DNA of 64,000 bases from Buxus sempervirens (taxonomy: Eukaryota > Streptophyta > Magnoliopsida > Buxales > Buxaceae), in contig OX387190.1 in assembly GCA_947561395.2 (NCBI GenBank), positions 14,130,858 to 14,194,857 of the forward strand. Reading direction: 5' to 3'. The notes under the pieces are model-generated. The model searched no databases. It was not told where the DNA came from and was given only the letters and a program-made list of their open reading frames with translations. Shown piece by piece: positions 1 to 64,000 of this stretch. Position 1 is the stretch's first letter. Every line of letters begins with the position of its first letter. Made by a program: the position numbers and the translations under genes.

Positions 1-908
1 GGGGTGTAGGGGATGTTGTATGTACCCCACCATCTAATGTCTGTTTCTCTCTTCAGGTGGAGAAAGTGGTTAAACCAATCCTTACGAGCAGGTAGGTCTG
101 GTTTGATCTCTCTTTGAGCCAACCAATGGATGTTGTCACCGGCTACCTTGTAATATGCACTGACAGGTGATGACACCATCAGGTGGTCTTGCAGCCAAAT
201 GTGGAGAAGGGGAGCGCACCCTTGAAACCTCCGGGTTCCATTTTTGGACAAAGTCAGGGAGTGGAATAGTTGAGCTAGGATTAGTGGCATGATCCGGTAT
301 CCTACCCTGAGTTGATCCACAATTTCCATGAGGGCCAAATTAATGGTGTCTTCCCCAGTTGGAAAGAAGACTTGCGACAGAACCACAAGGGTGAAGGTGT
401 CAAACCAAGCCCGGGGTCTTTCCTGCTTTTTGTTTCTTATTTTCTCAGCTAGGAATGTTTTGGAGACCCTGGCGAATGCTTTGTCACCTCCTAAGGTCTG
501 GAATTCTCCCCTTGAGAGGCCAAAGAAAACGCAAGCTTCATTCTTGTAGCTTTCTTTGAGACTTGGCCTAGCGGGTTCTCCTAAGTCGCAAAATCAGAGG
601 AACAGGTCATGTTCCTCAATTGTGGGGGTCTACTCATTGATCCCGAATCGAAACATTGAAAGCTGGGGATCCCAGAAAAGCAAGGCTGCTTGGATCATAT
701 CCCAGTTGATCGGCACGTTTAACAGGGACAAAGGTTGTCCCATATGGTATTTGTGCTCCCATTCAATTTGCTCACTCCCTTGAAACTGCCTTGTCCAAGA
801 GCGGATCCAGGGGGTATCCCAGGCGCATTTCTCTATCCTAGGGAAACGGGTTCTCTCAGCTGAGGATGAAGATGCCGTGCCAACTATCCAATTGAAATTC
901 CAAATCAA
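1..908 (-). pseudogene. DUF7745-like extra ORF of element D, decayed, cut by window edge
   Basis: One minus-strand frame runs from 908 to the window edge with only two stops, at 630-632 (TAG) and 594-596 (TGA); left of 594 it is fully open. Its order of conserved blocks matches gene B at 61289-62799: a Trp-rich segment, an F-R-F-G block, T-P-T-I-E-E just after it, then a hydrophobic block around F-x-T-F-T-L-V-V and a C-A-P-L-L block. These are the landmarks I associate with plant DUF7745 proteins that travel with retroelements; the biochemical role is unknown. It reads in the same direction as element D and lies about 1.5 kb downstream of the D primer site, so it is the sense extra ORF expected upstream of gag in Ogre-like elements. 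The likely start is the Met at 906-908, but the N-terminus does not align well. The family assignment is from memory of motifs. Confidence 0.72.
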
Positions 909-2392
909 TTTAGGGTTCCACTCCAGACTCTACATTAGTTCTAAAACATGCACAATTTCAGGCAAAAGGATGAACTGCTACCAATTCTAACATGCTTCAT
1001 AGAATAAAGTAGAAAACTAACAGTGCGGAATTTAACTCAGGCACACATGGTGTGTGGTCCTATGGGTTGGTGCTAGTTAAGGCGCGACTCCTAGACATAC
1101 TTGTGTAGAGGAGCACATTCAAGTCCCGATCAGTCTTTTTGTCTTTCATCTGTTCTTTTATCTGCTTTCGGTGTCAGACCACTGCAAAAATTACAACTTG
1201 CCATCGAGGGCGAAGGTTTACAATATTTACAAAAACTGCAAAAAATTCATCCTTGAGGCTGTCAGGAGCCAAAAGGGAGGATACAAATTGTTTTCAAAGC
1301 GGGTAGGCTAACAATCCCTAGATCTAGGGTTTAGTGCCCTTATTCTGATCTGGCATGCTTTCATCTGTCTGTCTGATCTGGCCGGCTTTCGTCTGCTCTA
1401 AAAGACCAATCTGGACTTAAAGTGCTTCCGACGGACTCTAATGGGCCAAGACCCATAGCATACAGGACTCCATGCATGGATCTGGGGTGGTTCCCCTGAT
1501 CCAAATTAGGTGAGCTTCCTAAATTAGGGTTGAGGTCGCCCATGATCTAGGGTTTACTAAATTTGATGCAAAAAGCGGGGGTTGCTGCCCCTAATGGCCT
1601 CTAGATTTTATTCCGATTTTACTCCTCTTATATTCACCATTCACAACATTCTCACCCTCGCATGCTCAACGCATAGTTTATTCAGAAACGTTAGGTGGGG
1701 AAGGATACCCAGCCCGAGACATAAGCCTACAAGGGTCTGGACCAGTACTGGATCCTCGCATGCCACGGCAAGAAACCAGTGGTGCTAATGGACTCCAGAA
1801 AACTGGGGGGATGGGTTTACCCTACTTTCCTTGGCAAGCCACGGGAGCATAGGTGCTAATACCATCCCAAAGACCAGTTCATAGGAATCAGAAGGGTAGG
1901 CTGCTAGAGAGGTCTAGGTCTTGGTAAAGAAGTTGCAATATCCGATTCACTCATTCATTTGGGGTCGAATCATCCACGCAGTCTCCCTCGTGCGTGTCAC
2001 CCCACGCAATTTATCACACAAGAACGAAAAATAAAAAATCCATACACGGTGTGGTGGTGTGCCCGTGTGTGCAGTTGGACTGTGTGCTGTGTCTACACGG
2101 TCGAGTTTTGTCTGGATTTTGTTGATAGAGTATTGGTTACCGTCTCGTATAGTAAGGTACAAAATTTGCACGCAATACGAGGCTCCGGGAGAGTCCCCAG
2201 GTAAGTGGGGGGTCACAAGGGACCGCTTAAATCCCACTTGCCTTAGGCAATTATGACGTCCCTTTGACAGGACTCCCCAGAACGCGTATTTACGCGTATT
2301 AGGTATCTTACTAAATGAGGTTGTAAGAACCCAATATCAACTACATCCCCTTTACACTGACTCATCTAACCAGGGTCCTACTGGGCTGAGAA
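909..2392 (-). other. 5' untranslated region of element D
   Basis: This 1.5 kb lies between the D primer site and its DUF7745-like ORF. I see no coding frame with recognisable motifs; the short ORFs here are chance frames. By position it is the leader that follows the 5' LTR on the minus strand. No palindromic operator array like those in the LTRs is present. Confidence 0.5.
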
Positions 2393-2411
2393 GTCCCCAG
2401 CGGAGTCGCCA
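2393..2411 (-). other. Primer binding site of element D (tRNA-Arg)
   Basis: On the minus strand this reads TGGCGACTCCGCTGGGGAC, complementary to the 3' end of plant tRNA-Arg with its CCA. It lies three bases beyond the LTR end at 2415. A tRNA-Arg primer is typical of Ogre and other Tat-lineage gypsy elements. This fixes the orientation of D and marks the adjacent LTR as its 5' LTR. Confidence 0.85.
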
Positions 2412-2561
2412 GGCTGTGCGCGCGTTTGAAACGCGGCACGGGAAAGTTTGGAGTCGCCACCACCTGATGGGGTGCAGGCGGACACCTGGGTGCCTAATCT
2501 TGTCTATTAGTCTGGTCTGCGGCTTGAGATTCTAAGTTGGTTCTCGGTTGCGGTCTGGGGA

Positions 2562-2566
2562 AGTCC
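2562..2566. repeat. Target site duplication of copia S, left copy
   Basis: AGTCC immediately precedes the left LTR and is repeated exactly at 12633-12637 after the right LTR. This fixes the ends of element S. Confidence 0.95.
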
Positions 2567-2797
2567 TGAAAGAGTAGAGGACTACTCTTAAGGTCCACGA
2601 TCTATAACGATTCAGAATTTAACAACTGCGGAAACAGTACACAAAGAATTATACGAGGAAACCTGGATCTAGATCCAGGAAAAACCTCGAGTCTATATGA
2701 GGCGACTAACCCTTCAAAATCCACTATTGAATGAGAAGACAATTACAAAGGAGAACATACTTAACCTTTACAATTTGACTCACTCAACAGCAATCCA

Positions 2798-3099
2798 CAG
2801 TTCGAATCCACGAACTGCTACACAGCTTGAATCCACAAGCTGCAGAACACGATCAGTCCAGATCGCAAACAATCACTCTCCAGTGATCCACAGTTCGAAT
2901 CCACGAACTGCAACACAGCTTGAATCCACAAGCTGCAGGACACGATCAATCCAGATCACAGCAATCCTCTCAGAATCCACTGAGACGATCCAATGCAGTA
3001 GGAATTCACCTACGCATCAATCAAGGTCGATCACCAGTCCAGGCGATCACACGATCAGATGAAGTTCCGAATTGAAGAAGAATCCACTGTCTTCAATTC
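2798..3099 (-). repeat. Constant-loop hairpin array in copia S LTR
   Basis: Nine short hairpins share the loop AATCCA or a one-base variant but have different stems: CAGTTCG (2798-2817, 2891-2910), CAGCTTG (2823-2842, 2916-2935), CGATC (2850-2865, 2943-2958), TCTCAG (2968-2985), GTAGG (2998-3013) and a 10 bp stem GAATTGAAGA whose loop contains AATCCA (3069-3099). Two sets of three come from a 93 bp tandem duplication. The array lies downstream of the TATA-like box on the minus strand, so it should be in the RNA leader, where the loop reads UGGAUU. Confidence 0.75.
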
Positions 3100-3267
3100 C
3101 AGGCGATCTATCTCAGATCTCCCCCTCACTCGATCGCCGACTCTCTAAAGAAAATTTGATCGAATCTCAAACACCTCAAGATTCGAAAAACAAATGATCC
3201 CAAGAAAAAGTCCTAATTAAAAATTACAACTCGTCTATTTAAATAATAAAACACATATCGCGTCGAG

Positions 3268-3464
3268 CGCTGGTAGCGTCGTGAAGCGATCGAAGTAGAC
3301 GGCTGGTAGCGAACTCATGTCCCGCTCAGAGTGAGTTGAATCTGTTAAACGCGCGCTGCTAGCGAGCTGCTAGCGGGAGAGTACGCGGCAGGTGCACGAT
3401 CCTTGCTTTCGACACACGAATTCCCTTATGCGCTGCCAGCGGGGTGGCAGCGGCGTGGTAGCAG
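3268..3464 (-). promoter_or_regulatory. Class 4 palindrome cluster upstream of copia S promoter
   Basis: Repeated 11 bp near-palindromes of the form CGCTGNYAGCG occur at 3268-3278, 3301-3311, 3354-3364, 3365-3375 and 3431-3441, with degenerate copies to 3464. They lie 25-220 bp upstream of the TATA-like box on the minus strand. The right LTR has the same cluster, with one copy changed from GCTGCC to GCTACC. The same motif recurs in front of the envelope-like gene. Confidence 0.7.
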
Positions 3465-3600
3465 TGTGGTGGCACCAACTTCTTCTTCTTTACTGAATTT
3501 ACTGAATTTTCATTGTTTAATCTGCACATCTTGAAGCTTCATTAGAAACATAATTTGTCAATCATTTGCCATAACAGGAGTGTGAGTTTTCACACTTACA

Positions 3601-3613
3601 ATCTCCCCCTTGG
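3601..3613 (-). other. Polypurine tract of copia S
   Basis: On the minus strand a run ending AAGGGGGAGAT directly abuts the 3' LTR, the expected position of the plus-strand primer. Confidence 0.85.
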
Positions 3614-4075
3614 CAAATGCCTGACAACAACCTTACACCAGATTTTAATATCAACCTTAGTTAATGATGATTTCCATTCAAGGAATTTAAAACCACACTG
3701 TTAACTAGAGACATAATGATTTGGACTAATCCAGAATTTCATTCATTTACAAACAGATATACAGATAACAAAATCATTTACACTGTTCAAGAAAGACAGA
3801 CAGCAAGAAAGAAGGAAAGACAGTCATTAAGAAAGAAAGACAGACATTATCTCCCCCTTACTTATCACTCCCCTTATACAAAAAAAAAATATATTCAGGA
3901 GACAACACCCAGAACAGACCATAACAAAAACAACCATCATATCCACAGCAAGAATAACAGCACCAAACAGCAAGCAACCAACAAGATTCGAAACATCAGC
4001 AGCAGCAAGCAGCAAACAGAAAGCATCAGCACCAACCCAGCCAAACCTTCAACAGAACCAGAGACTCCAGTAGCA

Positions 4076-5395
4076 TCATCCAAATTTCTCCCCCTTTCTG
4101 GATGGAGGTTTGGGTTCCCAAGACCTTGAGTAGTGCTTGTAGGCATCTTGAGATCTGGAGTGCAGCCAACTGAGCTTGTGATCCATTTTCAGCTGAGTCT
4201 TCCGAATGCATTCCAGAAAATGATCCGCTTCGTTTTGCATACGTTGCTGAGCTGCCACGTCCCTTTGTACTTCTCCACAAGTAAAATCGACATCCTTTAT
4301 CAATTGCCCCAGCTTCTCTTGAGTCTTGGATTTGAACATGCTCATCATGAGCATGTGAGACCTAACCTCTGAAAAGAAAGCCTCCTGAGAAGCTTGCATT
4401 GAATTCAGTTTCTCTATGATGGCCACAGCATCAGGGCTGGACAGAGAGGACTGAGAAGAGGAGGGATCAGAGGACATTACCCGAAATGGACTTGCTCGTT
4501 TACTGCGGGTCAGAGTGGATGAAGCAATGGGAGGACGGGGATGCATAATCAATTCAGTAGGATCAGGGAGTACCCCCTGATGAACACACATGTACGAGAT
4601 GAAAATTCCAAAAGGAAGAGCTGCAGTCTTGGATTTTAAATTCCTAGACTGAAGAATCTGATGGAAGATAATGGAAGGAATACAGATACTTTCTCTGTTC
4701 CAGATGGCATGAAGAAGTCTTGCCCGATGGTGAGAGATCTCTGAGTGATGATCAGAAGGAACAAGAGAAGCACAGACAAACAAGTTCAAGATCCGGAGAA
4801 GATCTTGAAGAGAGCCATGAGGCAAATAGTTGGGCTTATTCTTAATAGAAGTGGGAGCACCCTGAACGATTAGAGAGGGAATGATGGACTCCATAGGAGG
4901 ATCAGTGTGTGACTCAAGAAAGTTAAAAGAGGGAGAGTCAACAAGAGGCAGTTCAAGCAGAGAGGAAATAAGCTCTTTCGAAAAGTCGAAAGAAATTCCC
5001 CTGACATAGGCTTTTATAGAGCCTTGACTGGCAAGATGGAGATGATGAAGATTAGAGTAAAATTCACGGACCAAGTTCGGATAAGCAAAGCCACCAAGTA
5101 ACGCAAATTTATTCCAACCATTGTCCGAAAACAATGAGTAGAAAGGGGATTCAGAAAAAGAGTCAAGCTTGATGGCCCTTTCCAGAAGAAGAGGCCTGTG
5201 CTTGAAGAAGGTATTGAAATCAGATAAACCATTCCCCACAAACGGTTCAGAAGAATGAGAAGGGGAAGGAGGTCTCACTGGAGGAGAAGGAATAACCGGA
5301 GAAGACCTCACAGGAGGAGACTTCACAGGAGGAGACCTCACAGGAGGAGACGATGTTGAAGGAGAATCCGTTCTCGACTTTCTCTTGAGAGGCAT
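4076..5395 (-). CDS. Envelope-like extra protein of copia S
   Basis: An intact 439-residue protein if the second Met (5395) is used; an upstream Met at 5437 would add 14 residues. The context M-P-L-K-R-K at 5395 looks like a natural basic N-terminus. It opens with a Pro-Ser-rich stretch of P-P-V-[RK]-S repeats (about residues 15-45). Then comes a globular part with a Y-P-x-L-V-R-E-F-Y-x-N-L motif near residue 105 and V-R-G followed by an amphipathic block, which resembles the putative plant transposon protein domain found in many plant retroelement extra ORFs. The C-terminal third is helical with coiled-coil character. I see no signal peptide or clear membrane anchor, so 'envelope-like' describes position only. 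It lies downstream of pol and appears to have its own promoter at 5691-5737. Confidence 0.75.
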   Translation of the reverse strand: MPLKRKSRTDSPSTSSPPVRSPPVKSPPVRSSPVIPSPPVRPPSPSHSSEPFVGNGLSDFNTFFKHRPLLLERAIKLDSFSESPFYSLFSDNGWNKFALLGGFAYPNLVREFYSNLHHLHLASQGSIKAYVRGISFDFSKELISSLLELPLVDSPSFNFLESHTDPPMESIIPSLIVQGAPTSIKNKPNYLPHGSLQDLLRILNLFVCASLVPSDHHSEISHHRARLLHAIWNRESICIPSIIFHQILQSRNLKSKTAALPFGIFISYMCVHQGVLPDPTELIMHPRPPIASSTLTRSKRASPFRVMSSDPSSSQSSLSSPDAVAIIEKLNSMQASQEAFFSEVRSHMLMMSMFKSKTQEKLGQLIKDVDFTCGEVQRDVAAQQRMQNEADHFLECIRKTQLKMDHKLSWLHSRSQDAYKHYSRSWEPKPPSRKGEKFG

Positions 5396-5690
5396 GGTAA
5401 AAGAAATGGAAGAGAAAGAAAAAACAGACAGCACCAACCAACAAAACGAGAAAGCCCTAATTGCTGAAAAAAACTACTAAACCCTAGCTTCGAATAAAGA
5501 GAGAAAACTACAGAACTAGGAAGCAGAAAAATGGAGAAGCAGGACGAAGATAGTAAAAAAAATTTTACCTGAACAGTAGACAGGAAGGAAGAAGATGACA
5601 GCGACAGCAGCACCGGGACACGACGCGAGAAGCGAGGGAAAAGCGAAGACGGTGAAAAGAACAGGGGTAAAAAAAATAGCGCACTTTCAC
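5396..5690 (-). other. 5' leader of envelope-like gene with possible intron
   Basis: Between the TATA box and the start codon the minus strand has a C/T-rich leader. A CAG|GTAAAA donor lies at about 5568-5572 and a T-run ending TTTTTCAG lies near 5459-5466, which could remove a roughly 100 bp leader intron. A telo-box, AAACCCTA on the plus strand, lies at about 5478-5485. This arrangement is common in plant cellular genes. Splicing is inference. Confidence 0.45.
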
Positions 5691-5737
5691 CTATATATAG
5701 GCAAACAAAATACGCTGCCAGCGAGTAACTGGCGGCG
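5691..5737 (-). promoter_or_regulatory. Internal promoter of envelope-like gene
   Basis: A TATA box (CTATATATAG, 5691-5700) is preceded on the minus strand by CGCTGCCAGCG (5713-5723) and a second half, CTGGCGGCG (5729-5737). The same palindrome is clustered in the S LTRs upstream of their promoters. The shared motif and the TATA box suggest separate, co-regulated transcription of this gene. Confidence 0.65.
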
Positions 5738-5740
5738 TAG

Positions 5741-6573
5741 AAGGTGCACATGCACACACAAAGAAAACTACAGATTCAATGCATAAATTTATAAAAGAGG
5801 TTTGATCAATTTTTCATGACATCCTCCTACTTCCAAACATGAAGCTGAGATTTTAGCTTAACCAAAAATCATCCAGATAATCAACTTATTCAATCTAAGA
5901 AGTACTTAACACAAAACTGATCTTGAAGTACCTATCAAAGTTAATTCAGATGTGGTACATTTCATATCAAAGAGCAAAATTTCATTTATGGATTCTCATA
6001 CTATAAATTTTCTTCAAGATATTAAGTACATATGCATACTAATGAGTCAATGCTTGTGAGAAATGAGCAACATTTTTGACTTTTACACTTCATACATATA
6101 GAAGACTATTTTAGTGTAAACAATCTTGAAAAGTATAGACATATCCCAACTTCATTTTGGTGGCTTTCGCACATCAGAGATAGGTAGCCTTTTCTGATCT
6201 CTTTTTCTTTTTAAAGAAGGCATTGACCCTTAAAAAACCTGAGTTTACAGTTCATTCCAAGAATATACCTTCTTTATCTTTTTCTTTTTGAGATTTACAG
6301 TGGCTTTCACTCTAATCTCTATGGCAGCCATTTCCAAAACTTTTCTTTTCACAAAGGTGATAGCCTATAGATCCCAAGCTTTACCACACAATAAGCTTCA
6401 ATACGTCCAGGTGTTTCAGACAAAGTTGCTGGTTAAAAATAAGACATTTCTGTCAATATGCATACACTCAATCTTCCTGAAAACAGATCTTAGTAATAAG
6501 AACACACAAATTCATTTTGAACAGATATGTGAGACATTTTACATCAAAATTAACTCAAAACAGAACCTGATTT
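5741..6573 (-). other. Spacer between pol and envelope-like gene of copia S
   Basis: AT-rich, no supported coding sequence. The 106-codon plus-strand frame at 6288-6608 overlaps the end of pol antisense and has no family features. The region holds the pol 3' untranslated part and possibly upstream control sequence for the envelope-like gene. Confidence 0.5.
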
Positions 6574-9500
6574 TCAGTTTTGAGAGCATACTCCTAGGGA
6601 TTTCCTAAGAGTTTCAAATCTGTTTTGATCTAAAGGTTTGGTAAAAATGTCAGCCAACTGTTTTTCAGTAGATATGTATTCAATCACAACAGTTTTGTCT
6701 TCAATCAACTCTCTTATAAAGTGATGCCTGATATCTATATGTTTGGTCCTTGAGTGTTGAACAGGATTCTTAGAGATATTTATGGCACTTTGATTATCAC
6801 AGAAGAGAATCATTTGATCTTGATCTATCCCATAATCTAATAACATTTGTTTCATCCAAATAAGTTGAGTACAACTGCTTCCTGCAGCAATATACTCAGC
6901 TTCAGCAGTACTCAGAGAAACACAGTTTTGTTTCTTGCTTAACCAAGCAATGAGATTATTTCCCATGTAAAAGCAACCACCAGAGGTGCTTTTTCTGTCA
7001 TCCATACACCCAGCCCAATCAGCATCAGTGTATCCAGTTAGATGTGGGTTTGTCTCTTTGGAAAACCAGATTCCCAGATCAATAGTCCCATTAACATATT
7101 TTATAATCCTTTTAACAGCATTCAGATGGGATTCTTTAGGATTAGCCTGATATCTAGCACAAACTCCAACACTAAAGCTTATATCAGGTCTACTTGCTGT
7201 TAAGTACAGTAGACTCCCAATCATTCCCCTATACAGGGTAGGGTCTACAACCTTTCCAGACTCATCTTTTCCAAGTCTTAAACTAGTACTCATAGGAGTC
7301 CTAGCATGTTTAGCATGAGTTAAGCTGAATCTCTTAACAAGATTTCTTGAATATTTTGCTTGAGAGAAAAAAATTCCTTGTTGAGATTGATAAATCTGAA
7401 GACCTAAGAAAAAGTTCAGTTCACCCATCATACTCATTTCAAATTCACTTTTCATTAAATCAGCAAATGAGTGAGCATGATTTTCAGAAGTGGACCCAAA
7501 CACTATGTCATCAACATAGATTTGAGCAATCAAAATATGTTTGGACTCTCTTTGAATAAAGAGAGTTTTATCTACATTTCCTCTCATAAAACCAGATTCA
7601 AGTAAAAAAGAGGTGAGTCTCTCATACCAAGCTCTAGGAGCTTGTTTGAGTCCATACAAGGCTTTGTTCAGTTTATAGACATATTTAGGATGATTTGTGT
7701 CCTCAAATCCTTTAGGTTGCTCTACATAGACCTCTTCATTCAGATATCCATTCAAAAATGCACTCTTAACATCCATTTGAAACAGTTTAAACTTCAAGTA
7801 ACATGCAATAGACAATAGTAATCTGATTGATTCTAACCTAGCTACAGGAGCAAAGGTTTCATCAAAATCTATTCCTTCTACTTGAGTATACCCCTGAGCA
7901 ACAAGCCTAGCCTTATTTCTGGTTACTATCCCATTCTCATCAGATTTGTTTTTAAAAATCCACTTGGTTCCTATCACATTCAGATCAGAGGGTCTTTCAA
8001 CCAATTCCCAAACATTATTTCTAGTAAATTGATTCAGTTCTTCATGCATAGCATTCAACCAAGAATCATCTGACAATGCATCTTTATAAGATTTTGGCTC
8101 AAATTGAGAGAGATAAGAAGAAAATCTTACCTCATTATGTACCTGATGTCTTGTTCTGACACCATCTGAAATATTTCCAACAATTTGCTCAGTTGGGTGG
8201 TCTTTGAGAGTTCTAGCCAGAGGAACCACTTCAATGCTTGAGGAAGCATCTTTGATTTCATCCTCTTCATCTACAGCCTGCATAAATTCACTGTCATTAC
8301 CTTCATCATCTATTAGCACATTAATAGATTCCATTACAACTGATTTCTGCAAATTGAAAACTCTGTAAGCTCTACTAGAAGAAGAATATCCTAGAAAAAT
8401 TCCTTCATCACTTCTAGAATCAAATTTTCCTAGATTTTCTCTGTCCCTTAAGATATAGCATTTACTTCCAAATACTCTGAAATATTTCAAATTTGGCTGT
8501 TTTCCTTTCCAAAGTTCATAGGGAGTTTGTTTCCATCCAGATCTGATATAAACTCTGTTACTAATGTAACAGGCAGTGTTTATAGCTTCAGCCCAGAATT
8601 TTGTTGAAATTTTCTTGGCTATCATCATGGTTCTAGCCATTTCTTGTAAAACTCTGTTCTTCCTCTCCACAACTCCATTTTGTTGTGGGGTCTTAGGAGC
8701 AGAAAATTCACGTTTGATTCCATGTTCTTCACAGAAATTGGAAAACATTTGATTCTCAAATTCTGTCCCATGGTCAGATCTGATTCTTACAATCTTTCCT
8801 ATTTGCAAGTTCTTTTCAACTTGAATTTGGCAGCACAGATGTTTAAAACAGTTGAAACATTCAGATTTTTCTCTTAGAAAGTCTACCCAGGTATATCTGC
8901 TGTAGTCATCTACTGCAACAAATATATATTTCTTTCCACCCAGACTTTCAGTCTTTGTAGGTCCCATTAAATCCATATGAATCAGTTCTAATGGTCTTGA
9001 TGTTCCTACAGTGTTGGTTTTCTTGTGTGTGGCTTTGATTTGTTTTCCTTGGTTGCAAGGACCACACATTCCTTTCTTTTTGTTTTTCCCAAACTTGGGA
9101 ATTCCTCTAACCAACTCAGACTTAGAGATTTTTGACAAATCTCTATAGTTAATGTGGCCAAGTCTCCTATGCCACAAATCAATTTCATTGCCTATGGAGG
9201 ATTTTAAAGAACACTCATTGTTTCCAATAATCCCATAGCAATTGTCACTTGTTCTTTCACTTACAAGAACAGTTCTCCCAGATTTATCCAATATTTTGCA
9301 TTCTTTTCTGGTAAAATTAACAAATAATCTGGAATCACATAATTGGCTAATACTGATAAGATTTGCTTTCAAACCAGATACAAATAGAACATTCTTTAAG
9401 CAGACTCCATTTGGACCTGTAACAGTTCCTTTACCTTTAACTTGGGAAGTGCTTCCATCACCAAATGTAACACTTCCACCAAAATATTCTTCAAAGGTAC

Positions 9501-11538
9501 TAAACATATCCTTATGACCACACATGTGTCTTGAACAACCACTGTCCAAGTACCACATGTTGACATCATGAGCTTTTAAAGCTACATGAACCACATTAGC
9601 AACTAATGAATCTTTTCTTACCCAAATCTGTTTCTCAGAAGTCTTCTGAACAATACCTTCATCAACTACTTGAGTTTTTGAAGGAAGCTTCTTAGACAAA
9701 TTTGAGACTTCCTGATTTAATGTTTCAGTCAATTTTAACAGAGAGTCAAATCTGTTGTATAAGTCCAGGGACTGACTTTGATTTACCTTTCTCTTATTTT
9801 CAAAATATCCATCAGGGAAACCATACAGTGCATAACACTTTGGTCTTATATGACCCTTTTTATTGCAGTGATGGCATACAGGTATAAACCTATTTTCAGA
9901 AAAATCAGCATTGCTAGACTTGCCAGCATTTCTAAACTGTACAGATTTAGATTTCTCAGAAGTTGAAGATTTACCTGTCGATCTTACTTCTCCAGCAGAG
10001 ATTTTCTGTGAAGATTCCTTGTTTTGATTACTTACACTCATTCTTTTTCCAGCAGAATTTGAGCTTTCAGGAACTTCCTTTGAAGTTGATTCCTCAGTAA
10101 TTTGAAGATTTCCTGCAGAAGAATTTGAAGCATTAGATTTACTTGAATTTGAAACTTTCTCAAGTTCAATCACTTTACCTTGTAGTTCAGAAATCTGAGC
10201 TTCCTTTTCTTTTATTTTTTCAGTTTTTTCAGTTAGAAAAGTTACCAGAGAATTTTCTTTAGCATGTTTTTCAAGTAACTTCTGGTTTATTGAATCTATT
10301 TCTGCAAGAGCTTTCTTTCTCTCTGTTTCTGATTCCTTCAATTTTTTACTCAGTTTCTTGATTTTTTTCTGAGCTCTATTGAATTCCTTATAGAGCTGAT
10401 TATATGCTTCTTGTAGTTCTTCTTCATCATCTGATAAAGTCTCTTTGTTATCTCCTGCAATTCCAGAGATTGAACTACCAGAGGAGGATGAGTAAAAAGA
10501 ATTGAAAGCAGTAAAATTAGCAGACATATCCTCATCAGATTGTGAAGAATTATCAGTGTTACTGTCATCCCAAGTAACCTGATAATTAGTCTTTTTCTTT
10601 TTATCTTTTGAGGGACAATCAGAGGCAACATGTCCAAATCCTCTACATTTGTAACATTGAACCTCATCATTCTGAGAAGATTTCTTCTCCTTTCTTGGAT
10701 CAGACATTTTCTTATCAGATCTCCTATTAGATCTGTCCATGGATGATGAAGAATTGTATTGTTTCTTTTTAAACATTTTCTTAAACTTTTTGGCTAAGAG
10801 AACAAGTTCATCCATATCAACATCAGAATTATCTGATTCTTCAGTATTTACAGATTTTACAGAATTTAGAGCTATTCCTTTATTTCTTTTTGGAATATTC
10901 AGATCTAGTTCATAAGTCTGTAAAGATCCTACCAGATCTTCAATTCTCATGTTATCTACATCTTTTGCCTCTTGTATTGCAGTTACTTTAGGTCTGAATC
11001 TTTCAGGCAAAGATCTTAAGATTTTTCTAATAACCTTTGATGTAGAGATTTTTTCTCCAAGATTAAAACTAGAATTAACAATATCAGAGAGTTTAGCATA
11101 AAACTCATCAAAAGACTCATCATCTTTCATATACAAAGTTTCGAAAGATGTAGTAAGTCTCTGAAGTCTGGACAGCTTGACAGCTGAGGTTCCTTCATGT
11201 GTGACCTCTAGGATGTCCCAAGCTTCCTTAGCAACTTCACATGAGGAAATTCTCCTGAATTCCTCAACACTAACAGCACAAAATAAGGCATTCATTGCCT
11301 TGTTATTCCATCCACATTGATCAGATTCAGTTTTAGTCCACTGATCATGAGGTTTGGGGATCACAACACCTACTTCTGTTGTGATCACAGGTGGATGATA
11401 ACCATTACAAACCGAGAGCCAGACACGCTCATCGATTGATTTCAGGTAATCTCTCATTCTTGCTTTCCAGTAAGAATAATTGTTACCTTCAAATAAAGGA
11501 GGTCTAGAGGCAGAACCTCCTTCTTTTCCAAAATCCAT
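6574..11538 (-). CDS. Gag-Pol polyprotein of copia S, intact
   Basis: A single uninterrupted 1,654-residue frame. Order: Gag capsid-like part (residues about 10-230), first CCHC knuckle (near 295-308), a long Lys/Glu coiled-coil stretch (about 380-470), a Ser-rich linker, second CCHC knuckle (near 557-570), aspartic protease with D-S-G (near 664), GAG-pre-integrase with its HHCC zinc site, integrase core with the catalytic Asp in H-M-D-L-M-G-P (near 854) and a downstream D-H-G-T-E-F, reverse transcriptase with Y-V-D-D (near 1343), and RNase H with D-A-D-W-A-G (near 1504). Integrase before RT is diagnostic of Ty1/copia. All catalytic motifs are present. It makes the virus-like particle, copies the RNA and integrates the cDNA. 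The start Met lies about 60 bp from the 5' LTR, close to the primer site. Confidence 0.95.
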
Positions 11539-11584
11539 GCTATAGATCTAGATCACACTATGTATAGCAATTCAAAGTGAACAT

Positions 11585-11596
11585 GCTTTGATACCA
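11585..11596 (-). other. Primer binding site of copia S (initiator tRNA-Met)
   Basis: On the minus strand it reads TGGTATCAAAGC, one mismatch from the usual TGGTATCAGAGC complement of initiator tRNA-Met. It lies two bases inside the 5' LTR. Confidence 0.88.
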
Positions 11597-11598
11597 CT

Positions 11599-12632
11599 TG
11601 AAAGAGTAGAGGACTACTCTTAAGGTCCACGATCTATAACGATTCAGAATTTAACAATTGCGGAAACAGTACACAAAGAATTATACGAGGAAACCTGGAT
11701 CCAGATCCAGGAAAAACCTCGAGTCTATATGAGGCGACTAACCCTTCAAAATCCACTATTGAATGAGAAGACAATTACAAAGGAGAACATACTTAACCTT
11801 TACAATTTGACTCACTCAACAGCAATCCACAGTTCGAATCCACGAACTGCTACACAGCTTGAATCCACAAGCTGCAGAACACGATCAGTCCAGATCGCAA
11901 ACAATCACTCTCCAGTGATCCACAGTTCGAATCCACGAACTGCAACACAGCTTGAATCCACAAGCTGCAGGACACGATCAATCCAGATCGCAGCAATCCT
12001 CTCAGAATCCACTGAGACGATCCAATGCAGTAGGAATTCACCTACGCATCAATCAAGGTCGATCACCAGTCCAGGCGATCACACGATCAGATGAAGTTCC
12101 GAATTGAAGAAGAATCCACTGTCTTCAATTCCAGGCGATCTATCTCAGATCTCCCCCTCACTCGATCGCCGACTCTCTAAAGAAAATTTGATCGAATCTC
12201 AAACACCTCAAGATTCGAAAAACAAATGATCCAAAGAAAAAGTCCTAATTAAAAATTACAACTCGTCTATTTAAAGAATAAAACACAGATCGCGTCGAGC
12301 GCTGGTAGCGTCGTGAAGCGATCGAAGTAGACGGCTGGTAGCGAACTCATGTCCCGCTCAGAGTGAGTTGAATCTGTTAAACGCGCGCTGCTAGCGAGCT
12401 GCTAGCGGGAGAGTACGCGGCAGGTGCACGATCCTTGCTTTCGACACACGAATTCCCTTATGCGCTACCAGCGGGGTGGCAGCGGCGTGGTAGCAGTGTG
12501 GTGGCACCAACTTCTTCTTCTTTACTGAATTTACTGAATTTTCATTGTTTAATCTGCACATCTTGAAGCTTCATTAGAAACATAATTTGTCAATCATTTG
12601 CCATAACAGGAGTGTGAGTTTTCACACTTACA
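11599..12632 (-). repeat. 5' LTR of copia S
   Basis: Same length as the left LTR, with seven substitutions between them. Includes the promoter, the class 4 palindromes (12300-12496) and the hairpin array (11830-12131). At the hairpin corresponding to 2943-2958 this copy keeps the full stem GATCG, while the left copy has lost one pair by a G to A change. Confidence 0.95.
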
Positions 12633-12637
12633 AGTCC
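12633..12637. repeat. Target site duplication of copia S, right copy
   Basis: AGTCC, identical to 2562-2566. Confidence 0.95.
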
Positions 12638-13520
12638 GTAGACACCCCAGTCCACCCCGTCGGGTGACGGGTCCCGTGGGTTCCCTGGTTTGAGTTAGCT
12701 GACTTTGGTCTCACCCGATTCCTAATCCGATATGCACTTGGGTTAAGTCTGTCGGGACCTCCTGAGTGGTGTGGGTCCCTTTAATAGATTTTATCTTGCT
12801 TAATTTAGGTACTCTGAGTCTGACTGGGTGGGCCCCGTTGGAAGGCCCGCGGTGTCTTAGGTGGGCTTGGGTAAGCCCAAGTGCCCCTGATGGGCTTCTG
12901 TCTAACCTAGGAGGTCCTGTGGGCTTTGGTGGAGTGAATTGATTTTACTTAGTTTTAAGTTGGAGCCTTATGTGATTTTCATGCAATAAGTGGGTCTGCA
13001 TTGACTTGCGGGCTCCTAGGTGGGCCCCCATGTTGGTTGCCAAAAAGGTTTTCAATTTATCTTATTTAAATTTGCCAAGATGTTGTGGACATTTGGGCTT
13101 GGGGCCCGTAATCCAACTTTGGGCTTGAAAGACCAAAATTCCATGAAGTTAGGGTTTGAACCCTTCCTTGGTTTAGTTAATGGGCTTTGGTGGGCCCGAA
13201 AGGCCCTTGCCCTGGGTCTCGGCCAAACCAAGCAACTTAAATATCATTCCACACATCAAGGTTCGGGTGGGCCGCATTGGGTTTGGCCCGCCCGGTTTAA
13301 TTAGCTAATTTTTACTTAGCTTGTTTATTTTGCATGCTTTAGGATTTATTGGGCTTGGTGGGCCCTGTTGGAAGGCCCACGGGTATTCCGAGTTGGGCCT
13401 GCGGTCCATGTCCCAAGTTGGGTTTCCGGGTGACCCGGAAACCCTATTGGTTCACTTGGTTTGGTTCAAACCATCACAAAATTCGGCAAGGAACCCCAAA
13501 AAACATAAAAATTGTATTTA
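12638..13520 (-). repeat. TGGGCC-rich part of LTR D
   Basis: Part of the 3' portion of LTR D. It is studded with TGGGCC/GGCCCA hexamers, resembling site II motifs of plant promoters. LTR C has an equivalent tract at 27030-27480. The open frames at 13020-13563 are low-complexity by-products of these repeats, not genes. Confidence 0.55.
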
Positions 13521-13524
13521 TGTG

Positions 13525-13590
13525 TGTATCTGGCCTGAGTTGCCGGATATACGCAGGCCATAGGTGATCTGGCCTGAGTTGCCGGATCAC
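13525..13590 (-). promoter_or_regulatory. Second class 1 palindrome pair in LTR D, downstream of promoter
   Basis: Two sites start 39 bp apart (13525 and 13564). Both keep the centre GCCTGAGTTGC and the CGG half, with CTG in place of CCG. The outer arms differ: TGTAT against GGATA-type arms in the first, GGTGAT against ATCACC in the second, so the second keeps the palindrome with other bases. They lie about 1.8 kb downstream of the TATA box, in the presumed transcribed part. Confidence 0.65.
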
Positions 13591-15367
13591 CCCAAAAATG
13601 GCCTTTTTCGGGCCTTGGCCATTGGGGTGGTTTCCAGGGGCTTCCTAGGGCCTTTTACTAGTCATGTGGGCCCTTAAGTGGGCCCACACTGGTTCAGGTT
13701 TTGAGGTTTATCCGCTTGGCTTCTTTTCTTGGTTTTCTAGCAATGGAAAATGGAGAGAGGAGAGGGTGAAGAGGTTACTGCCTTCACCTCTCTCCAGCAA
13801 CCAGCAGCATGCTTAGTTTTAATACACAAAAAAAAACAGCACTTGCACAAGGGGATTTACCAGGCCTACCACGCATGGGGGAGGCGCGCCAAGGATGTGA
13901 GTGCTGTTGCTGCCTCCAGCAGCAGCTCAGGTGAGCCATGTTAGGGGGCTTAGGACGACAGGAGCATGGTTTTACAGTCCTAGGCAGCAGGTGATCACTC
14001 AACAACAACAAAACACAGCCAATGTCAATTAGCATGTTATTATAAAAAAAAAAAAAAAAGAAAACTCATGCTTAGACACGCGAACAGCAAATTGAGATAA
14101 GGGATCATGGAGCATGCTTGCATACACATGTATAGAAGAAACAGCAGGCTATATGGAAAGAAAACAAAAAGGACATGCTATAGACAAAGGGGACAGCAAC
14201 TTTGACATCAAGTTCTAGGTGGGGGTTGGTGTGCTACCAAGGATGGGACATGTTGCTGTTGCCTCCAGCAGCAGCTTATTTAAGCCATGACAGTGGCTAA
14301 AGGGTAATGGGCTCATGCTTTCGGGCGCACAAATAACAATGCATGGTATGGGAAAACCTGCTGGAGAGGTGGGGTTGCTGCTGCTGTCTCCAGCAGCAGC
14401 TCAAGTGAGCCCCTCTAGCAAGTAAAAGGGGGCAAAGGGAGCATACATCAACACCCACAAAAAAAGCAAGGTTCATGGGGGGAAGGGAGCATGTATTCAT
14501 GCTCAATAACAGTAGCAACATAGGGCAAACAAGACACTAAAAAACTGAGGTTGCATGACCAAAAGAAAATCAGACTTACACCTAAACAGTAGGTAGTGCC
14601 ATACATCTCCTCTGGTAAACACTCATTCATATGCAAAGAAGAAACTCAACAAGAAATAGTCATGCAAAGAGAACACAAAAGGATAACCACTCATGCATCT
14701 CCACAACTTCTATCAAAACCTAACCCTGACCTCCATGCTCACGTGCAGAACATTTGAAGAAGGGAGAGAGGAGGGGGGGTTTAAAGGGGGGTACATTGGA
14801 TAGAGAAGGAAGGAACATGCTCCTAAAAAAAAACTTAAAATGAAACCAAGGACAGCAATTAAAGGACACTAACATGTGTAAAAAAGAGTTCTCTCGTCCT
14901 CTCAAGGACCCTAGGTGGGTTTCTTACCTGTGGTGGCTTTCATGCCATAGAAAAGATGGCAAATCATGCTCAAACCACCAAGCAAGAGAGCTCATGCAAA
15001 GGGAAGAAGACAAGCTTAAAAAAATATATTGTAGAAAAATCTGATTTTAACATATATGCCACACAATGTGGTGAAGAACCTTACCTGGTGGTTCTTGAGT
15101 TCCTAGGGAGGTGTATGACCTCTTTGCAGCAAAAGACCAGCTGGGAACTCCACCTCTTGACAGCAGCAGCAATGCCTCCCACTCTTGGTAGAGAACAAGT
15201 GAAGAGGAAGGAGAAGAAGAATGGTGGAAGTGATTTTGATCGGTCTTGGGAGGTGGTAGAAGGCTGAGGGAGTTGAAAGAGATAGGATTCGGAGGGGAGC
15301 AGGTGGGAGAAGGGAGCTGAAGAACAACCAAAAGAAGCCAACCCCCGGAAATGGGCTGCTGTTGGCA
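13591..15367 (-). other. Transcribed middle part of LTR D
   Basis: No supported gene. The part near 14950-15360 aligns in reverse with 63600-64000 of LTR D2. The short ORFs on both strands are not conserved between the two LTR copies. Confidence 0.5.
13901..14412 (-). repeat. Three dispersed Gln-codon-like hairpin repeats in LTR D
   Basis: Near-identical pieces at 13901-13937, 14251-14285 and 14373-14412 form GCTGCTG/CAGCAGC hairpins with a short C/T loop. The third has a perfect 10 bp stem. On the plus strand two are followed by a TCA[AG]GTGAGCC sequence. Function unknown; they are internal repeats of the LTR. Confidence 0.55.
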
Positions 15368-15633
15368 TTTTATAGGCCAACTTAATGTATCCGGCAACTC
15401 AGGCAGGATACACTAAGCCTTCTTCATAGCCGGCCTCTATGGCCGGTTACACAGGTGTCCCTTTGTATCCGCCATTAAATGCTGGATACAAAACACAATT
15501 ATTCGAAAATTAAATGCCGCCGCGAATTTGTCGGGTGATCGGGGCGAATCTCGCCGATCGATCTTCTTGTATCTGATGAATACTGTCGGATATACACAAG
15601 GGTATGTGTATCCGACATATTTGGTCGGATACA
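15368..15633 (-). promoter_or_regulatory. Promoter of LTR D: TATA box plus five class 1 palindromes
   Basis: TATA (CCTATAAAA on minus) at 15368-15376. Upstream are five 27 bp sites of form TGTATCCG-N11-CGGATACA at 15386-15412, 15425-15451, 15464-15490, 15568-15594 and 15607-15633, the second with weaker arms. Starts are spaced 39, 39, 104 and 39 bp. LTR D2 has five sites with the same 39/104/39/39 pattern in the other direction. The TATA-proximal site has the centre CCTGAGTT seen in several other LTRs here. Confidence 0.8.
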
Positions 15634-16195
15634 AATCGAAAAAGTACGGATTTGCCCTTCGACTTGACCGATTCGACCGATTTGACACTTTTGAGCAATT
15701 ACGGATTGGTCCATGCGAATTTTGGTTTAGTCCCTGAGATTTTTAGTGACTTTTGGATATTTAAGATTTAGTCCCTGAGATATTTTGCTGCGTTGGCTGC
15801 CACGTGTGCAGTTTCCGGTTTTGCTGCTCGGAAACTTCGACAGCTCATATCTCCTTCATCCGAACTCCGATTTGAGCAAACTCAATTGCGTTAGACTCGT
15901 ATCGGAGCCCTCTATCCAATGACATAGGGCTAAGCCCTTGGCACGGGGTTCGAGGAAAAGTCAACTTTCGGCTCTCCTTTAAGTTTGACCAGCCTGCCAA
16001 CCCTTCATTCGAACTCCGATTCCAGCAAACTCAGTTGCGTTGGACTCGTGTCGGGATTCTCTATCCATTGAGACAAAGCAAGGTGGCAAATTATCACTGG
16101 ATCAAAAAGTCAAATTTTCATCCCTTAGGGTTTGACTTTTTAGCCGGGTTTTACATTTTCGGCTTTTCCGGGAGCGCAAAAATGAGGTGCTTACA

Positions 16196-17254
16196 ACCAG
16201 AGCAGCCAATTCCACAACCACTGCCTGTCCAACCAGAGCAACAGTTGAGGATCCCTGCACCCCCTGTTAATCCATAGCAACAAATGATGGGAATGGAGCA
16301 CGGGGAAGAAGAGTTGCACCGAGCACAGGAACCAGCCGATGTTATAGCTCAAATGCAGGCCGATTTGCAAGCCCTAAAGGAACAAGTGCAGAATGCGAAC
16401 CGAGGTCTTGTGTCGAAAGAAGCCTCATTGGACAGATTGGGTTTCTTCCCTGATTTGCAACTTCCGCCAAAGTTCAAATGCCCGGATTTTGTAAAATTTG
16501 ATGGAAGTGGGGATCCACTGTCACACTTAAGAGCATACTACGGAGACATGTGCTTGTATGCACATGATGAAAGAATCATGATCCAATTCTTCCAACGCTC
16601 GTTGACGGGATCAGCGCAGAGGTGGTTCGCCTGTCTGGACAGAAGCCAAATCAGGACATGGGATGACTTGGCAAGCACCTTTCTTGAGCACTTCAAATTT
16701 AATACTGAGGTCTTGCCCACCCGGATGGAACTCCAAAAGATGGCCAAGAAAAGCATTGAGTCCATCTGAGAGTATGCCAAGAGGTGGAGAGAAATGGCTA
16801 CCATGGTTCAACCTCCCATGCTTGAAAAAGAGATGGTAACCTTATTCATCTCGACGTTGGGGCAACCCTATTACACATTGCCGCTAGGGCAATTTGCTGC
16901 AAGTTTCGTAGACCTGGTGGTTGTAGCAGATAGAATAGAGGACGGAGTGAAATCCGACAGACTGGCGGGTTTTTCTGAATAGAAAAGAAGCCCTGTTAGT
17001 AGAAGAGGCACGAAAAGGAAGAAAGAGGACGAGACTTTTAATTACGTCCAGCCAAACAGACCTTTCCACTTTTCAGCACCAGACAGGAGGGAGAACCAAA
17101 ATACTGGCCAGGAAACATAGGCTACAAGACGGCCTAGGTGGACCAAAGAGGAATTCCAAGCAAGAGCGAATAGAGTGTTTACACCTCTCCCCTACCCAAT
17201 GCCAGAGCTACTTCCGACCCTGCTGAAGAAGGGATACTTGCAGAAGAAGCAGCC
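16196..17254 (+). pseudogene. Gag (5' part) of Tat-type gypsy element C
   Basis: Ty3/gypsy capsid domain with the P-x-K-F-K-C-P-D-F-x-K-F-D-G-x-G-D-P start and a W-F-x-x-L-D core, followed by a Q-P-P-M-L-E-x-E-M segment typical of Tat-lineage Gag. The frame carries stops at 16275-16277, 16767-16769, about 16979-16981 and near 17118; several look like CAG or CGA changed by C-to-T decay. Left of 16196 the sequence is LTR D, so the Gag N-terminus lies beyond that insertion. On the right it is split by solo LTR E1 and resumes at 20028. The closest relative in the window is the Gag of element F (35889-37274). Confidence 0.85.
17250..17254. repeat. Target site duplication of solo LTR E1, left copy
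   Basis: CAGCC here and at 20023-20027 flank E1 exactly. Confidence 0.9.
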
Positions 17255-20022
17255 TGTAACGCCCCGGATCCGAGTCACGAAATAACACCGTAACTCATCC
17301 TCGGAGGTTAATTTAAAACACAGGATCACAATATCAGAGTGAAGGAAAACATGAATGCAATAATAGCTATATAACAGAGTGCGCTAAAATATTCCCAAAC
17401 TAAAATAAAACTCACATGTCCAAGTAACTACCCGCAAGTATCGAGCTCTCCAAGAGTATCTGAAAACAAAACAAAAGCAACGGGGTGAGATACGAATATC
17501 CCAGTGAGCAGCACATGCATGCACAAATACATTTATTTCAGTTCTAAAACATGCCACGGTTATAAACCATATACAATGATGATAACACACATATTCCGAA
17601 TAATCCGACTAAACTTCAATAATCCAATTCATATCAGTGCGGAAAGCCATCAGGTAAATCAAGCAATAACAATCCGTTTCCAATCCCGAAGATATCGATA
17701 AAATAATGATTAACTGACAACAACATAGCAATTAACCATAATTTCGTATCTCAAGATATAATTTCAGATATACCAATGTCATATAACACAAAGTCTTCTC
17801 ATAACCATGCCCACACCTCCAAATGTATATCCGGCCTACTCAGGGTTTCGGATATTGAAATGACTGCGTCATCCAATGCAGGCCTACTCCCCGGGCTTCT
17901 GCATTGACAACCAGGCCTACTCAGGGTTTCTGGTTGCTCTACACCGGCGGGAGGTACAATACCCAATAATCGGTAAACAATATTCTATGAACCATAAATA
18001 CCAACAAACCAGCGAATAAAACATATCACGTCAAACAAAATCAAATACCAACATTGGTCAATGTCATGTAGTTGTTTACATTGGTTAATTGACATGCCAA
18101 GGCGACATCCACCCCTCCATGTACACAGTTCCGGCCTACTCAGGGTTTCGGACACTCTGAAATGACGGCCTACTCAAGGTTTCGTCATCCAATGCAGGCC
18201 TACTCCCCGGGTTTCTGCATTGACAACCAGGCCTACTCAGGGTTTCTGGCTGCTCTACACCGGCAGTGGCAACACTCAAGGCCATGCAATTACACCAACG
18301 AAGCAATAACATCACATTACTAAGCTTAGACTCTGGATCTAGGACAAGCTAAACCAAAACAGTAAATCATCGTATAATCTCAATTCCAACATCAAAATAA
18401 AACCATTCATTCCACATCATGTATAACTCATCACAGTTCATCACCTGTCCCTCTGGACCAAGCAGTACCTCAAGTACTTTCAGTATTTTCTCATTTCCGT
18501 AACACATGCCATTTGGAAATAAAACTCAATTATTCATACCAAGAAAATCTTTACAATACATTCAGAATTATCCAAACAAGTGAAACCACAATTTAATAAT
18601 TTCTCAATCAAAACAGTGTATAAAACAGAGGGAAACTAACTAGGAACTCCTAGTGTTTTGGTATCCGGCACAACACTTACAAATAACCTAAACTCAACCT
18701 TGGAAGCTTTTAAGAATTTCACTAAATTTTCCTCTAATAATTGAATAGGCAAAGTAGGTTCCAAAGTCCCCAAACAAGTGAATAGTTAAGTGGTTTAACC
18801 CTCAAGTCATCAAACACCCCTTGGTTCAGTCAAAATTCCAATTCGGTAAGTGTATTGGACTATGCGCTCACCTCCTGAAGTGAGCGCCAGGTGAGCGCCG
18901 AGTGAGCGGATAGAATTTAGGTTAAAATTCGACTATGCGCTCACTCGATATCAAGTGAGTGCCAGGTGGGCGGGAAGTGGGCGCGAGGTCGGCGCCAGCT
19001 TCGCGCGAGATTCGTGTATCATTTTTAAGTGAGCGCGAGCTGAGCGCCAAGTGGGCGCCAGCTCGGCGGATGGTACATTTTTAAAGGGCGCCTACTTCGA
19101 AGTGAGCGCCAAGTTGGCGGATACTCACTGCGATTTCCGACTCTCTGTTATTTCCAGATCTCCAACTCTGGCTGATCTTTTTCGGTCTGTAATTGTTCTA
19201 ATAGTCTCCTAATATCCCCAGAATACTTCCCAACCAGTTTTGAATTTAATCTAAACACATTTCTATTCAAGTTGTAATTCACTCTCATGCTCGGACTCAT
19301 GCTATTCCAGAAAACTCAGAAGACAACCATGCATCAGAATACATTCACGAATAAACTTAAACCTCAGTTGTAAATCAATGCTACTCACCGGTATTGAAGA
19401 TCTTCTTCAAGCTTCCAGTCATCTTGAGGGAGTTCTCTCGTGACCCAAGCTGCTCGGCCGCCGCCCTAATTTCAGAGCAGCAACCTTTCCCCAATCTCCG
19501 AAAAATTTTACATTAGTTACCTATTTATAGACATCGCAAGGGTTTAACCTAATTCACCCTCGATGTTTAATTAACCCTCAGAATCCCCTTTCTACCCCTC
19601 ATTCAACTTGGGCTTTCCCGGATTTACTTATTTGCTAATTCCTATTTACTACCATATTTTTAAGTTCGATAATTAATTACGTATTAATATTCCACCTCAT
19701 TCTCTTTGACAACTAATGACCACAAATCTCTAGCAATAAATAAATTTTGATTAAACCTGTCCATAAATCCTTGTGTTCATACTTTTGCATATATTTTATT
19801 TTATCTACTATTTTATATTGTTTATTTTTTTTCTACTCAAAACCTAATTTCCCCTTTAGTATATATACCTTCCATACGTATTGCCACTTGACAACCTTTG
19901 AAAATCATTGATTCCGTGTACGCTCGTCCACCGAAATCCCTACGTATACCCGCATCTACTTAAGCTTATTCGCCCACATAAATAATAAAAAAAAACTCCT
20001 TAGAAAATATCGGGGTTTTACA
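17255..20022 (-). mobile_element. Solo LTR E1 (gypsy, about 2.8 kb)
   Basis: Bounded by TG and CA with the 5 bp duplication CAGCC. On the minus strand it starts TGTAAAACCCCGAT and ends CGGGGCGTTACA, the same termini as E2 (31209-34212), so both belong to one family. A minus-strand TATA (CTATAAATAG) lies at 19521-19530. The U3 side has GAGCGC-type inverted repeats at about 18858-19100. No coding sequence or internal region is present, so this is a solo LTR left by LTR-LTR recombination. It splits the Gag of element C. Confidence 0.9.
17827..18252 (-). repeat. Constant-loop, variable-stem hairpin array in E1
   Basis: Seven hairpins carry the loop GCCTACTCAGGGTTT or a close variant between different complementary stems: ATATCCG (17827-17855), AATGCAG (17875-17905 and 18191-18221), CAACCAG (17908-17936 and 18224-18252), TCCG (18130-18152) and ATGACG (18162-18188). 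The order is partly duplicated, 17827-17936 against 18130-18252. They lie 1.3-1.7 kb downstream of the E1 TATA box, in presumed transcribed sequence. Confidence 0.75.
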
Positions 20023-21073
20023 CAGCCGACCCACCTACCAACCAATAGTCCCAATTACAATGCTAATGAGCATTGCGAATATCACATGGGAGCTCCTGGT
20101 CATCATACCAATCGTTGCTGGGACTTGAGGCATGATGTACAAGACTTAATCGACAGCAAACGCATCTTCGTCGATCCCCAGTAGCAACTCCTGTAGCAGA
20201 GGTCCAGACTAATCCTCTTCCGGATCATAACAAGGCAACTACTAGTGGGCCAGTAAATCTTGTGAACAATTGTGATGGAAACCAGGGGCAGTTCAACCCA
20301 TCAGTACTCATTGGACGGCTAGGTCAGATAATAAGGGTGTACCTCCAGGAAGAAACCAAACCGCTAGTTGCGGTTACCATCTTGAAAGGAGATGATGAAG
20401 GCATGCCACCTACTTCTACTGAGGAATCTAAGGTTGGAAAGGGCTAGGATATCTACATCTGTGCCCTTAAGGATGACCCTCAAAGCAGTGAGGAGGTCAC
20501 AGGGCCCCGATGCCAGAACAATTGCGGATGGATTAGTAATTCTCCATCACCTCCAGCCAGAGAAGGAGCGGGCAGCTCTGCGGGATTCTGGTACCAGGGC
20601 AGGTCACCTGTTTTGGATTCATCGGTAGATAGTTCAGGAATCCCTCCTCAGATGTCAGCTGAATGGCCCCCTGATTGCATGTCTTCCACATTAGAGCCGA
20701 ACTTGTATTCCTTTATTGATCTACTATCACCCAAATCTAGGCCAGAATCCATCTCGACTGAGATGTGGCTGTGGCTTGGCCTACCTGGTGTCACGGTAGA
20801 AGGAGTACCTCCATCCACTCCTGAGCTCAGGAATTTTCCTGACCCATACGAGAGCTAGGATGAGAACCTCGAGGACACTTCATCAGTAGAGGAAGATCCA
20901 GATGAAGATATGGAAGATGCAGCGGCCTCAGATGAAAGTGATCCAGACGAATCCGTCAATATGATCACAGTTGGTGGAACTAAACCAGACGAGGCAGTTA
21001 AAGTCATCAAAAGCAAGACACCGCTTAAGAATTGGAGTGCTACGCCTTTCGCGATTCGCAAAGCCAACATCTG
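20023..21073 (+). pseudogene. Gag C-terminal part and linker of element C
   Basis: After the E1 insertion the frame continues with a C-x2-H-x4-G-H-x4-C knuckle-like motif at about 20075-20120 and then a D-L-I-D-S-K helix, as in Tat Gag, before a TAG at 20182-20184. Downstream are short open pieces, including an acidic Asp/Glu-rich tail ending at 21073, but no protease, RT, RNase H or integrase motif in any frame. Element C therefore appears to be a non-autonomous gag-only derivative. What the acidic tail was part of is unclear. Confidence 0.7.
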
Positions 21074-22989
21074 AAGGGAGGTTTGATTTGGTTTAATGCT
21101 TTTTGATGTAATTGCCTTTTAACTCTGCTTTTATGTACATATAAAAAAATAATAATAAATAAAAAAAAATGCAAGTGTTTGGTCGGTGATGACATTGCTC
21201 TGAGACCACACCTTTTGGCAGGACCATGATCATAAAAAGATGCCAAGTAGCTCAAAAATGTTTTCAGCTGGGTGCAGTATACTGTCTCGTGAGAACCTTG
21301 ACTGAGCCAAAGGCAACTCTTTCCTGATCTATGCCTTGATTTTTCTCCCAAACCCATCCTTGTACTGGGTCAGAACAACCTTAGAGAGGAAAAAGAAAAA
21401 CAAGAAAAAGAGAGAAAATGTCTAAACCAGCTAAGGACCGAGGTCGACTTAAGCAATCATGTCTTTAGGAAAGGATGAGAGGTCGTTTTTCATGCATCCT
21501 TAATCATAAGAACCGCTAGTCAAACACTTTGAGCCTGATTGTGTTATTCAAATACCTGTGTTGTGTCTAGCCACCCCACATTGGGGCAAAGCTGAAAAAA
21601 GAAATAAAAGGATGAATAGATTCCTGAATGGGTTTGCGTGAAATAATCCAATCAAGTTGTCACAACTTCTGTAAAAGGATGAAGGGCCATTTTTTGTTTT
21701 ATATCCCAAATTTCCAAAATCATATCCTTAGTTAAACCCCTTGAGCCTAACAATTTTCTTTCCTAACCTACTGAGTCAGATACCCTAAATATGGTGCTTG
21801 ACAAATAAAAAGGAAAGAAGAAATAAGGCAAGTGTGCAAAAGCAAAGAAAAGAAATCAGAAAGCACACTGGGGCATGCCAATCAAATCAAAAAGCAAAAA
21901 TCAACCCCCAGGCAAAAGGAAAAATCATAGGAGAAAAAGCAAAAGGCCTCAAAAGGAAAAGAAAAGAAAGTGAAATGGATAGTGTCAAAGTCCAAACAAT
22001 CAAGAAAATGGTAGAACATGACTCAACCCATCTACGAAAGAACTTTGAGCCGTATTCCCTTTCTTTCATAAACTAAAACCACAGCCTTCAATTTGTCCCA
22101 TCAAAAAGTCCTTTCTGATTACAGAAGAAGTAACGATCAAATTTGTGCAGATTTGTGATGAAGGAATATAAAAAGGAAGAACAAGCTTCGGCAAGATACA
22201 AAGGGAAACCTGAGAATGAGAAGATAAAAGCTTGAGCCTTATAACCTTTCATTTCTTAGACCTGAAACCAAGTTGAAGTTTCATCCCAATTTTAAGACCT
22301 CTCTGATCTATGAGGGAGTCATTCCAAATCAGAAAACCCCTACGACTCTTCCTCAAGTCGAGAAGGCCATGCTGTGAAGTGATGAAGCACTCGATATATG
22401 AAGAAGAAAGCAGAATAAAGAAATGCAGGGAAATTTGGCCCCTTTTCTAATTTTTGATTTACCACTTTTGTAAATAGAACAGGTTAGGTGTGCGAGGTCC
22501 TTCGGATGACGGACAGCAGCAAGGCAGCCTCATCCCTACTCCTTCATTCCTGAACCATCATCAGCCTTTACCTAACACCTAAAAAAAAAAAACTCTAAGT
22601 CCTGAATCTGCTGAAAGATAAAAGAAAGCCAAAAAACTAAAAATCACCTAAAAGCTTTAATGGAACAAACAAGAGGAAAAAAGAACATTGTTAAGTGTCT
22701 TGCATCAAAGTCAAAATAGGTTAGTGAACTTAAGTCAAATCCCATCCCTTTAAATTTGAATTAAAATCAAGAAATTGCTCCAAGAAGCCCGAAGTGGGTG
22801 AGCAAGCTTTGAAATCTTAGTGAAAACCATTTCGTGTTTTCACTGCTTTGGAGATCAATGTTTGCGTCTCCAACCCCATTTTATGAAAATCAAGAGGACT
22901 TAAGCTCGTTAATCATGTCAACAGAAATGCAAGGTGCAAAAATAAGGTTCTTTTTCTTCTTTGTCGTTCATCCCCAAGGTGACTTCGGC
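21074..22989 (+). other. 3' noncoding region of element C
   Basis: Purine-rich, AT-rich sequence with no recognisable domain. The 92-codon Lys-rich frame at 21798-22076 is low complexity and I do not call it a gene. Confidence 0.55.
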
Positions 22990-23002
22990 AAAGAGGGGCA
23001 GC
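22990..23002 (+). other. Polypurine tract of element C
   Basis: AAAGAGGGGCAGC directly precedes the LTR start. The same tract precedes the 3' LTRs of P3, M1 and M2. Confidence 0.85.
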
Positions 23003-23590
23003 TGTAGACACCTGATTTTTGCACCCTCCATAATGAAGAAATTAAACATTTTAATTAAAAAGTCAAACCCCGAGGGGGCCAAAAATTGACTTTTTGATCT
23101 AAAGATAATTGACCATCAAACTTCATCTCATTGAAAAGAGCATTTTACACGATTCAAACGCAACTGAGTTTGCTGGAATCGGGGTTCGGAGGAGGAAATT
23201 ATGAGCTGGTCAAACTTTTGGGGGAGCGAAAGTTGACTTTTTGCTCGGCCTCAATTCAACTGCCCAATTTGATCCCAGTAGATAGAGGATTCCGAGTTCC
23301 GAGCTGATTCCGATGACATTAAGATTACTGAAATTGGACATCAAACGGAGAAGTTATGGGCAGTTGAAGTTTCAAGAAAACTGCCAGTGTGGCAAAAACA
23401 GCAGCAAAAAAGTAGAATAAATGGATAAAATAAATAAAATAAATTTTTATTAAAAATATCTTAATATATTAATAATATTTTTGTAAAAATCTAAGATATT
23501 TATAATAAAATAATCAGAAAATCGGATGAGAATCTTCAAAAAATCAAATTTAATAAAATATTTCAAATTCGGTATTTAAAAAACATGCGC

Positions 23591-23637
23591 AACCGCACTT
23601 GAAGTGCGGTTTGGTCTGAATCGCACTCGAAATGCGG
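23591..23637 (+). promoter_or_regulatory. Class 2 palindrome pair in LTR C, distal
   Basis: ACCGCACTTGAAGTGCGGT at 23591-23609 and a second, slightly decayed site at 23619-23637, starts 28 bp apart. They continue the array that resumes at 25950 after the solo LTR insertion. Confidence 0.75.
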
Positions 23638-24114
23638 TTTTGGTCTTCTAGAAGGTGGACGCTGTAGACACCCCAAAATTGCACGATTTTTGATAAATCT
23701 TGAAGGAGAGAGAGATTTTATTGGAATTTTCAATTCTTAGCATTGGGTTTGAGATCCTTAACCCATTTGAATCCAAAACCACAAAAGAAAAGGCCCGAAT
23801 TCAATCTTTTGTGCAAAGTCAAACTTTTTCTGGTTGAATTTTTTTGACTTTTGACCCCAGAAAATGAAATATTTTTTAAAGCAAGATTTTAAGATAATTT
23901 TTTCTTGTAATTAGGCTTTTAGCAATGTTATTGCATGAATGAATTTTTTTAGATTTTAAATCTTGAGGAATACCTTGGAATTAACATGTCGAACCTTTTA
24001 CCAGACCTGAAAAACCGGAATTTAGCCTTGAACTGAAAAGTTGACTTTTTATTCATTTGGAATTTGGGTTTGGAACTATTTTAATGGATTCAAATGGGGG
24101 GGGGGGGGTGTTTG

Positions 24115-24196
24115 CTTATTTACATGTAATATTTTAAGTAAATGGAGATTAAAAAATACGAGGACATTTACTTAAATGATATTACATGTAAATAAG
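24115..24196. repeat. 82 bp near-perfect inverted repeat in LTR a
   Basis: Arms of about 30 bp (24115-24144 and 24165-24196), starting CTTATTTACATGTAATAT, flank a 20 bp centre. LTR A' has the same foldback, split by solo LTR B at 37746. It could be a tiny foldback element or an LTR-specific structure. Confidence 0.65.
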
Positions 24197-24253
24197 TATT
24201 GCCTGTGCAGAAACAGGTCAAAAAACTGTTAAAAATTGGTAAAACCTGTCATG

Positions 24254-24300
24254 CCCGCATTTTTAATGCGGACTTGTGGTGACCCCATTTAATATGCGGT
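24254..24300 (+). promoter_or_regulatory. Class 2 palindrome pair in solo LTR a
   Basis: Sites at 24254-24272 (CCCGCA-N7-TGCGGA) and 24282-24300, starts 28 bp apart, about 180 bp upstream of the TATA box. The sister LTR A' has class 1 sites at the equivalent place. Confidence 0.7.
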
Positions 24301-25949
24301 TGCGGGTTTTTTTGAGCGAATTCGTCATTTTTCGATTTTTGAGCCTTATCTACACTCAAATCTCTCTCTGGGAGATTCGAATCCTCTTGTTTATCCTCTG
24401 TGGTTTAATGGATTTGCATTAACTCTTTTTTTGAAACTCAATTGGAACATTCTAGGACCAACCATGCCCCTGGGTTTGCTTATAAATAGAGGGCCTCTCC
24501 TCAAGCAAATGGCCAAGAATTTGAAGCTTGAAGAGCTCCAAGTGAAGAAGGGAACCCCTGCTTCTCTGCTTTCTCAATCCAGGTAAGTCTCTTTTCTCTT
24601 TTATTTTCTGTTTTTAATTCCAGAAATAGTCTAATCTTCTCCATTTTTTTAGAATAAGGCCTAGTTTATATTTGTATCCCCAAACCTGCCTCCAAGTATC
24701 TCAAGACTCCTCTCTAGCCGTAAAACGTGAAGAGAGAGCTAGGGGAAAGGGGAACAGGTGGATCCTTAGAATAGAACCCTATAGTATGTTCTTCTCCCTT
24801 TTTTAGAATAAGGCCATTGATTGTGTTTGTATCCCCAAACCTATCTCAAAGTATCTCAAGACTCCTCTCTAGTCGTAAAACGTGAAGAGAGAGCTAGGGG
24901 AAAAGAGAATAGTTGGATCCGTAGGATAGGCCCTTATTTGCTGTAATCTGTGATATGTGGTTTCTTTTAATATTCTATTAATGTTTTAATGGTTTTATTC
25001 TAAATCTGGAGGAACCCTATGGATCCATGTTGTTTATAGCATAAGATCCTCTTTTCCTCCTATAGTTGGGATTTTTCACACCATTGCACTTGCATCATTG
25101 TTTCTTGATTTTTGTGATCTTAGGCTAAGATTCTGGATCTATCATGATCTATATGTTAGATCTGAAATCAGAAGCCTTAAAGTAACCTCTAGGGTTTCAT
25201 GAGGTGTTTTTCTCAGTTATTTTAATCTTGGAGAGAAGATCCTATGGTCCAAACTCTCCCTTTTTGATGTTTTTCATCAATCTGGGTGTATCTGGTTGAG
25301 ATCTCTCAACTAATGAGAGATCTGGTCCAGATCTGTACCCTAAACAATTCAGGTCTTTTCCTTCAAGGTTTTGTTTAAATAACCTTAATTTTTATCCTGG
25401 ACTTTCAAGAGTTCATTGATTTAACCTAAAGTTGGTTTATTCAAGTTTTGACTTTTGAGTCACTTTCTTTGATGATTATTTTCAATCCTGAAACCCTAGA
25501 GATGGCACATTTATATGGAGGATCTAGAATTAATTGGGTCATTCATATAGAAAAAGCCAAACATGTTTTTATTACTTTTTCTTTACTTTTGATTTGATTT
25601 TCATTAGCAAGCCTTTTTCTAGCATTAACAATACCTGGCAACCACTTTGTGTGGATGAATAGGGGTGCCTAACACCTTCCCCTGTTCATAACCTAATCCC
25701 CTTACCCATCTCTGGTTGTTTTTTTTGTATTTAAAAATAGAGTTATTTTTACTCTAGTTTTGTCCTTTTATTTGATTTGATGGTTTTGGTGTCCATTCAC
25801 ACCTAAACAGAATGGTGGCGACTCCTTGTTTTAATGAATCCCGTGTGATGATTAGGAAGTCATTGAATTGATTTTCCATGTCTCACAGACACGTGTCCTG
25901 TACGGCGACAACTGGCAGATTCGAGTAAATTCGCACGTTTTTAATGCCA

Positions 25950-26069
25950 ACCGCACTTAAAGTGTGGTTTTTGCATTTTTAGTGTAATTTAATAGGAACC
26001 GCACTTGAAGTGCAGTTCTGACCAAACCGCACTTAAAGTGCTGTTCTGGAAAATTTTGCCTATAAATAG
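25950..26069 (+). promoter_or_regulatory. Promoter of LTR C: class 2 palindromes plus TATA
   Basis: Sites at 25950-25968, 25998-26016 and 26026-26044, then TATAAATAG at 26061-26069. The last two are in the 28 bp register; between the first and second a decayed site may lie. Confidence 0.75.
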
Positions 26070-26902
26070 GCCCCCTCACCCCCATTTTGAAAGAAGAGGA
26101 AGAAAAAGAGAGAAAGGAGAGGAAAGAGAGAGAGAGAGAGAGAGCTCTGCCCTGTCACCCCCCCTGCCTTTCCAACTGCTTCCCAAACATCTGAACCTTA
26201 CCCTGCTCACCCAAACCCCTGCCAAATCTTGTTTTGCTCTTGAGGGCATTCTTTTTGTCTGTTTCTCCCTTCTAACCTTTTGAAAACCAAAAAATCAAGG
26301 GAGGAGCCAAGGTGTTGTCAACGTTAACCGGAGTACCTCCACATCTCAGAACAAGGTAGGTGAGCTTTTTTGTTGATTTTATTTGATATATATGAGAATC
26401 CAATTGCTTAAAGCAAGATTCTTCCTTCTTGTGATTTAAATCTTCTCTTTTGTTGTTATGATCTCACCTGTTTTGCTTCCTGTGCATGACATGTGAGCTC
26501 TCATGGTGAGAGAGGCTCACATATGCGAAAAGATGGGAGGAGAGAGGTTCCATGTAAAGTAAAGAGGCTCCTTTTAACATTTCTGTTCTAACTCTTTTTA
26601 TGCCCATCTGATCATCGTATTTTAGGAGGGGCTTGTCCTCCTTTAAAAAATCTCTTGTAGCCTTAATATCGTCCCCTCTTTCCTTTCATTATAGTTGGTT
26701 AATATTCCTCCAAGGAAGGATTGAGGTCATCGACATTTTCAATGTAAGCAACCCCACGAAAAATGCAATTTTTGGACAGAGTAGCAGATTTGAACCACTT
26801 GGAGGTGCTGGAAAATACCAGCAGAAGTCGGTGGACGGCGAAAAGGAACCGGCAAACCAGATCTGGCCGGAATCATAGCATTTTTTGGGAAATCAGACTG
26901 GA

Positions 26903-27005
26903 ACCGTGCTTTTAGTGCGGTTCAGGTGTGACCGCACTTTATATGCGGTCAGGCCTGAACTGCATTAAATATACGGTTCAGTCCCGACCGCATAGTAAAT
27001 GCGGT
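26903..27005 (+). promoter_or_regulatory. Second class 2 array in LTR C, downstream of promoter
   Basis: Four 19 bp sites start at 26903, 26931, 26959 and 26987, exactly 28 bp apart. The core is CCG-N11-CGG with 11 bp between cores (one half is ACTGCA), so half-sites fall every 14 bp. The array is about 830 bp downstream of the TATA box, the same arrangement as in LTR D. Confidence 0.75.
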
Positions 27006-27781
27006 CATATTTGTAAATAGCTTAAAAAATTAATTTTTCGACCTTGTTGGACCCAATCCGACCCGATTGAACTTCACCTGAACCCATTGGGCTTTTGGGT
27101 CACCCCGATCCCGTTTTGAGACTATGGGCCCATCAAGAATTTGTGGGCCCACCAATGGGGCCCGTGTTTAATCTGGCCCAACCAAGGTCCGTTTTGATAA
27201 ATGGGCTAATGGCCACATGATTAATTGCCCTTGGGCCAAATCCAAACCCATTGGGCCCTAAAAACTTTAACTCACTAATTTTGTAAATATTTAATCAACC
27301 TTTAAACCAAATAGTCAAATCCAATAAGGGTTACCCAATAACCCGAATTGAGCCTTGGGCTTGACTTAAGCCAAACTTAGATTCCACTGGGCCCTCCAAC
27401 GCGGCCCATACCAGACCCACTTCATTAATTGATAAAAAGATAAAATCAAATAAAAAGGGGACCCACACCATCAACGGTCCCCACCAGACCAAATAAGTGT
27501 GCATGCTGGCCTAGGAGTTGGGTGAGAACTAAGTTGACTCTAACCAAGGAGACCCATGGGACCTGTCAATTGAAGGGGCGGGCTAGGGTGTTTTCGGACT
27601 TCCCTAGACGTAACCGAGAAATTGCTCAGATCTCTAATAAGCCGCAGACCAGGATAATTAGGCCCGAAAGGTGCCCTTTTGTGTTTGCCTGCACCTCTCA
27701 GGCAGTGGCGACTCCAAACAAGTCCCGAGGCATGCATCATTTTGCATGCGCCTTGCGTGCGGCTGAAATCGGGTACGCACA

Positions 27782-28715
27782 GCTGCTTCTACCCACTTGG
27801 TGAAATAATCAATTGCTACAAGAACAAATCTGTGCCCATTTGATGCCTTCGGAGAGATCATGCCAATGACATCTATACCCCACATGGAGAAAGGCCTTGG
27901 TGATGTCATGTTATGCAGCTCACTTGGTGGTGCATGCTTATTATTTGCATATATTTGGCAAAAATGACACCTCCTAACATGTACACAGCAATCGCGCTCC
28001 ATCGTTGACCAATAGTATCCCAATCGTAGAATCTTCTTTGCCAACATGTGCCAGTTCATGTGGGGCCCACAGACTCCTCCATGTATAGTTTCAATCAACC
28101 TTTCTAACTCAGCCTGAGCAACATATCTGAGTAGGATATCGTTATGTGACCTTTTGTATAAATGCCCACCACTTAGTAAGAATTGTCCTGCTAATCTCTG
28201 TATTGCCCTTTCTTCAGTATAAGTGGCATTTTCTAGAAGACTCCGATCATTCAAGAATTTCTTAATATCATGAAACCATGGTACTTCTTCTGGTATTCCT
28301 TTTAGAACCAGACAGTAAGCCGGTTCATCTCTGACTTCAATTTCCAATGGTTTGATATTGACCCCTTCTGGAATACTGATCATTGAAGCCAATGTTGCTA
28401 AAGCATCCGCAAACTGATTCTTGGCTCTTGGCATATAGTTGAAGAAAATTTGAGTAAATTTGGTGCTCATATCTTCCAAAAGCTGGTGATATGGGATCAA
28501 CTTGTGATCTTTGGTTTTCCATTCATCAGTTGTTTGGAAGATGATAAGACTCGAATCTCCATATACGTCAAGCTCCTCCACCTCATGGTCTAGAGCAACT
28601 TGCAGCCCAATTATACATGCTTCATACTCTACAATATTGTTTGTGCATTGAAACCTCAGCTTCACTGAAATTGGGATATGTGAACCATCCGGTTTTACCA
28701 AAACTGCCCCCGATC
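27782..28715 (-). pseudogene. Second RNase H and integrase (5' part) of element F
   Basis: Contains the archaeal-like RNase H with N-N-I-V-E-Y-E-A and V-Y-G-D-S motifs (about 28400-28640), then A-D-A-L-A-T-L-A, a zinc-binding segment with H-G-G-x-C-G-P-H and C-H-F-C-Q (about 27950-28095), and the start of the integrase core around G-I-D-V-I-G. The protein stops matching right after a D-Y-F-T-K-W-V-E motif at 27782, where LTR C begins; the rest of the integrase must lie left of element C. A frameshift near 28700-28720 separates it from the preceding RNase H frame. Confidence 0.88.
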
Positions 28716-30346
28716 CCGTTTCCATTCATGTTTGCGGCCCCTTCAAAGAACATCTGCCAGAAACTTTCACTATCCTCTTCTTCAGTAAACAAAACTGCCT
28801 CATCAGGAAAATTAGTCTTTAACAGTTTATAGTCTGGCAAGGGGTACTCAGCTAGATGATAAGCGATTTCTTGACCTTTAATTGCATTTTGAGTGACATA
28901 TTTGAGATCAAATTCAGAAAGTAACAACTGCCACTTCGCCGTTCTACCAATTAGTGCTGATTTCTTATACAAGTACTTCAGTGGGTCCATTCTTGATATC
29001 AATGATGTGGAATGACTGAGGAAATAATGTCTCAGTCTTTGAGTTGTCCACACTAAAGCACAACAAGTCTTTTCCAAAGGAGAATACTTGGCTTCATATT
29101 CTATGAACTTCTTACTCAGATAGTAAATAGCCCTTTCCTTTCTGCTTGTCTCATCATGCTGTCCCAAGACACACCCCATTGATGTTTCCAAAACTGACAA
29201 GTACAGAATCAGTGGTCTTCCCAGAGTTGGTGGCACTAGCACAGGTGGATTCAACAAATATTCCTTTATCTTGTCAAAAGCTTGTTGGCAATCCTCATTT
29301 CAGACTGTTGGGTTGTTCTTTCTTAGAAGCTTAAAAATCGGTTCACAGATAGCAGTGAGCTGTGCTATGAACCGGCTTATATATTGAATCCTTTCAAGAA
29401 AACCCCAAACCTTCTTTTCTATTTTTGGTGGTGGCATTTCCATAATCGCCTTTGCCTTAGCCGGGTCAATCTCAATTTTCCTTTTGCTCACTATGAATCC
29501 CAACAATTTTCCTAATGTAGCCCCAAAGACACATTTTGCTGGGTTAAGCCGTAAACTGTATTTCCTAAGCCGGTCAAACACCTTCTTTAAGTTGACCAGA
29601 TGGTCCTCTTCTTCACATGATTTAGCAATCATATCATCCACATAGACCTCCATCTCCTTATGGATCATATCGTGGAACAGTGTTGTCATGGCCTGCTAAT
29701 AAGTCGCCCCGGCATTCTTAAGTCCAAATGGCATGACAGTGTAGTGGAAAGTACCCCAAGGTGTAATAAAAGTTGTTTTCTCTTGATCTTCCTTTGCCAT
29801 CTTGATCTGATTATATCCAGAGAAGCTGTCCATGAATGAGAACAGGCTATGTACAGCAGTATTATCGACTAGAAGATCAATGTGTAGAAGAGGAAAATCA
29901 TCCTTTGGGCTTGCCTTATTCAGATCTCTGTAATCTATGCACATCCTAACTCTCCCATCCTTCTTTGGTACTGGCACTATATTTGCGAGCCATTCAGGGT
30001 ACGTGGAAATTGCCAAAAATCCAGTTTGGAATTGCTTGACCACTTCATCTTTGATCTTCAATGTCCATTCAGGTTTCAGTCTTCAATGTCCATTTGGTTT
30101 AATTGGCTTAACCTCTGGCAGAATTGGTAACCTATGCACAACCATGTCAGTATTCAACCCTGGCATATCCTGATACAACCATGCAAATACATCTTTATAG
30201 TCTGCCAAAAATCGTGACATTTCATTACGCTGCACATCAAATAGGCATGGCCCAATCTTCACTATTTTTGGGTCATCTTTGGTCCCTAGATTTATTGAAA
30301 TGGTCTTTTCAATATTAGGTTGAATACCCTTTTCATGATGCTCCAA
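28716..30346 (-). pseudogene. Reverse transcriptase and RNase H of element F
   Basis: RT starts with the D-V-F-A-W-x-Y-x-D-M-P-G segment (about 30170-30230), then V-P-K-K-D-G and Y-R-D-L-N (about 29930-29990), M-P-F-G-L-K-N-A (about 29710) and the catalytic Y-V-D-D at 29630-29645. RNase H follows with Y-L-S-K-K and Y-S-P-L-E-K. Stops at about 30080, 29694-29696 and 29298-29300 break the frame. All expected RT motifs are otherwise in place. Confidence 0.9.
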
Positions 30347-31208
30347 TTATATGCAATTTCTTTATGAGGGTCGTCTTCTTTGACCTCGGTCTCTTCTTCG
30401 ATCCCCATTAGGTCAAAGTCGAGCTCAAGGTCGAAGTCATATTCAACCTGATTTAATTCCGTTTGCTTATATGATTCATAAATGGTTTGGACCTTTTTGA
30501 AAAATTTGAACTTTTGAGAAAAAATGGAAAAATCTTTTTTTGTTTTTTGAGAGCTTTCAGAAAAAGCTTTTCCCGAAGATGAAGACTCATTAAAACCTTC
30601 AGGAAAAGGGCATTCCACTAATTGAGTTTTTTTTGAAAATCATGCCTGTTTACCAATCAAACGCCGCTTCAAAAGTAAAGGGAGTTTCCTTCCAATTGTT
30701 CAGAATAAATTTTTGTGGAGCAGAGTAAATGGTGCAAGCCTGCTCCTCAATTTCAGAATCCGATGCCATCATCACCGGATGAATTGCACCGCCTTTTTTT
30801 TGCTGTGGGGCCCAATCCAGATATGACCTCATCCGGAATTTTCTACTTCAGTTCTTTTGCCCTTAGTCATGGCAAAGAAAGCTCCAATGTCTTTAGAGAA
30901 ATCCTGCTGCTTTTCTGGCTGTGACCCAGGCTCGCCCATTGCTTCAGGTGCAAAAGGTGAGATATAGGGCTGCAAAGTGGGGATATATGGCTTCATGAAA
31001 GGGTTGGTGTTACTGTATGGAGGTTTTGATTGATCTGTGGGAGGAGATATCTGAATCTTGTGGGAAGATTTTGGAAAAGTTTCCCTTAAATAAGGGAATT
31101 TTCCTTTGCTTTCCTGCCCTGTATTCTGCTTTTTCTTCCTCCAACCTCTTGGTTTAAACCCCAATCCTGCTTTAGGGGTAAGCTTCTTAGCCCTTATTGG
31201 CTCCAACC
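30347..31208 (-). pseudogene. G-patch remainder and acidic linker of element F
   Basis: Immediately after the E2 insertion the frame continues with a G-L-G-F-x-P-R-G-W motif (about 31130-31160), the second half of the G-patch found between protease and RT in Tat/Ogre polyproteins. An Asp/Glu-rich linker precedes RT. At least two frame breaks occur (near 30620-30650 and 30829). Confidence 0.75.
31204..31208. repeat. Target site duplication of solo LTR E2, left copy
   Basis: CAACC here and at 34213-34217 flank E2 exactly. Confidence 0.9.
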
Positions 31209-34200
31209 TGTAAAACCCCGATTTTTCACCTAATAAATAAATAAATAATAAATAAAAGAAAATATGAGTTAAGTCCTAGTTAAAATAAAAAGTGAAGATT
31301 TAGAGGATAATTAATTCAAATAAGTTCTAAGTTGAAGATAAAGAAAGAATTTTAATGAAATTAGCCTAAAAGAATAAAAGGGTATTTTGGTAATTTCCAG
31401 AAAAAGGGTAATTAGTAAATAGATCATCAAATAATAATTAGAATTAGAAAATAGAAGAAAACAAATTATTTTGACAAGTTAGAAATTAAAAGAAATTAAT
31501 AAAAGCCTAAAAGTGGGAAAAAAGGTAATTAGGAGATTTCACGTCTTAATTTGGAGAAAATAAGGTTTTAAGTGATAGAAATGTTTAATTTAATATTTTG
31601 CACGAAATTAGGTTATTTTCATGAGTTTAGATAATAAGAAACTTAATTAGTATTATTTAAGTTGAAAATAGAAGGTGGAGAAAAAGTAGGAATTAAATTA
31701 GAAGGATTAGACATTAACTAGACCATGGTTGGGTTAGCTCAAATTAAATTAGTCAATTAGGGTTGGTTTAGGACTTCTAAAGCCTAGTATAAATAGAAGA
31801 CTAAGGTTAGACAAGAGGGAATTTTCGTGGGTTTCTTATGGAGAGAAAAGAGGGAGAGAAAGGAAGGAGGGTTCTAATGGAGGTGTCTGACCAGCCACCA
31901 TCGAAATGCGATCGGGGAAAATCCGCACGGTGGATCGCCTTCAAATTTGGAGGTTTTGTTCGTGACTGATGGAACTACAATGTGAACGGTGGAGATTTGA
32001 ATTGGAAGGGTCTAGCTTGGTGCGGTTGGGAGCAACATTCTGGTCTAGAATTAGAAAGTGCAATGGAAGAAGGATTTAGCGTATAAGGCAAGTAGTAACC
32101 CTTGGAAAACGTGAGGAATTGCATGATTTGGTTTTCTGTGATTTCATATGGTTGAATGGATTAGTCGAAACAGTATTTACATGGAATCAAATTGTTTACA
32201 TTTTAGGGTTTTGTGTTCTTGAAGAATTTGCTAAAGTAAGGAAGAAACTTGGTTTGATCATGAAATAAATTATAGGATGGTATTTAATTAATAAGAATTG
32301 ATCTAGAAGGCTTTAGGAATGTTTTAGAATGTTATTAGATTAATTTAGACCAAGAAAACATAAAGCAAAAGCATAGGAATCCGAAATTGTAAAATCTGGA
32401 AAATTCTGTTAAAAATTGCACGAGCGCCCAGGATCGCCTAGGATCGCTCAGCCCTGTAGAGGTAGGCGCTCTAAGTAAAATTTGTAGATTTTGGGGATTT
32501 TGTAATTCGAATAAATATCCAATAATTCTTATGATTAGTTAAGCATGTTAGCATCTTTATAAGGACCTAATTAAGCTATAAAAATTATAAAAATTAATTG
32601 GGAAAGATTAAGCAATAAATAGAAGGTTATAATGAAAGGATTGTTTATAAAAGAGTCAAAGGGTATGGATATTGCTAGAAATAATACTACTGAAATTTAT
32701 AGCTTACAAACATCTTTTAAACTTCATTCTAGGTCTGTAGAACATGCTGGAAAAATAAAATACAGAAAATTCAAATAGAAACTAGCTTAGGTGCTAAGGT
32801 AGGAAATTGGATTATAATAAAGGGATTAAGAAGGAAAAGTTCAAGCATGATTTGATTTACTTTTATTTGGGCTTTAAATATGAATATTGGCTACTGGATT
32901 TGCATAAACTTTAAGTTGCATCGAACTTATGATTCATGGGTTATTTTGAATATAATTAAAGAATTGCATCTGTTATCATGCAAAAGGCTCTGTTTGGATT
33001 ATTGAGGATTGAAACATGGTTTTCACTTGGAATTGAATACTTTGGTATGGATTGGTATGTAGCATGATATTGTTCTCTTTAATTTTACGGTTGGGTGATA
33101 CGGCTTCTGTGGTAGAGTTTGATACTATCTTTTACGGCAGAGATGGGTAATCCTCTGTGTAGAGATGTGTAATCCTTTACGGGTAAAAGTGTGTATGCCT
33201 CCTACATTAGTGTGTCCTCCCGTATGTGGTTTTATCGTGGTTTGTGTCAGTGGGCTTAGCTGTATATGGATCCATAGTTTTGGCTGGTTAGCTAAGTGGT
33301 ATTTAGTTTGGGTTGATTTACTCCTATATTGCAAGCGCGCTTCCCTTTGCAAGTTAGTTTGCTCTGGGAGGGTCCTATGTCTGGAGGGACACCCCGGTGA
33401 GCCGCTGGTGATTCCCTGTACATGTGGATAAGCGACCACACTCCATGTATTGATTCTGGTGCTGCATGCTGGTGGTACGTCCAACTCTGCGGGGTTCGTG
33501 CGCAATAAGTCGGTGACTACGGCTCTTGCCTAAGCTGCGCTGCATGGGGCTTGAGTATCATCAAGTAGCACTGCCCCTAAGCCGCACGGTGGAACAGCAT
33601 TTAGTTGAGTGTCATCTCAAATACTTATCATCTTTGTGAGTCCTGCAATGGCACGTGTTTTATCGCTTTTGTCGGTTTTACCTCGTTAACTCAAGTTACT
33701 GGTATTTATACATGATCACATGTTTCATCGCCTTATTTGGAATTACCATGGATAACTTGGATTTCTCGTCTTATCGTGAATTAATCGAATACCTCATGAC
33801 TATTGCTTACATTGGACTGTTTCTTATTGCATGCACCTGCTACTTGCTGAGATGTAAATCTCACTCCGTTTTCCCCTATTTTTCAGGTTGCTTGGAGAGA
33901 TCGCGAAGATGGGGTTTTAATTTGATGGGTAGAAATATAATTGGTATTAATGTCACATGTTGATTAGATAAACTTAATTGTAAATTGAATTGAATATATT
34001 GATTAAAGAATTGTTTATTTTATTTGGCCACCATAACTCTGATGTAATTGCTTTATAAATTTTAAAATTATTGTGAATCTTGGTATGTATCTGACCCCAG
34101 CTTCGTGGTAACATCTCGAGTTTGATTGTTGAATCGGACTTGGGTTGTTACAGTAGCGAATCGGGTTCGGGTTGGGTGCCGGTTTGCACTGACCCGGGTT

Positions 34201-34212
34201 CGGGGCGTTACA
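31209..34212 (+). mobile_element. Solo LTR E2 (same family as E1, 3.0 kb)
   Basis: Starts TGTAAAACCCCGAT and ends CGGGGCGTTACA with the duplication CAACC. TATA (TATAAATAG) is at 31788-31796. A GAGCGC-type inverted repeat lies at 32423-32450. No coding sequence is supported; short frames at 33125-33963 are not conserved in E1. It sits within the G-patch codons of element F, which are co-linear on both sides. Confidence 0.9.
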
Positions 34213-34217
34213 CAACC

Positions 34218-35888
34218 TTCCTTGCAAGTTGACACCCAGCCCTTTCCCTGGATGGAAATTGTTTTTTTTTAGTACTTTCTCCACCATCTTCTCTGCACAG
34301 GTCATCTTCCCTTCCTTATCTTGATACCCCCCAGGTATGAAATTGACAGTCTCAAATTGGAATGAGTGGAATGCAATTTTGTCGACAGTTAATTCGACAT
34401 TAATGAAGGGTACATCAGGTGGCACTATTGGAGGTATCAAATTCTCAGCTAGGACAGTTATCACCCTTTGTCCTCTTATATACTTCACCCTTTGGTGAAG
34501 AGTGGATGGTATTGCCCTAGCCGAGTGTATCCACGGCCTTCCTAGGAGAATATTGAAAGCTACTGGGATATCCATCACTTCAAATGTGATGTTAAAGATG
34601 TTGGGCCCAATAGTGACCAGCAGTTCAATCTCCCTTAGGGAGTGTGTCTTAGAGTTATCAAAAGCCCTCACAATCCTCCCATTTTGTTTGATCTTGGATT
34701 GATCCAGACCAAGCTTGACAAAATTGATTAATGGGCAGATATTTAAGGCTGATCCATTGTCAATTAAAACTCGTGCTATCATACTGCCCTTACAAAGTAT
34801 AGTGATGTGCAAAGGGTCAACATGATAACACCCACCTGGGCTTATCTCACTTTCTGAAAAACTTATCACATTATGAGATAAGATTTGGCCAACCATTTTG
34901 CCTAGTCGGTTTGGATCAATAGCTTTGGGCACATGTGCACTCTGAAGCACCCTTAATAATGAATCCCTATGCTTTTTAGACTTCAGCAAAAGTCCCAATA
35001 TTGAAGTCTGGGCATGGACCTTATTTAACTGATCAACAATATTGAATTCACTTTTCTTTATTATTTAATGAGGTCTGCCGCCTCACTTTCTGCAACCTGG
35101 GGGATGTCCTCCCCTATTTTTGATTTTCCTTTCTGTTTTTTCTTCTCTTATATATCTTTTCTTTCTTTCTCAACTTCTAATTCTTTTTATTTTCCTTCTT
35201 CCCCTACGCACCTTCCTGACCTCATCATGAGGTTCACCTCCTCTTGGTTCTGTCTCTTGACCACAGGAACTGTAGTCATGACGTCATTGCTGTAATTCCA
35301 TGGCATAGTCGACTCGGAATAGGAAGGTTTAGGAACATTGATCACAAGTGGGGGAAGTTTGGACTTAGATGAAAACGCCTGAGTATAAGGAACATCTACA
35401 ACCAAGGGTGGGAGTTGCTTTGGTTCAATTGATTTTGAAGGTAAAGGAAATGAAGAGGTAACTGAAGTGGTGAGGTGGTCACAGTTGATGACCAAGGGTG
35501 GCTTTGATGGATTGGAGGGAGAAAAAGTGGATGGATTGCAATTGATAACCAGAGGTGGCCTTGGAATATTTACTCGGGCCATGAGAGAGGACACCCGGTC
35601 CAATGAGGAGTTAATATGCTCAGCAGCACAATCATTCCTTTTTGAAATGACATTGACTTCATCTCCCCTTTTTCTCTGGTAGAAATGAACTTTAACCGAA
35701 GTCCCTAAGGGTGCAATCAACTGAGATGGGTCAAAAGTTCTTTGAATGGAAGAGATGGCCGCAACTGAGTTGGACGGTCCTACCCTGTTGTGATAAGGCA
35801 ATGGATTCTGCCCAATGTCATTTTCGGAAGGGGTGGATGCAACTGTATTGAAGGACAAGGCTTTCTGATCCAACAGGTCCTGAATAGC
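34218..35888 (-). pseudogene. Protease and Pro-rich linker of element F
   Basis: The aspartic protease has the L-I-D-N-G-S-A-L-N active-site motif at about 34743-34772 and an L-L-G-R-P-W-I-H motif downstream; D-N-G-S is the usual Tat variant of D-[ST]-G. Upstream is a linker with repeated P-P-L-V-I-N units (35320-35560). After the protease comes G-K-G-L-G, the first half of the G-patch, cut by E2. Frame breaks occur around 35000-35190. Confidence 0.85.
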
Positions 35889-37274
35889 ATGCTTTAAAGG
35901 CTAGCAGTTGTCAGTAGGGTATCCTGGTGCACTCATATGAAAATCACAAGTGACTGAGGGATTAAAATTCCTCCCCTTAGTTGCATTTGGGTTTGGCTCC
36001 TTCAGGGTTACATATCCCGCTTTCAGTAAGGTTGGTAATAACTGGGAAAGTGTTACGGGAATAGAAGTGAAGACTCTATTCCTTCTTGTTGCCATCTAGG
36101 TATCTCTCTCTTCCTTAGTGAAAACCCTCTTCTGATTTGCAGGTACGGATGGAGAGAAATTAATGTTGAGTGGGGTTTCATGGGTGGTTTGTGACTGTTG
36201 GGTCTGCTGGGGTGCAGGAACATTGATGTGGAGTGGTTTTCTGGGAGGAGGAGCTTGTACCATGTTTACTTCTCATTCTTTCTTATTCTTTTTCATCCCA
36301 TTCCCCCTTTTTTTGTGCAAAAGAGTTGGAGGGATTTGACTGACCAGCCATAGCAGAGTAATCAATTATTTTTCTTGATCTGACCCCGTCCTCAATCCGG
36401 TCGACCACCTATACTAGGGCTGCAAAGTTGGTGGTAGTCTGACCCACCAGATGATTGTAAAAAGGCTGCCCCAGTGTACTTATGAATGTTGAGATCATTT
36501 CAGGCTCCAACATTGGTGGCCTGACCTGGAAGGCAGTCTCCCTCCACCTCTTGGAGTATTGCCTCACGGATTCATCATTTTCTTTGCTCATCCTCATTAC
36601 ATCATATCTATCTGGCACGATTTCAGAATTGAATTTGTATTGGGCCAAAAAAGCATCTACCAGATCCTTCCATCTTTTAATCTTCCTATGGTCAAGTGTG
36701 GCAAACCACCTCAGAGCGGCTCCAGTCAAATTCCTTTAGAACAGTTGAATTAGAATGCCATCATCCGGGCCAAATTGGCATAGATCCCCACAATAGAGCT
36801 TCAAATGGCTCATAGGGCAGGCAATGCCATCGTATTTATCAAAGTCTAGGCACTTGAATTTGGCTGGTAGGCATACATCTGGGTATAGACACAGGTCTTC
36901 AAAGTTAGTGCCTCCATAACTGTTCACCCCTTTTACTTCTCTCAGCTCTTCCTGAATCACCTCTAGCCTATGCAAGAATTTCCTTTCCATCTCCTCTCTT
37001 ACTCTCTCCTTTTCCTTCTTTTTCTTAGATTCAACTATTTCTTCCCTGATCAGTATAGGTTCAGGAATAGGTTCAGACATGGGTTTAGGGATAGGTTGAA
37101 CTGGAGGTGGAATGTTGGTCTGAGGTGGAGGTACTTGATGGGAAGTGGAGGCTTGGTTCTGGGCTTGGGCTTGCTGATCCTGAACAACCAATAAGTTTTC
37201 CAGCATTTGGGCGAGCCCTGCCACTTGCTCTTGCAGTTGAACAAAGTCTTGAGTAGGAGCAACGGCCTGATTCT
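35889..37274 (-). pseudogene. Gag of element F
   Basis: A Gln-rich coiled N-terminal part, then the capsid core with K-F-K-C-x-D-F-D-K-Y-D-G, a W-F-A-T-L motif and R-P-P-M-L-E, and a C-x2-H-M-x4-G knuckle at about 35905-35950. In-frame stops occur at about 36733, 36406, 36096-36098 and 35898-35900. The 5' end of gag is replaced at 37275 by LTR A'. It is clearly homologous to the Gag of element C. Confidence 0.87.
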
Positions 37275-37745
37275 TGTAGACACCCCAAAATTGCATGATT
37301 TTTGATAAATCTTGAAGGAGAGAAATATTTTCTTGGAATTTTCAATTCTTTGCATTGGGTTTGAGATCCTTAACCCATTTGAATCCAAAACCGTAAAGGA
37401 AAAGGCCCGAATTCAATCTTTTATGCAAAGTCAAACTTTTTCCAGTTGAATTTTGTTGACTTTTGACCCCAGAAAATAAAATATTTTTTAAAGCAAGATT
37501 TCAAGTTAATTTTTCCCAGTAATCAGGTTTTTAGCAATGTTATTGCATAAATGAATTTTTTGAGATTTTAAATCTTGACGAATACCTTGGTATTAACATG
37601 TTGAATCTTTTTACCGGACCTGAAAAATCAGAATTTAGCCTTGAACTGGAAAGTTGACTTTTTATTCACTTGGAATTTGGGTCTGGAACTATTTTTAATG
37701 GATTCAAATTTGGGGGGGGGGGGTGTTTGCTTATTTACATGTAAT

Positions 37746-40242
37746 TGTGAGACATGGAAAAATCACCGAGATAATTCCCTCCGTCATCACATGGGCTCAA
37801 CGAAAATGGGAGAGTCGCCACCATTCAATTTTGGGTGTGAATGGACATCAAAAATTATCATAAAGAGCAAAATGGCAAATACTAGAGTAAAAATAACCCT
37901 ACTTGAAAATAAAATCCAAAGATGGGTAAGGGGATTAGATTATGAATGGGGGAAGGTGTTAGGCACCCCCATTCACCCACACAAGGTGGTTGCCAAGTGT
38001 TGTTCATGCTAAAAAAATAAGAAAGCTTGCTAAAATCATTAAAAACCTTGAAAAAGGATTAAACAAATGTATGATACTTTCATATGAGAAATCCAAATGA
38101 ATTCTAGATCCTCTTTTATGTCAGTATCATTTCTGGGACATCACCATTTAATGGAAATCAAAGCAAAACTTGAATAAAACCAAGTTGAGACAAATCCGGA
38201 AAATTCGGTAAAAGCTCGAGCCATTTGTCTTGAAATCATTCAAATCTAATTTAAATTGAATCAAACCAAATCCATTTGAAAGATTATGATAAATAGAAGA
38301 CTCATGCCAATTTTCAATAAAATCCGGTTAAAACTCTAGGAGTTATGCTCCTTTGAAATCTTCTGTTGGAAATCAGCAAAAGTAACAAGTGGGCAACTTT
38401 GGAAATTTATTTAAAACAATTGACTCCATATAAATCCGTGAAATTTGGCATGAATTAAGTATGTAGAACCATATTTCAAATGAAACTAGTCTCATACAAA
38501 AATTCATCCGGATGTGCCTTGGGTGACCTCCCGAACAGGCCCTGAAGATCACAGATTAACCCAGAAATGTGCTGTTGAGCAGTTCTGAGTAAATCGGTTA
38601 CCCACGACTCAAATGGAATCAAAACATTATGAAACCAACTGGATTTGAAATTAGACTTCCGATGGAAAACACAGAAATAAAAATTACTTGAATCGGACAT
38701 AAAACGAACACATGGTGCTCAGTCAAAGTGACAAGTTCCGCAATCTGGCCAGAACTGACCTATCAACTTCGACTGAGTGGTGTCAAAAATCCCCTCCATA
38801 AAAAATGATAACATTTGACAGAAATAAATTAGACAGCCTCACCTTTCCTTTTGCTTTAGAATCACTCCAAAATTCATCCGGATGATGAAGTTATGAGTGT
38901 CCGAAGTTAGGGTACAGCTGCTGTCCGATTTAGGCCTATTTAAGCAAAATCAATCCAAAACGATGATCAAGTGTGTGTGATCCGTGCAAGATGAATCAAA
39001 ATCATTTGAAAAAATGTTGAAGAACCTCTAGGTGGAAATAGGGCACAAGGTTGGCTCACCATCCTCTCCGATTGGAGAGAATATACCAAAAACCTTAAAA
39101 TTGAGCAAAACGCCCAAACCGAGAGGTTAGATTGTGAGGTTAGATCGTGAGGTCTTCAATACTTACTTGAAATCATGTTGAAAACCATTAAGAAGTATCC
39201 CAGAATTGTTTGGGGCTATTTATTCCAGATCTATCACAATGAATGCAATAGATCCGAAATACAAGCCGATTCCGACAAAAACAAGTGCAATATGTGTGTA
39301 TGTGTAAAAATCATTTCTTCAATCACAACATAACAACATATGAATTCATATCAATCAAATGAGGTTCTAAAAAAACCTAGGGTTCCGTTCAATTCTCTTT
39401 TCCCTTAGTTCTCTCTTCCCGTTTTACGGTTCTTCAAGATAATCTTGGGGTACTTTGAGTATGAAACGGTTTTCATAGAATCAAAAGGCTTTTCAATAGG
39501 GTTCTAACACTAAGGATCAATCCTCAGTCTCATTTCCCCTAGATCCTGCCTTCACATTTTACGACTAGGGGGAGTCTTGAGGTACTTTGAGTAGAGGAAG
39601 GGGTTGCATACACAAAGAGTAGGCCTTATTCTACAGAAAGGTAGAAGAAAGAGCTAATCCTAGAATGTAAGAATAGAAAAATAAAGAGGGATTTAGGCTT
39701 ACCTGGGTTTTTGGAAGCAGTGTGGTAGTGGTTCCCTTCTTCACTCGGAGCTCTTCAACCTCCAACTTCTTGGCTAAAATTCTTGGCAAAAGTTATTGGC
39801 CATTTGCTTGAGGAGAGGCCTCCTATTTATAGGCAAAGGCTAGGGTTAGGGGGAACCCTAATGCTAGACACAAAATGATGTCTAGAATCCCCCACACTTA
39901 ACCCTAGGGTTATTTCGGAGATTTCCATTCCTTAAACAAGGGATATGATGGTAAAAAGTGAAAACTCTCGGAAAACCCTAATTTTGAGCAAAATCTTTGT
40001 ATCCGACAACTTAGATCGGATACAAACAATTATTTTTGTATCTGACACATGTCGTCGGATACACTAATATTTGCTTGTATCCGACGACTTGTGTCAGATA
40101 CAAAAGGATTTGCTTGTATCCGACCTGAGTTGTCGGATACAAGAAGAAATGTATAAATCTGCATTTTTGTGTTGTTTACAAAGGAAAGAATGATTTCTGC
40201 CAATTATCCATCATTTTTATTGTGCAATTTGGGGTGTCTACA
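37746..40242 (-). mobile_element. Solo LTR B (Tat/Ogre-like, 2.5 kb)
   Basis: Bounded by TG/CA and the duplication GTAAT (37741-37745 and 40243-40247). On the minus strand it starts TGTAGACACCCC and ends ATGTCTCACA. TATA (CCTATAAATAGG) is at 39823-39833. It closely resembles M2 LTR. No internal sequence is present, so it is a solo LTR. Confidence 0.92.
39999..40142 (-). promoter_or_regulatory. Class 1 array of solo LTR B
   Basis: Four 27 bp sites start at 39999, 40038, 40077 and 40116, exactly 39 bp apart. Arms are TGTATCCGAC and GTCGGATACA with few changes. They end 165 bp upstream of the TATA box on the minus strand. The last has the centre CTGAGTT. Confidence 0.85.
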
Positions 40243-40383
40243 GTAATATCTTAAGTAAATGGAGATTAAAAAATACGAAGACATTTACTTAAACGATATT
40301 ACATGTAAATAAGTATTGCCTGTGCAGGCAAGGGTCAGTGCCATGCAGAAGCTGTGCAGAGAAGCTTTTTTTTTGTTTTGTTT

Positions 40384-40488
40384 TGTATCCGACTTTATAT
40401 GTCGGATACAAGCCTTTTGCTTTGTATCTGAAATTTTATGTCGGATACAAAGATTATTATTTGTATCCGACCTGAGTTGTTGGATACA
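40384..40488 (+). promoter_or_regulatory. Class 1 array of LTR A'
   Basis: Three sites start at 40384, 40423 and 40462, exactly 39 bp apart, with the CCGAC/GTCGG arm subtype; the last has the centre CTGAGTT. TATA follows near 40655. Confidence 0.85.
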
Positions 40489-41277
40489 AGTGTTTTGCTG
40501 CAAAATTTGAAAATTCCGAGAGTTTTCACTTTTTTTTACTGTTTTACCTCTGTTTAAGAGGTGGGAATTCTCGAATATAGCCTTAGGGTTAAGTGGGAGG
40601 ATTCTAGACACATCCTTGTGTCTACCATTAGGCCACCCCTTGCCCTAGCCGTTGCCTATAAATAGGAGGTCTCTCCTCAAGCAAATGGCCATAAGTTGGA
40701 GATTAAAGAACTCCAAGTGAAGAAGGGAACCGCTGCCGCATTGCTCCCAGAAATCCAGGTAAGCCTGGAACCCTTTTTACTTTTCTGTTTTTAAATTCTA
40801 GGGTTAGTTTCCTCTTCTCCCTTCCTTTAAAGTAAGGCCTGATTGTGATTGAAACCCCATTCCCTATTCAAAGTACCTCAAGACTATCTCTAGTCGTAAA
40901 ACGTGAAGAGAAAGCTAGGGGAAACGAGAATGGGAATGAAACCTAGTTCTAGAACCCCCATTTGATTAAATGTTATATGTTGTGATGTATTGATGAATAT
41001 TATGTATTTTGCTTCGTTTTCTGGAGAGAATACCATGGTCCATGCTCTTTATAGCATTGGATCTCCATTTTCTCCTAAAAGATGATTTTTCACACATGCA
41101 CACATCTCACTTGTTTTGATGGAATAGGCTTTTATTTTGGATCTATCGTATTCATTATGATAGATCTGAGATAAGTGGCCTTAGATCAAGCTTTTTTTAT
41201 GATCCTTGAATGGATTTTAGATCTATCGTATTTATTTTTTTATTTTTTATTGTTTTTTATTTTTTTCATTTTAAAGA

Positions 41278-42022
41278 GTTGTTGGAATATTTTAGGGCTT
41301 CCAACATGTCCCACAAGATATGAAATTGGTTGGTACGAAAAAGACCATCAAAAAGTTATTGGAATATTTTAGGGCTTCCAACGTGTCCCACAAGATATGA
41401 AATTGGTTAGCACGAAAAAGGCCATCCAAAAAGTTGCGGAATATTTTAGGGCTTCCAACATGTCCCACAAGATATGAAATTGGTTGGCACGAAAAAGGCC
41501 ATCCAAAGAGTTGTTAGAATATTTTAAGGCTTCCAACATGTCCCACAGGATATGAAATTGGGTGGTACAAAAAAGACCATCCAAAAGTTGTTGGAATATT
41601 TTAGGGTTCCAACATGTCTCACAAGATATGAAATTGGTTAGCACGAAAAAGGCCATCCAAAGAGTTGTCGGAATATTTTTGGGCTTCCAACGTGTCCCAC
41701 AAGATATGAAATTGGTTGGCACGAAAAAGGCCATCGAAAGAGTTGTTGGAATATTTTAGGGCTTCCAACATGTCCCATAGGATATAAAATTGGGTGGTAC
41801 GAAAAAGACCATCCAAAAGTTGTTGAAATATTTTAGGGCTTCCAACATGTCCCACAAGATATGAATTGGGTGGTACGAAAAAGACCATTCAAAGAGTTGT
41901 TGGAATATTTTAGGGCTTCCAACATGTTCCACAAGATATGAATTGGGTAGTACGAAAAAGACTATCCAAAGAGTTGTTTGAATATTTTAGGGCTTCCAAC
42001 ATGTCCCACAAGATATGAATTT
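41278..42022. repeat. Tandem repeat, about 77 bp, ten copies
   Basis: The unit contains GGAATATTTTAGGGCTTCC and CCACAAGATATGAAATTGG. Copies start near 41284, 41361, 41438, 41516, 41593, 41670, 41748, 41824, 41902 and 41979, spacing 76-78 bp. The antisense frames at 41369-41888 simply read through the repeat. It sits at the junction between truncated LTR A' and the M4 internal region. Confidence 0.88.
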
Positions 42023-42198
42023 GGAATTAAGGCTTCCAAAGCCTCCTGAAATTACACAGGCTTTCAGGAGCCTATGAAGGGTTCTAGAATCACGCAAGCT
42101 TCTAGGGGCTTATGAAGATAAAGATATGAAATTTCAGGCTTTTAGAAGTCCTATGAGTTTATAAATTAAGGCTTTAGAAGGCCTATGAGGTTAAAAAT

Positions 42199-42330
42199 CT
42201 GAAATTCAAAGGCTTTCAGAGGCCCATGGAAATTTTGGAGAAAATCTGAAATTCGAAGGCTTTCAGAGGCCCATGGAAATTTTGGAGAAAATCTGAAATT
42301 CAAAGGCTTTCAGAGGTCCATGAAACAATT
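42199..42330. repeat. Tandem repeat, 47 bp, nearly three copies
   Basis: Unit starts CTGAAATTC at 42199, 42246 and 42293, containing GGCTTTCAGAGGCCCATGG. Between 42022 and 42199 are degenerate relatives with GGCTTT and CAGGAGCC. Confidence 0.8.
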
Positions 42331-44282
42331 TTTTATTTTTGTTTTTTTTCCTTTTTTTTTTTGACTTTTGATTTGATTTTTTTCTTTTCTTTTTTTTTTT
42401 TTGTTGTAATTTATTATTCAAGAACAAAATTTTAAATTGAATTGTTCTTATCAAACTTTGGAGATTAAAAAAAATGATTTGAAATTATTTTCCCTAATTT
42501 TTCCATTAGATTGCACTTTAAGAATGTGTTTTGCAATATTGATGTGATTTGAGGTTCTATTAAAGTGTATTTTGATTCAAACACATTTTTCTTTATCACT
42601 TCCACTCTTTGAGTTAAGTTACATGTTCAAATTAGGTAAAATTTCCTAAAAAGCTTAACCCTTTGATTTGAGTGAGTTCAGAAGAATTTGGATGCTATTT
42701 ACTCTTATTGAAGTGTTTATCATCTTTTATATCACTTAAATCTGACCGCAAAGAAAGTGCGGTCAAGCCATGTCCGCAAATGAAATGCGGTCAGGCCATG
42801 TCCGCAAATTAAGTGCAATTTACGGACGGAATTTCACTGTTCTTGTTTTCCAAGTGATTTAATGAATTTGATTACACATCCAAACATAGGGTTCACCATT
42901 GACAAGCTTCTAAACTATCCTAAAGTGGACGTTGACACTATATTTACAAAAAAGAAAAAGAAAAAATGAGGGCACATGTTCCCTCCAAAATCAAACACCA
43001 TATTCATGAATTTTGAACTTTTGGTTACCTCCTACATGGATTTTGGGTAGGATGACTTCTGAGCAGAGTTTAAAAAACTCTTCCTATAGGCTACAGCAAT
43101 CTTAGGATACAAATCTCATTGGGAAAAATTCCATCCCAAATACATGGACACCATGGCACTTACTTTACATGATATGAAGATAATTAAGAAAACAATGATA
43201 TCACTTTGTTACCTTGTGTTTACCTTCAATATGGCATTCATATCATACCTGGGCCTTGTGAATCATGCAACCGGCATTCCCTTAATTACAAACCCATTTC
43301 CCCATCGTAATTGTTTACTTTAGCTAAAAACGTGTTACTCCACCTTCAAGAGTAAGGGCTTTGGGTTTTGGCTTAATGGCAACTTAGATCTCAAGCCTAG
43401 TGATGACCAGAATCAAAGATCCATAATTTCATCACATCATTAGCTCAAAGTTCTAAGGTGAATGTTTTCATTTTCACTTTCCGAAGTAACCACCTCGTTG
43501 CGCCAAGCTACACACATTCGGGTTCAACTTCCTATAGGTAAGGGCAGGCTGTGTAAAAGATTTAAAGTGCTCAAGTGCATTTGAAATAAAGATGCATTCA
43601 CAACGTCCCAAACCCTTGCCACTCTTTTTCGTAGCCAAGCACATTTTTATTCACAAACCAAGGCAGATATGACATCATATTGGAAATAAATAAACACAAG
43701 CAAACAAGATATTAAAACACCTAAATATGCTCATGACTTTTATATACCCAAAAATATCACACAAGCATGTTATCATATTGTACAAAAATAATTAATCATG
43801 CCAAACATGCTTAAAAACCCCAAAATACCCACTAAATTCCTAGATTTCATGCTCATAATTTTTATGTTCAAAACATAGCATTAAACCCCCAAATCAAAGC
43901 ATGTCATAAAAAAGTAAAGCAATTAATCATATTGTACAAGAAAGAATTGTTCATGGAAAACATGCTTGAAAACCCCAAAAATATCCACTAAACTCCTAGA
44001 TTTCATATTCTTAATTTTCATGATTAACTCATGGCATTAAAAACCCAAATTAAAGCATGTTATCACAAAATACAGCAAAATCATGTTACAAGATAGGCTT
44101 CCCTTAAACATATTTCTAGACATAATCAAGCAACATATACATGCCTTATCTTCATGAGTCTTCTAATAACACAAATCAGATTTAAAATACATCAAACATA
44201 TCCAAATGAAATAAACAAAATAGCAAGCATTCAAAATAAAACAAAACATGAACCAATACAAAACATGGCTTAAATCCACTAG
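42331..44282 (-). other. 5' internal region of element M4
   Basis: This lies downstream of the M4 primer site on the minus strand. I see no coding frame with domain motifs. It holds an internal class 2 array and TATA box (42725-42819). Homopolymer tracts lie at 42330-42410. The expected gag-pol is missing, so M4 is truncated near the tandem repeats. Confidence 0.5.
42725..42819 (-). promoter_or_regulatory. Internal promoter of M4 with class 2 sites
   Basis: Class 2 sites start at 42745, 42773 and 42801, 28 bp apart. On the minus strand they precede GATATAAAAGATG at about 42723-42735. The M4 LTR also carries class 2 sites. The transcript would run left in the sense direction of M4; the gene it served is lost. 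Confidence 0.6.
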
Positions 44283-44301
44283 GTCCCCAGTGAAGTCGCC
44301 A
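44283..44301 (-). other. Primer binding site of element M4 (tRNA-Arg)
   Basis: On the minus strand it reads TGGCGACTTCACTGGGGAC, two changes from the D primer site, two bases from the LTR end. It marks 44304-46133 as a 5' LTR. Confidence 0.82.
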
Positions 44302-44303
44302 GT

Positions 44304-46133
44304 TGTGAGACATGGAAAATCAATTCAATGACTTTCCTAAATCATCCCATGGGCTCAATAAAAAAAGGAGGAGTCGCCACCATTCCTTTTTAAGGTGTGA
44401 ATGGACACCAAAAATAATCAAATAAAATAAATAATAAAAAAACAAAATTAGAGTAAAAATAACTCTAATAAAAAATAAACCAGAGATAGATAAGGAGACT
44501 AGGTTATGAACAGGGGAAGGTGTTAGGCACCCCCATTCATCCACACAAGGTGGTTGCCAAGTATTGCTCATGTTTTAAAAAGTCTTGCTAATAAAAATCA
44601 AATCAAAAGTGAAAGAAAAAGCATAAAAAAATGTATGGCTTTTTCTATATGAATGATCCAATTAATTCTGGATCCATCTTATGAATACACCATTTCTTGG
44701 CTTCATGATTGACTACAATCAAGGCAAAGAAAACAAACTAAGATGAAAAATATCAAAAAGGGGAAGTTTAGACTGTAGGATCTTCTCAGAAAGATTAAAA
44801 CCTCTTTAAATCTGCCTTATGATGTTGAAAAATTAATCTGAACAATTCTAGGGTACAAATCAAGTCCAAACCTCTCATTAATTGAGAGATATAAACTAGA
44901 TACACCCATGTGGATGAAAATCATCAAAAAGGGAGAGTTTAAACCATAGGATCCTCTCTCAAAATTAAAAGTAACAAAAAAATCATCTCATGGTATTGAA
45001 AACAAATCTGAACCATCTAGGGTACAGATCTGGTAATGATTTCCCATTGGTTGAGAGATCTAAAACAGATTCACCCATTTTAATGAAAATATCAAAAAGG
45101 GAGAGTTTAGACCATAGGATCATCTCTCAAAAGCTAAAATAATTCAAAAAATCACCTCATGAAACCTAAGAGGTTGCTTTAAGGCTTCTGATTTCAAATA
45201 TACCATATTGATCATGATAGACCCAAAATCCTAGTCTAATAACAAAAAGACATCAAAAAGGAGAAAATAATGTAAAAACAACACTTTAGGAGGAAAATAA
45301 AATCTAATGCTATGAATAGCATAGATCCATGGTATTCCTCCATATTTCAACAATAAACAAACACATAGCCTAAATAAAGTATTAAAAATACAAAAATCAA
45401 AGATTATAACACTTAGGGGCCTATCCTACGGGTCCATTCCTGTCCTCCTTTCCCCTAGAAATCTCTTCACGTTTTACGGCTAGAGAAGATACTCGAGGTA
45501 CTTGGATTTAGGTTTGGGGTTACAATCACATACAGGCCTTATTCTACAAGAAAATAAAAGAATAGATTAATCCTAGAAATTAAAACAGAAAAGAAAAGAA
45601 GCTTACCAGGATTGCAGAGAACAAAGAGGTAGAGGTTCCCTTCTTCACTTGGAGCTCTTCAATCTCCAACTTTTGGCACAATTCTTAGCCACAATTTTCA
45701 GCCATTTGCCTAAGGAGAGGCCTCCTATTTATAGGCAAGAGCAAGGGCAAGGGTGGTCCCATTAGGTTCTAGAATGTTCCAATTCAGTTTTAGCAACATG
45801 GGTTTGAGTAAATATGAGAACCAATGAGGGGTAAAAAAGGACGGATGAAACCCTAGAGAGAGAGGTAAAAAATAGTAACAAGGCTTCAAGAAAGAATTTT
45901 TACGAAAACACCCAAACTACGCGTGACCGCATTTGAATTGCGGACATGCCTCATCCGCATTTTCAATGCAGTCATGCAATGTCTGTAGATCAAATGCGGT
46001 CAAGGCCTGTCCACATACCAAATGCAGACAAAATAGGTTTGATCAATTTTTCATCTTTTTTGACCTGTTTCAAATCCCAATTAAATATTTTTCTTTATTT
46101 TTTCACCCTGTAGTGCAATTTGGGGTGTCTACA
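44304..46133 (-). mobile_element. 5' LTR of element M4
   Basis: On the minus strand it starts TGTAGACACCCC at 46133 and ends TTTTCCATGTCTCACA at 44304; 1.8 kb. TATA is at 45724-45734. The conserved blocks GTGTTAGGCACC, GGTGTGAATGGACACC and the primer-like GGCGACTCC lie near its end. Three copies of an AGGGAGAGTTTA-type repeat occur at about 44758-45130. Its right flank cuts the antisense gene leader of P3. Confidence 0.88.
45926..46028 (-). promoter_or_regulatory. Class 2 array of M4 LTR
   Basis: Sites start at 45926, 45954, 45982 and 46010, exactly 28 bp apart, about 190 bp upstream of the TATA box. The last two are decayed on one side. Confidence 0.78.
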
Positions 46134-46735
46134 GTTGCCGGAGTCAAAGGAAATCGTCGAAGAGAATGGCCGATGTTGGAGAAGAAGAGGTTAGGGTCCG
46201 ATGTTGTCTTTCGGAGAAGAAGAGAATGAGTTTAAGTCGCAGTCGCACGCACAAGTAATATACTCAGGTTTATCCGACAACTTATTTCGGATACAAGCAA
46301 GAGTTCGCATATCCGAACATCTTTTTCGGATACAAAAGAAAAAATAAAAAAAAAAGAAAAGAAGGAAAAAAAGGAAAAAGAAAAGAAGAGAGAGAGAGAG
46401 AAAAAAGAAAAAAAAAGGAAAAAAAAGAGAAAGAAGAAAAAATGTTGGCCAAAGGAAATATTCAGTCAATTTTTAAGGTAATCTGACGTGATTTGCTGCA
46501 AACTCAGTTTTTTTTCAAAAATCTTATATGTTGGTCTTGAGTTCCACCTCATAGCCATGAGAGCTTAGTGGAATTTAAGACAGCTTGGAGAAATGCCCCC
46601 CTTAAAGTTAGGGCATTTTGGCAAATCTCCACCCAAAATTGTTTTGCAAAATTAAATTGAACAAAGCAAGTCATGGTTAAGGGGGTACAATTGGGTTTGT
46701 CTAATCTTTGCTGCTCATTGTTTTGCAATTCTAGC
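46134..46735 (+). other. 3' internal region of element P3 with antisense gene leader
   Basis: This is the end of the internal region before the P3 polypurine tract. On the minus strand it holds the promoter and first leader of an antisense extra gene, which M4 cuts at 46133. The block AGCTCTCATGGCTATGAGGTGG (in reverse context near 46540-46570) is also found next to the M2 and M1 tracts. Purine-rich low complexity fills 46336-46445. No intact coding sequence remains. Confidence 0.6.
46230..46334 (-). promoter_or_regulatory. Antisense gene promoter of P3, class 1 sites
   Basis: Class 1 sites at 46269-46295 and 46308-46334, 39 bp apart, with the arm TTCGG also seen in the P3 LTR. Downstream on the minus strand come a TATA-like GAGTATATTAC and GCGTGCGACTGCGACTT, a block shared with the gene A promoter. 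The leader after it is C/T-rich. Confidence 0.7.
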
Positions 46736-46748
46736 AAAGAGGGGCAGT
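46736..46748 (+). other. Polypurine tract of P3
   Basis: AAAGAGGGGCAGT directly before the LTR start. Confidence 0.85.
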
Positions 46749-46807
46749 TGTAGACACCCCAAATTGCACTGTAATCGGCCAAAAGCATTAAAAAACAGTT
46801 TTTCTTT

Positions 46808-46951
46808 TGTAACCGAAATCAAAGTTCGGGTAAAAGTTCTTCTCTTTGTATCCGAAAATAGATTTTGGATACACACTTGTTTATTTGTATCCGAAATATT
46901 ATTTCGGATACAAAGGTTTTTGTTTGTATCTGACCTGAGTTGTCGGATACT
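46808..46951 (+). promoter_or_regulatory. Class 1 array of P3 LTR
   Basis: Four sites start at 46808, 46847, 46886 and 46925, exactly 39 bp apart. The arm subtype is CCGAA/TTCGG, except the last, which has CTGAGTT in the centre. The array ends about 180 bp before the TATA box. Confidence 0.85.
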
Positions 46952-47502
46952 AATGTTTTGTTGCAAATTGGAAAATCTCGAGAGTTTTCACTTATTTACT
47001 GTTACACCTCTGTCTGAGAAGTGGGAATTCCCGAATTTAGCCTCCGAGATTAGCCTTAGGGTTAAGTTGGAAGATTCTAGACACATTTTTGTGTCTACCA
47101 TTACGGCTCCCTTTGCCCTAGCTCTTGCCTATAAATAGGGGGCCTCTCCTCAAGCAAAGGGTTGAGAATTGAAAGCTAGGAGAGCTTCAAGAGAAGAAGG
47201 GAACCCCTGCCTCTCTGCTTGCTCAAATCCAAGTAAGCTTTCTTCCTTTTTTATTTTTTGTTTTTTTAAATTCTAGGGTTAGTCTTATCTTCTTCCTTTC
47301 TGTAGAATAAGGCCTACTTTGTATTTGTAACCAAACCTGTCTCTAAGTACCTCAAGACTACTCTTTAGCCGTAAAATGTGGGAGAGAGCTAGGCGAAAGG
47401 GGAACAGGTGGATCCGTAGGATAGACCCCTATGTGTTGTAATCATCCCTTTTTATTATTATAATGCTTTGTTTATGTTATGTGACTATTTATTTCTGTAA
47501 TA

Positions 47503-48080
47503 TGGAGGAATACCATGGATCTATGCTGTTCATAGCATTAGATCCCATTTTCCTCCTAAAGCATTGTTTTTATTGTTTTTATTTTATTTTCTTTCTTTTG
47601 GTTATTAGGCAAGGATCTTGGATCTATCATGGTCAATATGGTAGATCTGAGATCAGAAGCCTTAGAGTAACCTGGTTTCAAGAGGTGATTCACACATGGA
47701 GGAATACCATGGATCTATGTTGTTCATAGCATTAAACCCCATTTTCCTCCTAAAGCATTGTTTTATTGTTTTTATTTTATTTTTTTCTTTTGGTTATTAG
47801 GCAAGGATCTTGGATCTATCATGGTTAATGTGGTAGATCTGAGATCAGAAGCCTTAAAGTAACTTGGTTTCATGAGGAGATTCACACATGGAGGAATACC
47901 ATGGACCTATGCTGTTCATAGCATTAGATCCCATTTTCCTCCTAAAGCTTTGTTTTTATTGTTTTATTTTATTTTATTTTTTTTGGTTATTAGGCTAGGA
48001 TTTTGGGTCTACCATGATCAATATGGTAGATCCGAAATTAGAGGCCTTAACCTCCAGGGTCTCCTGCGATGGTTTTTCAA
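47503..48080 (+). repeat. 193 bp tandem repeat inside P3 LTR
   Basis: Three copies starting TGGAGGAATACCATGG at 47503, 47697 and 47889. The frames at 47463-48132 follow the repeat and are not genes. Confidence 0.85.
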
Positions 48081-48897
48081 AGTTGTTTTAATCTTTGAGA
48101 GAGGATCATATGGTCTAAACTCTCTCTTTTGATGTTTTCGTTATTAGGCTAAGATTTCGGGTCTATCATGATCAATATGGTAGATCTGAAATCATAATCC
48201 TTAAAGTAACCTCCAGGGTTTTATGAGGTGATTTTTTGAGTTTTTTTTTCATCTTGGAGAGAGGATCATATGGTTTAAACTCTCCCTTTTGATGTTTTTC
48301 ATCAATACGGGTGTATTGGGTTCAGATTTTTCAACCAATTAATGAGAGATCTGTACCCTAGATTGTTCAGGATTAATTTTTCAAAATTTCTATTTTATTT
48401 TTTATTATGCAGTTCTAAGATTTCATGGATTTAACCTAAGGCTAACTTTCTAGTTTTGCTTTATGATTATTTTTATTGATGTTTATTTTGAACATGAAAC
48501 CCTCGAAATGGCATATTCTTATGAAGGGTCTTGAATTAATTGGGCCATTCATACAGAGAAAGCCATACATTTTTTATTATTCTTTTTCCCTATTTTTAAT
48601 TTGATTTTTTAGCAAGCCTTTTTCAAAACATGAAAAATATTTGGCAACCACCTTGTGTGGATGAATAGGGGTGCCTAACACTTTCCCCTATTCATAACCT
48701 AATCTCCTTACCCATCTCTGGTTTGTTTTTTATTTTTATTTTAAATAGAGTTATTTTTACTCTAATTTTCCTCTTTGTATTTTATTTAATTATTTTTGGT
48801 GTCCATTCACACCTAAAACTGAATGGTGGCGACTCCTTTTTTTAATTGTGCCCGTGTGATGATAGGAAGTCATTGAATTGATTTTCCATGTCTCACA

Positions 48898-49084
48898 ATA
48901 ACCTAATCCCCTTAACTAATCTCTGGATTTAACCGTGAATTAGAGCTACTTTAGCTGTATTTCTCCCCTTTTATAATCACTTTGGTGTCCATTCACACCT
49001 TAACTTGAATGGTGGCAACTCCTTATTTTTGTCATTCCCGTGTGATGAAGAGGAGATCGTGTAGGTGAATCTCCTTGTTTCACA
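48898..49084 (+). repeat. 3' tail of LTR G
   Basis: Resumes the conserved LTR end: AACCTAATCCCC, GTGTCCATTCACACC, GGTGGCAACTCC, then ends CTTGTTTCACA. The start of LTR G is not visible; P3 sits at the junction. Confidence 0.65.
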
Positions 49085-49599
49085 ACCAACCATATCCCAA
49101 TGGCTTTTGTTAAAAAAGTCCCTGGTAACCATTAGGTCATTGACTCTTCAGATTGCCAAGTTGTTTAATGGTGTCTCAAACTCCTTCCTTAGTGACAAGA
49201 CTTAAGAGTTTATTATTGTCTTGATCAATAATATTCAAAAGTATGAGATTAGTAAGATTGGATTAACTAACCAAAGTAGGACTTTCAAAGAGATCTTTAT
49301 AATGGCTAATAAAAGCTTGTTGGACTTCTTTGATATTAGAAGTCTCTTTGTATTTGAGTTTTTCATACTAAGAAAAAAAATTTCTTGCTTCTCTAGAAAG
49401 TGGTAATGTGGAAAAACTTAGTATTGGCTGTCCTTCACAGTTAGCCATTTAATTCTGGATTTTTGTGCCCCTATATCATGATCTCAATATTTTTTAGAGT
49501 TTCATCATACCTTATTTGAGTTTTCTTTTCTTCATTTTCTAAATTACTAGGGGATTGCATGCGCGCTACTGGTTAGTTATAGGGTGTTTAAATTTGAAC
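49085..49599. other. Region without recognised feature
   Basis: AT-rich. I see no supported gene or repeat. It may be LINE 3' sequence or older flanking DNA. Confidence 0.35.
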
Positions 49600-50470
49600 G
49601 TGGGTGGAGTAGTGGCGGGTCGTTATAGGGATTTTTTTTTTTGTAGGGGCAATGTTTGGGAAAAAAAGGGGGGCAGAATCAAAGAATATTCCACCCTTCC
49701 CTTTTCTAATAGCATAGATGAGAGAGTTTTTGCAAGATCAGCTTGGATTTTCTCAAGTGTATGAAGATTAATTTTCGGCTTTTGAGTGGTGATTACCCAC
49801 CTCTCCTTTTCGTTCCAGTTCTTTAGGTCACATGCAAGTCTCTCAAGCTTGACAACATGGGATTTCCATGCTTTTGCCATGAGTTCTTAATTGTATTTTT
49901 ATAGTTAACCTCATTTACCCAAAAAGCTTCGAATCTAAAAGGTCTAGGGCTTTTAAGCATTGTACAATGAAGCTTCAATATGATCATGGAACGGTTTATA
50001 ACCTTGGAAGGGGAGTGGGAGACAGTGGCCTCGGGGAATTTCTGAAACCAAGTAGTAGCGTCTAGGCCCTGTCCAACCTTTCAAATTTCCTACCTTGGCC
50101 ATGATGGCCATTGGTTCAGGATTATAGGTTTCTCAAGCATGATAAATCCATCAATTGACAATTATGAATCATATTTAAAAAGTGGTTAGTTTGACTAAAC
50201 CTGTGGTGTAGCTCTTCACCATTTTTTGGTAGTATTTGAGGCAGCATTAAAATCGCCAATCAAAAGCCATGGTTGTTCAATGGGGTGTGCCATATCGATG
50301 AGAGTGCCCCATTGCTTGACTACTTGGATAGTTTTAACTTAGCTAGCGTTAATGAAGGTATTGATTCAAGGACCCAAACCTCTTGGGTTGACCATCGTGG
50401 TTATCATCCAGTCATTTTGGTGGATAATATTAATCTCATGTTCCTCATGCCAAAGTAGCCAAAAACCTTA
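49600..50470 (-). pseudogene. L1-type LINE fragment: endonuclease to RT linker
   Basis: On the minus strand a P-W-L-L-I-G-D-F-N-A motif at about 50240-50275 is the hallmark of the apurinic endonuclease of plant L1 LINEs. Downstream follow W-F-Q-K-F-P-E-A-T-V and a P-F-R-F-E-A-F-W-like segment in broken frames. An 85-codon frame at 49623-49880 resembles the linker before RT with L-K-N-W-N. There are many stops and shifts, and no RT catalytic part remains. It is an old 5'- and 3'-truncated copy. Confidence 0.7.
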
Positions 50471-50953
50471 TGATCTATTTTTTGAAGGAAAACAGCGTTG
50501 ATTATTGAATCCAAATTTAGTAAAAATATTAGCTCCTGTTCAATGTCAAATCAGAAGTGCTATCCAAGACTATTAGGTGAGTGGGGTGTTGGGGGTTTTG
50601 GTGGAAGTAGCTGTGTATGGATGTGCCTTAACAGTCATAGCAGGAAACAATCTAGAAAGTGGGCTTCTTTTTTGTGTGTGTGAAATGGACAAGTGGGGTG
50701 AAGCTGTAAGTTGGATATCGGAAGTGAATTGAGGTTGATGGGTGGGATTGGGGGAGAAGAAATTTGATAGAATAATTTTATACTTCTCTGTTTGGCTTGC
50801 TCTAGCTAGGCTGAGAAGTAGAATATGGTATCAGGAAGTTTATTTGGGTGAGAGATTTGTTCTTGATCTAAAAGGTTATCAAGGTCTTCATTGGAGGAAT
50901 TCCCAAGATGAGTTATGGGTTTGGGGTGGGCTTCAAAAGTTTGGCTCACATCC
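50471..50953. other. Region without clear feature
   Basis: Possibly more of the LINE. A 100-codon plus-strand frame at 50742-51044 runs into LTR M1 and has no family motif I recognise. Confidence 0.3.
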
Positions 50954-53369
50954 TGTGAGACATGGAAATGTGTCATCTAGGATGACTTCCGATATCGTCA
51001 CACGGGGATCAATAAATGTTATGAGTCGCTACCATCCATCTTAAGGTGTGAATGGACACCAAAGGGTTCATAGAAGCCAAATAGAGCCAAAGTAGCTCTA
51101 AGACAAGGAAAAATCCAGAGATCAGGTAAGGGGAATTATTTATGAGTGGGGGAAGGTGTTAGGCACCCCCACTCATCCGTCTAAGACGGTTGCCACATGC
51201 TTGCTCATGCTAAGGATTGTTTGCTAATCAAAATAGACAAAGGATGCTTAAAGTAAGCAAAATGTAAGTGATTATTCCACATGAGTAGTCCAATGAGTTT
51301 AGACTCTCCTCATGGATATATCACTTTAGAACTTCATGAGTGAAGGAAAATCCAAGTAAAATTTGAAGCAAAACCAATTCAAAGCAAATCTGGAAAAATC
51401 AGATTATGAGAACTTGAAAGCTTCGATTAATCATAACTCACTCAATTTAAATCCAAATCCAATGAAACCAAGTCATTTGAAAACTGGTATATAGTAGAGT
51501 ATACAGTAAAAATTTCAGCTCAATCCGATTTAAAACGAGAGAGAAATCCACATCTGAAATCTGCTGTTATAACTCGGAAAAAGTGGTGAGTAGGCATTTT
51601 CAAAGTCTTATTCGTGGAGTTTGGCTCAATAAAAATCCATGAAAATTTGCATGGAAGAAGTATGTGGTGCCATATTTCCAAAGAAATAAGTCTCACACCA
51701 AACTCTATCCGGATGTGGCTTGTGTGCTCTCTCAAACAGGCCTAGAAGACCACAGATTAGCTCTGGACTATGCCAGCGAGCAGCTCTGAGTCCATCAAGC
51801 ACACAGGCCTCAAATCAAATCAAAATCTGCTGAAACTAGTTGGAAATGAAAATAGACTTCTCAAGGAAAACTCAGCAACTGAAATCACTCGAAACGGATT
51901 AAAACTGAGCAAATGGTGCACCATCAAAGCGGCAAGTTCAGCAATCTGGGCTGAACTGACTTACAGGCTTTGAACAGATGGTGTCAAAACTTGGCTCCAT
52001 AAAAGTAAACGAAATTTTCCAGATATAAACTAGACATGCTCATCTATCACATTTCTTTGGAATCACTCAAAATTTCATCCGGAGGATGAAGTTATGAGCA
52101 TTCTAAGACAGGCCACGGATGCTACCCTGTTTTGAAGCTTTTCGAAGAGAAAACCAAAACTAGTGTATGTGTGCAAGTGAATTCGACCAAAACACTTGAA
52201 AATCAACAAAAACAATCTCATGAAGTTCTAGAATTCATTCTGAAGCCAATAATTTCAGATTTCCCGTATTAAACATGGAAATCAAAGATCTAGCTTATTT
52301 GATGAAAATGGTGAAAAGTGTGTGAATAGGTGGAAATCCATTCTCTAGGAGAAGGCTGGAATCCATTGCCATTGAGAGCAAGGATTCACACAATTTCTCC
52401 AGAAGCAAATGCATAAACATCAGAAAAATCATCCATAGGCTTAAAATAACCAAATAGCATGCTCTTCATCACTTGTAGGTTCTAAGCCTAGAGGATCCAT
52501 TCCTACTTCTTTTCCCAAGGCTCTCTCTTCACGTTTTACGGCTAGAGAGGATTCCCAGGTACTTTGGAAGAGGTTTGGGGCTTCAAAAATGTACAAAAGG
52601 CCTTACACTACAAAAAGGTAGAAGATGAGAGTGTAAATGTAAAGGAGAAGCAAGAAATGTAAAAAGAGCTTTACCTTGGTAGCTTGAGTACTTGAGTGGA
52701 CAATCCAGCAGAGTTCCTCTTCTTCTTGCAGAGCTTTTATGCTTCAAATTGCCAGCCCTTTGCAAGAGGAGGACCCCTCTATTTATAGGCCAAGCCAAGG
52801 GTAGAAAGGTCCCAAGGGTAGGCCTAAAAACTCTTCTAGATTATTCCAATTCTCCTTGAAGGTTTGAATTGGAGTAATTTAGCAAGTTTCGGAGGGTGAA
52901 ATAGGGAGTTCAAGTCCCTGAGATAGAGGTAATATGCGTAAATAAGGCTCAGAGATCGAGCAATTTCGCAAATCCCCGAAACAGCCAAAACCGTATACAT
53001 AGTGCGGTTTCCACAGAACCGTCACTATATGTGCGGTTTCTATGTAAATTCACCTCAACCGCACATACAGGGCGGTTCCAATTCAGTTACGCTCGCCATG
53101 ATTTCTGTCGACGTGTCCCAACAGTCGAAGCTTCCGGAAGCCACGTGGCAGCTCACGCGATAAGCATGAACATCAACCGTGCTGTGTATGCGGTTGCAAC
53201 CGTACATACAGGGCAGTTGAGACCAAATTCTCAAAAACCACACATTCAGTACGGTTTGCACCATTTTGGAGTGTTTTTGAGTGTTTGACACATGTCAAGG
53301 CTCAAATAAAACATTTAAAGTTTTTTTTTAGGGTTCTCTTATATTGAGGTGCAATTTGGGGTGTCTACA
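50954..53369 (-). mobile_element. 3' LTR of element M1
   Basis: On the minus strand it starts TGTAGACACCCC at 53369, preceded by a polypurine tract, and ends TTTCCATGTCTCACA at 50954; 2.4 kb. TATA is at 52779-52789. It is related to M2 and B across the body but has class 2 palindromes. Confidence 0.9.
52990..53255 (-). promoter_or_regulatory. Class 2 cluster of M1 LTR
   Basis: Sites start at 52990, 53018, 53058, 53176, 53199 and 53237. The centres vary (TACATAG, ACATACAGG and others) while CCG and CGG or close variants are kept. The register is less regular than elsewhere, and one site has a 12 bp centre. They lie 200-470 bp upstream of the TATA box on the minus strand. Confidence 0.7.
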
Positions 53370-53382
53370 ACTGCCCCCTCTT
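53370..53382 (-). other. Polypurine tract of M1
   Basis: AAGAGGGGGCAGT on the minus strand abuts the LTR. Confidence 0.85.
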
Positions 53383-53715
53383 CACTGGAATTGGAATCAA
53401 TTAACAGCGGAGAGCAAAAAGACCCGCAAATTGCACCTCCCAAGATCACGTCCATTCAATCATGAGCTGCAAGAACTCCAAAACATGATTTTTGAAAAAG
53501 AATTTGTGTAGAAGATCTGATGAAAAGTCCCTAGCTTAAAGGGGCAGATCCTCTTCTCGCGTCCCATAGAGCACTCGTGGCTATGAAGTGAGATTTGAGC
53601 AAATTTTTAAAACAAAAGTTGATAGGGTGGTGTTTCTTGCAATTCACGACTATCTTGGACATAAATCTTTTGAAAGAGATTGGAAAAAGTTTTGAAATTT
53701 CATTTTTTGGTGCCA
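53383..53715 (-). other. 3' internal region of M1
   Basis: Noncoding. Contains a CTCGTGGCTATGAAGTG block shared with the M2 and P3 tails. Confidence 0.5.
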
Positions 53716-53845
53716 ACCGTACTGAATATGCGGTTTTTGACAATTTTAATACCAACCGTTCTGTTTGTGCGGTTTTTGACTATTTTAATACCAACCGTTC
53801 TGTATGTGCGGTTTTCTAGGTTGCATATAATCGCGACCGCGACCG
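53716..53845 (+). promoter_or_regulatory. Antisense gene promoter of M1, class 2 sites
   Basis: Class 2 sites start at 53716, 53755 and 53794, exactly 39 bp apart (the class 1 spacing with class 2 sequence). They are followed by GCATATAATCGCGACCG, a TATA box overlapping the start of the conserved GCGACCGCGAC block. Element M2 interrupts it at 53846, so the gene itself is not visible here. Confidence 0.72.
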
Positions 53846-56140
53846 TGTGAGACACGGGAAAAATCACCGGGATGATTCCCCCTCCGTCAGCACACGGGGC
53901 TCAACGTAAAAATGGGAGAGTCGCCACCATTGAGATTTTTGGGGTGTGAATGGACACCAAAAGATTCAAAAATATGCAAAAAGGGCTAAAAGGCAAATTC
54001 TAGAGTAAAAATAACTCTACTTGAAAATCAAATCCAGAGATGGGTAAGGGGATTAGATTATGAATGGGGGAAGGTGTTAGGCACCCCCATTCACCCACAC
54101 AAGGTGGTTGCCAAGTGTTTGTTCATGCAAAAAAAGTAAGAAAGCTTGCTAAAATCATTGAAACATTGAAAAAGAATTAAACAAATGTGTGATATCTTCA
54201 CATGAGAAATCCAAATGGATTCCAAATCCTCTTTTATGTCAATATCACTTCTGTAATATCAACGAGAAATGGAAATTAAAGCAAAGATTGCACAAAACCA
54301 AATTGAATCAAATCCGGAAAATTCGGTAAAAGATAATGCCATTTGTCTTAAAATCATTCAAATCCAATTTTAAATTAAATCAAACCAAATCCATTTGAAA
54401 GATTATGGTAAATAAGAGTCTCATGCAAAATTTCAAGTAAATCTGGTTGAAATCCTAGAAGTTATGCCTCCTTTAAAGTTGCTGCTGGAGATAATTAAAA
54501 GTGGTAAGTGGGCAAGTTTGGAAAATCACCTAGAAACATCCACTCCATAACAATCCACGAAATTTGGTGTGATTGAAGTCTGTATGGCCATCTTTCAAAC
54601 GAAGCTAGCCTCATACAAAAATTCATTCGGATGTGCCTTGGGTGGTCTCCCGAACAGGCCCCGAAGATCACAGATTTACCCAGAAAAGTATTGATGAGCA
54701 GTTCTGAATAAATCTGTTACCAATAATACAAATGGAGTTACAAAATTATGAAACCAACTGGATTTGAAAATAGACTCATAAAGGAGTGCCCAGAATTAAA
54801 AATCACTCAGATCGGATTTAAAACGAACACATGGCACTCCGTCGAAGTGACAAGTTTCGTATTTAAACCTGAACTGTCCAATCAACTTCGACAGAGAGGT
54901 GTCAAAAATCCGCTTTATAGAAATTAATAAAATTTGGTAGGCATAACCTAGACAGCCTCACCTTTCCCATGGTTCTGGAATCACGCCCAAATTCATCTGG
55001 ACGATGAAGTTATGAGTGTCCAAAGTAGGGGTACAGTTGCTGTCAAATTAAGACTTTTTTGAACAAAACCAACTCAAAACTGTGATAAAGTGTGTGTGAT
55101 TCGTGCAAGATGAATCCAAATCTTTTAAAAACCTTTTAAAAATATTCCAGAATTGATTGAGGCCATTTATTTCAGATTTATCACAATAAATGTAATAAAC
55201 CCAAAATATGAGCCTATCCCACCAAAACGGGTGCATATGTGTAAGTGAAAATCATTCAAGAACAATATAACAACATAGCATGCATTCATATTCATCAAAA
55301 TAGGTTCTAAAAAACAACCTAGGGTTCCGTTCCATTATCGTTTCCCTTAGTTCTCTTTCCCCGTTAAACACGGTTCTTCAAGATAATCCTGGGGTACTTT
55401 GAATATGAAATGGGCTTCAAAGATTCAAAAGGCTTTATTCTAAATAGATTCTAGTACTAGGGTCAATCCCCAGTCTCATTTCTCGTAGATCCCGCCTTCA
55501 CGTTTTACGGCTAGGTGGAGTCTTAAGATACTTTGAGCTGGGGAAGGATTTTCATACACACAAAAGGCCTTATTCTACAGAAAGGTAGAAGAAGAGATCT
55601 AGATCTAGAAATGTAAAATAGAAAATAAAAGATAAGTTTGGGGCTTACCTGAGTTCTGGAGGCAATTCCGCAGCGGTTTCCCTCTTCACTCGGAGCTCTT
55701 CTTGGCAGAGATTCTTGGCAAGAATTATTGGCAAGAGAGTTAATTGCCATTTGCTTAAGGAGGAGCCTCCTATTTATAGGCAAAGGCTAGGGTTAGGGTT
55801 GGTGAGAATGGTAGACACAACCTAATGTCTATAGCTCACCAACCTTAACCCTAAGGCTATTTCCGAGATTTCCCCTCATTTAATGAGGGACATGATGGTA
55901 AAAGATGAAAGCTCTCAGAAAACCCTAATTTTGAGCAAAACTAGTGTATCCGGTATGTCAGGCCGGATACACAAGTACCTTAATGTATCCGGCCTATGAT
56001 GCCGGATACACTGAGGTCTGATTGTATCCGGCCTGAGTTGCCGAATACAAGGAAAAAACTCATTTTCTCAAATTATGTGCTGGCCTTCAAGGAGATGATG
56101 ATTATTGATCATTTTGACAGTGCAATTTGGGGTGTCTACA
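53846..56140 (-). mobile_element. 3' LTR of element M2
   Basis: On the minus strand it starts TGTAGACACCCC at 56140 after a polypurine tract and ends CCCGTGTCTCACA at 53846; 2.3 kb. TATA is at 55769-55780. Its body is close to solo LTR B. The left flank is GACCG in the M1 antisense promoter, so M2 is younger than M1. Confidence 0.9.
55945..56049 (-). promoter_or_regulatory. Class 1 array of M2 LTR
   Basis: Sites start at 55945, 55984 and 56023, exactly 39 bp apart, arm subtype CCGG/CCGG. The 56023 site has the centre CCTGAGTTGC. Confidence 0.85.
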
Positions 56141-56153
56141 ACTGCCCCTCTTT
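56141..56153 (-). other. Polypurine tract of M2
   Basis: AAAGAGGGGCAGT on the minus strand abuts the LTR. Confidence 0.85.
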
Positions 56154-56652
56154 GCGGGAGTTGCGAAGCAATGAGCTGCAAAGATTAGACAAGCCCAAAT
56201 TGCACTCCCTTAACCTTGATTTGCTTGGTTCAATTCAATTTTGTAAAAATAATTTTTAGGTGAAGATTTGCCAAAAAGCCCTAACTTTAAGGGGGCATTT
56301 CTCCAAGAATTCTTAAATTCCACTGAGCTCTCGTGGCTATGAAGTGGATTTTAAGCCCAAAAATAGGTTTTTTGAAAACTGATTTTTTGTCAAATCGAGT
56401 TGAAAATTGAGTGGATATCTTCCTTTTTGACCAACACATTTCCCAAAGTTGTCCTAAATTCCACTGAGCTCTCGTGGCTGTGAGGTGGATTTTATGGCAA
56501 AAATAGGATTTTGTGAGAAAATAGCTAACTTTGCAGCGCATTTTTTGCTTTCTTTTTTTTTTCTTTTTTTTCTTTTTCCTTTTTTCCTTTTCTTTTTTCA
56601 TTTCTTTTTCTCTTTTCTCCTTTTTTTCTCTTTTTTTTTTGTTTTTTTCTTT
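56154..56652 (-). other. 3' internal region of M2 between tract and antisense gene
   Basis: Holds the conserved block CTGAGCTCTCGTGGCT twice (about 56321-56345 and 56465-56488), related sequence around each, and a T-rich low-complexity stretch (56546-56650). No coding sequence. Confidence 0.55.
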
Positions 56653-56733
56653 TGTATCCAGTGTATCATACCGGATAAGGCAGGGCTCGTGTGTGTCCGG
56701 CCTGGTTCACCGAATACACAAGGTTTTATAAAG
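56653..56733 (+). promoter_or_regulatory. Promoter of antisense gene A
   Basis: Class 1 sites at 56653-56679 and 56692-56718, 39 bp apart, then TTTTATAAAG (56724-56733) and GCGTGCGACCGCGACTT just downstream. The same arrangement occurs in P3 and M1. Confidence 0.75.
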
Positions 56734-58078
56734 TCGCGTGCGACCGCGACTTTCCCCATTCTTTCTTCCTTCTCCGATTACTCAGACCAGACACACCTCT
56801 CTTCTCCTTTGTCCCCGACTGTCATCCTTTCTTCTCCGGCCATTTCCCTGAGCTCCGGCGATACTATTGCTACCGGCGACAGTCTGTGACTCCGACGACA
56901 TCCGTTATTGTCCATTTACGGCAGCAGTCGAGCCCTAGCTCGATTTTTCCTGTTTTCTTGCTGCTCGACGCCATCGTCCATTCGCCTGTTCTTCTCCAAT
57001 CCGACTCAATCCGACCAGTCAATCCGACCAGGTCAGTGAGCATCTGAGCATACATTCTTTCCCTTTTTGTTCGCTGTGTCAAATCCTGTATACATTGGGC
57101 GAGCATGCATATACATATACATATTATTTTTTTTTCTTGCTGTGTTGAATCCTGTATACATTGGGCAAGCATATATGCTTACTGTGTTGAATTCTTCAAT
57201 GTTAGATGCATGCTCACGTTGTATGATTCTTATTTTGTCCTTCTCAGATTATTTTGCTCACTTTGAGCCGGGTTGTTGATTTCAACTGTACTTAGTGCAC
57301 ACATGTTTCTGATCATGGCGATGGAATTTTCATACCATGCTATTGCTGTTTTTTTTTCTTTTTCTGCTTTGACTGCCTTGCCCATTCTGGATTTATATTT
57401 CCGTAATTCCTTGGGATACGGTTGCCTGCTTGTGAACCGAATTGCTTATCCCACATTGAATTGTCTGCTTTGATGGGAAAATGCCCATTTTCAAATTGGA
57501 TCCACATGCCATGACTTGTTCTTTGACCACACTTTGCATGGCCCGTTTGGTATCTTTGCATGCCTTTTAGGTTCCGATTGGCTGATATCAAGCTTTAGTT
57601 GCCCATATAGTGGTAGTCACCCTTTTAGCCTGTTGCCTTTGATAGTACCCGAAAGCCTTAGATTGCCTGTCGGCAACATTTCCCACTGAATGGCATAATT
57701 ACCAGTGGTGAAAACTTTTCAAATACCATGCCTTGATCTGATTTTAGCATGTCTTCGACTGACAAGACTCATGATTGGCCCTTGGGTTCTATAGTTAATC
57801 TAAGACCTTTTGCTTCCGCATCACTGTCGGGCTTTCACGTAGGAATCCTGTAGTAAATTAGCACATATTAAGCCTTGTAGATATTCTTAGAACAAAAAAA
57901 GCTTTAGAACCAGGATTTCACAAAAATGAAAATACCAATCACTTAAAGACTTTGAATTGGAACAGATAACCAAATGAAATTCCCTTATGAACTAGAACCG
58001 AAACCTAGACCAACAACCAAATAAAATTCCTGATAAATTTGTACTGAAGTTTATGGAATACTTCCCTGTGGCTTGTAG
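56734..58078 (+). other. 5' leader and leader intron of gene A
   Basis: A C/T- and CCGG-rich leader ends at a good donor, CCAG|GTCAGTGAG, at 57031/57032. The following 1,047 bp is AT-rich and ends CTTGTAG directly before the ATG at 58079, fitting one leader intron. Inferred from splice signals only. Confidence 0.55.
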
Positions 58079-60836
58079 ATGGCTAGGAGTTGTTCCCGTG
58101 TTCAAGAGGAGGTTGATCCAGCTGATCGGCCCTCTTCGTCTCGAGCTCGGATTGAGACGTGTTCTAGTGCTACCCTTTCGGAGCCTCTAGAGGATTCCAG
58201 AGAGAGCTCTACTGAGGGTTCTACTGAGGTAGACTTTCAAATCCTTTCTCTCTTTTCTTCCTTCTATTCTCTTTCCCACACCACCTTCACACTTCTCCTT
58301 TGAACTTTAGCCCGCTGTTGCTCCTGCTCGAGGTCGGGGCAGAGGCCGAGGCAGAGTTCGGGATCAGGCCCCTGAGGGTGAGGGAGGCCGTGGCAGAGGC
58401 TGAGGCCGAGGCAGAGCCAGAGGTGCGGCTCAGGATGGTGCTGCTGTAGCTTTGTCAGGGATCTCTGCGGAGCTGAGAGCATCCGTTCATGATACAGAGC
58501 TCCTTAGTGGTTTGGATAGTCACCCCTCCATGTGCATCAGGGCCGATGTGCCTCTTCCATATCATTCTTCCCATTTGCGAGGCAGTTGGGGGATATTTAG
58601 TGAGTTAGCTCAATCGCTTTCTCCGGCACTCAGACGCGAGTTTGGGAGGTGCCACTTGGATTATTTCCTTAGCATCCCATCGTTCAGAGCCGACCGTCCA
58701 CTCATCTTCGCCATGATGGAGAGATATTTTCCGGACGCAGTCATTCCATCTACCGGACGTGGAGCTGGGGATCCGCCCCTCTGACTTTGTGATGATTACT
58801 GGTATTCCTTTGACGGAGCGGACCATCATCTTGGATTAGCCTTCTGCGGAGGACATCGGCCTCCTTCTGGGATATCAAGACCTGCCACCTGCTGCTTGGG
58901 ATGGGCGGAGTGGTCGTCTCTCCATTAGTTGGTTGCGGGAGAGCCTGACTCGTCATTACGGAGGGAGATATGCGACTGTCGCTGTGGAGGACGCAGCCTT
59001 TGTACCTATCTTCCGGCATGTTTTCCTGCTGATGCTCAGGAGCTGCTTCTTCCTGGAGGATACGACCAGCGTCAGCCCGCTTTTCTTGGATGCTCTGCGA
59101 GATTTTCATCAGACCCGCCAGCTAGCATGGGGTCGACTCATCTATGGGACCATCCTGGCCGGGTTGTGCCGAGTGGTTCGAGGCCTGGCATCCCCGAGAG
59201 GTGATGGAGTCAGCTGCCGGTTCTTCTGGCAGATCCTGCAGGTATTAAGTTGTCTTGTCTCATTCCTTGGGCTTTATCTTCCTTTATTTCTGACTGATTT
59301 TTCTTTTGAAAGGTGTTTATGTACACCTATATGACCTACTTCTGCCCGTCCCCAGTACCTGGTGTCGCAGAGTTCCTATGGCTTTGCGGTGGTCGGCCCA
59401 GGTCCGAGATGCTGATAGGAGTCAGCCTCGCACTGCTCGGGTGCACTTGGACCGTGCCTGACGATCTGACGTAAACTCTTTACCCTCTTTCCTTTTATCT
59501 CTTTTCCTGCACCTTGACTGTATTTGACCATTTTCCTTCTTTGCAGCTCATCCTGGCCTGCTTTAATGACGTGGATGTTGAAGTGGCCCATGAGATGGCA
59601 GTACAGGATGCCTTTGATAGAGATCTCTGCCGTCAGCCCTACCAGTGCTTCCTTGGGAGGCTTGGTAGGGTGATGTATTTGGGAGAGCGCCTGTACTTCC
59701 AGCACACAGGCACACTTCGCATCCCCGTTCCCCTTCCTCCTGTGGGTCCCGACACGCTCCTGCCAGGCTTTGATGTTGATCAGTTTGATCATTTCCAGGA
59801 TGCGGAGGAGCTCACAGTAGCTGGGGATTACGATGAGTGGATCCAGAGAGTATCCATTGGGTGCTTGATGGATCGGCCCACTCGTGCCGGGGTGACCAAG
59901 ATTGGCGGGATCTTTATCAGGATCCATGACGACACGGTGAGTCTGGTGCTCTTTATTTTTCATCCTCTTTCCTTCAATCCTGTATTTCTGATTCTAATTT
60001 TGTGCTTATTGGCAGGTACACGAGCTGAATGCTGTGCGGGACCGGTTCCTGAGCTAGCGGGCCGCGATCGAGGATATGATCGCTGAGCATGATGCGGTCG
60101 TGGCCTAGCGGGATGCTAGGATCAGAGAGCTGGAGGCTCTGGTTGCTGAGCTCCAGGCTAGACAGGTATCTGGTTTTCTTGTAATTTCATTTCTTTCATT
60201 TCTATGATTCTGCTATTCTGATATGCCTGCTTGACTTTTGCAGGGCCCGGTCCCAGATCTGGAGCCTGATTTCCCTGTACCTGGTCCATCTCCGGCTTGG
60301 GCTGGTAATCCCGAGGATGCCCCAATTGCTGATCCTGGTGATGCCCCACCTACTGATGCCCCAGCTGCTCCTGCGGATGCCCTGGCTGCTCCTTCATCTC
60401 CAGTGATGGTTCCTGAGCCGGAGGACATCCTTGCTGCTGACCCAGTGGAGCCGGATCCCCCAGTTCCTGCTGTAGATATCCCTGGTATGTTTTCTTTGAT
60501 TTTCCCTCTTTGGTTCATCTTGATATCTCAATTTATGATTTTTCCCCATTTGGCACAGATATTTCTGCTCCTGGCCCTTCTTCTGATGTTGTCGGGCCTT
60601 CTGGATCTGCCGGTCCAGTCGAGCCTGCACGTGCTGAGCCCGAGGCCTCTTCTCCAGATTCTGCTCCGGATCCACCTCCAGACCTTTTAGAGTATTGCTT
60701 GGAGTATCAGATCCAACAAGTGGTGGGTCGGCTTCCTCGCCATGCTACCGAGCGTATTCTGGCATACTCTAGGTGCCGATCACCTCGAGGGAGAGGCCGT
60801 AGAGGAGGACGCGGGGATGATCCTGCACTGGACTAG
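58079..60836 (+). pseudogene. Gene A: plant mobile domain (PMD) extra gene, multi-exon, decayed
   Basis: Likely exons: 58079-58228, 58311-59241, 59313-59470, 59547-59936, 60016-60165, 60244-60484, 60559-60836, each bounded by GT/AG. Exon 2 opens with Arg-Gly repeats, then the PMD-type region with F-x-P-x-V-E-L-G, D-F-V-M-I-T-G-I-P, L-L-G-Y and a long hydrophobic helix (58600-59241). Exon 3 keeps an A-L-R-W-S motif in a shifted frame. Exon 5 encodes a coiled coil, exon 6 D-A-P-rich repeats, and exon 7 another Arg-Gly tail. Lesions: TGA at about 58411, frameshift near 58735, TAG near 58839, a shift in exon 3, and two TAGs in exon 5. It runs antisense to element M2. PMD proteins are nuclear and linked to transposon silencing or come from transposons; the role here is unknown. 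Confidence 0.75.
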
Positions 60837-61017
60837 GAGATTAGGATTTTTATGTATTTTCCATCATCATTGTACAAAGAGACATATATATATATATAAT
60901 TTTATTCATTCTCTCTTGTATTGCCTTCCTTTCTATGCAAATATAACTTGTATACAGGTGAAACAGGTAAAAAATTCGGATTTTCCTCCCTTTCCTCTTT
61001 TTTTTGCACTTTTTCTT
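60837..61017 (+). other. Spacer between genes A and B
   Basis: Short AT-rich spacer with T/C tracts; likely holds the gene A 3' end. No terminator motif is certain. Confidence 0.4.
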
Positions 61018-61179
61018 TGTATCCGGTATATCAGACCAGATACATTGAGTTTTCTTTGTATCTGGACTAATATGCCGGATACGCTTAAAACTTTTTGTAT
61101 CCGGCATTGTTCACCGGATATGAATAAATTTCCTTGTATCCGATCTGATATGCCGGATACATTAAAACATGCTATAAAT
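61018..61179 (+). promoter_or_regulatory. Promoter of gene B, four class 1 sites
   Basis: Sites start at 61018, 61057, 61096 and 61135, exactly 39 bp apart. TATAAAT at 61173-61179 begins 12 bp after the last site. The spacing from array to TATA is like that of LTR D and D2. Confidence 0.8.
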
Positions 61180-61288
61180 GCAACCAGCCTCGGGATTTGC
61201 ACATTTTTACGAGTTTTTGAGTTTAGAAAACCCCCTTTTCGCCTTTTTCTTCCTCCCCTTGAGTTCTAGCTTGCTCCCATCATCTCTA

Positions 61289-62799
61289 ATGGAATCCGGA
61301 TCATCTTCTGCCTTACCATTGTCTGTCCACACGGCCTCCCCTGCAAAACAGCCTTTTAGATCAAAACCACCTAATCTTACTAGGTATAATCTCATGGACT
61401 CTTTTTATAATAGATGGGTTAATTCTATGACCCTGGATGAAGAGAGGAGATGGGATTCCAACCATCTAGGCCATATTTTGCTTATCCCGAAGGTTCCCTT
61501 CAAGTGGGAGATTATTGAAGCCATGATTGGCCATTGGGTACCCGACCTCAACTTTTTCCGTTTTGGAAACCATGAGATGACCCCGACCATTGAGGAGGTG
61601 GAAACTATCCTGGGCTTGAGGTTTGATGAGAAGGTAGTGAATCCACCCCTTAGGCCCAGCTACAAGAAGGATGCTTCTACTTTCCTGGGCATAGGGAAGA
61701 AGGATTTGGGGGATTCTGACACCCTTCTGACCTTGTCCAAATCTTTTTTGACTGAGAAGCTCTTGAGGGGGGAGAATAAAGAGGCTAGGTTCAATGCCTT
61801 GACCCTGATAGTGGTCAACCAATTACTTTTTCCCCGAGATGATGATGAGGTAGACTTGGCCTTGATCTCAGTTATATGCCAGGTTAGGGAGCGGGATAGC
61901 TTGGCTCCTATGATTTTGGCGGAGATGTATCAGACTTTGACTGACTGCTACAACAGGAAGTCGAAACGCTTCTTATCATGTGCCCCTGTCCTGCAGGTAA
62001 TTCTTTCGCACCTCTTTTTTTTTTGCATTTCTTTTTTTTGCTATTTTTTCTTCTTTTTTGCTTTTACAATATACTAAAAAATCCCTCCTCCTTTACAGCT
62101 TTGGCTACTTGATCAGCTGAGTCAGATTGAGGAAATCAATAGGCATTTCTTCCCAAGCTTGAAAGTTCCTATCTTGATGAGCAACCGGGGGTGTCCCGAC
62201 ATTCCAGGGTTGGTTTACTTTCTTGGGTTCACTCCAGGATGATCAGGTGAGGTAGCCTGGTACCTATCAGCCCAATGCAGAGACCGTGATCAGCTTCCGA
62301 GACCGTAATTTTCTGATTCTGGCTGGCCTGAGACATGCGGTGCTTTACCTTCCTTTACGGGTCCTTCGTCAGTTCAGAGCGACCCAGGGGATTATAATCC
62401 CAAGTGGGTATGAAGATCATCTTGGGCCACTTTCTCCAGCTACCATGAAGCTGAATGCCTGGTTGATGAAGGAGTGGTCTTATGTTCGCTTTATGCGGGG
62501 CCTCGTCTTCTCAGAGTCCCATGTGAAGGACTATCTCTTTTGGATTAGGGAGCAGATACAGAGTCAGGCTTTAGTACCTGAAGATCCTCCTGCAGTCTTG
62601 GCTCCTACTTATGAGGACATTCTGGAGTCTGAGAGAGCTTCTCACAAGCGACTTCAGCAAATATGGGTACGAGAGGCCCAGGAGCTTAGGATACGAGGCC
62701 TTGACATGGAGAGGCAACTTGCAAAGCAGGTGTCCCGCCGTCTTGCTATGGAAAAGCAACTTGAGGAGCATAGGCAGGCTCGCTGTCTTGAAGTCCGAG
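61289..62799 (+). pseudogene. Gene B: DUF7745-like extra gene, cut by LTR D2
   Basis: Exon 1 (61289-61996, 236 codons) has F-R-F-G, T-P-T-I-E-E, an F-N-A-L-T-L-I-V-V segment and C-A-P-V-L-Q at the exon end. The intron is 61997-62098 (CAG|GTAATT to TTACAG). Exon 2 starts L-W-L-L-D-Q, with a TGA at 62239-62241 and a frameshift before about 62280. It then continues in another frame with L-R-Q-F and F-W-I-R-E-Q, and ends in a strong coiled coil (62600-62799). At 62800 LTR D2 begins, and its first bases supply the TAA that ends the frame. The family was recognised from motifs shared with the D pseudogene (1-908). It follows gene A in the same direction. Confidence 0.75.
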
Positions 62800-64000
62800 T
62801 GTAAGCACCTCATTTTTGCGCTCCCGAAAAAGCCGGAAATGCAAACCCTGGACAAAAAGTCAAACCCTGATGGGTCAAAAATTGACTTTTTGATCAAGTA
62901 AAAATTGGCCACCTTGCTTTATCTCATTGGATAGAGAATCCCGACACCAGTCCAACGCAACTGAGTTTGCTAGAATCGGAGTCCGGATGAAGGTTCTGTG
63001 GGCCGGTCAAGCTTGAAGGAGAGCCGAAAGTTGACTTTTCCTCGAACCCCATGCCAAGTGCTTAGCCCTATGTCATTGAGTAGCGGGCTCCGATACGAGT
63101 CTAACGCAATTGAGTTTGCTTAAATCGGAGTTCGGATGAAGGAGATATGAGCTGTCGAAGTTTCCGAGTAGCAAAACCGGAAACTGCACACGTGGTGCAG
63201 GAACTGCCCACGTGGCAGCCAACGCAGCAAAATATCTCAGGGACCAAATCTTAAATATCCAAAATTCACAGGGACCAATCCGTAGATATCCAAAAGTGTC
63301 AAATCGGTTGAATCGGTCAAGTCGAGGGGCAAATCCGTAATTTTTTTATTTGTATCCGGTCAAATATACCGGATACACATAGGTTTGTGTATAACCGGCA
63401 TCAAATACCGGATACAAAAAGATTTTCGCGCGAGATTCGCGCCGATTGCCCGACAAATTCGCGGCGGCATTTAATTTTCGGATGATTATGTTTTGTATCC
63501 GGCATTCAATGCCGGATAGAAAGGAACCTCTGTGTAACCGGCCATGGAGGCCGGATATGAAAAGAGCTTAGTGTATCCGGCTTGAGTTGCCGGATACATT
63601 AAGTTTGTCTATAAAAGGCAAACAGCAGCTCATTTCCGGGGTTGGCGATTTTTTTTGCTCTTCAGCTCTCTTCTGTCACCCATTCTCACTCGAATCCCTC
63701 ACTCCTCACCTCCCTTTGCCCACACCTCCACTCCACACCACCCCCAAGGGAAGCCCAACTACCTCTCCCCTTCTTCCTCTCCCTTTTGTGGCCACCTGGA
63801 GGAGGTGTACCTGCTGTAGCTGCCGGAGAAGGAGCTTCTGGTTGCTGTCCAGCTCTAAGGAAGAGCCTCCACATTGCCTAGAAGATCAAGGACCATCAGG
63901 TGAGGTTCCTAGTAGCCTTGTGCTGCACATATATTAAAATAAGAATTTTCTAAAATAAATTTTCAAGCTTGGTTTCATCCCTTGCATGAGTTTTTCTCTA
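62800..64000 (+). mobile_element. LTR D2, same family as LTR D, runs off the window
   Basis: Starts TGTAAGCACC, matching the minus-strand start of LTR D. There is no polypurine tract before it and the flank is gene B coding sequence, so it is a 5' or solo LTR inserted in gene B. The left flank is CCGAG. TATA is at 63610-63617. The sequence to 64000 aligns with LTR D down to about 14950. Confidence 0.88.
63351..63617 (+). promoter_or_regulatory. Promoter of LTR D2: five class 1 sites plus TATA
   Basis: Sites start at 63351, 63390, 63494, 63533 and 63572, spaced 39, 104, 39 and 39 bp, identical to LTR D. The last has the centre CTTGAGTTGC. TATAAAAG follows at 63610-63617. Confidence 0.85.

Follow-up and report, generated by a model that had tools for sequence, protein, structure and literature searches.

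Why does a retrotransposon carry the same class of operator in its long terminal repeat (LTR) and in front of a second, internal promoter? A 64-kb stretch at 14.13 Mb on contig 12 of a 676.5-Mb plant genome (hereafter the window) raises this question, as it holds nested LTR retrotransposons in which such pairs recur. The initial annotation had reported matched motifs in elements named M1, M2, P3, M4 and Copia S, names that we assigned to features by position, and had pointed to a factor dedicated to the element or to a shared repressor. We confirm that in M1, M2, P3 and Copia S the LTR motif recurs at the internal promoter, and find that the pattern extends beyond the window. Our comparisons suggest that Ogre/Tat-type elements bear one dyad class at both the LTR promoter and the promoter of an antisense gene, that this class follows the protein encoded by that gene, and that such elements may thereby encode their own regulator.

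Tat-type LTRs in the window start with TGTAGACAC and end with TGTCTCACA, and a GGGGCAG polypurine tract precedes the 3′ LTRs (Table 1). M1 is class 2 in both places, as annotated, with GTATCCGG/CCGGATAC in U3 and two decayed internal sites, one within one mismatch and the other, added by hand, with two. Its gene for a Plant Mobile Domain (PMD) protein is of the class-2 kind, three pieces being 72–87% identical to the class-2 PMD of locus L056. A reading of 53846–56140 as a 5′ LTR was discarded, since the termini and the polypurine tract beyond 56140 identify a 3′ LTR. M2 is likewise class 1 in both places, with AACCG/CGGTT arms in U3 and at three sites in the internal antisense promoter. The M1 LTR sits inside the M2 antisense core promoter (53845–53846), 32 bp beyond the last site of the M2 array, and the M2 antisense gene is thus severed from its promoter. 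For P3 the match between LTR and interior holds but the class 1 label does not: its outer arms group it with M1 rather than M2, even though AACCG appears at one of the four sites in its LTR. The M4 match is real but thin, as the element that is probably M4 has one LTR site and two internal sites with GACCGCA-type arms, the latter in a sense leader promoter. After its LTR (44304–46133) lies a sequence, TGGCGACTTCACTGGGGACC, that resembles a primer binding site, which in Ogre is reported to correspond to tRNA-Arg (PMC9289625); GGTGGCGACTC, a candidate for this role near the LTR ends, was rejected because its position is internal to the LTR. In Copia S both places share a motif peculiar to this element: at up to one mismatch, CGCTGGCAGCG occurs three times in each LTR, once before the TATA of the envelope-position gene and nowhere else in the 64 kb. 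The Tat motif CCG-N11-CGG was tried for Copia S and dismissed, with no occurrence in 2000–12700.

Table 1. Positions of LTRs, operator sites and genes of the paired systems in the window
Feature	Positions	Strand	Remarks
Copia S LTR, CGCTGGCAGCG-type palindromes	2567–3601	-	Other LTR 11599–12633, 99.3% identical
Copia S envelope-position gene, Transposase_32 ORF	4079–5473	-	
Copia S envelope-position promoter	5692–5723	-	TATATATA and one CGCTGGCAGCG at 5713, before TATA
Probable M4 internal array	42744–42792	-	Two sites, GACCGCA/TGCGGTC-type arms, period 28, upstream of TATA at about 42731
Probable M4 5′ LTR	44304–46133	-	One site at 45925 (GACCGCA..TGCGGAC)
P3 internal array	46272–46331	+	Class 2 with inner A, two sites, period 39
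P3 3′ LTR	46749–48897	+	U3 sites TATCCGAA/TTCGGATA at 46811–46948
M2 3′ LTR, class-1 Tat-type	50954–53369	-	Termini and adjoining polypurine tract
M2 LTR U3 sites	52989–53256	-	Class 1, AACCG-N11-CGGTT, five sites
M2 internal antisense-promoter array	53715–53813	+	Class 1, three sites, period 39, then CATATAA
M1 3′ LTR, class-2 Tat-type	53846–56140	-	Termini and polypurine tract
M1 LTR U3 array	55948–56046	-	Class 2 (ATCCGG; GTATCCGG/CCGGATAC), three sites, period 39
M1 internal antisense promoter	56656–56732	+	Two decayed class-2 sites (56656–56715) 39 bp apart, TATAAA at 56727
M1 antisense PMD gene	58079–59226	+	Broken into several frames
Class-2 array before sense PMD/DUF7745 ORF	61021–61179	+	Four sites (61021–61158), period 39, and TATAAAT; ORF 61178–62074
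Sense-PMD element, LTR start	62800–64000	+	Class-2 U3 sites 63354–63595, TATAAAA at 63610

To place these pairs in a wider sample we searched the genome for the 3′-LTR junction GGGGCAGNTGTAGACAC, which has 1766 forward and 1764 reverse matches and none in a reversed control. Seventy loci taken from the first 100 of the 3530 junction matches listed, all on contig 1, together with the four window junctions yielded 75 junctions (four in the window, two in L047). Three from L036–L038 were dropped because 300 bp on each side were identical to another, leaving 72. Trying spacers of 3 to 21 across these 72 regions, we identify the Tat motif as CCG-N11-CGG: 241 of 261 perfect palindromes have a spacer of exactly 11, and XXCCG/CGGX′X′ palindromes at all other spacers number 20 in total, with at most eight at any one. 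Only four of the 16 possible outer pairs (AT, AA, GC and GA) occur at N11, and we define classes by these two bases outside CCG, with AT as class 2, AA as class 1 and GC as class 3. The window itself has 21 AA, 31 AT and 2 GC hits against a chance expectation of 0.4–0.7 per class per 64 kb (ten first-order resamplings); with only two GC hits there, class 3 rests on the genome loci.

Array spacing goes with class. In class 2 all 20 internal intervals and 102 of the 106 in the LTR measure 39; in class 3 all nine internal intervals and 24 of the 27 in the LTR measure 27–28, and the remaining three are double (55–56). Class 1 intervals are 38–39 in 11 of 11 cases inside and mixed in the LTR (38 in 6 of 12). 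The 11 bp that separate the main periods of 28 and 39 correspond to about one turn of the helix, which would keep adjacent sites on one face of the DNA. Among 23 LTR units from seven class-2 lineages the arms are 90–97% alike and the spacer 42%, a contrast that is partly built in because sites were picked by their arms; in the same units three flanking columns that played no part in picking are also invariant.

The association between LTR and extra-gene promoter that the initial annotation proposed to check holds in the 3′-end regions surveyed. Taking an array as at least two sites of the same class, we find arrays on both sides of 31 of the 72 unique junctions, in the LTR alone at 32, in the interior alone at one and on neither side at eight. 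All 31 two-sided junctions match in class (6 class 1, 20 class 2 and 5 class 3), against a mean of 14.9 matches when internal labels are shuffled (p 0.0001, in a shuffle that ignores relatedness). M1 is left out of the 31, having just one internal site within one mismatch. In total the 72 junctions hold 85 internal and 238 LTR sites, compared with 2 and 5 in reversed sequences. When single sites anywhere in 1.5 kb are permitted, both sides have hits at 42 junctions, with the same majority class at 41, six of which depend on a single imperfect site located between −1199 and −1316. Unlike classes in LTR and interior, the pattern that would speak against the association, thus appear at no array pair and at one lone site, at −1029 in L033. 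Within 760 bp, one surplus internal site that resembles class 2 is present in each of the class-3 copies L061 and L067, and four class-1 copies have an additional GACCG dyad in the interior.

The correspondence reaches below the level of class, as the inner base also goes with it. Half-sites of an element's own LTR and interior are more similar than the overall comparison (0.785 versus 0.528, p 0.0001; nine representatives), and this holds within class 2 alone (0.835 versus 0.734, p 0.002; seven lineages including the sense-PMD element). In those seven lineages the next inner base covaries between LTR and interior (p 0.002). The first inner base is G in both places in L048, L013 and M1, A in both in L045 and P3, and mostly A in L066 and L020. 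In the sense-PMD element G prevails with a single exception, and L078 combines a mixed LTR with G in the interior.

What gene lies behind the internal array? PMD (PF10536) was detected in 10 of 10 antisense open reading frames scanned, covering all three classes, nine above the Pfam cut-off and that of L040 just below; these frames lie 1.9–3.4 kb from the 3′ LTR. It was the sole match, so that neither the Retand-type Transposase_28 nor a VANC/DUF1985-type protein appeared among the 10. By tblastn, PMD occurs in 11 of the 20 loci for which 4.5 kb of interior were taken (L039–L058). Each of the 11 has at least one internal site within 760 bp, ten of them two or more (L040 has a single one), and the internal class equals the LTR class in ten; the eleventh, L042, has internal class-3 sites and no LTR site at the stringency applied, so its LTR class is unread. 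The arrays lie upstream of a TATA box where one is recognisable, class-3 and several class-2 internal promoters having no clear TATA. Among loci without PMD, meaning none within 4.5 kb of the junction, no internal array was found in any of eight; the ninth, L047, was set aside because a nested element breaks it up. Two of the eight, L039 and L058, have one imperfect, distant internal site each. Another locus counted as PMD-less, L050, may not be an ordinary interior: a purine-transporter (PUNUT) coding sequence (L050:2144–3250), host-like, adjoins its Tat-type junction, which has one class-3 LTR site.

The protein follows the motif. PMD sequences are 87–98% identical within a class or subclass and 43–78% between. 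Within groups the mean identity is 96% for class 2 with inner G, 93% for class 1 and 87% for class 3; between groups it falls to 77% for the inner-A and inner-G forms of class 2, 67% for classes 1 and 3, and 44–53% for class 2 against the others, several of these cells resting on one or two pairs. No relative of PMD in the PDB was found by sequence at E values up to 1, so the fold does not by itself suggest DNA binding. The dedicated factor envisaged at the outset fits these data and gains a candidate, the antisense PMD protein, whose clade tracks the motif class; binding of the sites by this protein is the part of the proposal that we infer.

These matches are not independent events. In a tree of the 340 bp adjoining the polypurine tract, class 1 forms one clade (100/100) that joins class 3 (100/100), and short-U3 class 2 forms a separate clade (100/99) at whose base stand P3 and L045, both with inner A. 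So small a number of clades leaves few independent switches, and the co-switching check that the initial annotation had called for comes down to two or three of them. The matches rest on about three changes, namely class 2 versus 1/3, class 1 versus 3, and inner A versus G, so that class, PMD clade and all other inherited features travel together. The core promoter beyond the internal array, GCGACCGCGACTTTTCC with its neighbours, is common to classes 2 and 3 at 95% over 22 bp (BLAST, E 3e-5); class 1 has by eye a GCGACCGCGAC-like string after its array and 17–19-bp matches to class 2 further down. As the LTRs of M2 and M1 also align at 65% outside the arrays, both arrays seem to occupy orthologous positions and to have changed in concert.

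Other families in the same genome are less orderly. The long-U3 families (23003–25887 in the window, L025, L053, L060, L062 and L063) have LTR arrays at about +520 to +750, of all three classes, and in these families we saw neither an internal array near the 3′ LTR nor an antisense PMD. The window LTR that starts at 23003 is class 1 within the long-U3 class-3 clade and has no internal array in view, which goes against tidy inheritance. Variation of LTR class within this long-U3 cluster (L025 and the window LTR), where no antisense PMD was seen, counts against a regulatory loop through PMD. After LTR 23003–25887 the window has class-1/GACCG arrays at 25949–26066 and 26902–27006, with a plus-strand TATA at 26061. 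In the LTR family of L002:1283–2546 a second class-2 array follows the U3 array by about 1.1 kb and is possibly a leader promoter.

We propose, at about even confidence, that the PMD protein acts on both promoters, alone or with a host partner, in a dedicated regulatory loop. Each Ogre/Tat-type lineage would combine a dyad array in U3, an array of the same class at the antisense promoter and a PMD gene downstream of it. The PMD protein would recognise its own dyad class, probably in dimeric form and perhaps together with a host protein, and through the matched dyads would control both its own gene and the LTR. It would most likely activate both promoters or prevent their silencing. Dyad binding, dimer action and activation rather than repression are steps that we infer. 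The loop is the simplest account because the arrays lie upstream of TATA boxes wherever such boxes can be discerned, are matched in class, and on the internal side accompany the PMD gene. Copies that retain an LTR array but have no PMD gene of their own could use the protein in trans. L039 and L058, which belong to the class-2 LTR family, encode RT_RNaseH, RVT_3, H2C2 and rve in that order, with the additional RNase H between RNase H and integrase that marks Ogre/Tat elements; with pol present and no PMD in 4.5 kb, each retains four LTR sites. L046 resembles them in having integrase and RNase H at the 3′ end and LTR operators kept, with no PMD within 4.5 kb, and all three are possible trans users of another copy's PMD. 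More tentatively than for the loop itself, we suggest that element PMDs are sequence-specific DNA-binding regulators that read a CCG-N11-CGG core, with specificity in two outer bases and one inner base and a 28- or 39-bp spacing; they would form private loops that PMD-less relatives exploit, and the domesticated host proteins MAIN and MAIL1 may descend from them.

The strongest competitor, which we regard as a good deal less probable than the loop, is that one or more plant proteins bind CCG-N11-CGG, that each lineage has tuned both of its promoters to the same one, and that PMD does something else. LTR arrays in copies and families in which no PMD was seen in 4.5 kb agree with it, as does Copia S, whose own palindrome goes with Transposase_32 and not PMD. 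The palindromic repeated motifs (RMs) of Sireviruses are likewise arranged but accompany a different gene (PMC2829016). Against this, one genome holds several operator classes side by side and these follow the PMD clade, so a host factor would need class-specific forms. It is unlikely that the match arose by copying alone, through recombination or template switching that homogenises internal and LTR arrays with no shared factor selecting for it. The LTR and interior do reside in one RNA, and across all 11 spacer positions internal class-2 sites are nearer to their own LTR than to others of the same class (0.68 versus 0.54). Once inner bases are removed, however, the central seven spacer bases show no significant match within the element (0.63 versus 0.58, p 0.097, from few sites), while arms and inner bases carry the own-element match; arms are also kept between lineages and spacers are not. 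Copying is disfavoured on these grounds, within the limits of the few sites compared.

A shared repressor, the other explanation put forward in the initial annotation, has less to recommend it still: the dyads would be targets of repression, by a host protein or by a negatively acting PMD, and would match because the repressor is the same. The Arabidopsis PMD proteins MAIN and MAIL1 are described as involved in transposon silencing (PMC7156037), and autorepression also predicts matched sites. Retention of four LTR sites in the PMD-less L039 and L058 is easier to understand if the sites help, and for this reason we favour activation or anti-silencing by PMD, although these copies may be too young to have lost sites. 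Very improbable is a role at the RNA level, in which the palindromes would act as transcript hairpins in packaging or small-RNA production. The sites are inverted repeats, but classes 1 and 3 pair over only about five bases, the letters of the arms are conserved and not pairing alone, and the arrays are helically phased upstream of TATA-type boxes. Palindromic LTR structures have reportedly been discussed for maize Sireviruses.

Parts of this system are already known: PMD in Ogre elements, and antisense accessory genes with their own promoter (PMC6317226, PMC7264820, PMC11963269). PMD is reported in 57% of Ogre elements (PMC6317226) and associated with Gypsy elements and MULEs, its function being called unknown (PMC9289625); the portions of these two papers available to us describe no operator or LTR-shared motif for the extra ORFs. 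In Grande and Retand, too, an antisense gene lies between pol and the 3′ LTR, and for Grande an own promoter and a nuclear protein are reported. Retand antisense ORFs differ in being mostly Transposase_28 rather than PMD, and the accessible text on both families describes no LTR-matched operator (PMC7264820, PMC11963269). The closest layout is that of Sirevirus RMs, element-specific palindromes in multiple copies in the LTR, for which the authors suggest a regulatory role and which also occur in the linker of nine ENV-bearing elements, mostly upstream of ENV (PMC2829016). Copia S repeats this LTR and extra-gene layout with its own palindrome, although CGCTGGCAGCG lacks the CGG-CCG core of the RMs. 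Sireviruses are Ty1/copia elements with a sense ENV, CGG-CCG cores, short spacers and, in the excerpted account, no named factor (PMC2829016), whereas the Tat system is Ty3/gypsy of Ogre/Tat type, with CCG-N11-CGG, an antisense PMD gene and a class that covaries with the encoded protein.

VANC offers a comparable logic: this protein is encoded by the transposon and binds short motifs that recur in the transposon's own non-coding DNA. Related VANC proteins are described as having different motifs, which evolve with the protein (PMC5735166). VANDALs differ in being Arabidopsis DNA transposons with a protein of the VANC family and YAGTATTAY-like motifs in one orientation, and motif binding, proposed for PMD, has been shown for VANC (PMC5735166). 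MAIN and MAIL1 are host PMD proteins tied to a promoter motif, DOWN, which they may bind directly or via another factor (PMC7156037); they differ in being host genes. We found no report of class-matched operators in Tat/Ogre LTRs and PMD promoters in the open-access literature searched. Such matching predicts which copies respond to which protein and, if the loop is real, would provide a counterpart of VANC among retrotransposons and might explain where regulators of the MAIN/MAIL1 kind came from.

A further pair in the window belongs to an element of different architecture, in which a PMD in sense orientation, about 22% identical to the class-2 antisense PMDs, is preceded by a class-2 array (Table 1). 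The LTR start of this element has 3434 forward and 3502 reverse genome matches at up to one mismatch. In four other copies (L079, L080, L081 and L083) no site was found at −2000 to −1450; for three of them (L079, L081 and L083) the assignment as 3′ LTR or not was guessed from spacing. The sense-PMD class-2 pair thus stays a single case, which weighs against the loop. Its PMD exon has no relative at E 0.001 or better among 214 candidates in the protein database.

The window also holds a solo Tat-type LTR (37746–40242) of class 2 with inner A, flanked by a 5-bp target duplication, GTAAT. It interrupts another LTR whose intact counterpart lies at 23663–24210. A tandem array at 41273–42024 consists of 9.7 copies of a 77-bp unit, with a higher-order period of 232 bp.
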